From: Lachnospiraceae bacterium
Lineage (GTDB): Bacteria > Bacillota > Clostridia > Lachnospirales > Lachnospiraceae
Assembly: GCA_014804785.1 (NCBI GenBank)
Contig: JAAUZD010000004.1
Location: 1 to 64,000 of the forward strand
Reading direction: 5' to 3'
DNA: 64,000 nt
The translations under genes and the position numbers were made by a program. Of this stretch, positions 1 to 64,000 are shown piece by piece. The notes below the pieces were generated by a model. That model was not told the DNA's origin, made no database searches, and saw nothing but the letters and a program-made list of their open reading frames with translations. Within the stretch, counting starts at the first letter, position 1. The number at the start of each line of letters is the position of its first letter.

Positions 1-116
1 CCCCACTCCCTCCGCCTCTGCATCCTATCCCCCAAGCCAAGCCCGAACTGTCACAGACCGCTCTATCAATATAGGCTTAATTTATAGTTTTATAATATAA
101 TCTTGAATCTCTCAAG

Positions 117-480
117 TCCGCTGCTGCCCACAGAAAACGTCATTTCGCTTGACGGTTTTCGTATGGCAGCCGAGAGAGCATCTGAGTGAGCCTGCCCAAT
201 TTATGGTTGCAAGGCTCTGGCGTAAAATCGGCAATTTCACTTACGGAATGGTTCATAGACAGGGAAAAATCGCCATGGATGGCGATTTTAGGAGCCATAA
301 GGCAGGATGCCGCTTGGCTCCGACCCGTCCGGTTTGGATTACATATATCCATTCCGTTAGTGAAATCCGATTTGAAGACGAGACTTGCAACCATAAATTG
401 GGCAGGCTCACTCAGATGCTTTCTCGGCTGCCATACGAAAAACGTCGAGCGAAATGACGTTTTCTGTGGGCAGCAGCGGA
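117..480. repeat. Long imperfect palindrome (about 133-bp arms, 97-nt centre)
   Basis: The left arm (117-251) and the right arm (349-480) are near-identical reverse complements; both outer ends read TCCGCTGCTGCCCACAG when each arm is read inwards. The 97-nt centre holds two further hairpins: a perfect 10-bp stem with a 2-nt loop at 267-288 (AAATCGCCAT/ATGGCGATTT) and a nested stem at 291-321 (GGAGCCA/TGGCTCC enclosing GGCA/TGCC). Short open frames on both strands are by-products of the symmetry. The element ends 10 bp beyond the stop of the neighbouring purF-like gene, so its transcript would carry a very long hairpin. It has no transposase; a MITE-like or structured intergenic repeat is the best guess. 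Bases 1-116 hold an AT-rich stretch and nothing I can name. Confidence 0.85.
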
Positions 481-490
481 CGCACCCCTC

Positions 491-1897
491 TTACTCTTTT
501 CCGTCCCAGCAGTAGGTGCAGAGTTTGCTTCTGTCGATTCCTACTGATTCTATCATATCATCCAACCGATGGTATTTCAGGGAAGTAAAATTAAGCTGCA
601 CGCCAATTCTCCTGATCATTTCCTGATACTCCGGTGTTTCCGGGTTTGAATAGGCACTTAAATTCACATTCTTGCCGTCCCCTTCCATTTCCTTGATGAT
701 TCTTCTTGTAATCAAATCCATCTCCGATGAGGAACGGGAGAAATTAAGATATTTACATCCATATAAGAGAGGCGGACAGGCTGGTCTTATGTGAACCTCC
801 TTTGCACCGCTCTGGTAAAGAAATTCGGTTGTTTCCCTAAGCTGAGTCCCCCTGACAATAGAGTCATCAATAAGGAGAAGGCTCTTATCCTGAATCAGGT
901 CATGGACCGGAATCAGCTTCATCTTGGCAATCAGATTTCTCTGACTCTGTATGGTAGGCATAAAGGATCTGGGCCAGGTAGGTGTATATTTTATAAAAGG
1001 TCTGGAGAACGGAATCCCTGACTCATTGGAATATCCAACCGCATGGGCAATGCCCGAATCCGGCACTCCCGCCACATTATCAGGAGATACATCATCCCTT
1101 TTTGCCAGAAGAGATCCACAGTTGTAACGCATCTTTTCTACGCTGATCCCCTCATAGGAAGAAGAGGGATAGCCATAATACACCCACAGGAAAGTACAGA
1201 TTTTCATATCTGAACCGGGCTTTACCAGCGTTCTTACTTCCTCCGGTGTCACAATGACGATTTCCCCGGGGCCCAATTCCCGCTCTTCCACATATCCCAG
1301 ATTCAGATAAGCAAAATTCTCAAAGGAAATGCAGTGACCGTCTTCCTTTTTTCCGATTGCAACCGGTGTCCTTCCCATTTTATCTCTTGCCGCATAAATC
1401 CCTTTCGATGTCAGCAGGGCAAGCGTCATGGAACCATCAATCAGTTCCTGGGCATAAGTAATACCTTCAATCAGATTATCCTTCTGATTGATGATTGCCG
1501 CCACAAGTTCCGTGGCATTGATATCACCGCCGCTCATTTCCAGAAAATGCGTATGTCCCAGGGCAAAAATCTTCTTTACAATTTCATCCATATTGTTGAT
1601 TTTTCCCACCGTCATGATGGCATAAGTCCCATGATGAGACCGTACAAGAAGCGGCTGAGGTTCATAATCTGAAATACAACCAATTCCAAGGGTTCCATGC
1701 ATCTCATTCATGTCCTTGTCGAATTTGGTACGAAAGGGTGCATTTTCAATATTATGAATTGCGCGATCAAAGCCATTTTCCTTACTATATACAGCCATTC
1801 CCGCTCTTCTTGTTCCTAAATGGGAATGATAGTCGGTACCAAAAAACAAATCAAATACACAATCTTTCTTTGAAGCTACTCCAAAAAATCCGCCCAA
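491..1897 (-). CDS. PurF-like amidophosphoribosyltransferase paralogue with degenerate glutaminase domain
   Basis: This 468-residue protein aligns along its whole length with glutamine PRPP amidotransferase. The start is TTG at 1897 behind AGGAGG, giving MGGFFGV where active PurF has Cys-Gly-Val-Phe-Gly-Val; the N-terminal nucleophile cysteine is therefore absent. The RYST segment is replaced (around GCISDYEPQ, 73-81) and the NGN motif is lost (TVGKI, 96-100). The phosphoribosyltransferase half is intact, with DDSIVRG at 344-350. Cysteines at 234, 381, 460 and 463 match the four iron-sulphur ligands of Bacillus-type PurF. It follows purB by 13 bp and is last in the purine run. It may be ammonia-dependent, regulatory, or use another acceptor; the function is inferred only. 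Confidence 0.85.
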   Translation of the reverse strand: MGGFFGVASKKDCVFDLFFGTDYHSHLGTRRAGMAVYSKENGFDRAIHNIENAPFRTKFDKDMNEMHGTLGIGCISDYEPQPLLVRSHHGTYAIMTVGKINNMDEIVKKIFALGHTHFLEMSGGDINATELVAAIINQKDNLIEGITYAQELIDGSMTLALLTSKGIYAARDKMGRTPVAIGKKEDGHCISFENFAYLNLGYVEERELGPGEIVIVTPEEVRTLVKPGSDMKICTFLWVYYGYPSSSYEGISVEKMRYNCGSLLAKRDDVSPDNVAGVPDSGIAHAVGYSNESGIPFSRPFIKYTPTWPRSFMPTIQSQRNLIAKMKLIPVHDLIQDKSLLLIDDSIVRGTQLRETTEFLYQSGAKEVHIRPACPPLLYGCKYLNFSRSSSEMDLITRRIIKEMEGDGKNVNLSAYSNPETPEYQEMIRRIGVQLNFTSLKYHRLDDMIESVGIDRSKLCTYCWDGKE

Positions 1898-1910
1898 AAG
1901 TCACGCCTCC

Positions 1911-3362
1911 TTAAACATTGATTTCCGCTTTTATGCCGAGTAGGCTCTTATTTCTTTCTAGAATGGGATGAATCACCTGCGCAAGGAACTTTTCCACCTG
2001 CTCTTTGGCGCGTCCTACATATCTTGACGGCTCCATGGTCTTTTGCAAATCTTCCAATGACATATTAAAAGCGGGGTCTGCCGCAATCAGCTCCAGAAGA
2101 TTATTTTCCTTTCCTTCCACCTTCACATTCTTTCCTGCTTCCATGGAAAGTTCTCTGATCTTCTCATGCAGTTCTTGTCTATTTCCACCCATCTTTACCG
2201 CATCCATCATAATATTCTCAGTTGCCATGAAAGGCAGCTCGCTCATCATGTGCTTTTCAATAACCTTCGGATAAACCACAAGCCCGTCCACCACATTAAG
2301 GCAAAGATCCAAAATACCGTCAACTGCCAGAAATCCTTCCGGAATGGAAAGGCGCTTATTGGCGGAATCATCCAGCGTTCTTTCAAACCACTGGGTAGCA
2401 GAAGTAATAGCAGGATTAAGCGCATCCACCATCACATATCTGGAAAGAGAGGCAATTCTTTCACTCCGCATGGGATTCCTTTTATAAGCCATGGCTGAGG
2501 AACCAATCTGACTCTTTTCAAACGGTTCTTCCACTTCCTTTAAGTGCTGCAGCAGCCTGATATCATTGGACATCTTGTGCGCACTTGCCGCAATACCTGC
2601 CAGTACATTTAAGACTCTTGTATCCACCTTGCGGGAATAAGTCTGCCCCGAAACCGGATAGCACTCCTTAAATCCCATTTTCTCTGCAATCATCGGATCG
2701 ATCTTATCAATCGTTGCCTGATCTCCGTTAAAAAGTTCCAAGAAGGATGCCTGTGTGCCGGTAGTCCCCTTTGACCCCAGAAGCTTCATCCCTGAAAGCA
2801 CATACTCAAGATCTTCCAGATCAAGCATGAACTCCTGCATCCAAAGCGTTGCCCTCTTCCCTACCGTAGTGGGCTGGGCAGGCTGAAAATGTGTAAATGC
2901 CAGCGTAGGCTGGGTCTTGTATTTATCTGCAAAGGATGCCAACTTAGAAAGCACATTTACCAGCTTCCGCTTTACCAGTCTGAGCGCTTCCGTCATCACG
3001 ATAATGTCCGTATTATCCCCCACATAGCAGCTGGTAGCGCCAAGGTGGATGATGCCTGCCGCTTTGGGACATTGCTTCCCGTACGCATATACATGACTCA
3101 TGACATCATGGCGCACTTCCTTCTCTCTTGCTTTTGCTACATCATAATTGATGTCATTTGCATGAGACCGCAGTTCATCAATCTGCTCCTGCGTAATAAC
3201 AGGCTTGCCATCCTGCGAAAGACCAAGCTCCATCTCTGTTTCCGCCAAAGCAATCCACAATTTTCTCCATGTCCTGAACTTCATGTCAGGTGAAAAGATA
3301 TACTGCATATCCTTGCTTGCATACCGCTCTGACAAGGGACTTACATATCTGTCTGTACTCAT
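1911..3362 (-). CDS. purB: Adenylosuccinate lyase
   Basis: PurB cleaves SAICAR to AICAR in de novo purine synthesis and adenylosuccinate to AMP. The 483-residue protein begins MSTDRYVSPLSERYASKD, and carries the fumarase/lyase superfamily signature GSSAMAYKRNPMRSE with its flexible catalytic loop. The frame stays open further upstream, but ATG 3362 has a clear GGAGG eight bases before it, and longer versions would run into purF. It lies 28 bp after purF and 13 bp before the purF paralogue, so it is almost certainly co-transcribed. Length and motifs are normal for the family. Confidence 0.96.
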   Translation of the reverse strand: MSTDRYVSPLSERYASKDMQYIFSPDMKFRTWRKLWIALAETEMELGLSQDGKPVITQEQIDELRSHANDINYDVAKAREKEVRHDVMSHVYAYGKQCPKAAGIIHLGATSCYVGDNTDIIVMTEALRLVKRKLVNVLSKLASFADKYKTQPTLAFTHFQPAQPTTVGKRATLWMQEFMLDLEDLEYVLSGMKLLGSKGTTGTQASFLELFNGDQATIDKIDPMIAEKMGFKECYPVSGQTYSRKVDTRVLNVLAGIAASAHKMSNDIRLLQHLKEVEEPFEKSQIGSSAMAYKRNPMRSERIASLSRYVMVDALNPAITSATQWFERTLDDSANKRLSIPEGFLAVDGILDLCLNVVDGLVVYPKVIEKHMMSELPFMATENIMMDAVKMGGNRQELHEKIRELSMEAGKNVKVEGKENNLLELIAADPAFNMSLEDLQKTMEPSRYVGRAKEQVEKFLAQVIHPILERNKSLLGIKAEINV

Positions 3363-3390
3363 CACAATCCTCCTACTCAACTCATCCTTC

Positions 3391-4872
3391 TTAGTGTTCG
3401 AACTCGCCTCTAATATCCTCAACAGGCGGCTCCATCGGATATTTCCCTGTAAAGCATCCCTTACAGATGCCTCTGTTTTCCACAATTTCATGCAGCCGCT
3501 CTTCCCGCAGATATCCAAGTGAATCGGCTCCAATAATGCTGCAAATCTCCTCCACAGAACGATTATACGCAATCAGCTGCTCTCTGGCAGGTACATCTGT
3601 ACCAAAATAACAGGGCCATAAAAAAGGCGGCGCACTGACTCTCATATGTACCTCTTTCGCGCCTGCTTTCCTGAGCATATGTACGATTCTGTCGGAAGTC
3701 GTGCCGCGCACAATAGAGTCATCAATTATAATGATCCGTTTCCCTTCCACTGCCTCCCTAAGAGCATTTAACTTTACCTGCACACTGCTTTCCCTGCTCT
3801 TCTGCTTTGGCTTTATAAAAGTTCTGCCCACATAACTGTTTTTGACAAAAGCCTGTCCATAGGGAATACCGGACTGCAAGGAATAACCAAGTGCCGCACA
3901 GTTACCTGATTCCGGTACGCCTACCACCAGATCAGCCTCCACCGGAGAATCCATTGCCAGAAATTTTCCTGCCAGAATACGTGAATTATAAACGCTCATT
4001 CCATCGATATAACTATCCGGTCTTGCAAAATAAATATATTCAAACACACATGTCGCATGCTGCTCTTTCGGAATACACATGCTCTTATCTGACTCAATTC
4101 CCTTTTCCGGAGAAATCGTAACAATTTCTCCGGGTTCTACATCCCTTACAAACTGTGCCCCCACAGTGTCCAGGGCACAGGTCTCAGATGCCAGAATGTA
4201 TGCGTTATCTCTCTTTCCAATACAAAGGGGTCTGAATCCAAAAGGATCCCTTGCCCCAATCAGCTTCCGGGGAGACATGACGATGAGGGAATACGCTCCT
4301 TTAATCTTCTGCATGGCACGTCCCACCGCTTCCTCTACTGTCTTTGAATTCAGACGTTCCCGTGCAATGTGATATGCGATAACTTCTGAATCAATGGTAG
4401 TCTGGAAAATCGCTCCCGTGTACTCCAGCTCTCTTCTAAGCTCTGGCGCATTGATCAGATTTCCGTTATGAGCAAGCCCAAGCGTTCCCTTTACATAATT
4501 CAATACCAACGGCTGGGCATTTTCCCTTGTGGAACTCCCTGCAGTAGAGTATCTGACATGCCCCACGCCAATATCCCCTTTAAGCTTTTCTAATATTTCA
4601 AGAGTAAAAGCTTCATTCAAGAGCCCCATGTCTTTGGCACTTAATACTTTTCCCTTCGGACCTGCGGTATCGCTAACTGCAATACCACAGCTTTCCTGTC
4701 CTCTGTGCTGCAAAGCAAACAAGCCATAGTATATGGTGGAGGCCACATCTCCGCCGTCAAAATCATAGACACCGAAAACACCGCATTCCTCACCTGGCTT
4801 ATCTGATAAGCGCTGGCTCTCCTCCACTTCGCGTCTTTCTTCCAATTCTGCAATGCTGTCTTCCTTTTTCAT
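3391..4872 (-). CDS. purF: Amidophosphoribosyltransferase (glutamine PRPP amidotransferase)
   Basis: PurF catalyses the first committed step of purine synthesis: PRPP plus glutamine gives phosphoribosylamine. The 493-residue precursor has a 29-residue propeptide ending GEE before Cys30, which becomes the N-terminal glutaminase nucleophile after processing. The RYSTAG and HNGNL glutaminase motifs and the PRPP loop IDDSIVRGTT are present, as are the iron-sulphur cysteines, including the GICKGC pair near the C-terminus. It is the intact counterpart of the degenerate paralogue downstream. Spacing to purC is about 23 bp. The start is supported by AGAGGG upstream within a GTATGCAGAGGG block that recurs before other genes here. 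Confidence 0.97.
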   Translation of the reverse strand: MKKEDSIAELEERREVEESQRLSDKPGEECGVFGVYDFDGGDVASTIYYGLFALQHRGQESCGIAVSDTAGPKGKVLSAKDMGLLNEAFTLEILEKLKGDIGVGHVRYSTAGSSTRENAQPLVLNYVKGTLGLAHNGNLINAPELRRELEYTGAIFQTTIDSEVIAYHIARERLNSKTVEEAVGRAMQKIKGAYSLIVMSPRKLIGARDPFGFRPLCIGKRDNAYILASETCALDTVGAQFVRDVEPGEIVTISPEKGIESDKSMCIPKEQHATCVFEYIYFARPDSYIDGMSVYNSRILAGKFLAMDSPVEADLVVGVPESGNCAALGYSLQSGIPYGQAFVKNSYVGRTFIKPKQKSRESSVQVKLNALREAVEGKRIIIIDDSIVRGTTSDRIVHMLRKAGAKEVHMRVSAPPFLWPCYFGTDVPAREQLIAYNRSVEEICSIIGADSLGYLREERLHEIVENRGICKGCFTGKYPMEPPVEDIRGEFEH

Positions 4873-4895
4873 GTATATTCCCTCTGCATACTACT

Positions 4896-5600
4896 TTACA
4901 GTCCCAGACGCTTAAACACTTCGTTATAAGCTTCCTCGACGTTTCCGAGGTCTCTGCGGAAACGGTCTTTGTCCAATTTTTCATTCGTATTTACATCCCA
5001 AAGGCGACAGGTATCCGGCGAGGTCTCATCTGCAAGAAGGATCTCTCCATGGAAACGTCCAAACTCAATCTTAAAGTCAATCAATTTGATATCCGCCTGA
5101 AGGAAGTATGCCTTTAAGACTTCATTCACTTTGAATGCATACTTTTTAATAATCTCGATTTCTTCCCATGTGGCAAGTCCCAGTGCAACGGCAAAATAGC
5201 TGTTGATTAAAGGATCTCCCAATTCATCATTCTTATAGCTGAACTCAATGGTCGGCTCCTTAAAAGGCGTTCCCTCCGGCACACCAAGACGCTTTGAAAA
5301 GCTTCCGGCAGCCACATTACGAATAATCACTTCAAGGGGAACGATTTCCACTTTTTTAACCGCAGTTTCCCTGTCACTTAATTCTTCAATCAAGTGCGTA
5401 GGCACACCTTCTTTTTCCAGAAGTTTGAACACATGATTGGTCATGCGGTTGTTAATCACGCCTTTTCCCACAATGGTTCCCTTCTTTTCCCCGTTAAATG
5501 CAGTAGCATCATCCTTATAATCCACGATTACTACATCTGGATCTTCTGTTGCAAATACCTTCTTTGCCTTTCCTTCATAAAGCTGTTCCTTTTTTTCCAT
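4896..5600 (-). CDS. purC: Phosphoribosylaminoimidazole-succinocarboxamide synthase (SAICAR synthetase)
   Basis: PurC joins CAIR and aspartate using ATP to make SAICAR. The protein starts [16 protein letters not shown]; the YEGKAKK ATP-binding segment, the KRLGVPEG loop and the FKIEFGR and LADETSPD signatures are all present. An in-frame ATG lies 12 bases upstream (5612), but the GGAGG falls between the two and is well spaced only for ATG 5600, so I use the shorter form of 234 residues. It precedes purF and follows the ABC transporter ATPase by about 40 bp. Confidence 0.96.
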
Positions 5601-5641
5601 CTTTTCCTCCATTCTGCCATCTTTGCGGCAATATCCTGTTT

Positions 5642-6406
5642 TTATGCTTGAAATTTTCCTATAAACTCCCTGACTCTTTCTTTGTCGGATGAAAAAATCT
5701 CCTCCGGTGTTCCCTGGGCCTGAATAATTCCCTGATCCATAAAAATAATCCTGTCCGACAGTTCTCTGGCAAACTGCATCTCATGCGTCACGATAATCAT
5801 GGTCATGTGTTCCTTTGCCAGCTGCTTGATAACCTTTAAAACCTCCCCCGTAAGCTCCGGATCAAGCGCTGAGGTAGGTTCGTCAAAAAACAAAATTTGG
5901 GGCTGAAGCGCCAGTGCTCTTGCAATAGACACTCTCTGCTGCTGTCCTCCTGAAAGCTGGTATGGATATGCATATGCCTTGTCAGAAAGTCCCAGCTGAT
6001 CCAGAAGCCTTTCTGCACGCATAATTGCTTCTTCTTTCGGCACCCCATCCACCCTCATAGGTGCATCTATAATGTTGCGCATGACGTTGTAATGGGGGAA
6101 TAAATTAAAGTTCTGGAACACCAGACCAAAATATTTTTGTATCTCCTTCAATTCCTGTTTTGGAGCATACACACACCTGCCATCCTCTTCCCACGCTGCC
6201 TTTTCCCCAAGATAAACGAGCTCTCCGCCGTCCATCTTTTCAAGCATGGTGGCACATCTAAGCAAGGTGGACTTTCCTGAGCCCGATGGACCTATGATAG
6301 ATACCACTTCTCCCTTACGCACGGAGAGTGAAATGTCTCTGATGACGTCAAGGTCATCAAACCCTTTGCTCATATGATAGATTTCCAATAAAATCTCAGC
6401 CGCCAT
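5642..6406 (-). CDS. Polar amino-acid ABC transporter, ATP-binding subunit
   Basis: This is a 254-residue ABC ATPase of the GlnQ/HisP family that would energise uptake of a polar amino acid at the inner face of the membrane. Walker A (GPSGSGKST, about residues 39-47), the Q-loop, the signature LSGGQQQR, Walker B (ILFFDEPTS) and the H-loop (VTHEM) are all seen. It starts at 6406 behind GGAGGTGG, 14 bp after the permease. The substrate cannot be told from sequence; its position just ahead of purC, which feeds on glutamine and aspartate chemistry, suggests one of these but does not prove it. Confidence 0.95.
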
Positions 6407-6420
6407 CTCTTTTCCACCTC

Positions 6421-7068
6421 CTATTTATAATAGTCCATGGCTTTTTCAATTCGTTCCATCGCAAATGCCACCAAGAAATTAAAAATAAAATAGAATAGAC
6501 CGGCAATCATAAGCGGCACCATACTTGTATCTTTTGCCGCAATCTGCTTTGCCATCGTAAACATCTCTGCATGCGCCAACACAAATGCCAGAGAGGTATC
6601 CTTTACCAATGTAATCGTTTCATTTGTAATAGACGGCATAATACGTTTGATGACCTGTGGAAGAATAATCAGAAAAAAAGTCTGAGCCTTATTATAGCCG
6701 AGTACTTTAGCCGCCTCATACTGACCGACGGCAATGGATTCAATTCCGCCCCTGTAGATCTCGGCAAAGTAAGCCGCATAATTAATACTGAAGGCCAGTA
6801 TAATGGCTGGAAAGCGATACCCTCTAAGATTTGCACCAAACAAATAATACGGTGCAAAATAGACTACTAAAAGCTGCAACATCAAAGGAGTTCCCCTCAT
6901 AATGGATATGTAAAATTTAGAAATCCCTCTTATAATTCCGTCCTTTGACATTCTTCCAAAACATACAATCAGACCAAGCGGCAGTGAAAAAAGAAGCGTC
7001 AGGAAAAAAATTCCTGCCGTTGATAACATACCCTTTCCCAGCTGCATTAACATGGTTCCTACACTCAT
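6421..7068 (-). CDS. Polar amino-acid ABC transporter, permease subunit
   Basis: A 215-residue integral membrane protein of the HisMQ/GlnP permease family. Several hydrophobic segments are evident, beginning with a first helix around residues 13-35. The inner-membrane coupling segment, [15 protein letters not shown] followed by [11 protein letters not shown], is the typical EAA loop that docks on the ATPase. Only one permease gene is present, so a homodimer is expected. It sits between the substrate-binding lipoprotein (116-bp gap with an inverted repeat) and the ATPase (14-bp gap). Confidence 0.95.
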
Positions 7069-7112
7069 TTGCTCTTATTCTCCTACCAGATATTATCCCG
7101 TCCGGGAGTAAA

Positions 7113-7177
7113 TAAGGCAGAAAAAACAACGGATGAAACGCACCTTTGCGCATCATATTGTTATAAATTCTGCCTTA
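7113..7177 (-). repeat. Inverted repeat between binding-protein and permease genes
   Basis: A 10-bp perfect inverted repeat (TAAGGCAGAA at 7113-7122, TTCTGCCTTA at 7168-7177) encloses 45 bases in the 116-bp gap downstream of the binding-protein gene. Hairpins here often stabilise the upstream message or attenuate transcription so that the binding protein is made in excess of the membrane parts. There is no clear U-tract, so I do not call it a terminator. Confidence 0.45.
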
Positions 7178-7184
7178 AATCACT

Positions 7185-8078
7185 TTATTTACCAAGACAT
7201 ACGCTGCCTTCCAAACCGTATTTTTCAGCTATTTCCATAAACTTACCATCATCTACCATCTCAAGCAGAGTAGATTCAACCTTATCCTTCAACTCGTCGT
7301 TTCCAAGAAGGAATCCGATGCCATACTGTTCTGTTGCCAGTCTTTCATCCATGATGGTGTAGCCATCTCCTCTGGACTTGATCTGATAATCCGCAACCCC
7401 TATATCAATTGCCAGCGCATCAATGGCGCCTGCTTCCAGATCCATAAAACCTGTATTATAGTCAGCATATTGAGTCAATTCTGCAAAAGTTGCTGCAAGA
7501 TCTGCTGCATCTCCCTCTAAAGCTGCCAGTGCAGAAGAGTCCTTCTGGACACCTACAAGCTTACCCGCAAGATCGTCAAAAGAAGTAATCCCGGCATCTG
7601 CCTTAACCACGAACACCTGACTGTTATCCACATAAGGCACTGACCATGTGTACGCATCTTCACGACCATCCATGGTAAAACCATTCCAGATACAGCTAAT
7701 AGAACCGGAAGAAAGCTCCATATCCTTTGAATCCCAGTCAATAGGCTGTTTTATCAGTTCCCATCCTCTGCGCTCACAGACCTCTGCTGCCAGTTCAAGG
7801 TCAAATCCTGTGTACTCTCCATTATCATCCATGTAGCCATAGGGTGGAAATTCCGCATCAAATCCCACTGTAAAAATCATCTTGTCATCTACCTGTGTCA
7901 TTTCGTCTGCTTCTACTTCTGCTCCTGCTTCATTCGCAGTCTCTGTTTCCTGTTCTACTTCCTGTGCTGTTTCATTTGTCTGTGCTGTTTCCTCTGCCTC
8001 TTTCGAAGCTGATCCGCAGCCAGAAAGCAATCCCATAGTCATGGTTGCTGCTGCGAACAGTGCAATAAATTTTTTCAT
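7185..8078 (-). CDS. Amino-acid ABC transporter substrate-binding lipoprotein (family 3)
   Basis: A 297-residue extracytoplasmic solute-binding protein. The start at 8078 (MKKFIALFAAATM) is set by GGAGGAGAG; the frame is open 75 bases further upstream but without a ribosome site. A lipoprotein signal ends in LLSGC, giving a lipid-anchored Cys21, followed by a Glu/Thr-rich linker of about 40 residues. The family-3 fold follows, with FDAEFPPYGYMDDNG and GFDLELAAEVC near the front and YGIGFLLGN near the back. First gene of the run that continues into the permease, the ATPase and the purine genes. Confidence 0.94.
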   Translation of the reverse strand: MKKFIALFAAATMTMGLLSGCGSASKEAEETAQTNETAQEVEQETETANEAGAEVEADEMTQVDDKMIFTVGFDAEFPPYGYMDDNGEYTGFDLELAAEVCERRGWELIKQPIDWDSKDMELSSGSISCIWNGFTMDGREDAYTWSVPYVDNSQVFVVKADAGITSFDDLAGKLVGVQKDSSALAALEGDAADLAATFAELTQYADYNTGFMDLEAGAIDALAIDIGVADYQIKSRGDGYTIMDERLATEQYGIGFLLGNDELKDKVESTLLEMVDDGKFMEIAEKYGLEGSVCLGK

Positions 8079-8162
8079 AATCTCTCCTCCATTTGTCACA
8101 AAGCACTTTACAAGACACTGTACTTTGCTATCATAATAAAGTGCATTTTTCATACGTTTACA

Positions 8163-8191
8163 ATGCTATCATGCTACCAAATAGAAGTCAA
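8163..8191 (-). promoter_or_regulatory. Probable sigma-A promoter of the ABC transporter run
   Basis: On the minus strand TTGACT (8186-8191) is followed after 17 bases by TAGCAT (8163-8168), about 85 bases ahead of the substrate-binding protein start. The -35 overlaps the last codons of the upstream coiled-coil gene. The -10 is weak, so this is tentative. Confidence 0.4.
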
Positions 8192-9372
8192 GAAAAATCC
8201 TCCTCATACTGCCCCACAATATCCAATATTTCCTTGGCATACTCCGGGTAACTTTCTGCAAGATCCTTGATTTCAGCCTGCGCTTTGCCCGCTATCACTT
8301 CTTTATTATAATCCATACGTCTTCTAAGAGACTGCCTTCTGATAATGAGATTATGACGAATTTCTACCATTTCTTTTCTGTCAAGAATTGCTTCCGTCTG
8401 ATGCAGCCAGATCATCGGATCCTTTATCTGATAACGGCGAAGGACACGTAAAAGCTCTTTCTGACACTGATCCAGCTGTCTTTCCGCCTGTTCAAAACTA
8501 TGCCGCTCTGCTTTTTCCTCCTGATACTGCTGCCAGCTTTTTCCTAGCTCACTGGCGCTGGATACATTGTACTTCATGTAGAGATAATCCAACAGGTGGG
8601 TATTATTGACATATCGTATTTTCACCGTATTCTGAAGCCTTATAATACGATTAATGCCATTTTCCACCCGGGACAGTTCTTTTACCGAATCGTTGTGTTT
8701 GATAAAAATTGCAGTGATGGCAATCGCTCCCACTGCTGCTACCGCAAGATACCCCAGCCTCGCATTCATTGCAAACCCAAACTGCAGGATGAACAAAAGC
8801 AGAATACATGCAATCACAGCAACCGTGCATACAATCGTCATTGATCTCGTATCCGCTATGACACGGCGCAGTTCATTTTTCCGGAACAGATACGCATGTT
8901 TCTCTCCATCCAGCTTGCGCAGATCTCTCTTGATACAATCCTGATATTCTTCTGCCTGAGTCAGTTTCTCAAATCCCTCTTGGACCTCCTCTTCCAGACG
9001 CTCCATCTGATGATACGCTTCATCGCTCATCCGGTTCTTCCTCTCTTTATATCCGGATTGCTGTTGCTCTAAGGCATCAATCTTTTTGGCACATTCCATA
9101 AGCTCTGCCATCTCTTCCTCAGGCAGAGCTTCAATTTCCTCCATATCCTTTAAATAGGCGGTGACCATATTGTATTCAAATTGAAGATTCTCAAGTTCTC
9201 TTGACGCCTCAGCAATCTGCTCAAGACAGCCTCTCACATATTCCTGACGCTGATTCTTGTCATCAATCTGATAGTCCTCCCGGTCATAGACGATTTCATT
9301 CCAATCCTCAACCTCGAACTCAGGCACTTCCTGTTTCTTTTTCCATTGCAGCAGTTTCTTTATTAAACCCAT
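8188..9372 (-). CDS. Coiled-coil membrane protein of unknown function (Hsp70-like cluster, fourth gene)
   Basis: I do not recognise a named family. The 394-residue protein has a charged N-terminal stretch, long heptad-rich coiled coils (about residues 45-165), two hydrophobic segments separated by a short basic turn (about 177-222), then a second coiled-coil part to the C-terminus. Both soluble arms would be on the same, probably cytoplasmic, side. There is no signal peptide. It follows the helical-repeat gene by 33 bp and is last in the minus-strand cluster with the DUF5716-like and DUF5717-like genes. A membrane anchor or scaffold for those proteins is an inference from order alone. The ribosome site is weak. 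Confidence 0.75.
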   Translation of the reverse strand: MGLIKKLLQWKKKQEVPEFEVEDWNEIVYDREDYQIDDKNQRQEYVRGCLEQIAEASRELENLQFEYNMVTAYLKDMEEIEALPEEEMAELMECAKKIDALEQQQSGYKERKNRMSDEAYHQMERLEEEVQEGFEKLTQAEEYQDCIKRDLRKLDGEKHAYLFRKNELRRVIADTRSMTIVCTVAVIACILLLFILQFGFAMNARLGYLAVAAVGAIAITAIFIKHNDSVKELSRVENGINRIIRLQNTVKIRYVNNTHLLDYLYMKYNVSSASELGKSWQQYQEEKAERHSFEQAERQLDQCQKELLRVLRRYQIKDPMIWLHQTEAILDRKEMVEIRHNLIIRRQSLRRRMDYNKEVIAGKAQAEIKDLAESYPEYAKEILDIVGQYEEDFS

Positions 9373-9405
9373 ATTTTTCTCATTTTCCTATCTGTTTTTG
9401 TTTAC

Positions 9406-10239
9406 TTACTGTCCCACCAGTTCCCTGTACTCATCCTTTTTACAGGAAATGATTTTGTCGATTTCTTCATAATAAGAAGCCACATTACCCTCATCTTTAT
9501 AAATCTTAAGTGCCGACAGCATTCTATTCTCCTCGGATGCTTCAAACTCTCCTTTTGCTGCCTCCAGTTTCTTTTCTACTTGTAATGAAAGATCATGGTA
9601 TTCCCCATGTTCTGCTATAAAAGCAATATAAGCACTCTCTGACAGGTGCATCCTCTGGGCTGTCAGATATTGCACCCCCGACTCGTTATTGCCTGTCATG
9701 CGATATGCTTTTTTGAAATACCGGGCTGCCATTTCAAACTGGAACAGACTCGCGTAAGCTACCCCCATGTTGTGGCAGATTAACGGTTTTAATGCACTTT
9801 CTGTCTCCGGCAGCTGTCTAAGCAGATGATCGTACTCCTCCAGCGCCAGACTGGGTTTTGCATTTTTCAGGAGGAAATCAGCCTGTCGTTTTTGTCTCTC
9901 ATAATCATTGAGCCCCACATTGCTCTGAAGCACATCCTCGATTTTCTTCTTTTCCTCCGGCGTACAATAATTTACATAATCCAAAATGACACTAACAAAA
10001 ATCCCCGGCTGGCTGCCCTTATGAAATAAATTGAGCAGCTGATGGCTCAGTTCTGTGAGACCGCACTCCCTATCCAGCCATTCCACAAGCCCTTCGTCCA
10101 TGATACCACGATTAATCATAAAAGGATTGCTGGCAAAAAGATAGCAAAGTTCCTCAACGCAGTATACATTCGCACATATACTCTCAATATAGTATGGTTT
10201 TTCGGCATATTTTCCTGTACATAATAAAATTCTGCCCAT
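9406..10239 (-). CDS. Helical-repeat (TPR-like) protein of unknown function (Hsp70-like cluster, third gene)
   Basis: A 277-residue soluble protein with no signal peptide or membrane helix. The central part (about residues 125-200) reads like two to three tetratricopeptide units: residues such as ALEEYDHLLRQLP and HNMGVAYASLFQFEMAARY fit the A/B helix pattern. The N-terminal 100 residues are unlike anything I can name. The start at 10239 has AGGAAATTT ahead of it. Ninety-two bases separate it from the degenerate Hsp70-like gene upstream. TPR proteins often bind chaperone tails, which fits the neighbourhood but is not shown. Confidence 0.75.
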   Translation of the reverse strand: MGRILLCTGKYAEKPYYIESICANVYCVEELCYLFASNPFMINRGIMDEGLVEWLDRECGLTELSHQLLNLFHKGSQPGIFVSVILDYVNYCTPEEKKKIEDVLQSNVGLNDYERQKRQADFLLKNAKPSLALEEYDHLLRQLPETESALKPLICHNMGVAYASLFQFEMAARYFKKAYRMTGNNESGVQYLTAQRMHLSESAYIAFIAEHGEYHDLSLQVEKKLEAAKGEFEASEENRMLSALKIYKDEGNVASYYEEIDKIISCKKDEYRELVGQ

Positions 10240-10300
10240 AAATTTCCTAAACCTTTCCCCGAAATTCTAAAAGCAGCTTCCTTTTGTGTGCATCAGTATT

Positions 10301-10327
10301 ACTGTGAAACCGAAAGCCAAGCTGCAA
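10301..10327. repeat. Imperfect inverted copy of the repeat at 11709-11736
   Basis: The 27-nt segment ACTGTGAAACCGAAAGCC... resembles the reverse complement of 11709-11736, with differences that are mostly transitions. The two copies flank the degenerate Hsp70-like gene in opposite orientation. Confidence 0.4.
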
Positions 10328-10331
10328 CATC

Positions 10332-11645
10332 TTATGAGATTATGATTGTCTGGGTCCATGCCTTTCCGCTGGATTTAAACAATTCTCCAAATCCCATATC
10401 TTCTATTGTGATTGCCGCCTGACCTATGGCGGTCATCTCAATGTGCACATTCAGTCTGGTCGTCCTCATTGGCCGGTCCGGCAAACCTTCCAGCGTCAAT
10501 ATCCTGTTCGTCACATTTCCGCCCGTAAGCGGAGTGACCACAAAATCCACTGTATTTCCGCTTTCCAGAATCAGATCAAAGTCCGCCTCCGCCTCATACC
10601 AATTGGTTCCCGCATCTAAAATCGCGTAATAGGAGTCTTCGCCCCGCCGCAGCACTCTTATCCCTATGTTGGATTTCAGTTTATCAGCACCCAGATATAC
10701 ATATTCTTTCCACTCCATGCTGGGGTTTAAACGTTCCATCATTCCATAACATGCACCCTTGCTGTACAAATTATTTCCCTGAAAGACCCGGCGGTTCCTG
10801 CACAGAAATTTTAATGACTCATTTGCCCAGTTCTCTTTAAAGCCATCCCCAAGCAAAAATACCGTAGAAACCATTCTCTCTCTCAGGCTTTCCTGTGAAA
10901 TGCCCAGGAACAGCTGATCCAATTTCTCCATCTGCTGTTTTTTGGCTTCCTCGTCCTCTTTCCAGACTCTCCGTCCCATTTCCGGATAATCTGTCTCCTC
11001 AATGAACACCACCTTAGGTGTAGTTCTCCCATTACACTCCAGGCATAGGTTCTTAAGTGTCTCGTGATATTCAAATATCATAACGTCATTTTTCCACAAT
11101 TCCCTGTCCTGGTGAAGGATGTAAGCATAAAAACTGTCCATATGGCTTTGAAAACAAATGTGCGAGGCGCCAAGCTTAAGCCCTGCCGCCACCTTCTCCA
11201 GTACATCCACCATACGCGGCGTAAGTTCCTCTACCGTAAACATAAACGCTTCAATCTGATTCAAAGGAACACGTAGGCTAAGAAGAGAAAGGCTTCTTTT
11301 CACGAACAGCGTAAGAAGGGCTGCCGGATCAAATGCTTCTCCTTCCACCACGACATCCTCACCGCGCTGCGCCAGTACAATCAGATCCTCTACAAGAATA
11401 CCGTCTTCCTCCTTTGCAAACTTGATGGCCTCTTTTCCATAATACCATTGCCCTACTCCTCTTCTTTTACAGAGCAATACCGGAATATTATACTGCTCCG
11501 TACCGGCAATCGCAGAAACGGTTTCTGGTTCAGTCTCCTCTATCCCGCAGTAACTGATCTGGGCAAAATCCCGCCCAAGATCGTAGCCAACAGCCACTTT
11601 TTTATAATTCTTTTTTCCTGTCTGATTTTTCTGACCCTGAAACAT
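10332..11645 (-). CDS. Degenerate Hsp70/actin-fold protein (DUF5716-like)
   Basis: The 437-residue protein can be aligned by eye with the HscC-type Hsp70 at 57610-59328. Phosphate-1 appears as VGYDLGRDF (19-27). Phosphate-2, normally FDFGGGTLD, is MIFEYHETLK (189-198), losing the glycines and catalytic Asp. The adenosine motif LVGGSS becomes LLGDGFK (264-270), followed by NLYSKGACYGM. The C-terminal 120 residues resemble the beta substrate-binding domain, including GGNVTNRILTLEGLP. It therefore looks like a pseudo-ATPase with a retained peptide-binding fold. I believe it belongs to the DUF5716 family, from memory of Lachnospiraceae annotation. The start at 11645 lies behind AGGGGG inside a dispersed repeat. 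Role unknown. Confidence 0.8.
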   Translation of the reverse strand: MFQGQKNQTGKKNYKKVAVGYDLGRDFAQISYCGIEETEPETVSAIAGTEQYNIPVLLCKRRGVGQWYYGKEAIKFAKEEDGILVEDLIVLAQRGEDVVVEGEAFDPAALLTLFVKRSLSLLSLRVPLNQIEAFMFTVEELTPRMVDVLEKVAAGLKLGASHICFQSHMDSFYAYILHQDRELWKNDVMIFEYHETLKNLCLECNGRTTPKVVFIEETDYPEMGRRVWKEDEEAKKQQMEKLDQLFLGISQESLRERMVSTVFLLGDGFKENWANESLKFLCRNRRVFQGNNLYSKGACYGMMERLNPSMEWKEYVYLGADKLKSNIGIRVLRRGEDSYYAILDAGTNWYEAEADFDLILESGNTVDFVVTPLTGGNVTNRILTLEGLPDRPMRTTRLNVHIEMTAIGQAAITIEDMGFGELFKSSGKAWTQTIIIS

Positions 11646-11652
11646 TCTTATA

Positions 11653-11689
11653 CCCCCTGCATACCGTAGACCATGTCTGCGGTACTGCG
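11653..11689. repeat. Dispersed short repeat carrying a ribosome-binding site, copy A
   Basis: A 37-base segment just upstream of the DUF5716-like start matches 37907-37944 upstream of folC at most positions. Both contain CTGCATACCG, AGACCATG and CTGCG, can fold on themselves, and supply the purine-rich ribosome site in the minus-strand transcript. Confidence 0.6.
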
Positions 11690-11708
11690 ATAATATATTT
11701 CCTGAACG

Positions 11709-11736
11709 GCTGCAGTTCAGCCTTCGGCTTCACAGT
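11709..11736. repeat. Imperfect inverted copy of the repeat at 10301-10327
   Basis: Lies in the 119-bp gap between the DUF5717-like and DUF5716-like genes. The local region can also form two small hairpins: CTGAAC/GTTCAG at 11702-11720 and AGCC-TTC-GGCT at 11719-11728. Confidence 0.4.
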
Positions 11737-11764
11737 GACACGAAAGCTAAACCCTCACCCGGTA

Positions 11765-14700
11765 TCAGAGCATATGGAACACTTCTTTTGCAATATAATC
11801 CTGCTCATAATATTCATACAACAGATTCTCCATGGTATCATAATCATGCAGGTTTCTTCCTATTGCAATATCATTCAGCATGGTATACTTGTTTTCCCTC
11901 TGCTCTCTCACCGTATCATTCCGGCTTAATGTCCCGCTTTCTGTCAGATATTCCTTTCCGTTTTCTATTTCTGTAATATAATACTGCAAATGCTCGCCAA
12001 AGAAAAGGATAAACTCTTTGACACATACGCCGCCAAACATATCCTTCATCTCTTCCTTGATATATTCTCCTTCTGTGCCTTCCTCTTTTTCCATCAGATA
12101 ATGGATGACTGCCTTATTTCCGTCTTTGATGTGGTATTCCACCATAGTCTTGTCCATAAACTGGCGCATAAAGGTAATATTATCCGCATATTCCTTAAAA
12201 TAAGGGAAATAAATATTCTGCATCAATATTTCCCGCAAAAATGCAAGCAGACTGCGCGAGATATTTTCATCCACCAGCTTCTTGTTCTCCGCATAATATT
12301 TTGTGTAAGCAAGCTTACATACAAGCGGTATCTCTTCCTGCCTGTTGATCACCCTCTGCATATCTTCCAGTACAAATTCACTGGTCACTTTATCCTGAAC
12401 AAAATAATCATACGCGCTCTGGGCAAGAAATGCCAGCTCCACCTCTGTTTTTGCTCCGCCGGATATATATTTTTTGAAAATCTCCGCTCCTTCTCCCACA
12501 AAAGCCCCTGTATAAAGCATCTGCATCAATATCCGCTCACAAAGTTCATAGGTATCCACCCCAAAGGCATCCGCCGCTTTCCAGACATCCCGCATTTCCT
12601 TACAGGTTCCCCTAAAATACATGCACAGGTAACGGAGCAGGTTTTCATCATATTTACCTGCTTTAAATGCCATAAACATAAGCATCGTCATGGTATCGTC
12701 TTCTGTCATGCCCTCAATCGCAAGCAGCCTGCTGCACAGCCTTACGATTAGCTTTGCTTCTATGCCTTCTCCTCCGCGGAGCTGTATCCAGTCATAGGCC
12801 TTCTCATACATTCCTCTAAGGACCATAAAACGCACAACCTGGGCAAAGCAATGATTCTCAATCTGTTCAGGCGACAATTCTTTCAGATAATCATCCAATT
12901 CCTTCATCCTGTCATGATCATAGTAGAAATGAATCAGTTTCATTCTGATTTCCCGCTGAATCTCCTCCTCCACCTGCTCTGATTCTGTAATGCGTTTCAT
13001 ATAGGCAACATTATTTTCATTGATTTGCGCCATCTCTTTTCCTTTTTCACAAAGCCAGAGATCAAAGTGAATGCAGTCTGTCACATAAGGCGCTATCATG
13101 GAAGCAATTTTATCCGGCATGAGAAGCCGCTCAACGCTATATTCCTCTCCTCTGCAATACCGGTTTCCCCTGCCGTCCTCCAAAAGCAGCTGGCAGTCAC
13201 TTCCGTAAACAGGAATATAAGTTTCCCTGCCTGTGACAGGATAAACCACTTCCTGCTTTTCCTTTTCATACACCAGAATCACTTTTCGTATGTCCCTGCG
13301 CATAATTGTAAGACGGTGCATAAAAAGCGCTGTGGAAAGCCCTTTTGCCGTCTCCTCTGTAATCATCATGGGCGTAATCAGATTTTTGTATAGGTATGCC
13401 AGATATTGATTATTTTTACCTTTCAGAATCTGGAATACTACAAAACGTTCTATCTGCTCCCGGTAGCTCTCATATAATTCCGGATACAGTGCCTTATTCC
13501 GATGGATATAAGCGTAGAGAAAAGAATTATGTAAACCATCCAGATTGCTGTCAAAGGCAAAATACATTAAAACGATTTTCGGAATCTCTTTATCCGGCGT
13601 AAGTCTTAAGGACATCATGTAATATTCATAAAGCCGTGTAATCCTCAGTTCCTTTTCAATCCCCTTTTCATACCATGGGAATGCAGATTCCTCCGTCACA
13701 TTTCCCTTGATCAGCAATGTACATATTGCCTGAAGCACTTCATCGGTGGGCACAATTTTATAACAACATTTTAATATGAAAAACAGCCTTTCAGAGTAAT
13801 TTTTCTGTTTTCCTGCCAGATAAACCACCTGCTCAATCACATCGGGCGTTAAAAGTTCCTTTTTGGCTGCATAATTCAGAACCTGCTGTTCAAATGAGGC
13901 AAGTTTCATAAGGAGCGTAGGATTCGATACAATCAGATTCCATGCTTCTATGTAAATGACTGGACTTTTGCACCCCTGCATGCATTGATCTTCCAGAATG
14001 ATCCACTTTCTGGCGGAACTTCTCGTATAGTCCTCCGCCAGATATAAGAGCAGCCATGCAATCTTCCAGTTATCAGAATTCTGTGTAAAAATCCGCTCTA
14101 CCTGCCCTGCCACTTCGTCTATATACTCTTCCTGCCTGTTAAGCAGCGTTGTCAGATAAAGATGATAGCAGTACAATGTCGGGTCAAAATCGCCTTCCAG
14201 GTCTCCCGATACCTGATCTAAGAACCACTGCGCCTCATTGTAACGCTCCTCCGTAATCAGGAGCTGTATCTGAAACAATTTTGCCGCCACATCCCGGTCA
14301 TCCATCTGAATTAACTTGTCAACCAGTTCTCCAGTTTCCTTCATCCATGAAGCGGCGCTGATTTTTCTGGTACGGAATGCCTCATAATACTGCATCAGTT
14401 CCATAATCATATGCTTCCGCTGTCTGCGCATTCCCAGCATCTTTGTGGTCACTGATTTATTTATGACCGTAATCTTCGCCGTAAGAGAAACATAGGGATT
14501 ATATAAGCGAATAGTGCCATAATTCCTTCCACCATGAAGTCGTTCTTCTGAAATGTAAAAAGGCAGCCTGTAGCAATTTCCCAGAAAATCCTCATCCCGG
14601 ATCACTTCCTTTTCCAGAACAAGAAAGTCTCCTTCTTTTTCTACGAAGAGTTCTGAATATCCCCAGCCATTGCGATTGATTACCAGCCGTCCCTCTTCCA

Positions 14701-15322
14701 TATTGACCGGATTGTCCATTCTGATTTCCGATTCCTCAAGCAAAAATTGGACCTTTTGCTTTTTTTTGATTTCCAGCAGGAACTCTTCCACATTCTGTTC
14801 TTTTCTGCCGCCTGCCGCAAGCCCCTTGTATATTCCATAATACTGCCTGTCCACACCGGTAAAGACACGTTCAAATTCCTTGGAATAAAACAGTCCTACC
14901 GCTTCCTCCCAATTGGTTCTGGCAAGATTTGCAAAATGAAAAAGATTTTTGATACTTCCAAGCTCCGACTGAAGCGTCCCCGAAACAATGCGCACATCAT
15001 AAGGGACATAATATTCCCCCTGATTAGAAATAATGCGAAATTCTCCTTTTATAGCATCCCCTTCTGTCATGCCGGAAGCATCAAAAAAATACAGGATTTC
15101 CTCCTTGGGACCTGAAAACCGATTTACCAGACATTTCATACGTAATCTGGTGGAAGATACGATTCCTTCCGTTACCTCGTTTTCGGGACCGAATATGGTG
15201 AAATTCCCTTCATAGTTCTCTCCCTCATGCAGAGAAAGTTCAATAACAGGATCCGAAAAATCCAGAGAGCGAATCCCTTTATTAAAATTTCCTTCTAAGA
15301 TTTTTTCTATTGTATCCTGCAC
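11765..15322 (-). CDS. Giant helical-repeat protein, DUF5717-like (Hsp70-like cluster, first gene)
   Basis: A 1185-residue soluble protein with no signal peptide. The first 150 or so residues look beta-rich (alternating hydrophobic strands such as NFTIFGPENEV and YYVPYDVRIVSG). A second beta-rich part follows to about residue 290, and then some 800 residues of alpha-helical repeat with TPR-like spacing. I believe it is the DUF5717 family, which I recall beside DUF5716 in Lachnospiraceae. The start is GTG 15322 behind GGAGG with nine-base spacing. It has its own promoter and leads the four-gene cluster. A scaffold or client-holding role with the Hsp70-like partner is inferred from neighbourhood alone. 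Confidence 0.8.
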   Translation of the reverse strand: MQDTIEKILEGNFNKGIRSLDFSDPVIELSLHEGENYEGNFTIFGPENEVTEGIVSSTRLRMKCLVNRFSGPKEEILYFFDASGMTEGDAIKGEFRIISNQGEYYVPYDVRIVSGTLQSELGSIKNLFHFANLARTNWEEAVGLFYSKEFERVFTGVDRQYYGIYKGLAAGGRKEQNVEEFLLEIKKKQKVQFLLEESEIRMDNPVNMEEGRLVINRNGWGYSELFVEKEGDFLVLEKEVIRDEDFLGNCYRLPFYISEERLHGGRNYGTIRLYNPYVSLTAKITVINKSVTTKMLGMRRQRKHMIMELMQYYEAFRTRKISAASWMKETGELVDKLIQMDDRDVAAKLFQIQLLITEERYNEAQWFLDQVSGDLEGDFDPTLYCYHLYLTTLLNRQEEYIDEVAGQVERIFTQNSDNWKIAWLLLYLAEDYTRSSARKWIILEDQCMQGCKSPVIYIEAWNLIVSNPTLLMKLASFEQQVLNYAAKKELLTPDVIEQVVYLAGKQKNYSERLFFILKCCYKIVPTDEVLQAICTLLIKGNVTEESAFPWYEKGIEKELRITRLYEYYMMSLRLTPDKEIPKIVLMYFAFDSNLDGLHNSFLYAYIHRNKALYPELYESYREQIERFVVFQILKGKNNQYLAYLYKNLITPMMITEETAKGLSTALFMHRLTIMRRDIRKVILVYEKEKQEVVYPVTGRETYIPVYGSDCQLLLEDGRGNRYCRGEEYSVERLLMPDKIASMIAPYVTDCIHFDLWLCEKGKEMAQINENNVAYMKRITESEQVEEEIQREIRMKLIHFYYDHDRMKELDDYLKELSPEQIENHCFAQVVRFMVLRGMYEKAYDWIQLRGGEGIEAKLIVRLCSRLLAIEGMTEDDTMTMLMFMAFKAGKYDENLLRYLCMYFRGTCKEMRDVWKAADAFGVDTYELCERILMQMLYTGAFVGEGAEIFKKYISGGAKTEVELAFLAQSAYDYFVQDKVTSEFVLEDMQRVINRQEEIPLVCKLAYTKYYAENKKLVDENISRSLLAFLREILMQNIYFPYFKEYADNITFMRQFMDKTMVEYHIKDGNKAVIHYLMEKEEGTEGEYIKEEMKDMFGGVCVKEFILFFGEHLQYYITEIENGKEYLTESGTLSRNDTVREQRENKYTMLNDIAIGRNLHDYDTMENLLYEYYEQDYIAKEVFHML

Positions 15323-15369
15323 GCTGCCATTCCTCCAGTTGCATGTTTTTCGTCCGTAATATTATCATT

Positions 15370-15399
15370 AGTATACCATCATTCACTTGTTTTTCGCAA
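15370..15399 (-). promoter_or_regulatory. Sigma-A promoter of the DUF5717/DUF5716-like cluster
   Basis: Minus strand TTGCGA (15394-15399), an 18-base spacer ending TGG, and TATACT (15370-15375) form a good extended -10 promoter about 48 bases before the GTG start. Confidence 0.65.
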
Positions 15400-15445
15400 C
15401 AGAGGTGGCGAAAAAAGAAAACAGAAGAAAGGGGTGGAATGAGGC

Positions 15446-15495
15446 GCACGGGAGAGAAGGGAGCGCCGGCAGCAGCGCTCCCTTCCCTCCCGTGC
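15446..15495 (-). repeat. 21-bp stem, 8-nt loop hairpin downstream of the SpoIID-like gene
   Basis: Arms at 15446-15466 and 15475-15495 pair over 21 positions. The single plus-strand mismatch (A opposite C at arm position 10) becomes a U-G wobble in minus-strand RNA, so the stem is continuous in the transcript of the SpoIID-like gene that stops 31 bases before it. No U-tract follows, so it could be a 3'-end stabiliser or an unusual terminator. Confidence 0.7.
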
Positions 15496-15526
15496 AGGTA
15501 TTTCCTATCTTTTACTTTCCACTTGG

Positions 15527-16792
15527 TCAGCCGGGTTCGGAGATGCGGCTGACACCTACGTAGATATTAGAGATGCTGTACCATGTAGGGTAATCTACGA
15601 TTCCGGTCTGGGGAAGATTGAAAATTCTCTGGAAAACTTTTACAGCCTCGGCGGTAGCGGGTCCGTAGATTCCATCTGCGGAGACGGTGGGAATGGCAGG
15701 GTAGTTTTGGGCTATACGGTTCAGCTGCTGTTGGATTTGTCTTACCTTTTCGCCTGTAGCCCCTATGTTCAGGTTATAGCCGGGGAAGGAGGATGGTACG
15801 CCTGCAACGCTCTGGGCGGTGTTGATGTACATATCGCTTCCGTAGTAGTAATGAATGATGTCAATTGCAGAGTATCCTTCCTCTCCAAGGTATTTGGAAC
15901 CCCACTGACTTAAGCCATCGCAGGTAACTCTTCTGCCGTCGCAGTAAGATGTAAAAATGGGCTGCCGCACACCAGGCCGGGATAAGTAATTAGCAAAGAC
16001 GCTGTCTACGATTCTGTCGATGTTTTCGTAAAAGTTTCTTCCGTAAATCCACTTTTGGTCGTATGCTGTGGAAGATGTTATGGTAAAATTGTAGCCTTTG
16101 TTCCGGTACCACTCTGTGTAAACCCGGTTCAATGTAAAGGACATGATAGCAAGGGTGTTGGCATAAATGGCACTTTCCGGCCAGGTAGCATAGATTTCCG
16201 AAGAAACAACGTTTTTGATGTAATCTCTGTATCTGACATAATAATTGGGAGCTGTTGAATCGTCGGGAACGCCGTCGTGAACCACCACATACTCTGGAAT
16301 TACGACGCGGCTGAGTACGATCTCTCCGCTTTCATCCATGGGCTTGATTTCATCTTCGGGAATCTTCGGCGGATATTCTCCATACAGTGTGTGATCCGGT
16401 ATCACGATCACTTCATCTGTTTCTTCCGTAGTCTCTAACGGAGTCAGACTGACTGGCTGTACGGCTGTGACGTCCGGCAGGATTTCTGTTCCTGAAATCA
16501 TAAGCGACTCATAACCTGGCGCTTCAATTTGGATGTTATATTCTGAATAGGGCTGCTGCTCTACGGGTGTCAGGCTATATTCCAAGGGCGGCGCCGGCAG
16601 ATCAATCTGCTGTGTCTGTCCTGATGAATCGGTGGTAACCCTCTCTACCGTCACATCCGGCACGCCTGTATAAGAAATTGTCACGGTAGCATCCTGTACC
16701 GGTATCAGCCCTAATGTGGAGGTTACATTAATCTGCAGTTTTCCTGAATATGCGCTATCCACCTGGGCGCTTTTTAAACTATTTTGGGGCAT
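15527..16792 (-). CDS. SpoIID/LytB-like and peptidoglycan-binding domain protein
   Basis: Three parts can be read in 421 residues. Residues 1-125 form a beta-rich region like a carboxypeptidase-regulatory/Ig-type fold (TVTISYTGVPDVTVERV). Residues about 180-330 match the SpoIID/LytB fold: YRDYIKNVVSSEI with its conserved Glu, and LSQWGSKYLGEEGYS followed by HYYYG. Residues about 345-415 form a PG_binding_1 domain (LNIGATGEKVRQIQQQL, ADGIYGPATAEAV). SpoIID of Bacillus is a lytic transglycosylase of engulfment. No signal peptide or membrane helix is visible, which is odd for a wall enzyme. The start lies five bases after AGAGG in the 3' arm of a hairpin. Confidence 0.85.
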   Translation of the reverse strand: MPQNSLKSAQVDSAYSGKLQINVTSTLGLIPVQDATVTISYTGVPDVTVERVTTDSSGQTQQIDLPAPPLEYSLTPVEQQPYSEYNIQIEAPGYESLMISGTEILPDVTAVQPVSLTPLETTEETDEVIVIPDHTLYGEYPPKIPEDEIKPMDESGEIVLSRVVIPEYVVVHDGVPDDSTAPNYYVRYRDYIKNVVSSEIYATWPESAIYANTLAIMSFTLNRVYTEWYRNKGYNFTITSSTAYDQKWIYGRNFYENIDRIVDSVFANYLSRPGVRQPIFTSYCDGRRVTCDGLSQWGSKYLGEEGYSAIDIIHYYYGSDMYINTAQSVAGVPSSFPGYNLNIGATGEKVRQIQQQLNRIAQNYPAIPTVSADGIYGPATAEAVKVFQRIFNLPQTGIVDYPTWYSISNIYVGVSRISEPG

Positions 16793-16795
16793 AGA

Positions 16796-16839
16796 AAAAC
16801 CTCTGCGTATATACTTATCATATCATATGCAGAGGTTTT
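16796..16839 (-). terminator. Hairpin between htpG and SpoIID-like gene: terminator overlapping a ribosome-binding site
   Basis: An 11-bp perfect stem (16796-16806 with 16829-16839) encloses 22 bases. In minus-strand RNA it reads AAAACCUCUGC...GCAGAGGUUUU followed by UCU, so it resembles an A-tract/U-tract terminator 63 bases after the htpG stop. Its 3' arm also contains the AGAGG ribosome site of the next gene, whose ATG begins four bases beyond. U-residues on both sides would let it act in both directions. Confidence 0.7.
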
Positions 16840-16901
16840 CAAATCGTTCCTATTCCGTTTTTCAGCGTCTGTTTTGCGCGCTGCGGCGAGATGTGTTTTT
16901 C

Positions 16902-18983
16902 TTATTTTGTCAGAAGCATCATGATATCATTGCTTCTTGCCACAAATTTGCTCATTGCTTCCGGCTCAAGCGGTGCATGCTGCAAAAGAGCCAAATCATA
17001 CAGCTGCTCGCAAATCATATTGACATTGTCGCCTTCCGTATGCTCCATGATATATTGCACCAATGGATGGTTTGCGTTTAAAACCAGGGTTTCTCCTTCC
17101 TTTCCAAAACCTCCCATATCCATGCCCGGCATAGAGTACATCTTCATCATATCCTGCATTCTCCTGCTTTCCTCAGAAAGGGTAATCATAGAAGAGATCT
17201 TTTTGTTTTTAAGCTTTTCAACCTTGATGGTAATCTTATCCTTCTTTAGAACTTTTTTCATCACCTTGCCAATGGCGTCTGCTGCCTCTTCCAGTTCCTT
17301 TTCTGCCTTTTTACTGGTCTTTGCTTTAAAAGTATCTGTAAGGTCTGCATCGATTCTCTGGAACTTGATGCCCTCATTTTTTGCCTCCAGCTGGGAGATG
17401 AAAGGCTGATCGATGTTATGAGTCAGAATAACGGCATCCATCTTTGCTGCCTTGAACATGCTGATGTACTGTCCCTGTTGTTTTTCATCGGTCACATAAT
17501 AGATAACCTTTTCCTTCTTTTCTTCCTCATCTTCACCTTCGCCTGACTCCTCGTCTGCGCCGGTGCTTACTACATTACCGTCTGCGTCAACGACCTCGGC
17601 AGTCTGCGGCTCCTGTTCCTTCTCCTCCCCTTCTTCGTTATCCTCGATATCTGTCTTATTGACCTCCAGGCATTCGGGAAGCGTCAGATAGGTGCCCTCC
17701 AGATTCTTGAATAGAATATAGTCTGTCATCTTTTCGCAGAACTTGTCATCCTTAAGGCATCCGAATTTGATGAAAGGACTGATATCATCCCAGTATTTAT
17801 CATATTCTTCTTTTTCTGTCTTACACATACCGGAAAGTTTGTCTGCCACTTTCTTGGTAATATAATCAGAAATCTTCTTTACAAATCCATCATTCTGCAG
17901 TGCACTTCTCGATACGTTAAGGGGCAGATCCGGACAGTCGATGACGCCTTTTAGCAGCATCAGGAATTCGGGAATGACTTCCTTGATATTATCTGCAATG
18001 AACACTTGATTGTTGTACAGCTTGATCACGCCTTCAATGGACTCATATTCCATATTGATCTTAGGGAAGTACAAAATACCTTTTAAGTTGAAAGGATAAT
18101 CCATATTCAAATGAATCCAGAACAGCGGCTCCTTGTAATCCTGGAAAACTTTGCGGTAAAATTCCAGATACTCTTCTTTGGTACACTCGTTGGGATGTTT
18201 TGCCCAAAGAGGCATGGTTTCATTCAAAAGTTCCGGACGTTTGATGATCTTGTATCGTAATTTGTCTTCTTCCTTCTCTGGTTTGATTTCTTCCACTATA
18301 GTGTCTGTATCCAGCTTTTCCTCTGCATCGATGGTCTGGGTTTCTTTTGTATTTTCTTTAGAGAGATAAATCTCAATGGGCATGAAGGAACAGTATTTTT
18401 TGATTACCTCTCTTGCCTTATACTCATTGCAGAATTCCAGCACATCTTCATTTATGAACAAGGTGATGGTGGTACCAACTTCCGCTCTTTCTCCCTGCTT
18501 CATATCAAATTCTGTGCCGCCATCGCATTCCCAGTGAACAGGCTGTGCGCCTTCCTGCCAGGAAAGGGTATCGATATGCACTTCATCCGCCACCATGAAT
18601 GCTGAATAAAATCCCAGCCCGAAATGACCGATAATCTGATCTTCATTAGTTTTGTCTTTGTATTTTGCAATAAAATCCGTTGCACCGGAAAAAGCAATCT
18701 GATTAATATATTCTTCAACTTCATCCGCTGTCATACCGATACCGTTATCGATGAACTTAAGGGTTTTCTCCTCAGGGTTTACCAGCACCTGTATTTTCCC
18801 TTTAAAATCTTCTGGAAGGGTATATTCCCCCATCATGTCCAGCTTCTTCAGTTTGGTTATGGCATCACAGCCATTGGATATCAATTCCCTGAAAAAAATG
18901 TCATGGTCTGAATATAACCATTTCTTGATAATCGGGAATATGTTTTCACTGTTGATTGATAAGCTTCCGTGTTTCTCTGCCAC
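16902..18983 (-). CDS. htpG: Hsp90-family chaperone HtpG
   Basis: A cytosolic ATP-dependent Hsp90 homodimer, 693 residues. The N-terminal GHKL ATPase motifs are clear: ELISNGCDAITKLK, DNGIGMT and GHFGLGFYSAF. The middle domain carries the conserved RSALQ segment (LNVSRSALQ) with its catalytic-loop Arg. Around residues 460-500 there is a very acidic insertion rich in Glu, Asp and Gly, longer than in E. coli HtpG, before the C-terminal dimer domain. It is monocistronic or ends at the hairpin 16796-16839. A perfect CIRCE and a consensus-like promoter lie upstream, so HrcA repression is expected. Confidence 0.97.
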   Translation of the reverse strand: MAEKHGSLSINSENIFPIIKKWLYSDHDIFFRELISNGCDAITKLKKLDMMGEYTLPEDFKGKIQVLVNPEEKTLKFIDNGIGMTADEVEEYINQIAFSGATDFIAKYKDKTNEDQIIGHFGLGFYSAFMVADEVHIDTLSWQEGAQPVHWECDGGTEFDMKQGERAEVGTTITLFINEDVLEFCNEYKAREVIKKYCSFMPIEIYLSKENTKETQTIDAEEKLDTDTIVEEIKPEKEEDKLRYKIIKRPELLNETMPLWAKHPNECTKEEYLEFYRKVFQDYKEPLFWIHLNMDYPFNLKGILYFPKINMEYESIEGVIKLYNNQVFIADNIKEVIPEFLMLLKGVIDCPDLPLNVSRSALQNDGFVKKISDYITKKVADKLSGMCKTEKEEYDKYWDDISPFIKFGCLKDDKFCEKMTDYILFKNLEGTYLTLPECLEVNKTDIEDNEEGEEKEQEPQTAEVVDADGNVVSTGADEESGEGEDEEEKKEKVIYYVTDEKQQGQYISMFKAAKMDAVILTHNIDQPFISQLEAKNEGIKFQRIDADLTDTFKAKTSKKAEKELEEAADAIGKVMKKVLKKDKITIKVEKLKNKKISSMITLSEESRRMQDMMKMYSMPGMDMGGFGKEGETLVLNANHPLVQYIMEHTEGDNVNMICEQLYDLALLQHAPLEPEAMSKFVARSNDIMMLLTK

Positions 18984-19077
18984 GATAAATCACTCCTTTT
19001 TTATTCTTTCCTTCAATCTCCGTATTTCTGAAACAGATGACCGCCCGTTTTACGACAGCCTTCTTAAACTAAAATTA

Positions 19078-19106
19078 AGTGTAATTCCCTTTCCTTTAAA
19101 AGTCAA
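19078..19106 (-). promoter_or_regulatory. Sigma-A promoter of htpG
   Basis: Minus strand TTGACT (19101-19106), 17 bases, TACACT (19078-19083), ending about 95 bases before the htpG ATG. The CIRCE operator lies just upstream of the -35. Confidence 0.7.
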
Positions 19107-19113
19107 GATAAAA

Positions 19114-19140
19114 TTAGCACTCATTTTACGCGAGTGCTAA
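19114..19140. promoter_or_regulatory. CIRCE operator (HrcA-binding inverted repeat) of htpG
   Basis: TTAGCACTC, nine bases, GAGTGCTAA: an exact match to the CIRCE consensus. HrcA binds this element to repress chaperone genes until heat shock titrates its GroEL-dependent activity. It lies 7 bp upstream of the htpG -35 box. The other neighbour, the PpiC lipoprotein gene, ends towards it, so only htpG is a plausible target. Confidence 0.95.
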
Positions 19141-19243
19141 CAGTTGTTCTGAAAGGCTGTATTTTAGGGCTTTCAGCAAATCTAAAATTTTTATTAACTA
19201 AACTCCGCAACAAGTGCGCAGTTCTGATTGACGGTTACACTTT

Positions 19244-20317
19244 TCACTCAAAATATTGGTTATAAATATCAAAAAAATCCCTGGTCGTGACCTCCTCATT
19301 TTCAATAAATGTAACTGTTTTCCAAAGTTCGTCATTTAAAGTTCTGGTGAGAGACGTCACAAATGCATCATACTCCTGTCCAAATACCTCTTCCCGCCGC
19401 TTTTCAACAATCTTCACTTTATTTGCATCTGTCTCTTCCCTATTGAAGGTACTGATACATTTGATGATGTGGTACCCATATTCCGTTTCCACAATATCAC
19501 TGATTTCCCCGGTTCCTAAATTGAACGCTGCTTCCTCAAAGGCAGGATCCGTTTCCCCTTTGCCGAAAGAGATAGTTCCCTTATCTCCCTCACTGTACTG
19601 GAGCACCAGTTCCTCAAAATCGCTGTCCTCTTCTAATGCCAGTTTCAGGATTTCTTCTGCCTGCTGCCTTGCCTCTTCCTTGGCATTTTGTGTATATTCT
19701 ATCTTTTTCCCTGTACCGTCCAGCGCGTACGTTACAATCAGTATATGTTCTACCGTAATGGTTCTGGCTTCATCATCACTGATTTCCGGATTGATATCCT
19801 TAATGATATATTCATAGACCTTATTTGCCAGTGCAAACTCTGCATACAGATTCTCAACGGTTTCCACTGTGACATTCATGCACTCACTCTCTGCCTGGTT
19901 TAAAGAATTGTAATATGCGGCGGCGGCAGTTTTCACTGTCTTTAATTCTGCTTCACTTAGGGCAACGCCATGCTGCTGTGCCAGAAGATTCATGGTCTTA
20001 ATCTGGGCAAGCTGCGCAAGAACCGTCTCCTTTACATTTTCTTCCAGTGTGACGCCGTTTAAATCCGTTTTCCATATTTCTTTTCCATAAACACTTTCAT
20101 ACTGGTCCTGAGTATTTGTGAGATACACCATGACCTCCGGCAGCGTGCAGGACATGGTTTCTATCCTGAAAATCTCATCCCTTTTAAAGCCTGTGGTCAA
20201 CACAAGCTTTGTATCTGCATCTTTCTTTTGACAGCCTCCAGCCGCAAAAAGAAAAAATCCGCAAAACAGCATGATAAAAATCCTCTTTCCCCTCATTCCT
20301 CTGCTTCCTGTTTTCAT
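19244..20317 (-). CDS. Peptidyl-prolyl cis-trans isomerase lipoprotein (PpiC/PrsA-like)
   Basis: A 357-residue extracytoplasmic folding factor. A basic N-terminus, a hydrophobic stretch and the lipobox FAAGGC give a lipidated Cys29. A SurA/PrsA-type helical N domain follows. The parvulin domain (about residues 190-290) shows VEHILIVTY, LQYSEGDKGTISFGKGE and EYGYHIIKC. Its start overlaps the stop of the FAD oxidoreductase gene by four bases (ATGA), so the two are translationally coupled; this is the last gene of the PHP-sbcDC run. It probably assists folding of exported proteins on the outer face of the membrane. Confidence 0.9.
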   Translation of the reverse strand: MKTGSRGMRGKRIFIMLFCGFFLFAAGGCQKKDADTKLVLTTGFKRDEIFRIETMSCTLPEVMVYLTNTQDQYESVYGKEIWKTDLNGVTLEENVKETVLAQLAQIKTMNLLAQQHGVALSEAELKTVKTAAAAYYNSLNQAESECMNVTVETVENLYAEFALANKVYEYIIKDINPEISDDEARTITVEHILIVTYALDGTGKKIEYTQNAKEEARQQAEEILKLALEEDSDFEELVLQYSEGDKGTISFGKGETDPAFEEAAFNLGTGEISDIVETEYGYHIIKCISTFNREETDANKVKIVEKRREEVFGQEYDAFVTSLTRTLNDELWKTVTFIENEEVTTRDFFDIYNQYFE

Positions 20318-21717
20318 GCCTTTATTGTCCTTAAAATGCTTCTCGCAACGCTGATGCCGTTTGCGGATGCCTGCTGAAGTCCTCTGGTCACCCCTGCCCC
20401 GTCACCAATCGCCCGAAGTCCCTTTATGCTGGTTTCAAAGTCCTTGTTTACAATTACCTTATTGGAATAAAATTTCACCTCCACCCCATAAAGCAGGGTT
20501 TCATCAGCCGCTATTCCCGGAGTGATCTTATCCAGTGCCAGCAGCATCTCCTCAATATCCACCATGATCCGGTGGGGAAATACAAGCGACAAATCTCCGG
20601 GCACCGCATCCTTTAAGGTAGGCATAATGTTATTCCGGTAAAGACGCTCCTCCGTGGTTCTTCTTCCTCTTCTGAAATCCCCGAAAGTCTGCACCAGTAT
20701 CTTTCCCCCACAGAGCATGTTGGAAAGCTGGGCAATATGCTTGCCGTATTCAATCGGCGTCTTGAACGGTTTGGTAAAATTCTTACTGACCAGAATCGCA
20801 AAATTGGTATTGTTGGTTTTATAATCTTTCGACTTATAGGCATGACCGTTTACCACCGCCAGTCCGCCCTCGTAATACTCTGTTGCTACTTCCCCCGATG
20901 GGTTGGTGCAGAAGGTCCTCACCTTGTCATCAAAGGTGGGCGTATGGTAAATCAGCTTTGCTTCATAAAGATTTTCATTGAGGAACTGCATCACTTCATC
21001 CCGCACTTCTACCCTGACGCCGATGTCTACCGTCCCCAGCGTGGTCTCAATGCCGATTTCCTGACACTTGTTTTTAAACCAGTCTGCGCCCTCGCGTCCT
21101 ACGGCTGACACGATTTCCTTCGCGTAAAAAGTCTCTTCTTTGTTCGTCCTTACTCCAACGGCTGTACCACCATCAACCAGAATCTCTTCCACCATAGTGT
21201 TAAACTGAAAGGTCACTCCCCTCTCTTCCAAATGGTGCTGTAGTTTTTCATAAATCTTATAGCCTTCCTCTGTTCCCAGGTGGCGGATAGGACATTCTAC
21301 CAGCTTTAAGTTGGCTTTAATCGCCTTTTTGCGGATTTCCCGTATTTCTGCCTGTTTGTCCACTCCATAAACGTTGGTGTCCGCACCGAATTTTAAGTAG
21401 ATTCCATCCGACTCTTTAATCAGTTCTTCCGTTTTCTCATATCCCAAAATTCCGGGCAGGTTCCCTCCCACGTCCGGGGAGAGAGATAACTTCCCGTCCG
21501 AAAACGCTCCGGCTCCGGCAAACCCTGTGGTAATAGAACAGGGGCTACATCCTACGCATTGCTTCGTAACACGCTTAGGGCATTGTCTCTTTTCAATGGA
21601 ACGCCCCTTTTCCACCATCAGTACCTTCAAGTCTTCTTTTTTATCAAGCAATTCATAGGCACAGAAAATACCGCCGGGACCTGCGCCGATGATAATCACA
21701 TCATATTGATTTTCCAT
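20314..21717 (-). CDS. FAD-dependent oxidoreductase (COG2509-like)
   Basis: A 467-residue flavoprotein beginning MENQYDVIIIGAGPGG, whose GAGPGG is the Rossmann dinucleotide loop. A cysteine cluster CPKRVTKQCVGCSPC sits near residues 48-62, followed by GFAGAGAFSDGK; the C-terminal FAD contact GLRAIGDGAGVTRGL is also present. The combination is typical of the uncharacterised FAD-dependent dehydrogenase group COG2509. An ATG 12 bases upstream (21729) is in frame, but GGAGG lies between the two and fits only the shorter start. Follows sbcC by 46 bp. The substrate is unknown. Confidence 0.9.
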   Translation of the reverse strand: MENQYDVIIIGAGPGGIFCAYELLDKKEDLKVLMVEKGRSIEKRQCPKRVTKQCVGCSPCSITTGFAGAGAFSDGKLSLSPDVGGNLPGILGYEKTEELIKESDGIYLKFGADTNVYGVDKQAEIREIRKKAIKANLKLVECPIRHLGTEEGYKIYEKLQHHLEERGVTFQFNTMVEEILVDGGTAVGVRTNKEETFYAKEIVSAVGREGADWFKNKCQEIGIETTLGTVDIGVRVEVRDEVMQFLNENLYEAKLIYHTPTFDDKVRTFCTNPSGEVATEYYEGGLAVVNGHAYKSKDYKTNNTNFAILVSKNFTKPFKTPIEYGKHIAQLSNMLCGGKILVQTFGDFRRGRRTTEERLYRNNIMPTLKDAVPGDLSLVFPHRIMVDIEEMLLALDKITPGIAADETLLYGVEVKFYSNKVIVNKDFETSIKGLRAIGDGAGVTRGLQQASANGISVARSILRTIKA

Positions 21718-21763
21718 ATCGTCCTCCATTTAAGATGAATCGGTACAAGAACTGTTGTATCTA

Positions 21764-24385
21764 TTAGGATAACATAACAAGTGCCTTACTTCCAGCATTT
21801 GTTTTATCTATCTGTATCTGATTTCCAATCTTCTCCGCCAATTCCGGCACATGTGAAATGATACCGATCAGGCGGTCCTTTTCCACCAGCGTCTGCAACG
21901 TAAGGCATGCCTGCTCCAGGGATTCCCCGTCGAGGCTGCCGAAGCCTTCATCAATAAACAAAGCTTCCACCTTAAGCCCTCCGCTTTCTGACTGTACCAC
22001 ATCACTCATACCAAGCGCTAAGGACAAAGAAGCCTTAAATGCTTCCCCTCCTGAAAGTGTCTTGACAGAGCGGTATTTTCCTGTATAGTAATCCAGAACC
22101 TCAATCTCTAAATTATCTTTGCTTCTTCCGTCGCTGATCTGCTCCACTCTTTTCAGTTCATATCTGCCGCTGCTTAAAAGGCGCAGTCTGATATTTGCAG
22201 CCGTCAGGATATCTTCAAAGTAAGCTGCCAGTACATACTGTTCAAAGACCAGTCTCTTATTATTATTCCCATTTGCTGCGTCATCTAAATCCTTTAATAA
22301 ACTATACTCTCCCATCAGTGACTCCAGCTGCCTGTTCTTATCCGCCAGGGAAACCAATGCCTTTTTCACATTTTTCTGACGATTATCCAAGGTAAGCTGT
22401 TCATCAAAAAGCGTCTTTCTTTCTTTTTCCGCCTGCTGCGCTTTCTTTTTCAGTTCTTGTGCATCTTCTGGCTCCGCCTTACCGGTTTCTTCTGCAAGAT
22501 GAGTGATCATTTCGCTGTTCAGATGACAATCCTTCCGATAGGATTCTATTTCTTCCCGGAGTGCGGCGATTTCTTTTTCATCCCTCCGCACCTCCAGATA
22601 CGCCTCCAAAGATAAAAAACCTGCCTCTTTTAATCCGTTTTCAAACTCAGATGCCAGCTTTTCCAGCTTTTCTCTTGAACGGATTTCTTCTCTCTTTCGT
22701 TTATCCTGTATTGTCTTCTTTTCTTTGAGCACCGCCATCCTCTGATGATGCTGATTAAGCTGCTCCGTAAACTCATCCTCACGATGAGTCTTAAGATAAT
22801 CGGCTATGACTGCCTTTCTCTTTCCGCGGTTTTCTTCCAAAAGTCTGCATTGTTTTTCACGCTCTTTTATCTGTCTTTCAAGTTCCCCGCTTTCCGCCGC
22901 ACAGGCTGCGGTCTGTCCGTGAAGCGTCACCCGCTTCTTTTGTTTTTCCTCGTAGACTTCCTTTAATTCTTTTACCTGCTCCTTGGTGGGAAGACTGTCA
23001 CTTTTTACTGCCGGATGAGGATGATGCACAGAACCGCACACAGGGCAGGGAGCTCCTTCTTCCAAACCTTCCGCCAAAATCCCTGCCATTCCATGGCGGT
23101 AAGCTTTGTCCGTCTGTTCATATAAGGACTTTGCTTCCTCTTCCTCCCCCTCTGCTTCCAAATAGATTTTCTGCAATCTACACAGTTCCTTGCTTTTGAC
23201 TGCATATTTTTTGTTTTCCTTGTCAAGCTGACCGTTTGCTTCCCGCCATTTCTTTTCCTCCTCATAGGCAGAAGCAATTTCTTCATGCACCGCAAAAAAA
23301 GATCCCTCTGCTGCATTTTTCTGCTCTAAATCCTGTATTTCTTCCTCCGAAGCCTTAATTTCCTCATTTAAGGATGCCGTCTGTTCCTTAAGCGCCGTCA
23401 GCTTAATTTCAACTGTCCTTAAGGAAGCGGCTCTTTCCTGCTGCTTAAGCAGTCCCTCTTTTTCTTTCATTCCATCTGCTTTTTGCAGAAGGACCTGCCT
23501 TCGCGCCTTTTCTTTTTCCAGTTTGTCAAACAGACTCTGAACTCTCTCATTTTCTGCTATCCGACCTGCCAGTATCTGTACCTGCTCATCTTTTCCTGCA
23601 TAAGCCTCCCTGATTGCTTTGCACTTTTTGCGCAGCTGCTTTTCCTCTTCCTTCAGATGCGCTATAACGCCTTCATAGTAATGGCTGCCTGTATCTTCAA
23701 TGACGTCTCCATCCCGGGAAAGCATCTCGATATCTTCATCCATCTTATGCCTGCATTCCATAATCTGCTTATAAACATTGCCCGATTTTCCCTTCAGGGA
23801 CGCAGCTATTTTCTCATACAGATCCGTTCCGAAGATTTCCCGGAAAATCCTGGTCTTTTCTGAAGGAGGGGCTGAAAGAAGTTTTGCAAATTCCCCCTGG
23901 GCAATCATGGATAGTTGTTTGAACTGGCGGTAATCCAATTTCAGAAGTTCCTGAACCTTTCGAGTCACTTCGCTGCTCCCCTCAATGGATTTTCCGTCCG
24001 GTCCCGTAAAGACTGCCCGCTCTTTCTCTTTCGTAAGGACATCCTGTTCCTTCCCGCCTTTTCCCTGTGACCTGCGCTTTTTAGGGCGCATATATTCTGG
24101 GTTTCTGTAAATCTGATAGCTTTCCCCGGCATGGGTCATAAAAAGCTCCACATAAGTCGGTGTATCTGCTTTGGCAAAATCACTGCGCACACTATTTTTT
24201 TCCCGCATCCCGCCGCTCATATTTCCATAGAGCGCATAGGTGATGGCATCAAAAATAGTGGTCTTTCCCGCCCCGGTAGGACCCGTAATCAAAAAAAGCC
24301 CTCTCTCGCTAAATCCTGTAAAATCTATTTCCTGTTTTTCTTTGTATGGTCCCCATCCACATAAAGTCAGTTTGACCGGCTTCAT
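21764..24385 (-). CDS. sbcC: Exonuclease subunit SbcC (Rad50-like ATPase)
   Basis: With SbcD this forms an SMC-like nuclease complex that opens hairpins and processes DNA ends. The 873-residue protein has Walker A GPTGAGKTT (34-42), long coiled coils on both sides of a zinc hook (CPVCG, about residue 450), the ABC signature LSGGEAFKASLS and Walker B ALFIDEGFGSLD. It is shorter than the E. coli protein but usual for Firmicutes. It begins 3 bp after sbcD stops. A nuclease that cuts hairpin DNA is notable in a segment that also holds a long palindrome. Confidence 0.97.
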   Translation of the reverse strand: MKPVKLTLCGWGPYKEKQEIDFTGFSERGLFLITGPTGAGKTTIFDAITYALYGNMSGGMREKNSVRSDFAKADTPTYVELFMTHAGESYQIYRNPEYMRPKKRRSQGKGGKEQDVLTKEKERAVFTGPDGKSIEGSSEVTRKVQELLKLDYRQFKQLSMIAQGEFAKLLSAPPSEKTRIFREIFGTDLYEKIAASLKGKSGNVYKQIMECRHKMDEDIEMLSRDGDVIEDTGSHYYEGVIAHLKEEEKQLRKKCKAIREAYAGKDEQVQILAGRIAENERVQSLFDKLEKEKARRQVLLQKADGMKEKEGLLKQQERAASLRTVEIKLTALKEQTASLNEEIKASEEEIQDLEQKNAAEGSFFAVHEEIASAYEEEKKWREANGQLDKENKKYAVKSKELCRLQKIYLEAEGEEEEAKSLYEQTDKAYRHGMAGILAEGLEEGAPCPVCGSVHHPHPAVKSDSLPTKEQVKELKEVYEEKQKKRVTLHGQTAACAAESGELERQIKEREKQCRLLEENRGKRKAVIADYLKTHREDEFTEQLNQHHQRMAVLKEKKTIQDKRKREEIRSREKLEKLASEFENGLKEAGFLSLEAYLEVRRDEKEIAALREEIESYRKDCHLNSEMITHLAEETGKAEPEDAQELKKKAQQAEKERKTLFDEQLTLDNRQKNVKKALVSLADKNRQLESLMGEYSLLKDLDDAANGNNNKRLVFEQYVLAAYFEDILTAANIRLRLLSSGRYELKRVEQISDGRSKDNLEIEVLDYYTGKYRSVKTLSGGEAFKASLSLALGMSDVVQSESGGLKVEALFIDEGFGSLDGESLEQACLTLQTLVEKDRLIGIISHVPELAEKIGNQIQIDKTNAGSKALVMLS

Positions 24386-24388
24386 CCT

Positions 24389-25552
24389 TTACTCTTTTCC
24401 TTCCAATTCCTTGACTATATCTGTCACTACATTTTTACTTTCTTCTGACAGCTGTGTCTGCCTCACTTCCTGATAAAATGCCTCAAACAAAGAAAGTACA
24501 TCTCTCTGCCCTGCATGCATTCTGCTCCTGTTCTCCGATATGACATTTTTGTCAGAAATAGATTCCATCTCTTTCCGGACAATCTGCATGACATTGGGAT
24601 ACACGCTCCTGATTGTCCCAATTGGGTCAATCAGCTCTCCCTCATCCGTAAGAACCGCCTGAATGTAATCCTGACGCTGTCCATTCTTTTCAACAGAATC
24701 CTCCATAGCGCCTTCCAGTATTTCTTTCAGATTCCCTTCAATCTTTCGCATCTCCCGCAGAGGTCGCAGAGGAAGTTCCTTTACCTCCGCAAGTCCTGCC
24801 TCTCCCAGTGAAACCAGCAATGCTTCTTTCGTCTGTCCTGTTTCTCCAAAAGAATACTTAAGAGGAGAACCGGCATACCATACTGGTCGGCTGCCGATCT
24901 GCTGGGGTTTATGAATATGCCCCAACGCCACATAGTCAAACCCTTGGAACAGAGAAGCATCTACATTGTCCAGACCACCTACATGAATGGTGGTCTCGCT
25001 GTCCGAAAGTTCCGGTTCTTTCCCTCCGTCTGTCACAAAAAAATGAGTTACCAGCACCCGGTTCTTGTGCTTTTTCTTATCTTCCTCCTGCCAATACCCA
25101 TCAAGCAGAAGTTCCACTGCCTCATGGCTGGTCCTCACACCAAGCTGGGCGGGCTTTACAAAAGGCAGGAGAAGAAACTCTGACACACATGCTTTTTCCT
25201 CAAAGACTACTCTGGTCAACTTATCTTTCTTCAATCCGGAGATATGTACGCCCTGCCTGCCAAGCAAGTTTTCACCAAAACTGATGCGCTCCGGCGAATC
25301 ATGGTTTCCGCTGATCATAATCACTTGTATCCCCATCCCGGTCAATTCATTCAAGAAGGAGTCCAGCAGAGTGACCGCCTCCCCGGGCGGAATCGCCCTG
25401 TCATAAATATCTCCGGCAATCACCACCGCGTCCACCTGATTTGCCTTTGCCATACCGCTGATCTGTTCCAATATGAACTTTTGATCCTCCAGCATGGAAA
25501 AATCATTCACCACTTTTCCCAGATGCAGGTCAGCCACATGCAGAAATTTCAT
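24389..25552 (-). CDS. sbcD: Exonuclease subunit SbcD (Mre11-like nuclease)
   Basis: Metallophosphoesterase nuclease subunit of SbcCD, 387 residues. The metal-binding motifs run in order: HVADLHLGK, VIAGDIYDR, ISGNHDSPER, THFFV and ALGHIHKPQ, all within the first 230 residues. A C-terminal capping domain follows. Its ATG overlaps the stop of the PHP gene by four bases, and sbcC follows after 3 bp, so the three genes are one transcriptional unit. Confidence 0.97.
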   Translation of the reverse strand: MKFLHVADLHLGKVVNDFSMLEDQKFILEQISGMAKANQVDAVVIAGDIYDRAIPPGEAVTLLDSFLNELTGMGIQVIMISGNHDSPERISFGENLLGRQGVHISGLKKDKLTRVVFEEKACVSEFLLLPFVKPAQLGVRTSHEAVELLLDGYWQEEDKKKHKNRVLVTHFFVTDGGKEPELSDSETTIHVGGLDNVDASLFQGFDYVALGHIHKPQQIGSRPVWYAGSPLKYSFGETGQTKEALLVSLGEAGLAEVKELPLRPLREMRKIEGNLKEILEGAMEDSVEKNGQRQDYIQAVLTDEGELIDPIGTIRSVYPNVMQIVRKEMESISDKNVISENRSRMHAGQRDVLSLFEAFYQEVRQTQLSEESKNVVTDIVKELEGKE

Positions 25553-26280
25553 ATCGGCTCTCCCATCTTATTGAACCATTTGTCTCCATCAGTCAACAGA
25601 TAATCTTCCCCATCTAATATTGCACGACAGAAGTCTTCTATAGAGCGTAGTTTTCTCTTAAATGCCATTCCGCCATTCAAAATGCTGGTCGTATGCACAT
25701 CTGACCCCGCTGTCATGGGAAGCTTGTTTTTTATGGCATAATCAATCGCTCTCTGATTATATACAAAATGATCATAATAAGAATGAATGGCATTCAATCC
25801 CTCAACACCATCTACAGCTTCCGGGAAAAGGCGAATTTCCGGGATATAATACTCTTCCCTAAAAGGATGTGCATGAATGACCATTCCTCCAGCGGTGTGG
25901 ATGAATTGATACTGCTCCTCAACAGACGCATCTTTAATCTGGGGATGGGTAATCAGCCATTCCTTATCCACGCCATAGACCAGAAATTCTGTTCCGTTAT
26001 AGCCGGCTTCATAGCCGAAAAACACGTCAAGACCGTTCTCACTCCCCCACTGCCTTGCATTTTCGTATCCCTTGCAATATTGCTCTATCCACTCTTTCCA
26101 TGGAAGGGATGAATCAATGCAGTTATTCCCATACCAGTTATGATTGGTGATAATCACACCTGTATATCCGGCTTCCTTTGCCGCTTTCGCCATTTCCGCA
26201 CCCGTATTCCGTGCACAGGCACTGCTTTCATTGGTATGCATATGAGTTTCATATAAATAAGGATAATCCTCTCTGTACAT
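25549..26280 (-). CDS. PHP-domain phosphoesterase
   Basis: A 243-residue PHP-fold metal-dependent phosphoesterase. Motifs ETHMHTNES, ITNHNWYG, HAHPFREE and AGSDVHT carry the His/Asp/Glu metal ligands. There is no DNA polymerase or histidinol-phosphatase context; the gene is coupled to sbcD by a four-base overlap. Three in-frame ATGs lie at 26298, 26286 and 26280; GGGAGA is correctly spaced only for the last, MYREDYPYLYE. The substrate is unknown; a nucleotide or DNA-end phosphate role is a guess from its place in the sbcDC operon. Confidence 0.88.
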   Translation of the reverse strand: MYREDYPYLYETHMHTNESSACARNTGAEMAKAAKEAGYTGVIITNHNWYGNNCIDSSLPWKEWIEQYCKGYENARQWGSENGLDVFFGYEAGYNGTEFLVYGVDKEWLITHPQIKDASVEEQYQFIHTAGGMVIHAHPFREEYYIPEIRLFPEAVDGVEGLNAIHSYYDHFVYNQRAIDYAIKNKLPMTAGSDVHTTSILNGGMAFKRKLRSIEDFCRAILDGEDYLLTDGDKWFNKMGEPI

Positions 26281-26493
26281 CTTCATTCTCCCTTTCATCT
26301 GTCATTTTTCATTAGGACTGTTAAGTCTTTCCGACGTAAACATTTGCTAGTCTGACGTCGTGAAAATGACTGTTCTGACGGCACTGACCCTTACATAAAT
26401 AGCATCGGTCTGCAGCCTGCAATTATTATACTACAGGCAGAATTGTTTTTGTAGCAGAGAATTATTTTCTTCTTTTGCATGATAAAGCTGTTC

Positions 26494-28287
26494 TTAATCA
26501 GTACTCATTTCTTCATCAGTCTGGGGAATCCAGATTCCATCTTCCCCATAAGGCTGAATCATCGTCACAGTCACTGTACCTCCGTCCTCCAGAAATTTAA
26601 ATGTAACTCTTGCATGACCATTTATTCCGTTGGTTATGCCCATCGTCTCCACCTTGCCAGGATTATCTAATATATTCAGCAGATAAATGGCGGCAGTATC
26701 CGGCTCAAAAAGCGGAAGATTGCTGTTGCTTGAAAGCGCATAGCTATTGAGCGCTTCCCCTGCGCCATTATTTAAATAATCCATACGCGTACCGTTGATT
26801 TTTCCATCTGGGTATGCTTGATAAAATTCCTCTTCTGTACAGATGTATTCCATGAGCCTTACATCCGACTGGTCTATATAACACTGTCCTTCTTCCACAT
26901 GATAAGATATGCTGTTCATCCAAACAACCGCATGGAGATCAGAGAGCCATGCATAATACAAAATTTCAGCATGGTCTTCTGTCGTTTCCAAAATATAAAT
27001 GTCAGCAGTCTCATCCCAAAGCCATGGAGTGGACCAGCCTTCCGATGTAAGCATTTCTTCCTCCCCCTGCCTGCGCATATATTCATCAGAAACCATCCCC
27101 CTGATGGTCTGTCCGTCCCTATTGCAGAACGCCTTTGCCCACATCTCCACGCTCTCCTCAATATTAACACTCTTTTCTTGCTCCTCCTCCGACTTTGTTT
27201 CCTGTAAAGGCTCCTGCTCAGTACTCTCCTCTGCGGAAATTTCTGTCCCTTCCCTCCCAAACGACTCCATCATGTCTGTTCCATCACGGACTTCTGCTAC
27301 CTCACTTTTTCTTGTAGTCATAAAGCACAGTAAAACAGCTGCACAGATTATGACACCCAGAATAACAATGATAAATGTTGGTTTTTTATAATTCATCACA
27401 TTCTTAACCCTTTCTTTTATGTCTGACTCCCCAAAAGCTACCGGGCACGCACCGACTGCCCTTCCGGACACAGAACAATTCAGCAGCGCCGTCATATATT
27501 CCTTTCTTGCATCATTTGTCATGTCCCGGACCGCCCGCTCGTCACATGCAAGTTCAATGTCCCTGCACAACATTTTATAAGCAATCCAGATACAGGGATT
27601 GAACCAATGGACTGCCAGAAGTAGAAAAGCAATTATCTTTATCAGATGATCTTTTCTTCTCATATGTGCATACTCATGCTTTATAATATAAGGCAGGTAT
27701 ATTTCATTCATGCCTGCCGGGATATAGATTTTAGGATGGACGATCCCAAACAAAAAAGGCGTTGCAATTTCATCACACTGGTATATCTTTATGTCACACC
27801 AGCACTTTGGGACTGCCATTCTGATACGCCGTTTAAGGTCATACCAACTGTAAATGAAAAAACCTGCCATGGCAAAGACTCCCGTACACCACACTGCCGT
27901 CCCGGCTTTAAGGATATCTTCTCTTTTATTCAGTTCATCCACCTGCGCTGCCGCTGTTACTTCCAGTCGGTCCGCAAAATCCAGTTCTTTGCTCTCTCCC
28001 CCGGCACCCCCTGATCCTGCTTTCGTTTCAATCTCCACTTCCATTTCACTTATATCCTGATTTTCGTAAAGGTCAGCCTCTTCCTGCACGCCTCTGGGCA
28101 ATCTTATGGGGCTGAAAGCCGACTCCATAGAAAAAGGGCACAAAAGACGTACTCCTACCAGCATCCATAAAACACAGATTAAACTTTTAGGTATTCTTTT
28201 AAAAAAGAAGCGTACCATAATAACTGCAGGCACCATGCATCCGGCCAAAATACTCAAGTTTAAAACCTCAAGAAATATTCTCTCCAT
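26494..28287 (-). CDS. BlaR1/MecR1-type M56 membrane metalloprotease
   Basis: A 597-residue sensor-like protease. The N-terminal half has four likely membrane helices, with the zinc motif HEYAH at 204-208 and the downstream acidic residue in ELACDERAV. A later helix (about 298-318, FIIVILGVIICAAVLLCFM) leads to an outer domain of about 270 residues. That domain is not the penicillin-binding sensor of true BlaR1, so the signal is unlikely to be beta-lactam acylation. It follows the BlaI-type repressor by 30 bp. By analogy it would be activated by an envelope signal and trigger removal of the repressor. Confidence 0.88.
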   Translation of the reverse strand: MERIFLEVLNLSILAGCMVPAVIMVRFFFKRIPKSLICVLWMLVGVRLLCPFSMESAFSPIRLPRGVQEEADLYENQDISEMEVEIETKAGSGGAGGESKELDFADRLEVTAAAQVDELNKREDILKAGTAVWCTGVFAMAGFFIYSWYDLKRRIRMAVPKCWCDIKIYQCDEIATPFLFGIVHPKIYIPAGMNEIYLPYIIKHEYAHMRRKDHLIKIIAFLLLAVHWFNPCIWIAYKMLCRDIELACDERAVRDMTNDARKEYMTALLNCSVSGRAVGACPVAFGESDIKERVKNVMNYKKPTFIIVILGVIICAAVLLCFMTTRKSEVAEVRDGTDMMESFGREGTEISAEESTEQEPLQETKSEEEQEKSVNIEESVEMWAKAFCNRDGQTIRGMVSDEYMRRQGEEEMLTSEGWSTPWLWDETADIYILETTEDHAEILYYAWLSDLHAVVWMNSISYHVEEGQCYIDQSDVRLMEYICTEEEFYQAYPDGKINGTRMDYLNNGAGEALNSYALSSNSNLPLFEPDTAAIYLLNILDNPGKVETMGITNGINGHARVTFKFLEDGGTVTVTMIQPYGEDGIWIPQTDEEMSTD

Positions 28288-28317
28288 CGTCCTTCTCCGT
28301 TCTGAAATCCTACTTGC

Positions 28318-28674
28318 CTATTTGTAAGAATCGATAATTTTCTGAATCTCATCAATCTCCTGCCTCGACAGGTCCTTTTTTCTGGTAAACGCTGCTATGA
28401 AATCAGGCAGCGACCCGGAAAAGGTTTTTTCCACCACCTTGGCGCTTTCCGCCGACTGTACATCCGCCTTCGATACCAGCGATGTCACCATGGCATCTTC
28501 GGATTTCAGCACGCCCCGCTGGGCAAGACGCTTAATGACTGTGTAGGTGGTTGACTTTTTCCATTCCAGCCTTTCACTGCACAGCCTTACCAGCTCTGTA
28601 CTGGAAACAGGTTCATTCTCCCATAAAATTTCGCAGAACCGATATTCGCTTTCAAAAATTTGCGGCACATTCAT
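28318..28674 (-). CDS. BlaI/MecI/CopY-type transcriptional repressor
   Basis: A 118-residue winged-helix repressor beginning MNVPQIFESEYRFCEILW. The recognition region (ELVRLCSERLEWKKSTTYTVIKRL) and the C-terminal dimer helix fit the penicillinase-repressor family. A potential start 15 bases upstream spans the ribosome site; GGAGG fits the start at 28674. It is followed by the M56 protease gene and preceded by a nested palindrome that overlaps its promoter, so autorepression is very likely. Confidence 0.92.
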   Translation of the reverse strand: MNVPQIFESEYRFCEILWENEPVSSTELVRLCSERLEWKKSTTYTVIKRLAQRGVLKSEDAMVTSLVSKADVQSAESAKVVEKTFSGSLPDFIAAFTRKKDLSRQEIDEIQKIIDSYK

Positions 28675-28704
28675 TCTAAATACCTCCATAAACTTAAATC
28701 CAAA

Positions 28705-28750
28705 AAGGTCTAATGCAATAGACTAATATTAGTCTACTACATTAGACCTT
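28705..28750. promoter_or_regulatory. Nested dyad operator of the BlaI-type repressor
   Basis: A perfect 16-bp palindrome (AGACTAATATTAGTCT, 28720-28735) is framed by perfect 11-bp inverted arms (28705-28715 and 28740-28750, AAGGTCTAATG type), all centred on the same axis. It covers the -10 box and spacer of the repressor promoter. Confidence 0.85.
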
Positions 28751-28759
28751 CTATGTCAA
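28731..28759 (-). promoter_or_regulatory. Sigma-A promoter of the blaI/blaR1-like operon
   Basis: Minus strand TTGACA (28754-28759), 17 bases, TAGACT (28731-28736). The -35 is consensus. The operator dyad occupies the spacer and the -10 box, so bound repressor would block polymerase. Confidence 0.8.
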
Positions 28760-28825
28760 TATACAAAATCTCGATTCATCTGACCACATCGATTACTGGC
28801 TTTGGTTGTAATCTATAATGCCTCC

Positions 28826-29890
28826 TTACGGCTTACAGCCAGAACAAAAGTCTGTAAATCCTGCTTTCACTGCTTCCTCCTTTGATTCAAATATCACCTG
28901 ATTCCGTTCTTTCGGAAGGGAACTGCAGGTGGAGCGATGCAGTTTCCTGTTATTTTTGTTTCCTACATAATAATCGCCCTGCCATACATCTTCCATTTCT
29001 GTATTCCACGTCAAATCTGTCCCGTCTGATATGGCAATGATGTTCCCCATCTCGTCCGTCCGGAAAACTTCTGCCCCCGCATCTTCCAGGATGGCAAGCG
29101 TTTCTTTATGGGGATGTCCGTAATCATTTTCTTTTCCACAGCTTATCACTGCATATTTGGGCGATACCGCTTCTACAAATTCTGCGCTTGACGCATCATG
29201 ACTTCCGTGATGCCCCACTTTTAACACATCTGCGTCTAAAGGAATACCGTTGCCAAGCATATCTTCCTCTGCCTGTATTTCCGCATCTCCCGTAAAAATA
29301 AAAGCATTCTCTCCATGCACCAGCCTGATTCCAACTGAATAGTTGTTGATATTATCCCCGTAGTCATCTTCGTTTGGTGCAATAATTGTAAAGAACGCTT
29401 CTCCCAAGTCATACGTTTCTCCTACCTGCGGAACCGTACTTTCGCAATTTTTATACTCCATGGCTTCAAGTACATCTCTATATGTCGCCGTATTCACCAC
29501 AACATCCGGCAGAATCACCTTATCACAGTCATACTTTAAAAGGATGACGTCCATTCCTCCGATATGATCGGCTTCCGGATGGCTTCCAATCACGTAATCC
29601 AGATGGTCAATCCCTTGTCGCATCAAGTAAAACTGCAAAAGAACACTTTTGTCATTCTCCCCCATATCAAACAGCATAGCATGACCATCACAAGTAATCA
29701 AAGAGGCATCTCCCTGTCCTACGTCAATGAAATGAACCTCCAGTCTGCCAGATACCGCCTCCGCTTCTTCCTGTGTTTGACCCATCTGCATTCCTTTTAT
29801 GACAGAATCCGCCTTATTCTCACAGGAAGAAAACATAAGCAGAATCGGTAACATGCACAATACCATAAAACATCTTACCCGCTTTGCCAT
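28826..29890 (-). CDS. ComEC/Rec2-like metallo-beta-lactamase-fold lipoprotein
   Basis: A 354-residue exported protein. After a signal sequence ending MFSSC (lipid Cys23) comes an MBL-fold hydrolase of the ComEC C-terminal type: HFIDVGQGDASLI, GSHPEADHIGGMD, FTGDAE and LKVGHHGSHDASS give the zinc ligands. The last 45 residues resemble the Ada-type metal-binding module (YVGNKNNRKLHRSTC ... FCSGCKP). There is no ComEC membrane channel. ATG 29890 has GGGAG upstream and avoids overlap with the DUF3783 gene, 4 bp away. It may degrade nucleic acid or nucleotides outside the cell; this is inference. Confidence 0.88.
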   Translation of the reverse strand: MAKRVRCFMVLCMLPILLMFSSCENKADSVIKGMQMGQTQEEAEAVSGRLEVHFIDVGQGDASLITCDGHAMLFDMGENDKSVLLQFYLMRQGIDHLDYVIGSHPEADHIGGMDVILLKYDCDKVILPDVVVNTATYRDVLEAMEYKNCESTVPQVGETYDLGEAFFTIIAPNEDDYGDNINNYSVGIRLVHGENAFIFTGDAEIQAEEDMLGNGIPLDADVLKVGHHGSHDASSAEFVEAVSPKYAVISCGKENDYGHPHKETLAILEDAGAEVFRTDEMGNIIAISDGTDLTWNTEMEDVWQGDYYVGNKNNRKLHRSTCSSLPKERNQVIFESKEEAVKAGFTDFCSGCKP

Positions 29891-29894
29891 TTTA

Positions 29895-30293
29895 TCAGTC
29901 TCCCGCCTTAGCATGCATCGCAGCATGCTCCTTTTTCAATTCGGCAAGCAGTGTATAAGCATTCCAATCCCGGTTTATGGGTGTCAATATCGCTTTATAC
30001 GGGATTTTTCCACATGACGGATTTGATCTTAAAAGGGCAAGCAGCCTTTCAAGCTTCTCTTCTCCCAATCCTACAAATACAATCATCTGCCCGCCCAGGT
30101 CCCGCATACAGCCGGGTCCCGGATTGGGAATCTCCTCATCTGCCGCAAGCATTTTCAGCGGTACTCCATACTCTTCCTTTGTCACACACCTGCCTGAAAT
30201 CTGAAGCATATAAAGCACCATCTGTATTGCCTTAAACTGCTGTCCATCCTCGAAACCGAATAACAGCACTCTTTCCCCGTTACTTTCGTTCAT
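29895..30293 (-). CDS. DUF3783-like small protein
   Basis: A 132-residue soluble protein with the C-terminal IPYKAILTPINRDW segment that I associate with the DUF3783 family of Clostridia. The middle part holds Cys62 and a GLGEEKLERLLALLR helix. It sits 13 bp after the glucosaminidase gene and 4 bp before the MBL lipoprotein gene, so all three are probably one transcript. No function is known. Confidence 0.75.
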   Translation of the reverse strand: MNESNGERVLLFGFEDGQQFKAIQMVLYMLQISGRCVTKEEYGVPLKMLAADEEIPNPGPGCMRDLGGQMIVFVGLGEEKLERLLALLRSNPSCGKIPYKAILTPINRDWNAYTLLAELKKEHAAMHAKAGD

Positions 30294-30306
30294 ATACTCC
30301 GCTTCC

Positions 30307-33195
30307 TTATTCCTCTTCCATCATTTTTTTCTTAAAAATCAGATAAATTCCAATCCCAATTCCTGCAGTAATAAGAAGAATCAATGCAATCACGCCCGCT
30401 GCCCTGGCGGGTTCCTTCGCAGGCATTTCTGCCTTTATATAACTTTGCGCTTTTACAATCTCCTTCGCCTTTTCATCCAGAAGCGTATCTTTAATATCAT
30501 CACTGATGATGATCACGTAATCTGACGCATGCCTGAATTCATAGCTTGCCCTTCCTGTACTGCTCACCTGTGTTGCACACATAAATTCAAAAGCATTCGT
30601 CATTTCATTATAATAGAACAGATTTGCATACTGCCCGGGCTGTGCCTCTTCAAGCTTCACAGACAGCTGTGCCGTAAATCCAAATGCTCCTTCATGGGCA
30701 AGTGACATTTCTATGTAATTTTCATTTTCAGCCAGTGCCTTCAGCATCTCTTTTGGTATCTGACTTGTTCCAAGCCTGACTCCCATGTCGACGTCTTCAA
30801 TGAATTCATCTTGTATCGTGCTTCCATCAATAATCCAGTTAATCCGATCATTGATCTGAATCATCACTTTTATTCCCTGCGCTTTTATCTGTTTCAGACT
30901 TTCAGCGTAAACCATGCCTGTCTGGCCCACTTCCATCGTGGCCGTATCCTCCTTCTCTGTCTGCGGCTTAGGAGTAGCCGCTGCTACAGTTAAGCCCATA
31001 GAATTCGTATTTTCCTGTACACTTACCGGATAGGATGTACTTTCTGCTGATTTCGTGTTATCTGTACCGGATTCTGATCCTTCTCCCCGCGCAGATATTG
31101 CCGGACTTTCCAGAGGCGCAAATACCGCTGTCACCTCTGCCTCAGGTTCAGCCGCAGGCTGTGCTGTTGGTTCCGCTGTAGGGGGTGCCGTTGGCTGCGT
31201 GGTTGGATCCGCTGTAGGTTTCGTCGTAGGGTCTGCTGTGGGTCGTGCAGTTGGCTCCGCTGTGGGGGATGCCGTGGGCTGCGCAGTTGGCTCCGCTGTG
31301 GGGGATGCCGTGGGCTGCATGGTTGGATCCGTTGTAGGTTTCACTGTAGGCGTTGCTGTAGGCTTTACCGTAGGTGTTGCTGTCGGCTTTGCCGCAGGCG
31401 TTTCTGTAGGCTTTACCGTAGGCGTCGCTGTAGGCTTTGCCGCAGGCGTTTCTGTAGGCTTTACCGTAGGCGTCGCTGTAGGCTTTGCCGCAGGCGTTTC
31501 TGTAGTCTTTACCGTAGGCGTTGCTGTAGGCTTTACCGTAGGCGTTTCTGTAGGCTTTGCCGTAGGCGTTGCTGTCGGTACCATCGTGGGCGGCGCTGTC
31601 GGTACCATCGTGGGCTTCAATGTAGGTGTCGCTGTCGGTGTTGCTGTAGGCTTTGCCGTGGGCGTTACCTGACTTGGAATCGGGCAAGCGCTTGCCGGCA
31701 TGTTATCGTAAACCGGAATCTTGAACACAAATGAATTGTTCAGCGAATTAATTTTGCTGTATGCAGTCTTCACCATCTGGGATTCTGTATATGGCGCCAT
31801 AATATTCTGCATATATTGATGCGTATATAAAGTACCGTCGCTTGCATCCACGTCAAACTTCTGGAGGTATAAGGTATCCTGTCCCCTTAAAATATAGCTT
31901 TGAGACAAAATTCCAGCCCCTCCTTTTATAGACGCATAAGGAGAGTTCCATCCTTCCTTGACTGCTCTTGCAAGTCCTGACTCTATTATCTGCTTTGTGG
32001 TAGTTCCAGAGGCTCCAATATTAAAATAATTGTAATAACCTTTATATGCAGGAACAGCATCATAATTTCCTGAAATCAACGCTGATTTTCCATCCCCCTG
32101 TTCCTGATAGACACGACATGCCAGGTGAAAAGGGCTCACCTTGAGTGAAACACCTATCTGGAAAAACGCATCTGCGTACGTCATACCTGCCCCCGGCAAT
32201 TCACCTTTCATAAATGTACTGCTTAATATATTCTGAACAGCTGCCTTTGAATGGTAAGAAGAATTATACGTCAGCTGCTCAAACTGAAAAATTCTGGTTT
32301 CATCCAAAAAATTTCTGGGATCAAGGTAATACTTGACCGCTGCCTCTGATGCATAATACCATCCTGGGCTGTGATACCCATTACGATATGCTGCCCCCAT
32401 CACGCTGTTAATCAGACTTCTGCCTTTAACGTTTTCGCTATCCACCACCTTTTGCCAGTCAAGCCCTGTATTCTGTCTTACAAACGTCCAATTCGGATAT
32501 TTTTGTTTTAACTGCATCAACTTGTCCCTATAAGATGCCGGGAATTGTTCTATATCCGGATACCCTCCCATATCTGAGGCAAACATGGCTACTTTGGCAA
32601 AATAATTATTTTCCCATGTAGTAAATATCTCATTAGAATATGCAAGATAATTCCGATCAACATAACCTGTATATGACTCTCCGTTATGCTCAACAGATAC
32701 CCTGTACCAGATAGTATAATCCTGATCCAGCGCCACGCCATTTATCAGGACGGTCGTTCCTGAAGGTATCCATACCAGATCTTCACTGTTTATGTCAGCC
32801 TCTTTTTTCAGACCGTAATAGTCACAAAGGTAGATAAGCGCCATTAAAGGATCCTGCTGCGCAATTTCACTGAGGGCATTCTGTGCTTCCTTTATATATT
32901 CCTCGAATTCCAGATCTTCTTCATCATCCTCCGTCGTCTGTTGGCTTTCCGGTGAAATTTCCAATGGATTTTCGAGCTGACCTTCCTGTATGTTTTCAGA
33001 CAGATTGTCCTGTGAAGTCCCTTCCGTGTCAGTTCCTTCCGCATTATCTGTATTTTCTTCCGAAATCTGCCCACCGGCCTGTACATCTTCCGTCTGCATT
33101 TCCTGCACAGCTTCTGCTGCCCATGTCCCCAAGCCTGACTGTATGAAAATTGCGATGCATAGTATAATCGTAAAAATACTTCTATTTTTTCTCAT
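30307..33195 (-). CDS. Membrane-anchored cell-wall glucosaminidase with Pro/Thr-rich linker
   Basis: A 962-residue wall protein. It has a signal peptide (about 1-27), a Glu/Asp/Gln-rich spacer to about residue 100, an SH3-like module (about 135-190), and a GH73-type endo-beta-N-acetylglucosaminidase region (about 225-500) containing the acidic residue in CRVYQEQGDG and NYFNIGAS. Next come about 175 residues of PTATPTVKPTE-type repeats, then a beta-rich module and a C-terminal membrane helix (about 933-955) followed by KKKMMEEE. The linker would span the wall from a membrane anchor. Probable role: peptidoglycan turnover. Own promoter at 33242-33270. Confidence 0.9.
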   Translation of the reverse strand: MRKNRSIFTIILCIAIFIQSGLGTWAAEAVQEMQTEDVQAGGQISEENTDNAEGTDTEGTSQDNLSENIQEGQLENPLEISPESQQTTEDDEEDLEFEEYIKEAQNALSEIAQQDPLMALIYLCDYYGLKKEADINSEDLVWIPSGTTVLINGVALDQDYTIWYRVSVEHNGESYTGYVDRNYLAYSNEIFTTWENNYFAKVAMFASDMGGYPDIEQFPASYRDKLMQLKQKYPNWTFVRQNTGLDWQKVVDSENVKGRSLINSVMGAAYRNGYHSPGWYYASEAAVKYYLDPRNFLDETRIFQFEQLTYNSSYHSKAAVQNILSSTFMKGELPGAGMTYADAFFQIGVSLKVSPFHLACRVYQEQGDGKSALISGNYDAVPAYKGYYNYFNIGASGTTTKQIIESGLARAVKEGWNSPYASIKGGAGILSQSYILRGQDTLYLQKFDVDASDGTLYTHQYMQNIMAPYTESQMVKTAYSKINSLNNSFVFKIPVYDNMPASACPIPSQVTPTAKPTATPTATPTLKPTMVPTAPPTMVPTATPTAKPTETPTVKPTATPTVKTTETPAAKPTATPTVKPTETPAAKPTATPTVKPTETPAAKPTATPTVKPTATPTVKPTTDPTMQPTASPTAEPTAQPTASPTAEPTARPTADPTTKPTADPTTQPTAPPTAEPTAQPAAEPEAEVTAVFAPLESPAISARGEGSESGTDNTKSAESTSYPVSVQENTNSMGLTVAAATPKPQTEKEDTATMEVGQTGMVYAESLKQIKAQGIKVMIQINDRINWIIDGSTIQDEFIEDVDMGVRLGTSQIPKEMLKALAENENYIEMSLAHEGAFGFTAQLSVKLEEAQPGQYANLFYYNEMTNAFEFMCATQVSSTGRASYEFRHASDYVIIISDDIKDTLLDEKAKEIVKAQSYIKAEMPAKEPARAAGVIALILLITAGIGIGIYLIFKKKMMEEE
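31148..31672 (-). repeat. Pro/Thr-coding tandem repeats in the glucosaminidase linker
   Basis: Repeated units of 12 to 15 bases encode PTATP/PTVKP-type residues. Within them a 48-base unit (16 residues) is repeated exactly at 31393-31440 and 31441-31488, with a third imperfect copy from 31489. Such perfect units predict length variation between strains. Confidence 0.9.
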
Positions 33196-33241
33196 CTGTG
33201 CTCCTAAATATTCGTTTAAGGGTATTTATTGACGTAATACA

Positions 33242-33270
33242 CCTTACTATATTCCCAAAATTATGTCAAC
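33242..33270 (-). promoter_or_regulatory. Sigma-A promoter of the glucosaminidase gene
   Basis: Minus strand TTGACA (33265-33270), 17 bases, TAAGGT (33242-33247), about 45 bases before the ATG and just after sigF. Confidence 0.65.
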
Positions 33271-33307
33271 CTGTAAAATCAAAGTCAATGCAATTGATTA
33301 TAAAATC

Positions 33308-34036
33308 TCATAGTACATCTGTCATTTTCTGTCGCATTCCCAACAATATCTTTTTTTCCAGGCGGCTTACCTGCACCTGGCTGATACCTAATGCTTTTGC
33401 GACCTCCGTCTGCGTCTTATCCTGATAATACCTAAGTCTGATTAATTTCTGCTCCTTCTGGGATAAGTCGTCTATTAACTGCCGTACCACCAGATGATTC
33501 AGAACAGCCTCCTGTTCATTCTGTTTGTCATCTGCAAGCTGATCCACCATAAATATTTCGTTTCCGTCATTTTGATAAACCGACTTATAGATAGATTCCA
33601 CCTGCACATTTGCATCCATGGCAAGCACAACTTCTTCCACGGAAAGCGCTGCCTCACCAGCCACCTCTGCAAGTGTCGGCTCACGATTCAGCTGATTGCC
33701 GAGCCTTTCTCTGGCATATTTCACCCGCATCCCATTTTCTTTTAAAGTGCGGGATACTTTTACCATCCCATCATCCCGGATAAATCGTTTGATTTCCCCT
33801 GTTATAAGCGGTACAGCGTAAGTGGAAAATTTGACATCATAGCTTGTATTAAATTTATCTATGGACTTAATAAGCCCAATCACGCCGATTTGAAACAAAT
33901 CCTCCGGATCATATCCCCTGCCCGCAAAACGCTTCACTATGTGGCGCACCAGCCCCAGATTCTGCTCTATCAGTACTTCTCTTGCTTCCTTTTCTCCTGC
34001 CTGTGCTCTCCCAATCAGTACCGCGTTCTCTATCAT
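33308..34036 (-). CDS. sigF: RNA polymerase sigma-F (first forespore sigma factor)
   Basis: A 242-residue sigma-70 family factor. Region 2 (GYDPEDLFQIGVIGLIKSIDKF, KFSTYAVPLITGEIKRF), region 3 and region 4 (YYQDKTQTEVAKALGISQVQVSRLEKK helix-turn-helix) are all present. Last gene of spoIIA: 3 bp after spoIIAB, as in other endospore formers. It directs forespore genes once released from SpoIIAB. Its presence with SpoIIAA and SpoIIAB is firm evidence that the lineage sporulates. Confidence 0.97.
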   Translation of the reverse strand: MIENAVLIGRAQAGEKEAREVLIEQNLGLVRHIVKRFAGRGYDPEDLFQIGVIGLIKSIDKFNTSYDVKFSTYAVPLITGEIKRFIRDDGMVKVSRTLKENGMRVKYARERLGNQLNREPTLAEVAGEAALSVEEVVLAMDANVQVESIYKSVYQNDGNEIFMVDQLADDKQNEQEAVLNHLVVRQLIDDLSQKEQKLIRLRYYQDKTQTEVAKALGISQVQVSRLEKKILLGMRQKMTDVL

Positions 34037-34039
34037 AGA

Positions 34040-34558
34040 TTATTCCTCTTGCCTGATCCATGACGTGATTCCCAGTTTTTTCTTCATCTGTACAATTGTA
34101 CCTGCTCCCGGCTTGGATATTACCTCCAGATCATCCATGAATGCCTCCATAAACGCAAATCCCATGCCTGATCTGTCCATCTCCGGTTTTGTCGTAAAAA
34201 GAGGCTCCATCGCCTGTTCAATATCATCAATTCCCTTTCCTGTATCTTTAACCTCCACCTGTAGAACATCATCTTCAATCAGGCAATGCAGATAAATCTG
34301 CTGATATTCCTCCAAACGATTCTCACTTTCATATTCTGCATCATAGCCATGAATAATAGCGTTGGTAACAGCCTCTGAAACTGCCGTTTTAATATCCGAT
34401 ATTTCTTCAATCGTAGGATTTAAAGGCGCCACAAAAGCCGCAACCGCTATTCTGGCAAAGGCTTCATTCACTGAAACCGCATCAAATTTAAGATGCATTT
34501 CATTCCTCAAAATGGTTTGATTTTCCATTCCGCTCTTGATTCTGTGTCCTGTTTCCAT
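34040..34558 (-). CDS. spoIIAB: Anti-sigma-F factor and serine kinase SpoIIAB
   Basis: Holds sigma-F inactive and phosphorylates SpoIIAA. GHKL kinase motifs: AVSEAVTNAIIHGYDAE, VKDTGKGIDDIE, PLFTTKPEMDRSGMGFAFME. The core begins at RNEMHLKF, which matches the start of the Bacillus protein, so this version has about 20 extra N-terminal residues. Candidate ATGs are 34573, 34558 and 34528; AAAGGG fits 34558 best, but the choice is uncertain. The gene overlaps the end of, or directly follows, spoIIAA depending on start. Confidence 0.93.
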   Translation of the reverse strand: METGHRIKSGMENQTILRNEMHLKFDAVSVNEAFARIAVAAFVAPLNPTIEEISDIKTAVSEAVTNAIIHGYDAEYESENRLEEYQQIYLHCLIEDDVLQVEVKDTGKGIDDIEQAMEPLFTTKPEMDRSGMGFAFMEAFMDDLEVISKPGAGTIVQMKKKLGITSWIRQEE

Positions 34559-34580
34559 ATTTTTCCCTTTCATACACTCC

Positions 34581-34889
34581 TTATTCCATAATTTCAATAA
34601 CTTTATGTAAACCGCAAATCATTAACGTCCTTTTGATACGCATGTCCGTATTAATTGCGAACACCTTTCCTCCAAAATAGGATATCTTCTTGTATCTGCC
34701 AATGATGATTCCTATTCCGGAGCTGTCCATAAAACGAGTATCCTCAAAATCAAAGACAACATTCCCTACTCCTTCCCTCATAATATATTCATCGGCCTTT
34801 TTACTTATGTAAACCGATTTGTGATGATCCACCTCCTCCGGCATCCTGACCATCAGGTAATTGTCAATCACCCTAAAATTTTCTTCCAT
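34581..34889 (-). CDS. spoIIAA: Anti-anti-sigma factor SpoIIAA
   Basis: A 102-residue STAS-domain protein that releases sigma-F from SpoIIAB when unphosphorylated. The phospho-acceptor serine lies in the motif FMDSSGIGIIIGRY. First gene of the spoIIA operon, with GGGGAAG ahead of its start. The 84 bases between it and the convergent-side terminator hold an AAGGAT box that might be part of a sigma-H promoter, but the -10 half is not convincing. Confidence 0.95.
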   Translation of the reverse strand: MEENFRVIDNYLMVRMPEEVDHHKSVYISKKADEYIMREGVGNVVFDFEDTRFMDSSGIGIIIGRYKKISYFGGKVFAINTDMRIKRTLMICGLHKVIEIME

Positions 34890-34973
34890 ATCGCTTCCCC
34901 TTCCTAAACAACGAATGTCATGCTTCGCGAGACATCCTTATGTTAAAATGTGCGCCGCAGGGCGTATTATAAA

Positions 34974-35003
34974 AAAGAGAACAAACTCACGTCTGTTCTC
35001 TTT
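34974..35003 (-). terminator. Rho-independent terminator after the zinc-ribbon/TPR gene
   Basis: A 10-bp stem, AAAGAGAACA with TGTTCTCTTT, followed on the minus strand by TTTAT-rich bases. It closes the folC transcript 33 bases past the stop. Confidence 0.8.
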
Positions 35004-35035
35004 CGTATTCTGGTTATTTGGTTTTCCTTGCAGTA

Positions 35036-36460
35036 CTAATCCGCATTGTTGATTTCAGCCAGATAAGTTTCTGACCGGTTTGCTATCTCCGTATTTGGAA
35101 AATTGTCAATTACCTCCGCATAAAGTTCTTTAGCCTTATCATCATCGCCGCTTCTCCGATAACTATTTGCCAAATGATACAGCGCATCACCATTTGTATT
35201 ATCATATTGATAAGCTCTAGCCAGATTGGGAATTGCCGCCTCATAATCGTCCGCGCGATAGCTTGCATATCCGGCATTATAATAATAATTGACCAGTTTC
35301 TCCCCCAGCAGCTCTATGAAATCATCATATAACGCGGTAAAGGATTTTGTCTTCTCCTGACTGCCCTCCTCGCCATTCTCTTCCTCATCCAGTGCCTCCA
35401 GATAAACTGCGATTGTCTGTATATCGTCAGGATTCTTCAAATATGCATCAACTGCCATCATAAGTCCATCCGTCGCCTTCAGCGTTCCGTCAGTTCCCTG
35501 ATAGGAGGAGAGTTCATCACTCAGCTCTGCATTTTCATCCGTAAGCTTCTGCACCTTCTGCTCCAGTTCATCAATTGTTGCTGTTTTGGCATCAGAGTTC
35601 TCACTGACAGCCCGCAGTTCCTTGTTGATGTTCGCCTTCGCATTTCGAATCTGTCCCGGTAAAATCAGGAAACATGCAATCGCAACACCGATGAGCACAC
35701 CGATTCCCAGATTCAGCAAGGTGGAAACGCCCTTCGTCTCCTTCATATTTACCGGCTGGATAATCGTTTCATTGCCGCTTTGGTAACGCACCACATTTTC
35801 TCTGGGCATTTTCTTTTTGGAAGTATTCTTAACTGCTTCCTCCGGCATCATCATATGCTCCACTTCTTTCATATAGCGGAGCGTCGTCGTATTATTCGTA
35901 TCGATCTTGCAGCATTTTTCCAATTCTCTATGCGCCTTTTCCCATTCCTCTGCAACAATATACAAAAGAGCAAGCAACTGGTGCGCCCTCACATACTTGG
36001 GATTATAGGACAGCACCTTTTTCAGCTGTATCACAGCCAAATCCTGACTATCCTGATAGCAATAAAGCAATGCCTGATTATATTTTTTAATCGTCTGATT
36101 GATTGTATCAAGTCTTGCCTGATTCGTCTGTATCATATCAATATAATCATCTGCAATATTCTTTTTGGGACGTAGATTTTTGCTGATGACCCACTCACCT
36201 AAAGCCGAAACCACTTCGCCCATTTCAAAATAAACAAGACCTAACAGATTTCTTGCATCAATATTATTTTTATTAAATTTTAAGCTTTGCCGTAAGCTAA
36301 CAATTGCTCCGGATAAATCTCTTACCGTTGCCTTTTCCAGTCCATCATTATAAAAACGGTTGGACATAACTAATATTCTCTTATAAAGGGACACATCCGC
36401 ACCACAGCCCGTACAAAAATCGTGTTCTGACAAACGGCACCCACACTTATAACAAATCAT
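35036..36460 (-). CDS. Zinc-ribbon, TPR and coiled-coil membrane protein of unknown function
   Basis: A 474-residue protein. It opens with a zinc ribbon (CYKCGCRL ... CTGCG, residues about 3-20), then three or more TPR units to about residue 195. One membrane helix follows (about 244-265, GIGVLIGVAIACFLILPG), then a coiled coil, an acidic spacer and two more TPR units (YYNAGYASYRADDYEAAI, ALYHLANSYRRSGDDDKA). A GTG lies 15 bases upstream, but GGAG is spaced for ATG 36460. It directly follows the 49-residue gene. The role is unknown; a protein scaffold at the membrane is plausible. Confidence 0.85.
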   Translation of the reverse strand: MICYKCGCRLSEHDFCTGCGADVSLYKRILVMSNRFYNDGLEKATVRDLSGAIVSLRQSLKFNKNNIDARNLLGLVYFEMGEVVSALGEWVISKNLRPKKNIADDYIDMIQTNQARLDTINQTIKKYNQALLYCYQDSQDLAVIQLKKVLSYNPKYVRAHQLLALLYIVAEEWEKAHRELEKCCKIDTNNTTTLRYMKEVEHMMMPEEAVKNTSKKKMPRENVVRYQSGNETIIQPVNMKETKGVSTLLNLGIGVLIGVAIACFLILPGQIRNAKANINKELRAVSENSDAKTATIDELEQKVQKLTDENAELSDELSSYQGTDGTLKATDGLMMAVDAYLKNPDDIQTIAVYLEALDEEENGEEGSQEKTKSFTALYDDFIELLGEKLVNYYYNAGYASYRADDYEAAIPNLARAYQYDNTNGDALYHLANSYRRSGDDDKAKELYAEVIDNFPNTEIANRSETYLAEINNAD

Positions 36461-36471
36461 GCCGTCACTCC

Positions 36472-36621
36472 TCACTCTTCTTCTTCCGTTTTTGCCTTTT
36501 CTACCATCTTAATCAATATATCTGCCATATCTGTCAAATCCTGATTATATATAGCTTCTTCCGCATCTTCAACCTCAAGGCTGGGATGAAATTTCTTTAA
36601 TTCCTCTTCAAAATCAATCAT
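36472..36621 (-). CDS. 49-residue acidic protein between folC and the TPR gene
   Basis: ATG 36621 follows the folC stop with one base between, and AGGAG sits about eight bases ahead, inside the end of folC. The product starts MIDFEEELKKFHPSLEVED and ends KTEEEE; it is strongly acidic and predicted helical. Its TGA at 36472 is followed at once by GGAGTG, the ribosome site of the TPR gene. The tight coupling on both sides supports a real gene. I recognise no family. Confidence 0.7.
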   Translation of the reverse strand: MIDFEEELKKFHPSLEVEDAEEAIYNQDLTDMADILIKMVEKAKTEEEE

Positions 36622-36622
36622 T

Positions 36623-37900
36623 TTATTTTCTCCTCATCAGGGACTTCATCTGTCCTATCAAATACATTGAACCGGCAATATATATCACATCCTCATTCCC
36701 TTTCAGGGATAAAAGATGATGATATGCCTCTTCGGCACCAATATGGAAACTGCAAATCATTTCCGTACATTGCCCCCAAATTGTTTTCAGTTCTTCTATG
36801 GACACACTTCTATCTGTTTCTAAAAGAGTTACGGCTGCTTGGTCAAAAAGCCCGGATTTTATAATCTTCTGGATCATAAAATCATAACGCTTGTCCCGGA
36901 CGACCCCAAACAGTAAAAATCTTTTTCCTCTGCACCCGTCCCTTTCAACTGTATGCAGAAATGCCTCTATGCCATCTTCATTATGCGCGCCATCCAGGTA
37001 AATCCCCGGCATGGCTTCTTCCATCCTGCCCGGCCATTGGGCAGACCACAAGCCTTTTCTGACAGAATCTTCTGTAATTCCTGCATCCTGCAGCACTTCT
37101 GATGCTGCAACTGCCAGTGCTGCATTTTCTGTCTGATACAGCGCAACTGTATCCAATAAAAGACTAACATAATTATAATAACCAGTATGGAGTGAAAAAT
37201 CAATGCTTTTATTGTTTATATTCACATTCAAAATATTGTTTTTTCCGATTATAATCGTGGGACTTTGTGCTTTTTTCGCATATTCAGTCAAAACCTTTGT
37301 ACTCTCCGCTCTTTTGTCCATAAATACCACCGGCACGCCTTTCTTTATAATGCCGGCTTTCTCCGCAGCAATCTTTGAAAGACTGTTTCCCAGATATTGC
37401 ATGTGATCATAGCCGATTTCTGTAATCACACACACTTCAGGCTTTTCAATGCAGTTCGTCGCATCCAGCCTTCCTCCCATACCCGTTTCCAGAATAATAT
37501 ATTCCGGTTCTTTCACCTTAAAGTAAGCCATCGCCATCAGAAAAAGAAACTCAAAAAAGGATGGATGATTCTTGCTATCTACTGTTTCTATAACCCTGCC
37601 AAAGCAGCTTACAAACTCTTCTTTTGAGATCATCACATCGTTGATACTGATTCTTTCCCTCATGGTTTCCAGGTGGGGCGAGATAAACATCCCCACACTA
37701 TATCTGCTCTCCATCAGGATAGAACGCAAATAAGCACAAACGGAACCTTTTCCGTTTGTGCCTGCAACATGAATGATCCTGCTCTTAATTCTGCCGCCGG
37801 AAATCTGATCTAACAATTCTTTTGTATCCTTCAGAGTATGCTTTCCGGCAAACTTAGGGATATCAAGAATATATTTCTCCACATCCTCATACGATTTCAT
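36623..37900 (-). CDS. folC: Folylpolyglutamate synthase / dihydrofolate synthase
   Basis: A Mur-ligase-family enzyme that adds glutamate to folates, 425 residues. The P-loop HVAGTNGKGSVCAYL, ISPHLE, ILETGMGGRLDATN and DGAHNEDGIEAF are all conserved. ATG 37900 (MKSYEDVEKYIL) follows AGGGG in a dispersed repeat; the frame continues 48 bases further but without support. Genes after it (the 49-residue protein and the TPR protein) are tightly coupled, with no evident functional link. Confidence 0.95.
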   Translation of the reverse strand: MKSYEDVEKYILDIPKFAGKHTLKDTKELLDQISGGRIKSRIIHVAGTNGKGSVCAYLRSILMESRYSVGMFISPHLETMRERISINDVMISKEEFVSCFGRVIETVDSKNHPSFFEFLFLMAMAYFKVKEPEYIILETGMGGRLDATNCIEKPEVCVITEIGYDHMQYLGNSLSKIAAEKAGIIKKGVPVVFMDKRAESTKVLTEYAKKAQSPTIIIGKNNILNVNINNKSIDFSLHTGYYNYVSLLLDTVALYQTENAALAVAASEVLQDAGITEDSVRKGLWSAQWPGRMEEAMPGIYLDGAHNEDGIEAFLHTVERDGCRGKRFLLFGVVRDKRYDFMIQKIIKSGLFDQAAVTLLETDRSVSIEELKTIWGQCTEMICSFHIGAEEAYHHLLSLKGNEDVIYIAGSMYLIGQMKSLMRRK

Positions 37901-37906
37901 ATTTAT

Positions 37907-37944
37907 CCCCTCTGCATACCGCAGACCATGCCTGCGATGCTGCG
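37907..37944. repeat. Dispersed short repeat carrying a ribosome-binding site, copy B
   Basis: Matches 11653-11689 with only a few differences. It lies directly before the folC start and contains its AGAGGGG ribosome site in minus-strand sense. A shorter relative (GTATGCAGAGGG) precedes purF. Confidence 0.6.
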
Positions 37945-37954
37945 TCAATGCATC

Positions 37955-39529
37955 TTAAGAATACGCAATGACACTGCTTTCAATCATGCCTCTTTCCTGA
38001 TAATACTTCATAAAGCAGGTATTTCTTTCGATTGGCATCTGAATCTGGGCAAGGCAGACTACTGTACCTCGATAAACATTGCCATTTACCACAATCTCTG
38101 ACCGCTTGCCCTTGGCTATGGTCGCTTCGCATTTTTTCCGCTCAATCGTGTTCTCCTCAATCTCCTTCTTCAAGGCTTTCACCCTGGTCTCAAGATTCTT
38201 TATCCGGCTCTCCATAATATCCGGGATTTTACCGTTTGCTACCTTTTTCTTGTAAAGAAGGTCTGATACTTTCTCTGACAGTTCCTGCAATTCCGTGGCC
38301 TGCTCTGCCTCTACCGCCTTGACCATCTGCAGTCTCGTATAGACTTCCTTTTCACTTCCCACATGAATTACAGTCCTTACCTCTGCCGGGTTTCCGATTT
38401 CAGTCGCGGATATACCCATCATCGCATGTGTATATCCGCCAATAATGGCGCCCTTATTCCCTGTAAGGATGACCTGTCCTTCAGATGATATTCTGGAATT
38501 TAAGATAGTATTCGCTTGTACATTGCCTCCGGCAACTACCACTGTATGTTCAATAAAATCTGCAAAAATATTGCCTCTTGCAGAAATCTTTGCTCTCTGG
38601 GCCCCCTGAATGCCCTTTTTCAAAATGATGTCTCCGCCTGCAAATAAATTAACCGCTTCAACTGTTCCCTTAACTTCAATATTCCTTCCCGCCCGGATCA
38701 CCACGCCTGCTTCTACATTGCCGTTGATGACGATATCTCCAAAAAATTCAACCTTTCCGGTTATCAAAGTGACATCCCCATTAATCTCATGCATGGACTG
38801 AATATCTACTTTGCCGTCTTTAAATTCAATCTTTCCGTCCTTCTGCGCCAGATAAACATCCGGGTTATCTTTACTGCTGACCACCTGCCCTCTGAGGGGT
38901 GGAGCTTCTTTCACCTTTTTCGCCTGCAGTACCCTTCCTCTTACATCATATCCGTTCTCTCCTGCCTCGGAATGATGATAAATTGCAATTACCTCGTCTT
39001 TGCGGACATTCTGGAGTACGCTCATGCTGGTATAATCCACGCTGCCATCAGGCAAGACCTTTGGCGCCCTATGCCGGTCAGGGTCGAATTTATATTCATA
39101 ATATCCATCCTTCCCCTCAATCGCCGGCTGTCCCTTTGCCACAACGATTTCACGCTCATATACCTTCTTTTTGATCATCGCAGTCAGATTAGAGTGATGA
39201 TACCCTGTGGTTATCCCTTTCTTTTTAAGGAAATCCACGATTTCCTCCATGGTGTATTTTTCTTTTCCCTTTCCGGGTACTGCCAAATACAGCCACGCGT
39301 GCATATCATCCTCCGCAATTTTTATGTAAGAACCGTTTTCCTCTATGCTAAGGGCATTGGTATTGGTCTCATCTATAATATCACTCAGCATCTGACCGTT
39401 CGGGATTGGCTCAAATAACGTCTCCTCACTTTTAGCTGTCGATCCGCCATCCTCCATAATCAGCGCTTCCATTTCCTTCCGAAGTTCCGCAATCTCATCT
39501 TCTGATAAAAAATCTGTCTTGCTGCCCAT
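37955..39529 (-). CDS. FapA (DUF342) family protein
   Basis: A 524-residue cytoplasmic protein. The N-terminal part (to about residue 150) is the FapA N domain. The centre is the beta-helical DUF342 core with regularly spaced Gly/Asn-rich turns (DIVINGNVEAGVVIRAGRNIEV split over two rungs, NLFAGGDIILKKGIQG). A coiled coil (about 420-480) precedes a last beta segment. The family has been linked to envelope or polymer assembly and flagellar control in some bacteria, but its activity here is unknown. It stands alone between folC and valS; the start lies behind GGGAGG. Confidence 0.9.
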   Translation of the reverse strand: MGSKTDFLSEDEIAELRKEMEALIMEDGGSTAKSEETLFEPIPNGQMLSDIIDETNTNALSIEENGSYIKIAEDDMHAWLYLAVPGKGKEKYTMEEIVDFLKKKGITTGYHHSNLTAMIKKKVYEREIVVAKGQPAIEGKDGYYEYKFDPDRHRAPKVLPDGSVDYTSMSVLQNVRKDEVIAIYHHSEAGENGYDVRGRVLQAKKVKEAPPLRGQVVSSKDNPDVYLAQKDGKIEFKDGKVDIQSMHEINGDVTLITGKVEFFGDIVINGNVEAGVVIRAGRNIEVKGTVEAVNLFAGGDIILKKGIQGAQRAKISARGNIFADFIEHTVVVAGGNVQANTILNSRISSEGQVILTGNKGAIIGGYTHAMMGISATEIGNPAEVRTVIHVGSEKEVYTRLQMVKAVEAEQATELQELSEKVSDLLYKKKVANGKIPDIMESRIKNLETRVKALKKEIEENTIERKKCEATIAKGKRSEIVVNGNVYRGTVVCLAQIQMPIERNTCFMKYYQERGMIESSVIAYS

Positions 39530-39587
39530 CTTGTGCCCTCCCTTCTTTTTATTATTTATAATGACACTATCATTATAATATCATCAC

Positions 39588-39645
39588 AAATTTCATTACT
39601 ATTGTAATACCATTACTATTGTAACATCATTACTATCATTGTTGC
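39588..39645. repeat. AT-rich short direct repeats upstream of the FapA-family gene
   Basis: Units of about 17 bases of the form TTACAATAGTAATG (minus-strand sense) occur twice exactly, with partial copies on either side, within the 130-base gap ahead of the FapA-family start. Confidence 0.6.
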
Positions 39646-39659
39646 AAACATAAAAAAAA

Positions 39660-39690
39660 GAACCGTAATCTAATTTTAAGATTACGGTTC
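39660..39690 (-). terminator. Rho-independent terminator of valS
   Basis: A 12-bp stem, GAACCGTAATCT with AGATTACGGTTC and a 7-nt loop, followed on the minus strand by eight T residues. It starts 5 bp past the valS stop. Confidence 0.92.
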
Positions 39691-39695
39691 CCTTT

Positions 39696-42356
39696 CTACT
39701 TCTGCAGCTGTGCAAGGCGCATTTTAACCTGTTCCATCATCTGCGTATACTTGGTGCGTTTTTCTCTTTCTTCAGAAATCTTTGCCTCCGGTGCCTTGGA
39801 TACAAATTTCTCATTATTCAGCATACCGTTGACACGGGCAAGTTCACCCTCAAGTCTCTTTTCCTCTTTTTTAAGGCGTTCAATTTCCTGACCTAAGTCA
39901 ACCAGTTCTGCAAAAGGGATATAAAGAGTTGCATTGGCAATCACTACCGATACTGCATCCTCAGCGATACCCGCCTTATCCTTCTGAATGGTTACTTCCG
40001 ATGCATATGCAAGGGAGCCGAAAAACAGTCTGCCTTCTGTAAAGGCATTGATGATTGCTTCCTCTTCACTTACCACAAATACCTGCGCCTTTCTGCTGGG
40101 AGCAACATTCATTTCTGTACGGACATTCCTGATTCCCCTTACTGCTTCCTTGATGATTTCAATATCCTTTTCTTCCTTTTCAAAGTTCCATGCAGTCTGA
40201 TACTCGGGCCACTTAGAAATCATGATAGATTCCTCTTCGGACTGCAGTGTACAGAAAATTTCCTCTGTAATGAAAGGCATATATGGATGAAGCAATTTAA
40301 GCGCATGAAGCAGGACTGTTTTCAGCGTCCAAAGTGCTGCATCTTTACTCATCTGATCATCTGAATTATAGAGACGGGGCTTCACCATCTCGATATACCA
40401 GTCGCAGAATTCATCCCAGATAAAGTCATAAACCTTCTGAACCGCAATACCAAGTTCAAAGCTGTCCATATTGTCTGTTACCTCTTTGATCAGCGTATTC
40501 AGTTTAGACAGAATCCACTTGTCAACCGGTTCTAAGGAAGGATTTTCCACCTTTAAGCCTTCTTCCGGCATATTCATCATAATAAAGCGGGAAGCATTCC
40601 ATATTTTGTTTGCAAAATTTCTGCTTGCCTCCACTCTCTCATAGTAGAAACGCATATCATTGCCGGGTGCATTTCCCGTAATCAGCGTGAGACGCAGTGC
40701 ATCCGCGCCGTACTGATCAATGATTTCAAGGGGATCAATTCCGTTGCCCAGCGATTTACTCATCTTACGTCCCTGAGAATCCCTTACAAGACCATGGAAC
40801 AATACCGTCTTAAACGGTTTTTCACCCATCTGCTCATAACCTGAAAAGATCATACGGATTACCCAGAAGAAAATAATATCATACCCGGTTACCAGCACAT
40901 CTGTGGGATAAAAATATTTCAGATCTTCTGTCTGCTTGGGCCATCCCAGCGTTGAGAAAGGCCAGAGCGCTGAGGAAAACCATGTATCGAGCGTATCCGG
41001 ATCCTGCGTAAAATGATCGCATCCGCACTTAGGGCACTTAGAAGGCTCTGCGGCGCTTACCACAACTTCACCGCATTTATCACAGTAATAAGCCGGAATC
41101 CGGTGTCCCCACCAGAGCTGTCTGGAAATACACCAGTCACGGATATTATCAGTCCAGTTAAAATAGGTCTTTTCCATACGTTTCGGAATCAACTGGATAT
41201 CACCGTTTTTCACTGCTTCCACAGCTGGTTTGATCAGTTCCTCCATCTTCACGAACCACTGCTGCTTGATCATAGGCTCGATGGTGGTCTTGCACCGGTC
41301 ATGGGTTCCCACATTATGGGAATAATCTTCAATCTTTACTAAAAGCCCCATCTCATCCAGTTCTTTTACAATGGCGTTTCTTGCTTCATAACGGTCCATT
41401 CCGCAGAACTTGCCGCCATTTTCATTGATGGTGGCATCATCATTCAAGATATTGATTTCCGACAGGTTATGACGCTTGCCGACCTCGAAATCGTTAGGGT
41501 CATGGGCAGGTGTGATTTTTACTACACCGGTACCGAATTCCATATCCACATAAGAATCTGCCACTACCGGAATTTCCCTATTGACAATGGGAAGCATCAG
41601 CGTCTTGCCAATGATATCCTTGTACCTGTCATCTTCCGGATTGACTGCCACAGCAGTATCTCCCAACATTGTTTCCGGTCTGGTGGTTGCAAATTCCACG
41701 AATCGTGTGGTACTTACACTGCCATCCTCTTCAATGACAGGATATTTGATATGCCAGAAATGCCCTGCCTGCTCTGCATATTCCACCTCTGCATCCGATA
41801 TGGAAGTATTGCAGACCGGACACCAGTTGATGATACGGCTTCCTTTATAAATCCAGCCCTTTTCATGCATCTTACAGAATACTTCCGTTACAGCCTTATT
41901 ACAGCCTTCATCCATGGTAAAACGCTCTCTATCCCAGTCACAGGAGGAGCCCAGTTTCTTTAACTGACTGATGATTCTTCCGCCGTATTCCTTTTTCCAA
42001 TCCCATGCACGTTCCAGAAAGCCGTCACGTCCCAGATCTTCCTTGCTGATGCCCTCTTCCTTCAGCTTTTCGATAATCTTAACTTCGGTTGCAATGCTGG
42101 CATGATCCGTGCCCGGCTGCCATAGTGCATTATATCCCTGCATCCTCTTAAATCGGATCAGAATATCCTGCATGGTGTTATCCAGTGCATGTCCCATATG
42201 AAGCTGCCCTGTGATATTTGGAGGGGGAATTACAATGGTAAAAGGCGTCTTGGAATGGTCTACTTCGGCATGGAAATACTTCTTTTCCAGCCATTTCTCA
42301 TAAATTCTGTCCTCGATTCCTTTAGGATCATAGGTCTTTGCAAGTTCTTTGCTCAT
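39696..42356 (-). CDS. valS: Valyl-tRNA synthetase
   Basis: Class I synthetase of 886 residues that charges tRNA-Val and edits Thr-tRNA-Val. The HIGH motif is seen in [15 protein letters not shown] and the KMSKS motif in [13 protein letters not shown]. The CP1 editing domain is present ([13 protein letters not shown]) and the C-terminal tRNA-contacting coiled coil covers about the last 65 residues. CxxC pairs (CPVC; CDKC with CPKC) suggest structural zinc. It is preceded by a T-box leader with its own promoter and followed by a strong terminator, so it is a single-gene unit regulated by uncharged tRNA-Val. Confidence 0.98.
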
Positions 42357-42381
42357 AATTACTCTCCTTTGCTTGTCATGT

Positions 42382-42673
42382 AAAAAAGCGCCCTTAACAG
42401 ATCATATTTATCTGCTAAGGGCGCATCTTCTTTTCTGTTGCGCGGTACCACCTTTGCTTATCACTTATGCGATTTCTTTCAAAATCCTATCCGTTAACGG
42501 GGATAAGGCGTGAAGACTTACTTCTGTTCGGTCTTCCAGTTCCAAAGCTACCTTCCGCATTCCTTTCCTTAAAACCTTCCAGCACTGTGCCGCTTATGTT
42601 TCCACACAGGGTTTCTTCTCTGACAGGCAGGATATACGTACTCCTCTTTTTCATTACCTTTATCTGTGAAGTT
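42382..42673 (-). promoter_or_regulatory. T-box riboswitch leader of valS
   Basis: The minus-strand leader contains the T-box core AGGTGGTACCGCG (42441-42453), stem I elements (AGUA, then CAGAGA), and a strong terminator (stem 42388-42402 with 42410-42424, then six U). Uncharged tRNA would pair with the T-box and favour the antiterminator, allowing valS expression. A tentative Val specifier GUA corresponds to 42549-42551, but stem I should be folded to confirm it. This explains the 361-base gap upstream of valS. Confidence 0.93.
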
Positions 42674-42679
42674 ATTCTT

Positions 42680-42708
42680 ATCTTAGTAGCCGTCTTGCCC
42701 TTTGTCAA
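42680..42708 (-). promoter_or_regulatory. Sigma-A promoter of valS
   Basis: Minus strand TTGACA (42703-42708), 17 bases, TAAGAT (42680-42685), placed just after the upstream gene and before the T-box leader. Confidence 0.8.
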
Positions 42709-42717
42709 GAATGATTT

Positions 42718-43569
42718 TTATATTTTTTTGACTTTCAAAATCCCTTCCCCGTAAATTTCAGACCAGAACTGCATTGCCATCTGTGCCTCCTGCGCGCCTA
42801 CTCCAACCAATTTGGAAAATTCATACGCGGCTTCGTCCATCTTCCCTTTCTTGCGCAGTGCTGCAATCTGTTTCACCCCATCTCCATAATAGATGATGCC
42901 GTAATAATTCACAAACCGCTTCCATGATTTCAAAAAGCGCAGCGGAATGACCGGTGAAAAAACACCGCTTGCAATCATCAGATAACGAATTAGGAAAAAA
43001 GCAATTAATCCTGCACCAAAGCTTAATAGTTCTGCCTTATCTTCATAATCCTCCCTGGAAAAATCTTTAAAATCCCCTCGCATATCTATGTAAAAAGAGG
43101 TATCTGTCAGCGTATATCCTTTTTCCTCTATCATCTTAATCAGTTCATCATCTAATTGTCCCATAACCACCCTTCCCACCGGCAGCACCTCATAGCTATC
43201 TGGGAAAAAGGAGGTATCATCCTCATCATGATCATAGTAAGAATTATGAAAGTATTCGTCCACCAGCACCACTTCTTCTGAATCTAATTCGTAGATATGA
43301 TAATAAGTCTTATCATAGTATAGGGAATCAAGTGACCTTCCTTCCTTTAAGTGAACGGTAAAGCAATCTTCCTCCATCATATCCGAAATATCATATGCTA
43401 CCGGTGTGCCCTTATCTGCCGCCGCACCGATTTTCGTATTGGAATACACCATTTCTTCTGATTTTTCCTCCAGCCTGTCAATTACCTTTCCTGCTCCAAA
43501 GCTGACTAGCGCTCCGACTCCAAACGCTACGAGAAAGGCTATCGCAAAATCAATTCTTATCCTCTTCAT
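42718..43569 (-). CDS. Two-helix membrane protein of unknown function
   Basis: A 283-residue protein with an N-terminal membrane helix (about 8-28), an outer or lumenal region of about 150 residues rich in Asp, Tyr and Glu (the segment YYDHDEDDTSFFPDSY is notable), a second helix (about 183-203), and a C-terminal helical cytoplasmic tail of about 80 residues. GGAGG lies ahead of the start. It follows the zinc-ribbon membrane protein gene by 37 bp and ends 10 bp before the valS promoter. No family is recognised with confidence. Confidence 0.75.
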   Translation of the reverse strand: MKRIRIDFAIAFLVAFGVGALVSFGAGKVIDRLEEKSEEMVYSNTKIGAAADKGTPVAYDISDMMEEDCFTVHLKEGRSLDSLYYDKTYYHIYELDSEEVVLVDEYFHNSYYDHDEDDTSFFPDSYEVLPVGRVVMGQLDDELIKMIEEKGYTLTDTSFYIDMRGDFKDFSREDYEDKAELLSFGAGLIAFFLIRYLMIASGVFSPVIPLRFLKSWKRFVNYYGIIYYGDGVKQIAALRKKGKMDEAAYEFSKLVGVGAQEAQMAMQFWSEIYGEGILKVKKI

Positions 43570-43590
43570 GTTTCCTCCTCATTCTTCCTC

Positions 43591-43622
43591 TTATCTGCAT
43601 AGGCTCTTAGTTTATAAAATCT
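43591..43622. repeat. 32-bp direct repeat, copy 1
   Basis: TTATCTGCATAGGCTCTTAG followed by TTTATAAAATCT; matches 44396-44427 at all but three positions. It spans the stop of the 43607-44197 gene. Confidence 0.8.
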
Positions 43623-44197
43623 TCTCTTCCGCGTGCAAGAGAAAACTCTGTAAAGTCAAAGTAGTAAGTTTCCTTATCCTCACAGCTTCCTCTTCTTGGA
43701 AGAAAATCCTTGATTCTGACAATGCTGTTTCCACATTTCTCACACCTATAGCCACAGACATAGCATCCTCTCTGCCTGCCGGGAATTGCGCTCACCAAAG
43801 GAACCCTCTCCATATTTTCGGCAAGATAGCGAAGTGCATCTCCATAGGTCTCATCCCCCACTGCCGGAATCTGGAAAATCGCATCCTCCTCCGTCATGGG
43901 ACGCATTTTCTTTTTGCACTTTGTGCATATGGTATGATCCTTCATATCAATCGATTTTCTTCCCCATAAAAAGCCAATCAGCATTGCCAAGAAGACAGGA
44001 GCTAAGAAAAATCCATACATTACCAATGCGGAACTGTCATTCAGCACCCCCTGCATCACTCCGCTCAGTATTGCACCTATCGGTATTCCTACGATTCCCG
44101 TCACAAGACTCAAACTAAACAGCACAAGATAACACTGTCCTTTCATCCCCCTGTCTTCTTCTCTGGCAAGAATGATTCTTCCCTCTTTTGCATCCAT
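43607..44197 (-). CDS. Membrane protein with zinc-ribbon cysteines, unknown function
   Basis: A 196-residue protein starting MDAKEGRIILAREED; GGGAGG precedes ATG 44197, and 147 open bases upstream lack a comparable site. Two membrane helices (about 20-45 and 58-80) are followed by a cytoplasmic part with CTKCKKK and CYVCGYRCEKCGNS, which would bind one or two zinc ions. Its stop lies inside a 32-bp repeat also found at the end of the aldose-epimerase-like gene. No family recognised. Confidence 0.75.
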   Translation of the reverse strand: MDAKEGRIILAREEDRGMKGQCYLVLFSLSLVTGIVGIPIGAILSGVMQGVLNDSSALVMYGFFLAPVFLAMLIGFLWGRKSIDMKDHTICTKCKKKMRPMTEEDAIFQIPAVGDETYGDALRYLAENMERVPLVSAIPGRQRGCYVCGYRCEKCGNSIVRIKDFLPRRGSCEDKETYYFDFTEFSLARGREDFIN

Positions 44198-44302
44198 GCT
44201 GTTCCTCCCTTTAACACTTATCTTTTCCATTCTGGATAATACTTTCTTTTCAATGCGCAACATGATTATTATAAATAATACAAATTTGAGAACAAGACTC
44301 AC

Positions 44303-44342
44303 AGCACAAGCGGCAGATTTATAGCATAAACGGCAGATGAAC
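44303..44342. repeat. 20-bp tandem duplication
   Basis: AGCACAAGCGGCAGATTTAT is followed directly by AGCATAAACGGCAGATGAAC, 15 of 20 positions alike, in the gap between the zinc-ribbon membrane protein and the epimerase terminator. Confidence 0.5.
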
Positions 44343-44347
44343 ATAAT

Positions 44348-44390
44348 AAAGTCGTTTACAATCCGACCTTCCCGTTTTGTAAACGACTTT
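44348..44390 (-). terminator. Terminator hairpin after the aldose-epimerase-like gene
   Basis: A 14-bp perfect stem (AAAGTCGTTTACAA with TTGTAAACGACTTT) and 15-nt loop, 25 bases past the stop, with a T-rich tail on the minus strand. It likely ends the long run that starts at tig or at a later internal promoter. Confidence 0.75.
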
Positions 44391-44395
44391 CACAT

Positions 44396-44427
44396 TATCT
44401 GCATAGATGCTTAGTTTATAAAATCTC
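44396..44427. repeat. 32-bp direct repeat, copy 2
   Basis: Matches 43591-43622 at 29 of 32 bases. It spans the stop of the aldose-epimerase-like gene, but in a different reading frame from copy 1. Confidence 0.8.
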
Positions 44428-45294
44428 AATCTGATAAGATGCATTCCATGTTTCTCCGGGCATGAGTATATTTCCCCATTCCCGTTCCTTTAATTCCCCT
44501 GAAAATTCCTCATGGTCACATCTCCCATACCAGGGTTCAATACAGATAAAAGGTGCATTCTTTTTAGGAGGAGCCCAGATTCCAAATAGAGGAACCTCCA
44601 TCCTGACCGTAAGGTATGCTGTCTTGTCCGGTCTGCATAATGATACCTCCTTTGCCTGGTCATGCTCGATTACCAAGGCATCATAATCAAACAGATTCTC
44701 AGTGATCTTAAGATATCCTTGTTTTAACGTATAGACATCCTTGATATCCGTCGCCAGCCCCTTCTCGCTGACTCTGGTACTTACCACCTTTTCTTCTGTG
44801 TCAAATCGCAGAAAATAGTCTGTCTGCTTTTCCCCTTCCTCCATGGGACAATTGAATGCCGGATGACCGCCGATAGAAAAGGGCAGTTCTTCACCGCCCG
44901 GATTTTCCACCTGCCAGCACACCTCTACACCGGTCTCCAGCAGACGATAGCCGAGCTTCAACACAAATTCATAGGGATACTTCTCTCTTGATTCCTCACA
45001 ATCCTGCAGAACAAACCAAATCTCATCATCGGTCTGCGAAAGAAGATCAAATTCCATATCTCTGGCAAACCCATGCTGTCCCATAGAATAGATCCGCCCC
45101 TTCGTCCGGTATTCCTTATTTTTTACTCCTCCCACAAAGGGAAACAGTACGGGCGAAGTCCTTCCCCAGAAAGCAGGATCTGCCTTCCACAGATATTCCG
45201 TCCCTGTACTCCGCTTTTTAAGGGATTTTAATTCCGCTCCTTTTGAATGAATCTCGATCTCCACTCCATCATTATTCAAATGATAAACTGCCAT
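44416..45294 (-). CDS. Aldose 1-epimerase (mutarotase)-like protein
   Basis: A 292-residue beta-sandwich protein of the galactose mutarotase superfamily. GGHPAFNCPM holds one conserved His and CIEPWYGRCD matches the Glu-containing catalytic motif of the YihR/LacX-like group; TSPVLFPFVGG near residue 50 is also typical. It acts on hexoses in the cytoplasm; the exact sugar is unknown. There are no sugar genes nearby. It ends a long minus-strand run and is followed by a terminator. Confidence 0.9.
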   Translation of the reverse strand: MAVYHLNNDGVEIEIHSKGAELKSLKKRSTGTEYLWKADPAFWGRTSPVLFPFVGGVKNKEYRTKGRIYSMGQHGFARDMEFDLLSQTDDEIWFVLQDCEESREKYPYEFVLKLGYRLLETGVEVCWQVENPGGEELPFSIGGHPAFNCPMEEGEKQTDYFLRFDTEEKVVSTRVSEKGLATDIKDVYTLKQGYLKITENLFDYDALVIEHDQAKEVSLCRPDKTAYLTVRMEVPLFGIWAPPKKNAPFICIEPWYGRCDHEEFSGELKEREWGNILMPGETWNASYQIEIL

Positions 45295-45362
45295 AGCCCT
45301 CTCCTTTCATACCCCATACTGATTATGATGCCCCATGTCTGTCCGGATACATGCCTTTGACC

Positions 45363-45953
45363 TTAATCTTCATCCTCAATATCCACAAATTTAGCATCAA
45401 TGATTCTCTCTTTATCCCTTCTTACCTTAAACACTCTTGAAAGAATCCATATATCCGACACCCCGTCATAAATCAGGAAAATTCCGATAATTCTTGCAAC
45501 CAGTTCAATTGCCTTAAAAGGATTGCAAATCAATACACCTCCAAAAATTAAGGTCAAAAGCCCCATCAAAAATGCCAGCCACCAGTTTTCGTAACCGTCC
45601 TTTTTCAATGCAAACGCCTGCACTACATTATGTAAACCATGTATTGCAATCAAAACGCCCACGATTACCGGCACTGCCATCATGATCATTTCCGGCTTCA
45701 ATAAAATCCAAAGTCCTAACACGGCAAACACAATGCCCAGAATCATCATTCCCTGCAAAATTATCGTTCTTTCCCTGTTAAACAGGTAAATCGCAATCTG
45801 AAGAATACCGTATACCAGCAGCACGCCTCCAAGCAGCATACAGATAATCTGACTTGTTGTTCCAGGCCAGATGACCAGTACCAGACCGAGCAGCACGCAA
45901 AGCACCGCAGAAATTGTATAATTCGCCTTTAATCCTTTTAAAAAATCTGCCAT
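45363..45953 (-). CDS. HdeD/DUF308-like membrane protein
   Basis: A 196-residue protein with six hydrophobic segments in three helix pairs, each with the spacing of the short-repeat HdeD (DUF308) family. The C-terminus is charged and ends DIEDED. It starts 2 bp after the vanZ-like stop behind AAGGAG. HdeD of E. coli is tied to acid resistance, but most Firmicute members are uncharacterised. Confidence 0.85.
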   Translation of the reverse strand: MADFLKGLKANYTISAVLCVLLGLVLVIWPGTTSQIICMLLGGVLLVYGILQIAIYLFNRERTIILQGMMILGIVFAVLGLWILLKPEMIMMAVPVIVGVLIAIHGLHNVVQAFALKKDGYENWWLAFLMGLLTLIFGGVLICNPFKAIELVARIIGIFLIYDGVSDIWILSRVFKVRRDKERIIDAKFVDIEDED

Positions 45954-45954
45954 A

Positions 45955-46449
45955 TCAATTTCTCCTTTTTTTATTGTTATGCCATTTTTTCACAGCTTCA
46001 TAAATCAGATAAATGATATATCCAATTACCGCCCCAAAACAGTTCAAAAGGATATCATCCACATCAAAAGCGCCAAACGCACTGAACAGTTGAAAAACTT
46101 CTATCCCAAGAACAAAAAGGAACGCGTTTAACAACATTACCAGAAAATTTCTGCCCCATTTAAGAACATACGGAAGCAAAAATCCAAAGGGAATAAATAC
46201 CACCACATTTCCCACCAGATTTTCAAAACTGTTGAGCATGTAGGAATAATCTATATACATACGTATCGTCTTAAACAACGTGAAATTAGCCGTGTCCAGC
46301 CCCTCCAGAATAATGCCCTTTTCCCATGTAGACGCAATTTCCCTTAATTGTTCCAGAGGGTACTTAAAAATAATCACCTTAATCACTATGAGCAAATAAA
46401 TAAAGAAGATCAGTCTGACATATTTCTTATGAAATTGTCTGTCTTTCAC
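45955..46449 (-). CDS. VanZ-like membrane protein
   Basis: A 164-residue protein starting at GTG 46449 behind GGAGG; the start overlaps the truA stop (TAGTG). Four membrane helices and the signature EVFQLFSAFGAFDVDDILLN place it in the VanZ-like family. VanZ itself gives low-level teicoplanin resistance, but most relatives have no shown role, so I do not infer resistance. Confidence 0.85.
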   Translation of the reverse strand: MKDRQFHKKYVRLIFFIYLLIVIKVIIFKYPLEQLREIASTWEKGIILEGLDTANFTLFKTIRMYIDYSYMLNSFENLVGNVVVFIPFGFLLPYVLKWGRNFLVMLLNAFLFVLGIEVFQLFSAFGAFDVDDILLNCFGAVIGYIIYLIYEAVKKWHNNKKRRN

Positions 46450-47216
46450 TAATAACGAACCTCCATCAAAGTAAGTCCCTTTGCAGGCACAAGCTCTCCT
46501 GCATTCTCCCTGCACATTGAAGCAAGCACTTCTGCAACTTCTTCGGGTCTTCTCTTGTGCATCCCCACCTCCAACAACGTTCCTGTCATAATCCTGACCA
46601 TGTGATAGAGGAAACCATTGCCGCTGTACCAGAATCGTATCTCATCCTGCACCCCCAACAATTCCATAGAGGCGCTTTCTACCTTTTCGATCCGTATCGT
46701 CTCAATTGTCCGCACAGTAGACTTTCTGCTTCTCTTATTTGAAGTAAAGGCTTTAAAATCATGGGTTCCAACCAAATACTCTGCTGCGCTCTTCATGGCA
46801 TCAATGTCCAGTTCTTCACCTACCACATGGACATATCTTCTGTCAAATACATGCGGTACCTGCGTGTTCAGCACGCGATAGCAGTAAGTCTTCCCCCTGG
46901 CATTCAATCTGCTGTGAAACCGCTCCGCCACCTCCTTTATGGATATCACTGCAATATCCTCCGGAAGGTAATCGTTCATGTACCTCATAATCTCTTCAGC
47001 GCTCATCTTCGTATCCGCATGAAAATTTGCCACCTGACCAAAAGCGTGTACGCCTGCGTCTGTCCTGCCTGACCCCTGTACTTCTACTCTCTGCCCTGTC
47101 ATCCTAAAAAGCAGCGCTTCCATTTTTCCTTGAATGGTATTATCCGTGTTTTCCTGCTTCTGCCAGCCCTTAAATCTGGTTCCTTCATACTGCAGAGTCA
47201 TCTTAAAATTCCGCAA
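46449..47216 (-). CDS. truA: tRNA pseudouridine synthase A
   Basis: Makes pseudouridine at positions 38-40 of tRNA anticodon arms. The 255-residue protein starts at TTG 47216 (LRNFKMTLQYEGTRFKGWQ), where GGGAGG is nine bases upstream; the next ATG would cut into the conserved first strand. The catalytic Asp lies in GSGRTDAGVHA, and FRYR-type and MVRIMTG segments are present. It starts next to the dehydrogenase stop and overlaps the vanZ-like start. Confidence 0.95.
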   Translation of the reverse strand: MRNFKMTLQYEGTRFKGWQKQENTDNTIQGKMEALLFRMTGQRVEVQGSGRTDAGVHAFGQVANFHADTKMSAEEIMRYMNDYLPEDIAVISIKEVAERFHSRLNARGKTYCYRVLNTQVPHVFDRRYVHVVGEELDIDAMKSAAEYLVGTHDFKAFTSNKRSRKSTVRTIETIRIEKVESASMELLGVQDEIRFWYSGNGFLYHMVRIMTGTLLEVGMHKRRPEEVAEVLASMCRENAGELVPAKGLTLMEVRY

Positions 47217-47217
47217 C

Positions 47218-48204
47218 TTATCGTACCTCCCAGGGATTTTCTTTTCCCTCCACAAAGTATCTGCACCCAAGTAAGGAATCTCTGACAACCGTCTCAACAC
47301 AGTCATCCGTGTAAAATGCCATATGATGGCTTACCGTCACATTAGGGAATCCCCTCAAAATTGCCAGTTCCCTATTATTCAGTATATCTGATTTGCGGTC
47401 ATAATAATACAGTCCAAACTCATTTTCTACCACATCCAGACCGGCACCGCCGATTTTTCCGCTTTCAATGCCCGAAATCAAAGCTTCCGAATCGATCAGT
47501 CCGCCTCTGGCAGTATTTACAATCATTACGCCATCCTTCATTCTGGAAATGGTTTCTTTGTTTATCATATGGCGATTTTCATCGGTAAGAGGCGCATGGA
47601 GCGTAATCACGTCTGCCTGCTGCCACATTTCCTCCAAAGTCACATAGGACACTCCCGATGCTTTTACATCCTCATTTTCATACAAATCATAAGCAATCAG
47701 CCGGCAGCCGAAACCGGACAGATCCTTTAGGACAGTCCTTCCTATCCTGCCCGTGCCAATCACGCCCACGGTCAGGTCCTTTAGTTCCCTCCCTTGGATT
47801 CCCTTAAGGGTATAGTCCTGTATATTGGTGCGCTCTAAAATCCGTTTCATCTTACGGATGGTCATGAGAATGAGCATAACTGCGTAGTCTGCCACACCGC
47901 AGGGACCATAGGGCGCATTTGCGACCGTCATTCCAAGGGCCTTCGCCGCCTTTACATCAATATGGTCATAACCGATGGTTCTTGTAGTCACGTACTTTAC
48001 ACCGTAATCCGCAAAAATCTTAAGCAGGTCCCCCGTCATCTTTGATGTAATGATATCAATGCATTCACTGCCTCTGGCAAGTGCGGCATTTTCCTTGTCC
48101 GGAGCATCAGGACAAAGTACAAGTTCTATATGAAGTTCCTCTCCAAATCTTTCAAATAATTCTTTTTCATCGAATGCCCTGCAATTGTACACGGTCACTT
48201 TCAT
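47218..48204 (-). CDS. D-2-hydroxyacid dehydrogenase (D-lactate dehydrogenase-like)
   Basis: A 328-residue NAD-dependent enzyme of the LdhA/HdhD group. The Rossmann loop GVIGTGRIGRTV (about 147-158), the conserved Arg in NTARGGLID, the Glu in LDVVENE and the His in VSHHMAFYTDD complete the active site. Probable reaction: pyruvate or another 2-oxoacid to the D-hydroxyacid. Its start overlaps the AI-2E permease stop by four bases. Which substrate is used cannot be told. Confidence 0.92.
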   Translation of the reverse strand: MKVTVYNCRAFDEKELFERFGEELHIELVLCPDAPDKENAALARGSECIDIITSKMTGDLLKIFADYGVKYVTTRTIGYDHIDVKAAKALGMTVANAPYGPCGVADYAVMLILMTIRKMKRILERTNIQDYTLKGIQGRELKDLTVGVIGTGRIGRTVLKDLSGFGCRLIAYDLYENEDVKASGVSYVTLEEMWQQADVITLHAPLTDENRHMINKETISRMKDGVMIVNTARGGLIDSEALISGIESGKIGGAGLDVVENEFGLYYYDRKSDILNNRELAILRGFPNVTVSHHMAFYTDDCVETVVRDSLLGCRYFVEGKENPWEVR

Positions 48205-49439
48205 TTCTTCTTCACCTTTTCTTCCATCTCTTCCTGCACCTTTTTCTTAGCTTCTATACGCGCTCTTTCCTCTTCCCGGTAGATATGTACAGCAACCATA
48301 TCCTCTTCCTTCAAATGTCTGAAATTACTGAGACTGGCATACAGAATCTTAAGGCTGTTCAAGGTGGTATCAAAAACGCCCTCCTCATACATAGTCAGCA
48401 CAATAATGCCGATGGGAACCGCAATGATCATCCCTACCACGCCGCAGATCTTAAACCCTATGAACAATAAAAACAGGGTGGGTATCGGAGAAAGACCAAT
48501 CGACTCCCCCACAATCTTGGGCTGGATCAACTGCCTTGCAAGCTGCCCCACTCCCCAGATGATGAGCAGCCCTATTACCATCTTATAATCAGCGCTTAAG
48601 AATTTAATCACAGCCCAGGGAACCAGAACTGTTCCTGTCCCGAAAAAAGGAAGAAAATCAAGAAATGCCACTCCAATGGCAATCAGAAAGGCATATCTGA
48701 CTTTCAGTATGGTAAACCCGATTCCCAAAAGAAGGTACATCCACAATTCAATCTTAATCTGTGCCTTAAAGTATCCTCCAACGGCACGCTTTAACCCTCT
48801 TTTAATCATATTGGAACGTTCAATGATTGATTCCGGCAAGGCTTTTGCAAGAAGTTCCGGCAGATAATCCTTTTCTGCAACAAAGAAGTAGGCAGATAAA
48901 ACACTCATAATGATTCCAATAAGGATGGAAGGAAGATTTTGGGCGAAGCGGCCAAGCGCTTCAATGGTGGGCGCACTTAGCCCGCCAAAAAGTTCCCCCA
49001 GATATTCCTCCACATTTGAAGTAATATTCTTAAAAGTGGTCTGCACTTCCTTAGGCAGATATCTGCTTGCCGATGCCAGCTTCTGCCCGATTTCCTCAAA
49101 ATCCCCCTGCGTGCTTTCCCACATTTCCGGCAACACACTGATAAAATCTGCCATTTCTTCGACCAGTCTTACGCCCAGAAAATATCCCGCCACAATGACC
49201 AGCGCAATTACTGAAATGATCACAAATGCAGTTCCCGCTTTTCTTTTGACTTTGAATTTCTTTTCAAAAAATTTGACCAGCGGATTTGCAATCAGGGCAA
49301 TGATCCATCCCACCACAAAAGGCATGAAAAAAATGATGATTCTGGGAACAACAAAAATACATAAAAGCAGAAGCGCCAGCATAATGCCCAGATTGACCAA
49401 TACTTTCAAATAAGTTGTTTTATTCCATCCGTTATTCAT
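48201..49439 (-). CDS. AI-2E (PF01594) family membrane transporter
   Basis: A 412-residue membrane protein with about eight hydrophobic segments and a large soluble loop in the middle (residues about 90-160), as is usual for the AI-2E/YdiK/YtvI family. FLPFFGTGTVLVPW and IVGESIGLSPIPTLF are family-like segments. The C-terminal 40 residues are highly charged (many Glu and Lys). Members export ions or small molecules; despite the name, transport of autoinducer-2 should not be assumed. Confidence 0.9.
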   Translation of the reverse strand: MNNGWNKTTYLKVLVNLGIMLALLLLCIFVVPRIIIFFMPFVVGWIIALIANPLVKFFEKKFKVKRKAGTAFVIISVIALVIVAGYFLGVRLVEEMADFISVLPEMWESTQGDFEEIGQKLASASRYLPKEVQTTFKNITSNVEEYLGELFGGLSAPTIEALGRFAQNLPSILIGIIMSVLSAYFFVAEKDYLPELLAKALPESIIERSNMIKRGLKRAVGGYFKAQIKIELWMYLLLGIGFTILKVRYAFLIAIGVAFLDFLPFFGTGTVLVPWAVIKFLSADYKMVIGLLIIWGVGQLARQLIQPKIVGESIGLSPIPTLFLLFIGFKICGVVGMIIAVPIGIIVLTMYEEGVFDTTLNSLKILYASLSNFRHLKEEDMVAVHIYREEERARIEAKKKVQEEMEEKVKKK

Positions 49440-49454
49440 ATATGCCTCTTTCTA

Positions 49455-50063
49455 CTATGAAACATCAGGATTTTCCTCTTTTTCCATATAAGAATCCAGA
49501 AGTTCATAGATTTCCTCTCTACCCTGTTTCGTCTGTGCGGAATAAGGAATCACAATTGTATTTTTTACTACCTTGAGACCATCCTTAATCATCTTAATGT
49601 GCTTTGGTATCTGACTTCTGTTAATTTTATCCAGCTTTGTCGCAATAATAATCGGTTCAAAGCCCTGATTCAAAATCCAGTCATACATCATCCTGTCATT
49701 ACCTGAAGGCTCATGACGTATATCGATCAAGAGGAAAACAGCTTTTAACTGTTTGGAGCTATGGAGATAATTTTCAATCATCTTTCCCCATTTGGCTTTT
49801 TCCGCCTCATTCGCTTTAGCATAACCATAACCGGGAAGATCCACAAAATACATCTGGTCATTGATATTATAAAAATTGATGGTCTGGGTCTTACCGGGCT
49901 GAGCACTGGTCCTTGCCAGTGCCTTCCGGTTCATCAGCCCGTTGATCAGAGATGACTTTCCCACATTACTTTTCCCTGCAAATGCCACCTCCATAAATGC
50001 ATTATCCGGCAATTTACTCGTAATGCCGCACACGGTCTCCAGATTCACATTCTTTATTATCAT
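49455..50063 (-). CDS. ysxC: Ribosome-biogenesis GTPase YsxC/EngB
   Basis: An essential GTPase for large-subunit assembly, 202 residues. G1 GKSNVGKSSLI, G3 DLPGYGYAKA, G4 TKLDK and G5 YSAQTK are all present. It starts 20 bp after lon, the same order (lon-ysxC) as in Bacillus subtilis. Confidence 0.96.
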   Translation of the reverse strand: MIIKNVNLETVCGITSKLPDNAFMEVAFAGKSNVGKSSLINGLMNRKALARTSAQPGKTQTINFYNINDQMYFVDLPGYGYAKANEAEKAKWGKMIENYLHSSKQLKAVFLLIDIRHEPSGNDRMMYDWILNQGFEPIIIATKLDKINRSQIPKHIKMIKDGLKVVKNTIVIPYSAQTKQGREEIYELLDSYMEKEENPDVS

Positions 50064-50083
50064 TTTTTACCTATGCCTTTCCA

Positions 50084-52444
50084 TCACGCTTTCAGCAGCG
50101 CATGCTTTAAAACTTCCTTCATACTCTTTACGTGGGTAATGACAAGCCCCTCTTTGATTTCCTGTGGAATTTCCTCTATATCTTTCTCATTATCATAAGG
50201 CACCAATACCTCCTTAATTCCCGCCATTTTGGCTGCCAGTATCTTTTCTTTCAGACCGCCTACCGGAAGCACTCTTCCCCGCAGCGTAATCTCTCCGGTC
50301 ATTGCCAGATCGCTGCGCACCTTCTTTCCTGTAATTGCTGAGAAAAGGGCGGTCGCCATGGTAACCCCTGCTGAAGGTCCATCCTTCGGGACGGCTCCCT
50401 CTGGGATATGTAAATGAAAATCATTTTCCTTAAACACTTCCTCTTTAATGTGATTTTCTTTACCGACAGACCGTACATAGCTTATACCAATCAGGGCAGA
50501 TTCCTTCATCACATCTCCCATCTGTCCGGTAAGTTCGATTTCACCCTTTCCCGGCATCACATTGACTTCTATCTGCAGCGTATCTCCTCCCACACTGGTC
50601 CATGCAAGTCCGCGCACAATTCCAATCTTCGGTTCCTTATCTGCTTTGTCAAGACTATACTTTCTTTTTCCCAGATATTTATCCAGATTCAAAGCGGTTA
50701 CCTTAATCTTCTCCTGCTCATTTCCCGCTTCTCTTACTTCCAGTATTTCCTTTGCTGCTTTCCTGCAAATATCCCCAATCTTACGCTCCAATTCCCTGAC
50801 GCCGGCTTCCTTGGTGTAATAAGTGATAATGTTTCTAAGCGCTCCATCCTGAATAGAAAGCATCTGTTTTGTAAGACCATTCTTTTCCAGCTGCTTTTTC
50901 AGCAGATGTTCCTTGGCAATGTGGAATTTCTCATTCTCTGTATAACTGTTTACCTCAATGACTTCCATACGGTCCAGAAGAGGCCTGGGAATCGTCTGGG
51001 TGGTATTGGCTGTTGCAATGAACAGAACCTCTGACAAATCCAACGGTATCTCCACATAATGATCCCTAAATCTAACGTTCTGCTCCCCGTCAAGCACCTC
51101 CAAAAGCGCTGAAAAGGTGTCTCCCTTATAATCATTGCTCACCTTATCGATTTCATCCAATAGCATCAGCGGATTCTTTACCCCCGCCTGCTTTATTCCT
51201 GCTGCAATCCTTCCCGGCATAGCGCCTACATAGGTTCTTCGGTGACCTCTGATTTCTGCTTCGTCCCTGACACCGCCCAGACAGATCCTTATATACTTCT
51301 TGTTAAGCGACTTTGCCACACTCTTTGCAATAGAAGTCTTTCCGGTACCCGGAGGACCTACCAGACAGATAATGGGACTTTCCCCCTTATTTGTAAGACA
51401 GCGCACCGCAAGAAATTCCAGAATACGCTCCTTCACCTGATCCAGCCCGTAGTGCTCCTTCTCAAGCGTATCTTTGGCATGTTTCATGCTCACATTATCT
51501 TTGGAAACTTTGTCCCATGGCAGTTCCAGAAGCGTTTCAATATAAACGCGTTCCACCGCACTTTCCGAACTGCTTCCCACAAGATTCTTAAACCGTCTGA
51601 TTTCCTTTTCAATTTTTGCTTTCACTTCTTCAGATGCCTGCAGCTCATAAAGCGCCTCCTCAAATTGATCGGTATCTGAAAAAGAACCCTCATCGCCCAG
51701 CTCCTGCTTAATATACTGAAGCTGTTCCTTTAAAAGATAGGTTCTCTGATTCTTGTCCACCCTCTCCCTGATACTACGCGTCAGTTCTTCCTTTGCTTTG
51801 GCAATTTCAATTTCATTCAATAAGTGCTCACATAAAAAACTATATCGCTCTTTTATCGGAACAGTCTCTAAGATCTGTTGCTTTTTCTCATAGCTCATTG
51901 GCAGGTTCATTGCAATCTGATCAATCAGGCTTCCGATATCCTTAATCTGTGAATATCTGTGCACTGCATTTTTATCCAGTTTCGGATAGTGGGTAGCAAA
52001 GACCGCAAATTGCTCTCTCAGGTGTCGGAACATTGCTTCCTCCTCCACTTTTCCTAGCTTAGATTTACTTTCCTCTTCATCTGCCATTTCAAGATCTGCT
52101 TCCAGAAATTTTGAGTTTTCTACATTGATTCCACGTAAAATTCCGCGTCCAATTCCTTCTACCAATACCCTTACTATCTGGTTGGGGAGCTTTGTAATCT
52201 GTTTTACCACTGCAATAGTTCCCACCCTGTAAAGGTGCTTTTCCTTGGGCGCATCCATTCTGGACTCCCTTTGGGATAACAAAAAGATCTTTCCGCCTTT
52301 TGTCATCGCATACTCTAATGCCTGTACATATTTTTCCCTGTTCAAATCAAAATGCATGATTGTATTCGGCAGGATCGTCATTCCCTGCAAGGGGATAAAG
52401 GGCATGGTAAGAAACTGCCCTGTTTCTTCTCTTCTTTCACTCAT
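50084..52444 (-). CDS. lon: ATP-dependent protease Lon
   Basis: A 786-residue LonA protease: N-terminal substrate-binding domain, coiled coil, AAA+ module (Walker [10 protein letters not shown], Walker B MLLDEIDK) and C-terminal protease with the catalytic Ser in [10 protein letters not shown] and Lys in [14 protein letters not shown] 52444 (MSERREETG) is chosen because GAGG is nine bases upstream; an ATG at 52453 sits next to the ribosome site. It follows clpX by 98 bp, with a hairpin between. Confidence 0.97.
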
Positions 52445-52516
52445 TCGTTTCATCCTCTTGTTTCAATTAGCACCGCTTAAACGCCGACGCGTTTCGCGAA
52501 TCGTCTTATTGGACAC

Positions 52517-52542
52517 AAAATGCCGCCCACTGGCGGCATTTT
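52517..52542 (-). terminator. Hairpin between clpX and lon
   Basis: An 11-bp GC-rich stem, AAAATGCCGCC with GGCGGCATTTT and a 4-nt loop, directly after the clpX stop. The minus-strand tail is only four T, so it may allow partial readthrough into lon. Confidence 0.65.
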
Positions 52543-53796
52543 TTATCTGGCCTTACGCATTACTTCACGATGTATCAATAAAGGTTCACTGGTACCTTCT
52601 ACCGCTCCTTTTGTGATAACGCATTCTTCTATTGTCTCATCCGAAGGAATCTGATACATCACATCCATCATTGCTTTTTCCATAATGGAGCGCAGTCCCC
52701 TTGCTCCTGTCTTTCTCTCAAATGCCTGTTTTGCAATCGTCTCTATTGCATCTTTTTCAAAGCTGAGTTTGACATCATCAAACCCAAAAAGCTTCTGATA
52801 TTGCTTAATCAGGGCGCTTCTTGGCTCTGTCAGGATTTTGAAAAGTGCCTCTTCATCCAGCCCCTGCAACGATACATTGATGGGCACACGTCCCACAAAT
52901 TCAGGGATCAGACCAAACTTCACCAAATCCTGAGGCGTCACCTCTCTCAGCATTTCGCTGATTTCACGATTGTTCTTGCTTGCTATTTCCGCGTCAAAAC
53001 CGATTGAATTGCGGTTCAGCCTGTTTTCAACAATTTTCTCCAGACCGTCAAATGCTCCTCCGCAAATGAACAAAATATTGGAAGTATCGATCTGAATCAA
53101 TTCCTGATGAGGATGCTTTCTGCCTCCCTGGGGCGGTACACTTGCCGTAGTCCCCTCAATAATCTTAAGGAGTGCCTGCTGCACACCCTCGCCTGATACA
53201 TCTCTGGTGATGGAAACATTCTCACTTTTCTTGGTGATCTTATCAATCTCATCAATATAGATAATTCCTAATTGTGCACGTTCCACATCATAGTCTGCTG
53301 CCTGAATCAGCTTAAGGAGAATATTTTCCACATCCTCTCCCACATATCCCGCCTCTGTCAGTGTAGTAGCATCCGCAATGGCAAATGGCACATTGATAAT
53401 CTTTGCCAGAGTCTGCGCCAGATAAGTCTTACCTGAACCGGTAGGACCAATCATGATAATATTGCTCTTTTGAAGCTCCACATCATCCATATCCTTAGGC
53501 GCTGTGACCCTTTTGTAGTGATTGTATACGGCAACCGCCAGAACCTTTTTGGCTTCCTCCTGACCAATCACATAATCATCCAAAAAATCCTTGATTTCCA
53601 CTGGTTTCAACAGATTGATATCAAGTTCTGTCTCTTCAATCTCTTCCTCATATTCTTCTTCCACAATATCGGCACATATTTCCACGCACTCATCACAGAT
53701 ATACACCCCTGCAGGGCCTGCTATCATTTTTCTTACCTGATCCTGTGTCTTATTACAAAAAGAACACCTGATGTTGTCAGAACTTTTTCCTGCCAT
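52543..53796 (-). CDS. clpX: ATP-dependent Clp protease ATP-binding subunit ClpX
   Basis: Unfoldase of the ClpXP protease, 417 residues. An N-terminal C4 zinc finger (CSFCNKTQ ... CDECVEIC), Walker [10 protein letters not shown], Walker [10 protein letters not shown], the pore-region RDVSGEGVQ and the C-terminal small domain ([10 protein letters not shown]) are all present. It lies 18 bp after clpP. Confidence 0.98.
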
Positions 53797-53814
53797 CTTC
53801 CTACCTCTTATCTG

Positions 53815-54405
53815 TTAATTGTCAGAACGCTTGTAAAGAACTCTGTCAATCAAACCATATTCCTTTGCTTCTTCGGCAGTCATCCAGTTGTCTCTCTCTG
53901 TGTCTGCCGCGATCACCTCATAATCCTTTCCGGTGTTTTCTGCCAAAATCTTGTTTAATTTTTTCTTTGTCTGCAGAATATGTTTGGCGGCAATCTCAAT
54001 TTCTGTAGCCTGCCCCTGTGCGCCGCCTAAAGGCTGATGAATCATGACCTCCGCATTGGGAAGCGCCAGTCTCTTGCCCTTCGCGCCTCCTGCCAGCAGG
54101 AATGCACCCATACTGGCTGCCATGCCGATACAATTGGTGGACACATCACACTTAATGTACTGCATAGTATCATAAATCGCCATACCTGCAGTTACGCTCC
54201 CGCCGGGGCTGTTAATGTAGAACTGGATATCCTTTTCCGGATCTTCTGCCTCCAAAAACAGCAGCTGTGCCACGATAAGGCTTGCTGTCACTTCATTGAC
54301 TTCTTCACCTAAAAATATGATTCTTTCTTTTAAAAGTCTTGAATAAATATCGTAGGAACGCTCTCCCCTACTTGTCTGTTCAATGACATAAGGTACTAAA
54401 CTCAT
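53815..54405 (-). CDS. clpP: ATP-dependent Clp protease proteolytic subunit ClpP
   Basis: A 196-residue serine peptidase forming the 14-mer of ClpXP. The catalytic Ser is in [11 protein letters not shown], the His in [11 protein letters not shown] and the Asp in ADTERDNWM. Placed between tig and clpX with short gaps; the gene set forms a protein quality-control operon. No CtsR box is evident upstream. Confidence 0.98.
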
Positions 54406-54443
54406 TACTGCATCCTCCTTACTGCCTTACAAAACCTGATTCT

Positions 54444-55730
54444 TTATTTTTCTTTTGCGTTTTCTACCACAAACTCGGCTGCTTTTCTCACTGCAATGTC
54501 TGCTTTAATCTGAGATGCACTCTTTTCAGGAAGCATTTCTTTTACTTTGTCTGCTTCCATCTGGTATGCTTCCGCCATTACCTTTATTTCTTCTTCAAAA
54601 TCTTCCTCGGACGCTTCGATATTCTCTGCCTTTACGATTTCTTCCAGTACCAGTCTGGATTTGATTCTCTTCTCCGCCTGAGGTTTTACCTGCTCGATCA
54701 TCTTGTCATAGGTGGTTCCTGTGAACTGGAAGTACTGATCGAGGGATAAGCCCTGCATCTGGATTCTCTGTGCGAATTCATCAACCATCTGTCTCTGCTG
54801 TGTAGTGAGCATTGCTTCAGGGATTTCCATTTCAGAATCATTTACAATCGCCTCAATGACTGCTGCCTCTTTTTCGTTCTTTGCTTCTTTTACTTTCTCT
54901 TCTGTCAGTTTAGCCTTGACATCTGCTTTGTATTCTTCCAAAGTATCAAATTCTGAAACTTCGCTTGCAAATTCGTCATCAAGTTCAGGGAGTTCCTTTT
55001 CCTTGATTTCCTTGATTGTACATTTGAATACAGCTGCTTTTCCCTTTAACTCCTCCGCCTGATAATCTTCAGGGAAGGTAACATTCACTTCCACTTCCTT
55101 GCCGATTTCAGCACCAATCAGCTGTTCCTCAAATCCCGGAATGAACGCGCCGGAGCCGATTGTCAGAGGATAGTTTTCACCCTTGCCGCCTTCAAAGGCT
55201 GTTCCATCAACGAAGCCTTCAAAATCAAGCACGGTCATATCGCCGTCTTTCACTGCTCTGTCTGTAACTTCAATATTTCTGGCATTGTTTTCTCTTTCCT
55301 TATTGATCTGTGCGTCCACTTCCTCATCTGTCACTTCTGTATCTGCTTTTTCAACCTTGACGCCTTTGTATTTTCCTAATTTTACCGGCGGCTTAAGCGC
55401 AACCTCAGCTGTAAAGATAAAGGGCTCACCCTTCTTAATCTGGGTTACATCTATGGTCGGGGAAGATACGATATCCTCTCCGCATTCTTCCACTGCCTGC
55501 TCATACGCTTCGGGAATCAATTCATTAGCTGCATCTTCATAGAAGATTTCCGGTCCATACATTTTCTCCACCATCTGACGGGGCACTTTGCCCTTTCTGA
55601 ATCCGGGAACGCTGATTTTATTTTTGTTCTTTAAAAAGGCCTTCTGCAATGCCTTTTCCAGTTCTTCTGCGGAAACCTCGATTGTCAGTTTCGCCATGCT
55701 TTTTTCTAGCTTTTCTACCTGTACGCTCAT
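54444..55730 (-). CDS. tig: Trigger factor
   Basis: Ribosome-associated chaperone and prolyl isomerase, 428 residues. The ribosome-binding signature is VPGFRKGKVPRQM, the FKBP-type domain covers about 150-240 (GDMTVLDFEGFVDG, NYPLTIGSGAFIPGFE), and the C-terminal helical arms complete it. First gene of tig-clpP-clpX-lon-ysxC. GGAGG precedes the start. Confidence 0.97.
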   Translation of the reverse strand: MSVQVEKLEKSMAKLTIEVSAEELEKALQKAFLKNKNKISVPGFRKGKVPRQMVEKMYGPEIFYEDAANELIPEAYEQAVEECGEDIVSSPTIDVTQIKKGEPFIFTAEVALKPPVKLGKYKGVKVEKADTEVTDEEVDAQINKERENNARNIEVTDRAVKDGDMTVLDFEGFVDGTAFEGGKGENYPLTIGSGAFIPGFEEQLIGAEIGKEVEVNVTFPEDYQAEELKGKAAVFKCTIKEIKEKELPELDDEFASEVSEFDTLEEYKADVKAKLTEEKVKEAKNEKEAAVIEAIVNDSEMEIPEAMLTTQQRQMVDEFAQRIQMQGLSLDQYFQFTGTTYDKMIEQVKPQAEKRIKSRLVLEEIVKAENIEASEEDFEEEIKVMAEAYQMEADKVKEMLPEKSASQIKADIAVRKAAEFVVENAKEK

Positions 55731-55819
55731 CCTAGTACATCCTCCTTATACATCTGTGTCTTTTATCTAAACTCACCGCTTATCGGGCAAATTGCAGGCA
55801 TACTCACAGTCATTGTACG

Positions 55820-55825
55820 ATTATA
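55820..55825 (-). promoter_or_regulatory. Extended -10 promoter of tig
   Basis: Minus strand TGA-TATAAT, about 90 bases before tig, forms an extended -10 box; no good -35 is seen. Confidence 0.5.
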
Positions 55826-55919
55826 TCATATAAGAAAAAAAATTACCAGAATTTTTCTGCTTGATTTTATCCATTACAATTTATATATGCCAATAAATTT
55901 GATGGAGGATTGATAAAAA

Positions 55920-56363
55920 ATGGAAAATATAGGAATTTATAAAGTCATTGACACAAACTCTCTCGAACGATGTTTAGAAATACGCAACAGGGTTTTTACT
56001 CTTGAAAAAGGAGTCCCGCAAAAAATTGAAGTTGATCAATATGATTGCTTGAATAAATCATGTACTCATTTCCTGGTCAAACACCAAAAAGATGATATTG
56101 GAACAGTCAGATGTTTATATACAGCAAATGGAAACATACAGATTCAGAGATTCTGTTTTTTAAAAGAATACAGAGGTCTTGGTTTAGGTAAAATTGTCAT
56201 TGAATATATTGAAGATTATTATAAGACCCAGGGAGCCAAAATTATTGAAATGGATGCCAAGTATGAAGTTTTTGGTTTTTATGAAAAATGCGGCTATGAA
56301 AAAGTGTCTGACATTTTTATAGAGGCTGATATAGAGCATGTAAAAATGATGAAACAGATATAA
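55920..56363 (+). CDS. GNAT-family N-acetyltransferase
   Basis: A 147-residue acetyl-CoA-dependent acyltransferase. The acetyl-CoA loop is YRGLGLGKIVIEYIE (about residues 85-99), with the C-terminal FYEKCGYEKVS segment. It is on the opposite strand to its neighbours, flanked by AT-rich DNA, and uses more A/T-ending codons than the surrounding genes, so it may have been acquired recently. GGAGG precedes the ATG. The substrate is unknown. Confidence 0.88.
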   Translation: MENIGIYKVIDTNSLERCLEIRNRVFTLEKGVPQKIEVDQYDCLNKSCTHFLVKHQKDDIGTVRCLYTANGNIQIQRFCFLKEYRGLGLGKIVIEYIEDYYKTQGAKIIEMDAKYEVFGFYEKCGYEKVSDIFIEADIEHVKMMKQI

Positions 56364-56383
56364 GCATTTTCAGGTTTTATGGA

Positions 56384-56429
56384 TCAATGAAAAATTTCTG
56401 CAAATAAAGATTTACAGATTTTTCATTGA
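56384..56429. terminator. Bidirectional hairpin between converging genes
   Basis: Arms TCAATGAAAAAT and ATTTTTCATTGA pair perfectly and continue with an imperfect inner stem. It lies 21 bases after the acetyltransferase stop and directly beyond the J-like gene stop. Confidence 0.55.
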
Positions 56430-56431
56430 CC

Positions 56432-57523
56432 CTACTGCGAAGTCCAGCCTTCATACCGGCTCATCACATCATCAATCGCTTCCTCCGCATACCCCCAATA
56501 GCGGTTATAATTCCTCAATATAATCTCCTGCTTGTCCTTAGAGCAGGCATCAAATTCCGAACCGTATAATTCCCTGAGATAAACCAAGCCATTTTCCGTC
56601 TCTATTTTTTGATCCACAAAACGAACTACCGATACAACCATAATGAGACCAATCAGTACTGCCAAGACGTTCAACATAACCTGCTGTGACATCCATCCGC
56701 TATGCAGACGCTCAATATATGCCTCCTTTGATTCTGCATATGGTAAATAGAGCTTCATATATTTTATCAAATCGGCTCTCACTTCATAATTCAGTTCCCT
56801 TCCCAGCGATCTGCTGATTTGTGAATGCAGCTTCTTCTGGAAAGCTGCCCCGTCTTTGGTCAAAAAATGGTCCCTGCAAAAAATCGGAAGCCTGAGGCGA
56901 GGCAATTTCCTTATGAAAAAGCACGGAAGGCTGGTCTCCCATTTTCCATTATCCGGCCTATTCTCGTCTGTATGAAATTGTTCTAAATATCCTTCAAAAT
57001 ATAAAAGCGTTTTCCTACTCCATCCATACAAACCGCACATTGTATGCACAAAATTCATCCGAAAGTCCGTATCAAAAAACAAGTGCCTGAATTCCTTCTG
57101 GTTCAGAAAATAATCCCATGCGATCTGATTATTCATGAGATACGGATTTTTTGCAATCAGCAAAAACTGCCTAAAAAAATTCTCCCGATCCCCATACACG
57201 TCCACACCACTGTAATCAAAAACCCTCTCCGTCTGCGGTGTTGGAGATACTACAGGTATATCCGCAGGCGGTTCCGGTTCCGCTTCCACTGCCTTGTACG
57301 ACGGCGGAAAAGCTGCTGGCATATCCGTAGGCTGTTCCACCTCTGCTTTCACTGCCCTTTGGCTCTTCGCCATTCGTACTGCAGTTTTATATGCATTCTG
57401 CAAAGCCTTAAATTCCACCGGATGTTCCTCCGGGTGATACAACTTTGCTTGTCTCGCATAAGCCGATTTAATTCTCTCGAGATCTGTTGTAGGCTCAATG
57501 CCAAGCAATCCCCATATGCCCAT
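56432..57523 (-). CDS. Membrane-anchored J-domain-like co-chaperone with HPE motif
   Basis: A 363-residue protein. Residues 1-55 form a J-like domain (GLLGIEPTTDLERIKSAYAR ahead of the loop), but the loop reads H30-P31-E32 where J-domains that activate Hsp70 have HPD. A Pro/Glu-rich linker (about 60-98) follows, then a helical part of about 180 residues, one membrane helix (about 282-303) and a C-terminal tail of 60 residues. It is placed 86 bp after the HscC-type Hsp70 gene. This recalls the E. coli HscC partners DjlB/DjlC, also membrane-bound J-proteins. Confidence 0.85.
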   Translation of the reverse strand: MGIWGLLGIEPTTDLERIKSAYARQAKLYHPEEHPVEFKALQNAYKTAVRMAKSQRAVKAEVEQPTDMPAAFPPSYKAVEAEPEPPADIPVVSPTPQTERVFDYSGVDVYGDRENFFRQFLLIAKNPYLMNNQIAWDYFLNQKEFRHLFFDTDFRMNFVHTMCGLYGWSRKTLLYFEGYLEQFHTDENRPDNGKWETSLPCFFIRKLPRLRLPIFCRDHFLTKDGAAFQKKLHSQISRSLGRELNYEVRADLIKYMKLYLPYAESKEAYIERLHSGWMSQQVMLNVLAVLIGLIMVVSVVRFVDQKIETENGLVYLRELYGSEFDACSKDKQEIILRNYNRYWGYAEEAIDDVMSRYEGWTSQ

Positions 57524-57609
57524 ATGTTTCCTCCAAATATCCTGACCCTATAGCTTTCTGGCGCTATTCATTTTCCGGTCATTTTCCAAGCCTTTTCCGT
57601 TCTTCCTGT

Positions 57610-59328
57610 TTATTCTTCTTCATTGTCATCTTCAAAAAAGGATTCGTCAAAACCATTGAAATCAAATTTATTTCGCTCCACTGCTTCCAGGCATACGGAA
57701 AGATGTACACATGTTTCTCTTCGCACGCGCGCATTGCGCTCCTGCATCATAATCGCGCGGAATCTGGCAATCTGTTCCGCAATGTATGCCCTCACCGGAG
57801 GGGTGCTCTCTTGATAGAGACGCTGTGCCTTTTCCAGCAGGTAATGGATGTTTTCATCCTCCATCGAACTGAGTGTCATCCCCCGCAGCTGCTTAAGCCG
57901 CGCCTCCAGTTCTTCTTCGCTGAGCCCCATATTTTTGTTCATAATTACCTTGTGAAGAGACTGCTCCCCACTGACGATTTGAATATCTAATATGCCATTG
58001 ATATCATACATAAAGGTGACTCTTGCCTTAACCTTTCCTCTTGGTTCCTGCGGCAGCCCCACCACTTGCATCGTTCCAAGCAGCAGATTCTCCTTTGCGA
58101 TCATATTGTCTCCCTGATAAATAGGAAAGGTCATTGTACTCTGATAATCTTCCACCGTTACATATTCTCTGGTGTGACTGCATGGCAGCGTATCGTTCCT
58201 TTCAATAATCGGAGAGAAGCTGCCGTCATAGATTTCTGTTCCCAGGGAAAATGGGCAGATGTCCGCCAGGATCATGTCCTTTACATCACCAACGCGCTCC
58301 TTGATTGCCGCGGCAATTCCCACGCCCTCCGCAACACTTTCATCAGGGCTTTCATCCCTTACCACAGAAATATCGAGCAGGCTTTTCAAATATTGCTCCA
58401 CCACCGGCATTTTAGAAGAGCCTCCTACCAAAATAAGCTTATCAATCTCATTCACACTCATGCCGCTGTCATTGATGACTCTCCTGATCGGCATGGACAT
58501 CCGTTTAAACAATTCCGTGCCTATATGAATCAGATGTTGGTTCGTCATCTGCATCATGTATTCCTGATTCTGAATGTACACCTTTCTTTCTGACTTATCT
58601 TTATCGGTAAGTTCCCTTTTCAGCACCTCCGCTTCTTTTAGAACGATTCCCTGCTCTTCTTTCGTCAGATTCCCCTTGGAAATATGATTATTTTTATAAA
58701 AATCTTCCGCTATAATCTCATTAAAATCCTTCCCCCCAAGATAATTGTCTCCCGATACCGCCTGAATTTCCACCAAGTTGTCAAAAGCATCCACAAGGGA
58801 AATATCCAGCGTACCGCCTCCGAAATCGAATATGATAAAAGTCTCTGTTTCCTCCACACCCATGTGATGCTTTAACGCCACTGCAGACGGCTCGTTGATC
58901 AGCCGCTCTACGTTAAGACCTGCCAGCTTTCCTGCATTTTTGGTAGCGCACCGTTTATCGTCGTTAAAATACGCCGGAACACTTATAACAGCTTCTGTCA
59001 CTTTTTCTCCCAGATAAGTCTCCGCATCCTCCTTCAGTCTGCGCAGTACAAACGAAGACAGATCCTCCGCCGTATAATATTTCCCATTGGCAAAATAGCG
59101 ATAGCCACTCCCCATATTCCGCTTAAATTCGGCAAACGTGACAGACGGAGCTGTAATCAGCCGTTCTTTCGCCACCTTACCAACATATACTTCCCCGTCT
59201 TCCTCAAAACTGACAACCGAAGGTGTTAAGTATTCGCCAAATGTATTGGGAATCAATTCAATTCTTCCATTCCGCCAGACGCTGGCAAGACTGTTCGTTG
59301 TTCCCAGGTCAATTCCTATCACTGCCAT
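57610..59328 (-). CDS. HscC-type Hsp70 chaperone
   Basis: A 572-residue Hsp70 smaller than DnaK. Motifs: GIDLGTTNS (5-13), VPAYFNDDKR (118-127), FDFGGGTLD (167-175) and LVGGSSKMP (300-308), so the ATPase looks complete. The substrate domain follows, and the lid is short and ends with an acidic tail FFEDDNEEE. There is no GrpE or DnaJ beside it; instead the neighbours are the J-like protein and a membrane-anchored YD-repeat-like protein, with which it begins immediately (adjacent stop and start). It is probably a specialised chaperone acting at the membrane, not the housekeeping DnaK. Confidence 0.93.
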   Translation of the reverse strand: MAVIGIDLGTTNSLASVWRNGRIELIPNTFGEYLTPSVVSFEEDGEVYVGKVAKERLITAPSVTFAEFKRNMGSGYRYFANGKYYTAEDLSSFVLRRLKEDAETYLGEKVTEAVISVPAYFNDDKRCATKNAGKLAGLNVERLINEPSAVALKHHMGVEETETFIIFDFGGGTLDISLVDAFDNLVEIQAVSGDNYLGGKDFNEIIAEDFYKNNHISKGNLTKEEQGIVLKEAEVLKRELTDKDKSERKVYIQNQEYMMQMTNQHLIHIGTELFKRMSMPIRRVINDSGMSVNEIDKLILVGGSSKMPVVEQYLKSLLDISVVRDESPDESVAEGVGIAAAIKERVGDVKDMILADICPFSLGTEIYDGSFSPIIERNDTLPCSHTREYVTVEDYQSTMTFPIYQGDNMIAKENLLLGTMQVVGLPQEPRGKVKARVTFMYDINGILDIQIVSGEQSLHKVIMNKNMGLSEEELEARLKQLRGMTLSSMEDENIHYLLEKAQRLYQESTPPVRAYIAEQIARFRAIMMQERNARVRRETCVHLSVCLEAVERNKFDFNGFDESFFEDDNEEE

Positions 59329-60765
59329 TTATTCTCCGCTCCCTTCTTCATGGCTCATCAATCTATTCTCACTCGGAAGCCGTGTAATTCTACTCCCCAC
59401 TCCCACTCGAAAATCAAATGATTCCGTTTCCTCCTCAAATTTTTCTAAAACTGCCTTTTCCCCGACAATCACATTGTCGCCAACATACATATTTTTAAAT
59501 CTTCCCCGTTCTTCTCCGACTTCACAGAACTCGTATTTTTCTATCAGTTTTCCCGACACATCCGTCATTTCTATTCCAGTCAAAATACCCGTGTATGAAA
59601 AAGTAAGCAAAACACAGTCTCCATCCCCAAATAAATGACTGAATTCCCTTTCTTCTATGAAATAAGAATATTTCTCTATCTTATCTTCTTCCGGGTATTC
59701 ATAACGATAGAATACGGCATAAGATTCATCCTCCTCTGCTCCATATTCCACAACAGCCTCCAGCCGTCCGTCAGCATCATACTGGCACGCACTGTAATAT
59801 ACCAACCCCCTATCTGAATAGGACATCTGCCAAAAGAGAAGATTCCCCTCATACTGCGCCCGATAAAAAGGAACTGTCAGGCAAAATGCATTCTCGTCGT
59901 TCTGCCACTCATAACTCAGCTGCAGGATATGGTTTTTATCTCCCGTCTCAGCATTGTACTCATATAAATTGAACTGTTCCATATCTGCTGTGTCTGCATA
60001 TCGATACCAGTCGCTGCTGTTCGGATTCAATATATTTCTTTGATAATATTTGACATGGTTTACCATATAATCATCCTGCTGTGTCCACTGCATTGTCCAC
60101 ACATCATTCGGTATGTCCACATTCAGGGATTTTAGTTTAAAAGCACACAACGGATTACCATTCTCATCTTCCAGATATTCCGTACGGTAAGAACAATACT
60201 GAGATATTCCTCCGTCGATATGCTGATCAAGATAGGAATAACTGACACCCGCGCATCCTTGATCCGTATAACGGAAGTAATTGTCTTCTACCACCTCTTC
60301 ATTCCAGTAAACCTTCTCGTGCACCTTCCTGCCGAGACTGTCGTATTCATAAATATGGCGGCATGTCCGCGTGCCGTCCATTTTATTTTGTGTCTGCTCC
60401 CGGCACATATTTCCTGCGGTGTCGTATTCCCAGCAATTCAAATTAATCAGACTGCCCTTTTTATCATAATCCGCTTCTGCCAGAAGTTGATCTTCATCGT
60501 AATAATAGCATGAATATTGATAGAGCTTCAGTGCCTCATTTTCTGCATAAACGCTCCTATCGTCTACAACAATCTGTTTAGGGGGATCTAAGAATACATG
60601 CTCTTCTATCGGCAATGGATGCATATCTGTGTCTTTCCGTCTATTCTGTGCGCTGCCCAAATATCCACGATACCACATTACAGCAGCCAGCCCTGCCATC
60701 AATACAACAAAGATTAAAAAAAATTTCAGTTCTGCCCTGCTTGGTTCTCCGTCGTTCCTTCTCAC
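59329..60765 (-). CDS. Membrane-anchored YD-repeat-like protein of unknown function
   Basis: A 478-residue protein with an N-terminal membrane helix (about 13-33) and a large, probably outer, beta-rich domain. Units such as EYDTAGNMCREQT, EYDSLGRKVHEKVY and YDADGRLEAVVEYG match the YD/RHS-type repeat. It starts at GTG 60765 behind AGGAA. First gene of the HscC module, with its own promoter. It may be the client or receptor of the chaperone pair, or a signal element; this is only inferred from order. Confidence 0.8.
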   Translation of the reverse strand: MRRNDGEPSRAELKFFLIFVVLMAGLAAVMWYRGYLGSAQNRRKDTDMHPLPIEEHVFLDPPKQIVVDDRSVYAENEALKLYQYSCYYYDEDQLLAEADYDKKGSLINLNCWEYDTAGNMCREQTQNKMDGTRTCRHIYEYDSLGRKVHEKVYWNEEVVEDNYFRYTDQGCAGVSYSYLDQHIDGGISQYCSYRTEYLEDENGNPLCAFKLKSLNVDIPNDVWTMQWTQQDDYMVNHVKYYQRNILNPNSSDWYRYADTADMEQFNLYEYNAETGDKNHILQLSYEWQNDENAFCLTVPFYRAQYEGNLLFWQMSYSDRGLVYYSACQYDADGRLEAVVEYGAEEDESYAVFYRYEYPEEDKIEKYSYFIEEREFSHLFGDGDCVLLTFSYTGILTGIEMTDVSGKLIEKYEFCEVGEERGRFKNMYVGDNVIVGEKAVLEKFEEETESFDFRVGVGSRITRLPSENRLMSHEEGSGE

Positions 60766-60814
60766 TTAATCATTCCTATCATAAAATTTTCAAATAAGTA
60801 TTATCGTTTTGTTC

Positions 60815-60843
60815 ATTATGTGACGTCTCCACTCCTGTGTCAA
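60815..60843 (-). promoter_or_regulatory. Sigma-A promoter of the HscC module
   Basis: Minus strand TTGACA (60838-60843), 17 bases, CATAAT (60815-60820), 50 bases before the GTG of the YD-repeat-like gene. Confidence 0.7.
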
Positions 60844-60876
60844 GCAATTTAGCCCCATCCCTCTTCTTTCAATATC

Positions 60877-60905
60877 TTGCATTTTTCCGCATTCTCTCTT
60901 ATACT
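60877..60905 (+). promoter_or_regulatory. Sigma-A promoter of the ECF S-component gene
   Basis: TTGCAT (60877-60882), 17 bases, TATACT (60900-60905), 50 bases before the ATG. The short leader leaves no room for a riboswitch. Confidence 0.7.
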
Positions 60906-60954
60906 AATACTCGTATGATAAAAATTTAACAACTTATGTACAGGAGGATTTATT

Positions 60955-61521
60955 ATGAAATTATCAACGAGACAGCTTGTTCAGACAGCGCTATTGCTTG
61001 CCATATGTATTGCAAGTCAGTTTTTCAAAAACTTTTCCGTATACATTACGGGTCCTATCGTAAACACAACAATTATCATTGCCGTACTGGCGGTTGGCTT
61101 GTGGAGTGGGCTTCTGATCAGCATTATTGCCCCCATTACCGCTTTTTTTATTACAGGTTCGCCTATCATGGCTGCCATTCCCCTTATGTTCCCGGCGGTT
61201 ATTTTAGGAAATGTCATTCTGGCAATCTGTGTGTGGTACTTCCAGAATAAGATTAATCTAAAATGGAAGCTTCCTGCCGGTCTGATCGTTGGCTCCATTT
61301 TAAAAGCCGCCTTTATGGGAATCGTTATCGTCCTGATTCTTCTTCCTGCATTTGGCAGCAATATCGCTTCCAAGCTCCCCAAACCCGAAGCACTTCCTGC
61401 AGTCCTGGCAACCGCCAGAGTCACTTTCTCCGTCACCCAGCTGATCACCGCCCTGACAGGTAGTGTGCTCGCTTATATCATATGGCTTCCTCTACAGAAG
61501 TATTTAAAAAACGGTCAGTAG
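60955..61521 (+). CDS. ECF transporter S component (substrate-binding membrane protein)
   Basis: A 188-residue protein with six hydrophobic segments; the first helix begins with TRQLVQTALLLAICIASQF, typical of S components of energy-coupling-factor importers for vitamins or metals. No ECF ATPase or T component is next to it, so it would share a common module. The ligand cannot be assigned, as no riboswitch or pathway gene is nearby. AGGAGG precedes the ATG. Confidence 0.88.
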   Translation: MKLSTRQLVQTALLLAICIASQFFKNFSVYITGPIVNTTIIIAVLAVGLWSGLLISIIAPITAFFITGSPIMAAIPLMFPAVILGNVILAICVWYFQNKINLKWKLPAGLIVGSILKAAFMGIVIVLILLPAFGSNIASKLPKPEALPAVLATARVTFSVTQLITALTGSVLAYIIWLPLQKYLKNGQ

Positions 61522-61554
61522 GCTCCGCGAGTCGACCTTATGATCAAAAAAACA

Positions 61555-61578
61555 ACCCGCCTGCTTTTGCAGACGGGT
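61555..61578. terminator. Bidirectional terminator between ECF and SASP genes
   Basis: Stem ACCCG-CTGC with GCAG-CGGGT, 4-T loop. On the minus strand it is followed by TGTTTTTTT, on the plus strand by CATTCTTTGTTT. It serves the converging ECF and spore-protein genes. Confidence 0.85.
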
Positions 61579-61600
61579 CATTCTTTGTTTCCTGGTTACG

Positions 61601-61801
61601 TTATTTCATCATTTCTTCTTGCTTCTTGATCATTCTACGAACCATTTCACCACCGATGGAACCGGCTTCCTTGGATGTTAAATCGCCGTTGTAGCCTTCT
61701 TTTAAGTTAACACCAAGTTCAGAAGCAACTTCTGTTTTGAAACGATCCATAGCTGCCTTAGCTTCAGGAACTTCTACTCTATTAGATTTGCTGCTTGCCA
61801 T
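61601..61801 (-). CDS. Alpha/beta-type small acid-soluble spore protein
   Basis: A 66-residue DNA-binding protein that coats the spore chromosome and protects it from UV. It begins MASSKSNRVEVPEAK, with the GPR protease site region FKTEVASELGV and the conserved GYNGDLTSKEAGSIGGEMV. An ATG six bases upstream is possible, but GGAGG fits 61801. Forespore sigma-G control would be expected; I could not identify a convincing sigma-G promoter. Confidence 0.95.
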   Translation of the reverse strand: MASSKSNRVEVPEAKAAMDRFKTEVASELGVNLKEGYNGDLTSKEAGSIGGEMVRRMIKKQEEMMK

Positions 61802-61846
61802 CTTCATTCACCTCCGTTATTATTTTTGACTGTCTGTTGCAGTCTT

Positions 61847-61885
61847 CTTCAAGATAAGCGTTTAAAGCGTCCGCTTATCCTGAAG
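61847..61885. repeat. Hairpin upstream of the spore protein gene
   Basis: Arms CTTCAaGATAAGCG (61847-61860) and CGCTTATCcTGAAG (61872-61885) pair with one mismatch around an 11-nt loop, 46 bases before the spore-protein start. On the plus strand TTTT follows. It may separate greA from the spore gene. Confidence 0.5.
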
Positions 61886-61995
61886 ATTTTCTCCGTTCAA
61901 AGCGTTTTCTTTATCACTTATCTTGTTCATAGTATTTACGGTGTTCGTGAAAATATAATGGTAAGTTTTTCCGCTAAAAAATTGATTTTACAGAT

Positions 61996-62499
61996 TCAAA
62001 AGCTCCGTATCTTATCGCTTCCGTCATCCTGTGTATTTTCTATAGACTTTACAGTCAGATAATAACCATAATCAGCATTGACCTGTACATAAACCCGGTC
62101 GCCAACTTTATGCCCTATCAGCGCCTTTCCAATGGGAGACTCCACGCTGACAAGACCTTCCAGCGAATTTCCCCTCATGGTTGTCACAATTTTGTATGTC
62201 TCAATCGATCCATCTTCTTCAAACTCTACTTCCACAGTATTGTTCATGCCAATTTCATCTTCTCTGGAGTCATCCGGTATCACTTCTGCTGTCTTGATCA
62301 TACGCTCCAGAAAACGGATGCGGCTTTCATTTTTATTTTTTTCTCTTTTGGCAGCGTAGTATTCAAAATTTTCGCTGAGATCTCCTTGTGCCCTGGCTTC
62401 CTTAACAGATTCTAAAAGTTTTGGACGTATCACCAGCTTTCTTTCTTCTATCTCAGCCTCCATTGCCTCAATGTCCTTTTGCGTCAATTGATTGTACAT
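61996..62499 (-). CDS. greA: Transcription elongation factor GreA
   Basis: Rescues backtracked RNA polymerase by stimulating transcript cleavage. The 167-residue protein has an N-terminal coiled coil with ARAQGDLSENFEYYAAK, including the acidic tip residues, and the C-terminal FKBP-like domain (SPIGKALIGHKVGDRV). It lies 12 bp after the CBS gene. Confidence 0.94.
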   Translation of the reverse strand: MYNQLTQKDIEAMEAEIEERKLVIRPKLLESVKEARAQGDLSENFEYYAAKREKNKNESRIRFLERMIKTAEVIPDDSREDEIGMNNTVEVEFEEDGSIETYKIVTTMRGNSLEGLVSVESPIGKALIGHKVGDRVYVQVNADYGYYLTVKSIENTQDDGSDKIRSF

Positions 62500-62511
62500 G
62501 CCATTCCCCCT

Positions 62512-62952
62512 TTACCTGATACTCATCCCACCAGCCTCAAGCTGGACCGTTACCAGTTTTCTGCACAAATATTGAATCAGATCCTTTCTGGTGATAAGCC
62601 CGATAAACCGCTTCCTGTCATCAATTACGGGAACAAAATTCTGATTCATTGCCACGTTCAGCAAATCCTCCATATTGACATCCACATCCACCGGTTCGTT
62701 ATCACGTTTACGCGCAACTACTGTCATGGGTGTTTCCTCTGCTTTCCGCACAGATAAATCACCTTGCTCCTTTATGTACCAGAGAAGATCGCCTTCTGTC
62801 AATGTGCCTATATACCGCCCATCTTTCCTTGCGATAACCGGGATTGCCGAATATCTATGATTTTCCATTTTCTCCAGAACCTGGCGCACTGTATCGGTGT
62901 CGTAAACATACGCCACTTCACTTTTGGGCGTTAAAAAAAATAATATATTCAT
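62512..62952 (-). CDS. Two-CBS-domain protein
   Basis: A 146-residue protein made only of a CBS pair: the first unit contains YSAIPVIARKDGRYIGTLTEGDL, the second NFVPVIDDRKRFIGLITRKDL (each broken in two here by the length of the motif). Such proteins bind adenine nucleotides and regulate a partner. The partner is unknown. Between the DJ-1-like gene (13 bp) and greA (12 bp). Confidence 0.9.
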   Translation of the reverse strand: MNILFFLTPKSEVAYVYDTDTVRQVLEKMENHRYSAIPVIARKDGRYIGTLTEGDLLWYIKEQGDLSVRKAEETPMTVVARKRDNEPVDVDVNMEDLLNVAMNQNFVPVIDDRKRFIGLITRKDLIQYLCRKLVTVQLEAGGMSIR

Positions 62953-62965
62953 TCGTTCTCTTTCC

Positions 62966-63520
62966 TTACCTATTCAAGTATACAATTTTTTCTGCCATTG
63001 CCTCGCTGGCCTTTGTGCCTGCCAGATATTCCACTACTTTAAGTGCAAACGGGATGGAACATCCCATACCACGACCTGTAATGATGTTTCCGTCCTGTAC
63101 AGCAGGCTCATAAGTAACAACGGCTCCTTCAAGCTGGTCTTCAAAGCCCGGATAGGCAATTGCCCTTCTTCCCTTTAAAAGTCCGCGGTGTCCTAATATG
63201 GACGGCGCCGCACAGATTGCACACACCGTTTTCCCTTCCGATGCAAAAGCGTCCACCTGCTCCATTAAGAGTTCACATGCCTCCAGATTTTCTGTTCCTG
63301 CAAGCCCGCCGGGCAGCACAATCACATCCACTTTTCCAAAATCCACGTCTTCAATCAGGCTGTCCATCACAACGGGAATATTGTGAGAACCAACGACTGT
63401 TTTTTCACCCATAATTGAAACCGTCTGCGTATCTATTCCCTGCCTTCGCAGAATATCCACTACAGTAAGCGCCTCTATCTCCTCGTAGCCTGTACCAAAA
63501 AAAACACATACTTTACTCAT
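62966..63520 (-). CDS. DJ-1/PfpI family protein
   Basis: A 184-residue DJ-1-type protein. The nucleophile-elbow cysteine is in VCAICAAPSILG, and the conserved Glu near the start in GYEEIEAL. ATG 63520 (MSKVCVFF) is preferred because AGGTGG lies upstream; an ATG 21 bases further has no ribosome site. The family includes deglycases, chaperones and ThiJ-like proteins; the activity is not assigned. Confidence 0.9.
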   Translation of the reverse strand: MSKVCVFFGTGYEEIEALTVVDILRRQGIDTQTVSIMGEKTVVGSHNIPVVMDSLIEDVDFGKVDVIVLPGGLAGTENLEACELLMEQVDAFASEGKTVCAICAAPSILGHRGLLKGRRAIAYPGFEDQLEGAVVTYEPAVQDGNIITGRGMGCSIPFALKVVEYLAGTKASEAMAEKIVYLNR

Positions 63521-63556
63521 AGCATACCCCACCTTTTTCATTCATTTTCTGTACCT

Positions 63557-63586
63557 ATTTTACCATTAAATGCAATGGATTACCAA
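63557..63586 (-). promoter_or_regulatory. Promoter of the DJ-1/CBS/greA run
   Basis: Minus strand TTGGTA (63581-63586), 18 bases ending TGG, TAAAAT (63557-63562): an extended -10 type promoter. Confidence 0.5.
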
Positions 63587-63594
63587 TAAACGAT

Positions 63595-63623
63595 TTGTAA
63601 ACTTTATTAAGGAAGGGTATAAT
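63595..63623 (+). promoter_or_regulatory. Sigma-A promoter of the CYTH gene
   Basis: TTGTAA (63595-63600), 17 bases, TATAAT (63618-63623), 54 bases before the ATG; back to back with the DJ-1 promoter. Confidence 0.7.
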
Positions 63624-63677
63624 ATTGGGAAAAAATACTAATTATTTGTTAAGTTTGAAAAGAAAGGAAGAACTGAT

Positions 63678-64000
63678 ATGGAAATTGAACGAAAATTTAA
63701 GATAAAAGAACTGCCTGCCGATCTTTCCTCATACCGCTGCCTTTTCATTGAGCAGGCGTACCTTTGCACTGACCCTGTCATACGGATCCGCCGGCAGGAT
63801 GATGAATATTATCTAACTTATAAGGGAAAAGGTCTTATAGCAAGGGAAGAATACAATCTCCCCTTGAACAAAACTGCCTATGAACATCTTCTTACCAAAG
63901 CCGACGGCAACATCATTTCCAAAAAAAGGTTTCTGATCCCTATCAAGAATCCCATATTTAAAGATGGATATGACGTTCCTGAAGAATCTGCCAATCTGAA
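63678..64000 (+). CDS. CYTH-domain protein, 3' end beyond the window
   Basis: The frame is open from ATG 63678 (AAAGGAAG upstream) to the window edge, about 107 codons. It starts MEIERKFKI, the ExExK signature of CYTH (triphosphate tunnel) enzymes, and continues with basic strand motifs IRIRRQDDEYYLTYKGKG. Members hydrolyse inorganic or nucleoside triphosphates or cyclise ATP; which of these applies cannot be told from the part seen. Confidence 0.85.
   Translation, partial: MEIERKFKIKELPADLSSYRCLFIEQAYLCTDPVIRIRRQDDEYYLTYKGKGLIAREEYNLPLNKTAYEHLLTKADGNIISKKRFLIPIKNPIFKDGYDVPEESANL

Follow-up and report, generated by a model that had tools for sequence, protein, structure and literature searches.

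A four-gene locus of Lachnospiraceae encoding a pseudo-Hsp70, most likely a reduced Hsp70 machine

What might a cluster of genes do when its central product descends from Hsp70 and looks unable to turn over ATP? Such a cluster is present in a Lachnospiraceae bacterium, of which a stretch of 64,000 nucleotides (contig JAAUZD010000004.1, positions 1 to 64,000; hereafter, the window) was analysed. A preliminary description had claimed four open reading frames on the minus strand at 8188..15322, forming an Hsp70-like system with a pseudo-ATPase, and the list of open reading frames confirmed all four, here called A, B, C and D. "Family" denotes Lachnospiraceae below, and "outgroup" the other families of the same order.

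11765..15322, minus strand: gene A, DUF5717_N and DUF5717 protein of 1185 aa with a GTG start (Pfam)
10332..11645, minus strand: gene B, DUF5716 protein of 437 aa, a pseudo-Hsp70 (Pfam, profiles, alignments)
9406..10239, minus strand: gene C, TPR protein of 277 aa (profile of nine C proteins)
8188..9372, minus strand: gene D, protein of 394 aa with two central transmembrane (TM) helices and long arms (hydropathy)

The two Pfam assignments that had been predicted were both obtained: B matched DUF5716_C (E = 5.7e-109; 364.1 bits against a cut-off of 34.7), and A matched DUF5717_N and DUF5717 (E = 0 and 2.9e-105; 1079.7 and 352.3 bits against a cut-off of 25). These families (PF18980, PF18984 and PF18983, respectively) are listed in Pfam without a function, and no NCBIfam match above cut-off was found for A, B, C or D. 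When 64 family B proteins were aligned by hhalign with ten Hsp70s, the match covered 403 columns at a probability of 98.4 (E = 8.5e-15), and it was weaker against a profile of two sequences (E = 0.0026, probability 11). With a profile of 18 B proteins, two of which were B1 proteins of the outgroup, the top match in the PDB was DnaK (1.3e-5); a second-domain match of this profile to DnaK 380-461 was weak and non-significant, and the SBD-beta-like part of B falls inside the 403-column, full-length alignment to Hsp70s. In the outgroup locus L053, furthermore, B1 matches the adjoining B2 at 3.2e-67 and the family B of L116 at 2.6e-30; a chance resemblance between B and Hsp70 was rejected because B1 and B2 bridge the two. 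In a tree, B and B1 stood apart from the motif-bearing Hsp70s and attached nearest to B2, with long-branch warnings. By homology over the full length of NBD and SBD-beta, we have shown at the level of sequence comparison that B is homologous to Hsp70 and that DUF5716 has its origin in Hsp70.

The nucleotide site of B is degenerate, as is seen at the following places.

11562..11588, minus strand: degenerate phosphate-1 loop of B, GYDLGRDFA against GIDLGTTNS in DnaK of the same genome (alignment)
11040..11084, minus strand: place of the lost phosphate-2 motif of B, VMIFEYHETLKNLCL against MVYDLGGGTFDVSII in DnaK (alignment)
10371..10682, minus strand: C-terminal part of B resembling SBD-beta (residues 322-425, approximately), to which 91 of 114 SBD-beta columns could be aligned

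While lobe I of the NBD, part of IIA and SBD-beta are kept, B has lost the bulk of IIB together with the lid; against the Hsp70 columns, the window B has 13 of 78 for IIB and 18 of 144 for the lid. The patterns of phosphate 2 (GGGT..D), Glu-Pro and phosphate 1 (GIDxGTTN) were found in none of 101 family B proteins and none of 21 outgroup B1 proteins, whereas all three were present in 21 of 21 X proteins, the Hsp70s of the outgroup locus described below. Lys70-Arg is lost in the five family B proteins aligned (a loose KR pattern occurs somewhere in the protein in 2 of 99), and from phosphate 2 to the adenosine loop there are 65-74 residues in five family B proteins against 142 in DnaK. B thus has neither the nucleotide-site motifs nor the IIB and lid expected of a functional Hsp70, and from this absence of motifs and subdomains it looks catalytically dead. 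The earlier idea of an Hsp70-like system with a pseudo-ATPase is therefore supported by both the Hsp70 descent of B and the loss of its motifs. In one relative (L127), a B gene was detected by tblastn, yet no open reading frame matched the B profile, possibly due to a broken or misassembled copy.

A had been described as a helical protein of 1185 residues; the length and, by eye, a long helical region were borne out, but the N-terminal ~300 residues appear by eye to be beta-rich, with an Ig-like pattern that is unproven. The profile of the A family had no match in the PDB at E<=1, and that of the A N-terminal part had a single, non-credible one (E 0.48). When 12 N-terminal members were searched against Pfam, DUF5717_N alone matched all of them, and 14 other families matched one member each at 0.0022 or worse. 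No TM helices were predicted by hydropathy in A, B or C. In most outgroup loci, A is split into two open reading frames, A_N (~400 aa) and A_C (~900 aa). We noticed in one family locus (L066, genome G484) that a 385-aa open reading frame precedes the A gene (A.853), perhaps as a split A like those of the outgroups; it had no match to the A profile, and the locus is already reduced to A-B-C.

As for C, the window protein alone stayed below the Pfam cut-offs for TPR (TPR_2, 1.7e-5), but a profile of nine C proteins, including four longer outgroup orthologues, reached 3.2e-52 with the best TPR chain in the PDB; C is clearly a TPR protein, in agreement with its earlier designation as TPR-like. Six complete outgroup orthologues have 383-390 aa, compared with 277 aa in the window. 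D, which had no Pfam match above cut-off, had been called a coiled-coil membrane protein, of which the membrane part is supported by two predicted TM helices and the coiled-coil arms were seen by eye only.

8785..8841, minus strand: TM helix 1 of D, residues 178-196 (hydropathy)
8695..8751, minus strand: TM helix 2 of D, residues 208-226 (hydropathy)

D was called in 72 of 80 named relatives, the best 80 of at least 578 and hence skewed to near relatives, and in 4 of 20 more diverse family loci (L067-L086), which were hand-picked, partly for weak matches or long frames, so that shares among them are not unbiased; some named loci share a genome with a fetched one (L110 and L067). D is the less constant member of the set in the family. 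Orthologues of D were found in three outgroup loci: the TPR gene precedes D in L186 and L187, and in L188 the preceding gene, of 308 aa, had no match to the C profile.

Do the four genes form one unit? Rare adjacency in relatives had been named as the observation that would count against it, and the opposite was found: among the 144 family genomes with both domains, A is the immediate upstream neighbour of B (same strand, match starts no more than 2.5 kb apart) in 141, and the two are on different contigs in the other three. C follows B or is fused to it in 20 of the 20 diverse loci; B and C make a single open reading frame in five of them (L073-L077, fetched on purpose for long B frames of 690-727 codons; 5 of 145 family genomes). 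All of A to D were called in 69 of 81 loci (the window and the best 80 of at least 578 relatives), for which the median gaps are 19 nt for A-B (79 pairs), 18 nt for B-C (75) and 11 nt for C-D (70); the corresponding gaps in the window are 119, 92 and 33 nt. A promoter-like site precedes A.

15370..15399, minus strand: promoter-like site of A, TTGCGA, 18 nt, TATACT, with TG preceding the -10

The scan that finds this site was rejected as evidence on its own, since it gave 25 sites against 21.6 expected, but the -10 hexamer is conserved: TATACT stands ahead of A, by eye, in 18 of 19 aligned upstream regions (the window and 18 of the closer relatives among the best 80 of at least 578) and is absent in L096. 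Against the nearest relative, L087, dN/dS is 0.052 for A, 0.074 for B and 0.043 for D, which speaks for constraint; C was uncalled in L087, and its value of 0.038 comes from one usable pair (L089), several others being saturated. B of L087 is 92% identical to the window B, yet no C frame lies between B and D there, which reflects either a frameshift in the metagenome-assembled genome or a real loss. From the adjacency of A and B, the position or fusion of C, the place of D in the outgroup, the short gaps and the conserved -10, we regard A to D as one unit, as had been proposed. This unity, like the pseudo-Hsp70 nature of B as judged from its sequence, is held much more firmly than any division of labour among the products.

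In a set of 150 family genomes, one per genus, DUF5716_C and DUF5717 were each found in 145 and both in 144, with one only in two (G146 and G020) and neither in four. Beyond this set, DUF5716_C occurred in 9 of 245 genomes of the class, all from the same family, and DUF5717 in 6 of 398 genomes of the phylum, of which five belong to the family and one (G522) was below cut-off. In the order, DUF5717 was present in 62 of 116 genomes, namely 11 of the family and 51 of other families; neither domain was found in 14 control genomes. The named loci (best 80 of at least 578) are mostly from Lachnospiraceae or its genera, with a few titled Bacillota, Bacillus sp. or as a Muribaculaceae metagenome-assembled genome.

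The outgroup has a larger form of the locus, in the order A_N-A_C-X(Hsp70)-Y(GrpE fusion)-B1(pseudo-Hsp70)-B2(Hsp70)-Z(Hsp70-VWA)-C(TPR)-D(TM). Compared with the family, this adds the four genes X, Y, B2 and Z, none of which is at the locus in the family, where A, B, C and often D keep their order. In L053, X, B2 and Z match HSP70 of Pfam at 6.2e-78, 1.6e-63 and 8.1e-92, the C-terminal end of Z is a VWA domain and that of Y a GrpE domain (7.1e-11), and B1 matches DUF5716_C at 2.2e-33 and HSP70 at 1.8e-14. In the outgroup, B1 is already without motifs, beside three Hsp70s in which they are intact. The set from A to D is visible in L047 with L187 and in L051 with L186 (Z and C are two frames each in L047, and one A frame was called in L051); outgroup loci other than the three with D end before D or show other genes behind C. 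Among the outgroup rows, L060 and L184 are from one genome, and L055 and L057 are near-identical. Smaller forms also occur: L056 and L058 have no B2, L050 consists of A_N, A_C, X, Y and B1, and L064 of A_N, A_C and B1. Because L050 and L064 come from one family (f87) and have common downstream WecG and YitT genes, the difference in their gene content arose in place. In three loci of another family (f77; L189, L190 and L192), the genes of the system are dispersed.

The Y fusion goes together with A. Among the matches listed for 116 genomes of the order, strong ones (E < 1e-20) were in 50 genomes, each of which lies outside the family and has DUF5717, so that the fusion is in 50 of 51 A-positive outgroup genomes against 0 of 54 A-negative ones, although these genomes are related and are not independent events. 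The exception is G406, the genome of L064, where no Y match was found genome-wide; a strict tie between the loss of IIB and that of Y was not upheld there. In the family, none of 11 genomes of the order set and none of the 150 had a strong match, three weak ones among the 150 being confined to the GrpE part in frames of 220-245 codons; in the phylum genomes, nothing was better than 1.7e-10. On the larger outgroup locus, the co-occurrence of A and Y and the lack of the fusion in 150 family genomes, what the window contains is most likely a reduced Hsp70 machine, in which the pseudo-ATPase was kept and the ATPases were lost. By parsimony, we infer that the form with nine genes came first and that the family form arose from it by reduction.

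The surroundings were also compared. In the outgroup, valS comes after the locus at 88 bp in L187 and at 186 bp in L188; it also follows, at no more than 400 bp, in 6 of the 20 diverse family loci (L074, L076, L078, L079, L081 and L086). valS and folC are frequent downstream neighbours of the locus in relatives; in the window, they are at 36623-42356, more than 20 kb away on the same strand and upstream of A.

Among known systems, the DnaK/GrpE/DnaJ machine shares with the present locus the layout of NBD lobe I plus SBD-beta in B and, in the outgroup, Hsp70s with intact motifs and a GrpE domain, but B is without the catalytic motifs, the bulk of IIB and the lid, and the family locus has no GrpE fusion; A, C and D are, to our knowledge, not parts of the DnaK machine. 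The published system that comes nearest is the HSP70/GrpE theme of GAP1-N2 GTPase systems (Kaur et al. 2020, PMC7159879), in which HSP70 and GrpE are joined by another protein with an HSP70 domain and by a repeat protein carrying a fused DnaJ or TPR part. The likeness lies in this combination, with TPR as the repeat; the present locus differs in having no GAP1 among the genes scanned (L053, L047 and L059), and in occurring in nearly all sampled genera of the family with a common chromosomal place. Another partial parallel is CnuD or CnuCD of type III CoCoNuTs, Hsp70-like units within McrBC-type restriction systems (PMC11090510), where a degenerate Hsp70 NBD/SBD is likewise found with HEAT-like helical repeats; genes of that type are absent from those annotated here. 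Searches of the open-licence literature (most subscription journals and all preprint-only work lie outside this scope) gave no account of this locus; the names DUF5716 and DUF5717 led to unrelated matter alone and the Pfam accessions to nothing.

Given the likeness to the GAP1-N2 theme, the locus might be a biological-conflict (defence) system, in which the chaperone parts gate an effector. Indeed, the Hsp70s, GrpE fusion, VWA domain and TPRs of the outgroup locus resemble in outline the parts list of that theme, nine of the 116 order genomes contain GAP1-N2, eight of them together with DUF5717, and the Hsp70 part of B2 (3.9e-11) and of Z (2e-7) is similar to the PADLOC candidate PDC-M61B; Y is weakly similar to ZorA3 (0.0014). 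In L053, these proteins are encoded at 2359-3999 (B2), 287-2362 (Z) and 5627-7519 (Y), and the PDC-M61B matches perhaps reflect a general likeness among Hsp70s. The locus is, however, mostly single-copy and present in 145 of 150 family genomes, has valS as a neighbour common to family and outgroups, and gave neither a near DNA match in phage records nor, for B, a protein match in plasmid records; none of A to D had a PADLOC match at E<=0.01. In addition to the missing GAP1 gene at the scanned loci, GAP1-N2 and DUF5717 are on different contigs in the eight genomes with both, where a link in trans could still exist; seven of the nine GAP1-N2 matches are from f77. We consider a defence system quite improbable. 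It is also unlikely that the system consists of A, B and C alone and that D goes with the amino-acid ABC transporter genes that lie downstream of it in the window. D was indeed uncalled in 16 of the 20 diverse loci, and a gene for an SBP_bac_3 protein comes after it in the window, but outgroup D stands behind the TPR gene, or in L188 behind a gene at that place, the gene next to it in L187 and L188 is valS, and the median gap between C and D is 11 nt.

With respect to B itself, a nucleotide sensor might be envisaged, which would bind ATP through the remaining glycines of phosphate 1 and the adenosine loop without hydrolysis and thereby switch the complex. Gly-x-Asp of phosphate 1 and Gly-x-Gly-Phe of the adenosine loop are largely kept, and G20, G266, G268 and F269 are invariant in an alignment of eight rows; nonetheless, Lys70-Arg, Glu171-Pro and the GGGT motif are gone, and the five family B proteins measured are without most of IIB, itself a part of the nucleotide cleft, so we think such a sensor unlikely. 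Somewhat less doubtful is a role in assembling a single dedicated client, such as a complex of the cell envelope or of secretion, with B as a fixed subunit and not a chaperone. The family-wide retention, the lack of an ATPase at the locus and the dedicated membrane protein in many members would fit, and this possibility overlaps with our preferred one, but the neighbours vary and no client gene is constant beside the locus.

As a whole, we favour with moderate confidence the reading that the operon encodes an Hsp70-derived scaffold working without nucleotide turnover. For its parts, we infer roles of a scaffold (A), a nucleotide-free holder (B), an adaptor (C) and an anchor where present (D). 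A would be the main scaffold, and B would hold on to a peptide segment, from a client or from A, through its retained SBD-beta and dock on C, which fits the B-C fusions, while D, where present, would anchor the complex in the membrane. Within the larger machine, client loading and unloading might fall to X, B2 and Z, with Y as the exchange factor; in Lachnospiraceae, the holding or assembly step alone would be left, perhaps fed by the DnaK of the cell or by a second Hsp70. The window does contain a second Hsp70 locus (56432-60765, minus strand), a possible ATPase partner in trans, which encodes three proteins: one of 478 aa carries an N-terminal TM helix and gave no Pfam match at E<=0.01, another is a 572-aa Hsp70 with intact motifs, and the third is a J-domain protein with a single TM helix. 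That this Hsp70 (57610-59328) is a moved member of the system was rejected, with some doubt, as the tree places it with DnaK on a long, flagged branch. An Hsp90 protein, a PPIC-type prolyl isomerase and trigger factor are also encoded in the window (16902-20317 and 54444-55730).

In conclusion, we tentatively propose that, in the line leading to Lachnospiraceae, an Hsp70 complex encoded by nine genes shrank to a pseudo-Hsp70 with its scaffold, now an ATP-free, family-wide and partly membrane-linked assembly complex, and that L064 of f87 may have been reduced in parallel. Since this second lineage has just A and the pseudo-Hsp70 left at the locus, the dead subunit and its scaffold, not the ATPases, would be the core. 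If this is right, contacts of B with C and of B with A are predicted, and an origin can be named for proteins of unknown function that 145 of 150 genomes, sampled at one per genus, retain in a family that is prominent in the gut. The full locus, the partial loci and the pseudo-Hsp70 with its scaffold would then make a natural series, in which it may be asked what an Hsp70 can do without ATP.
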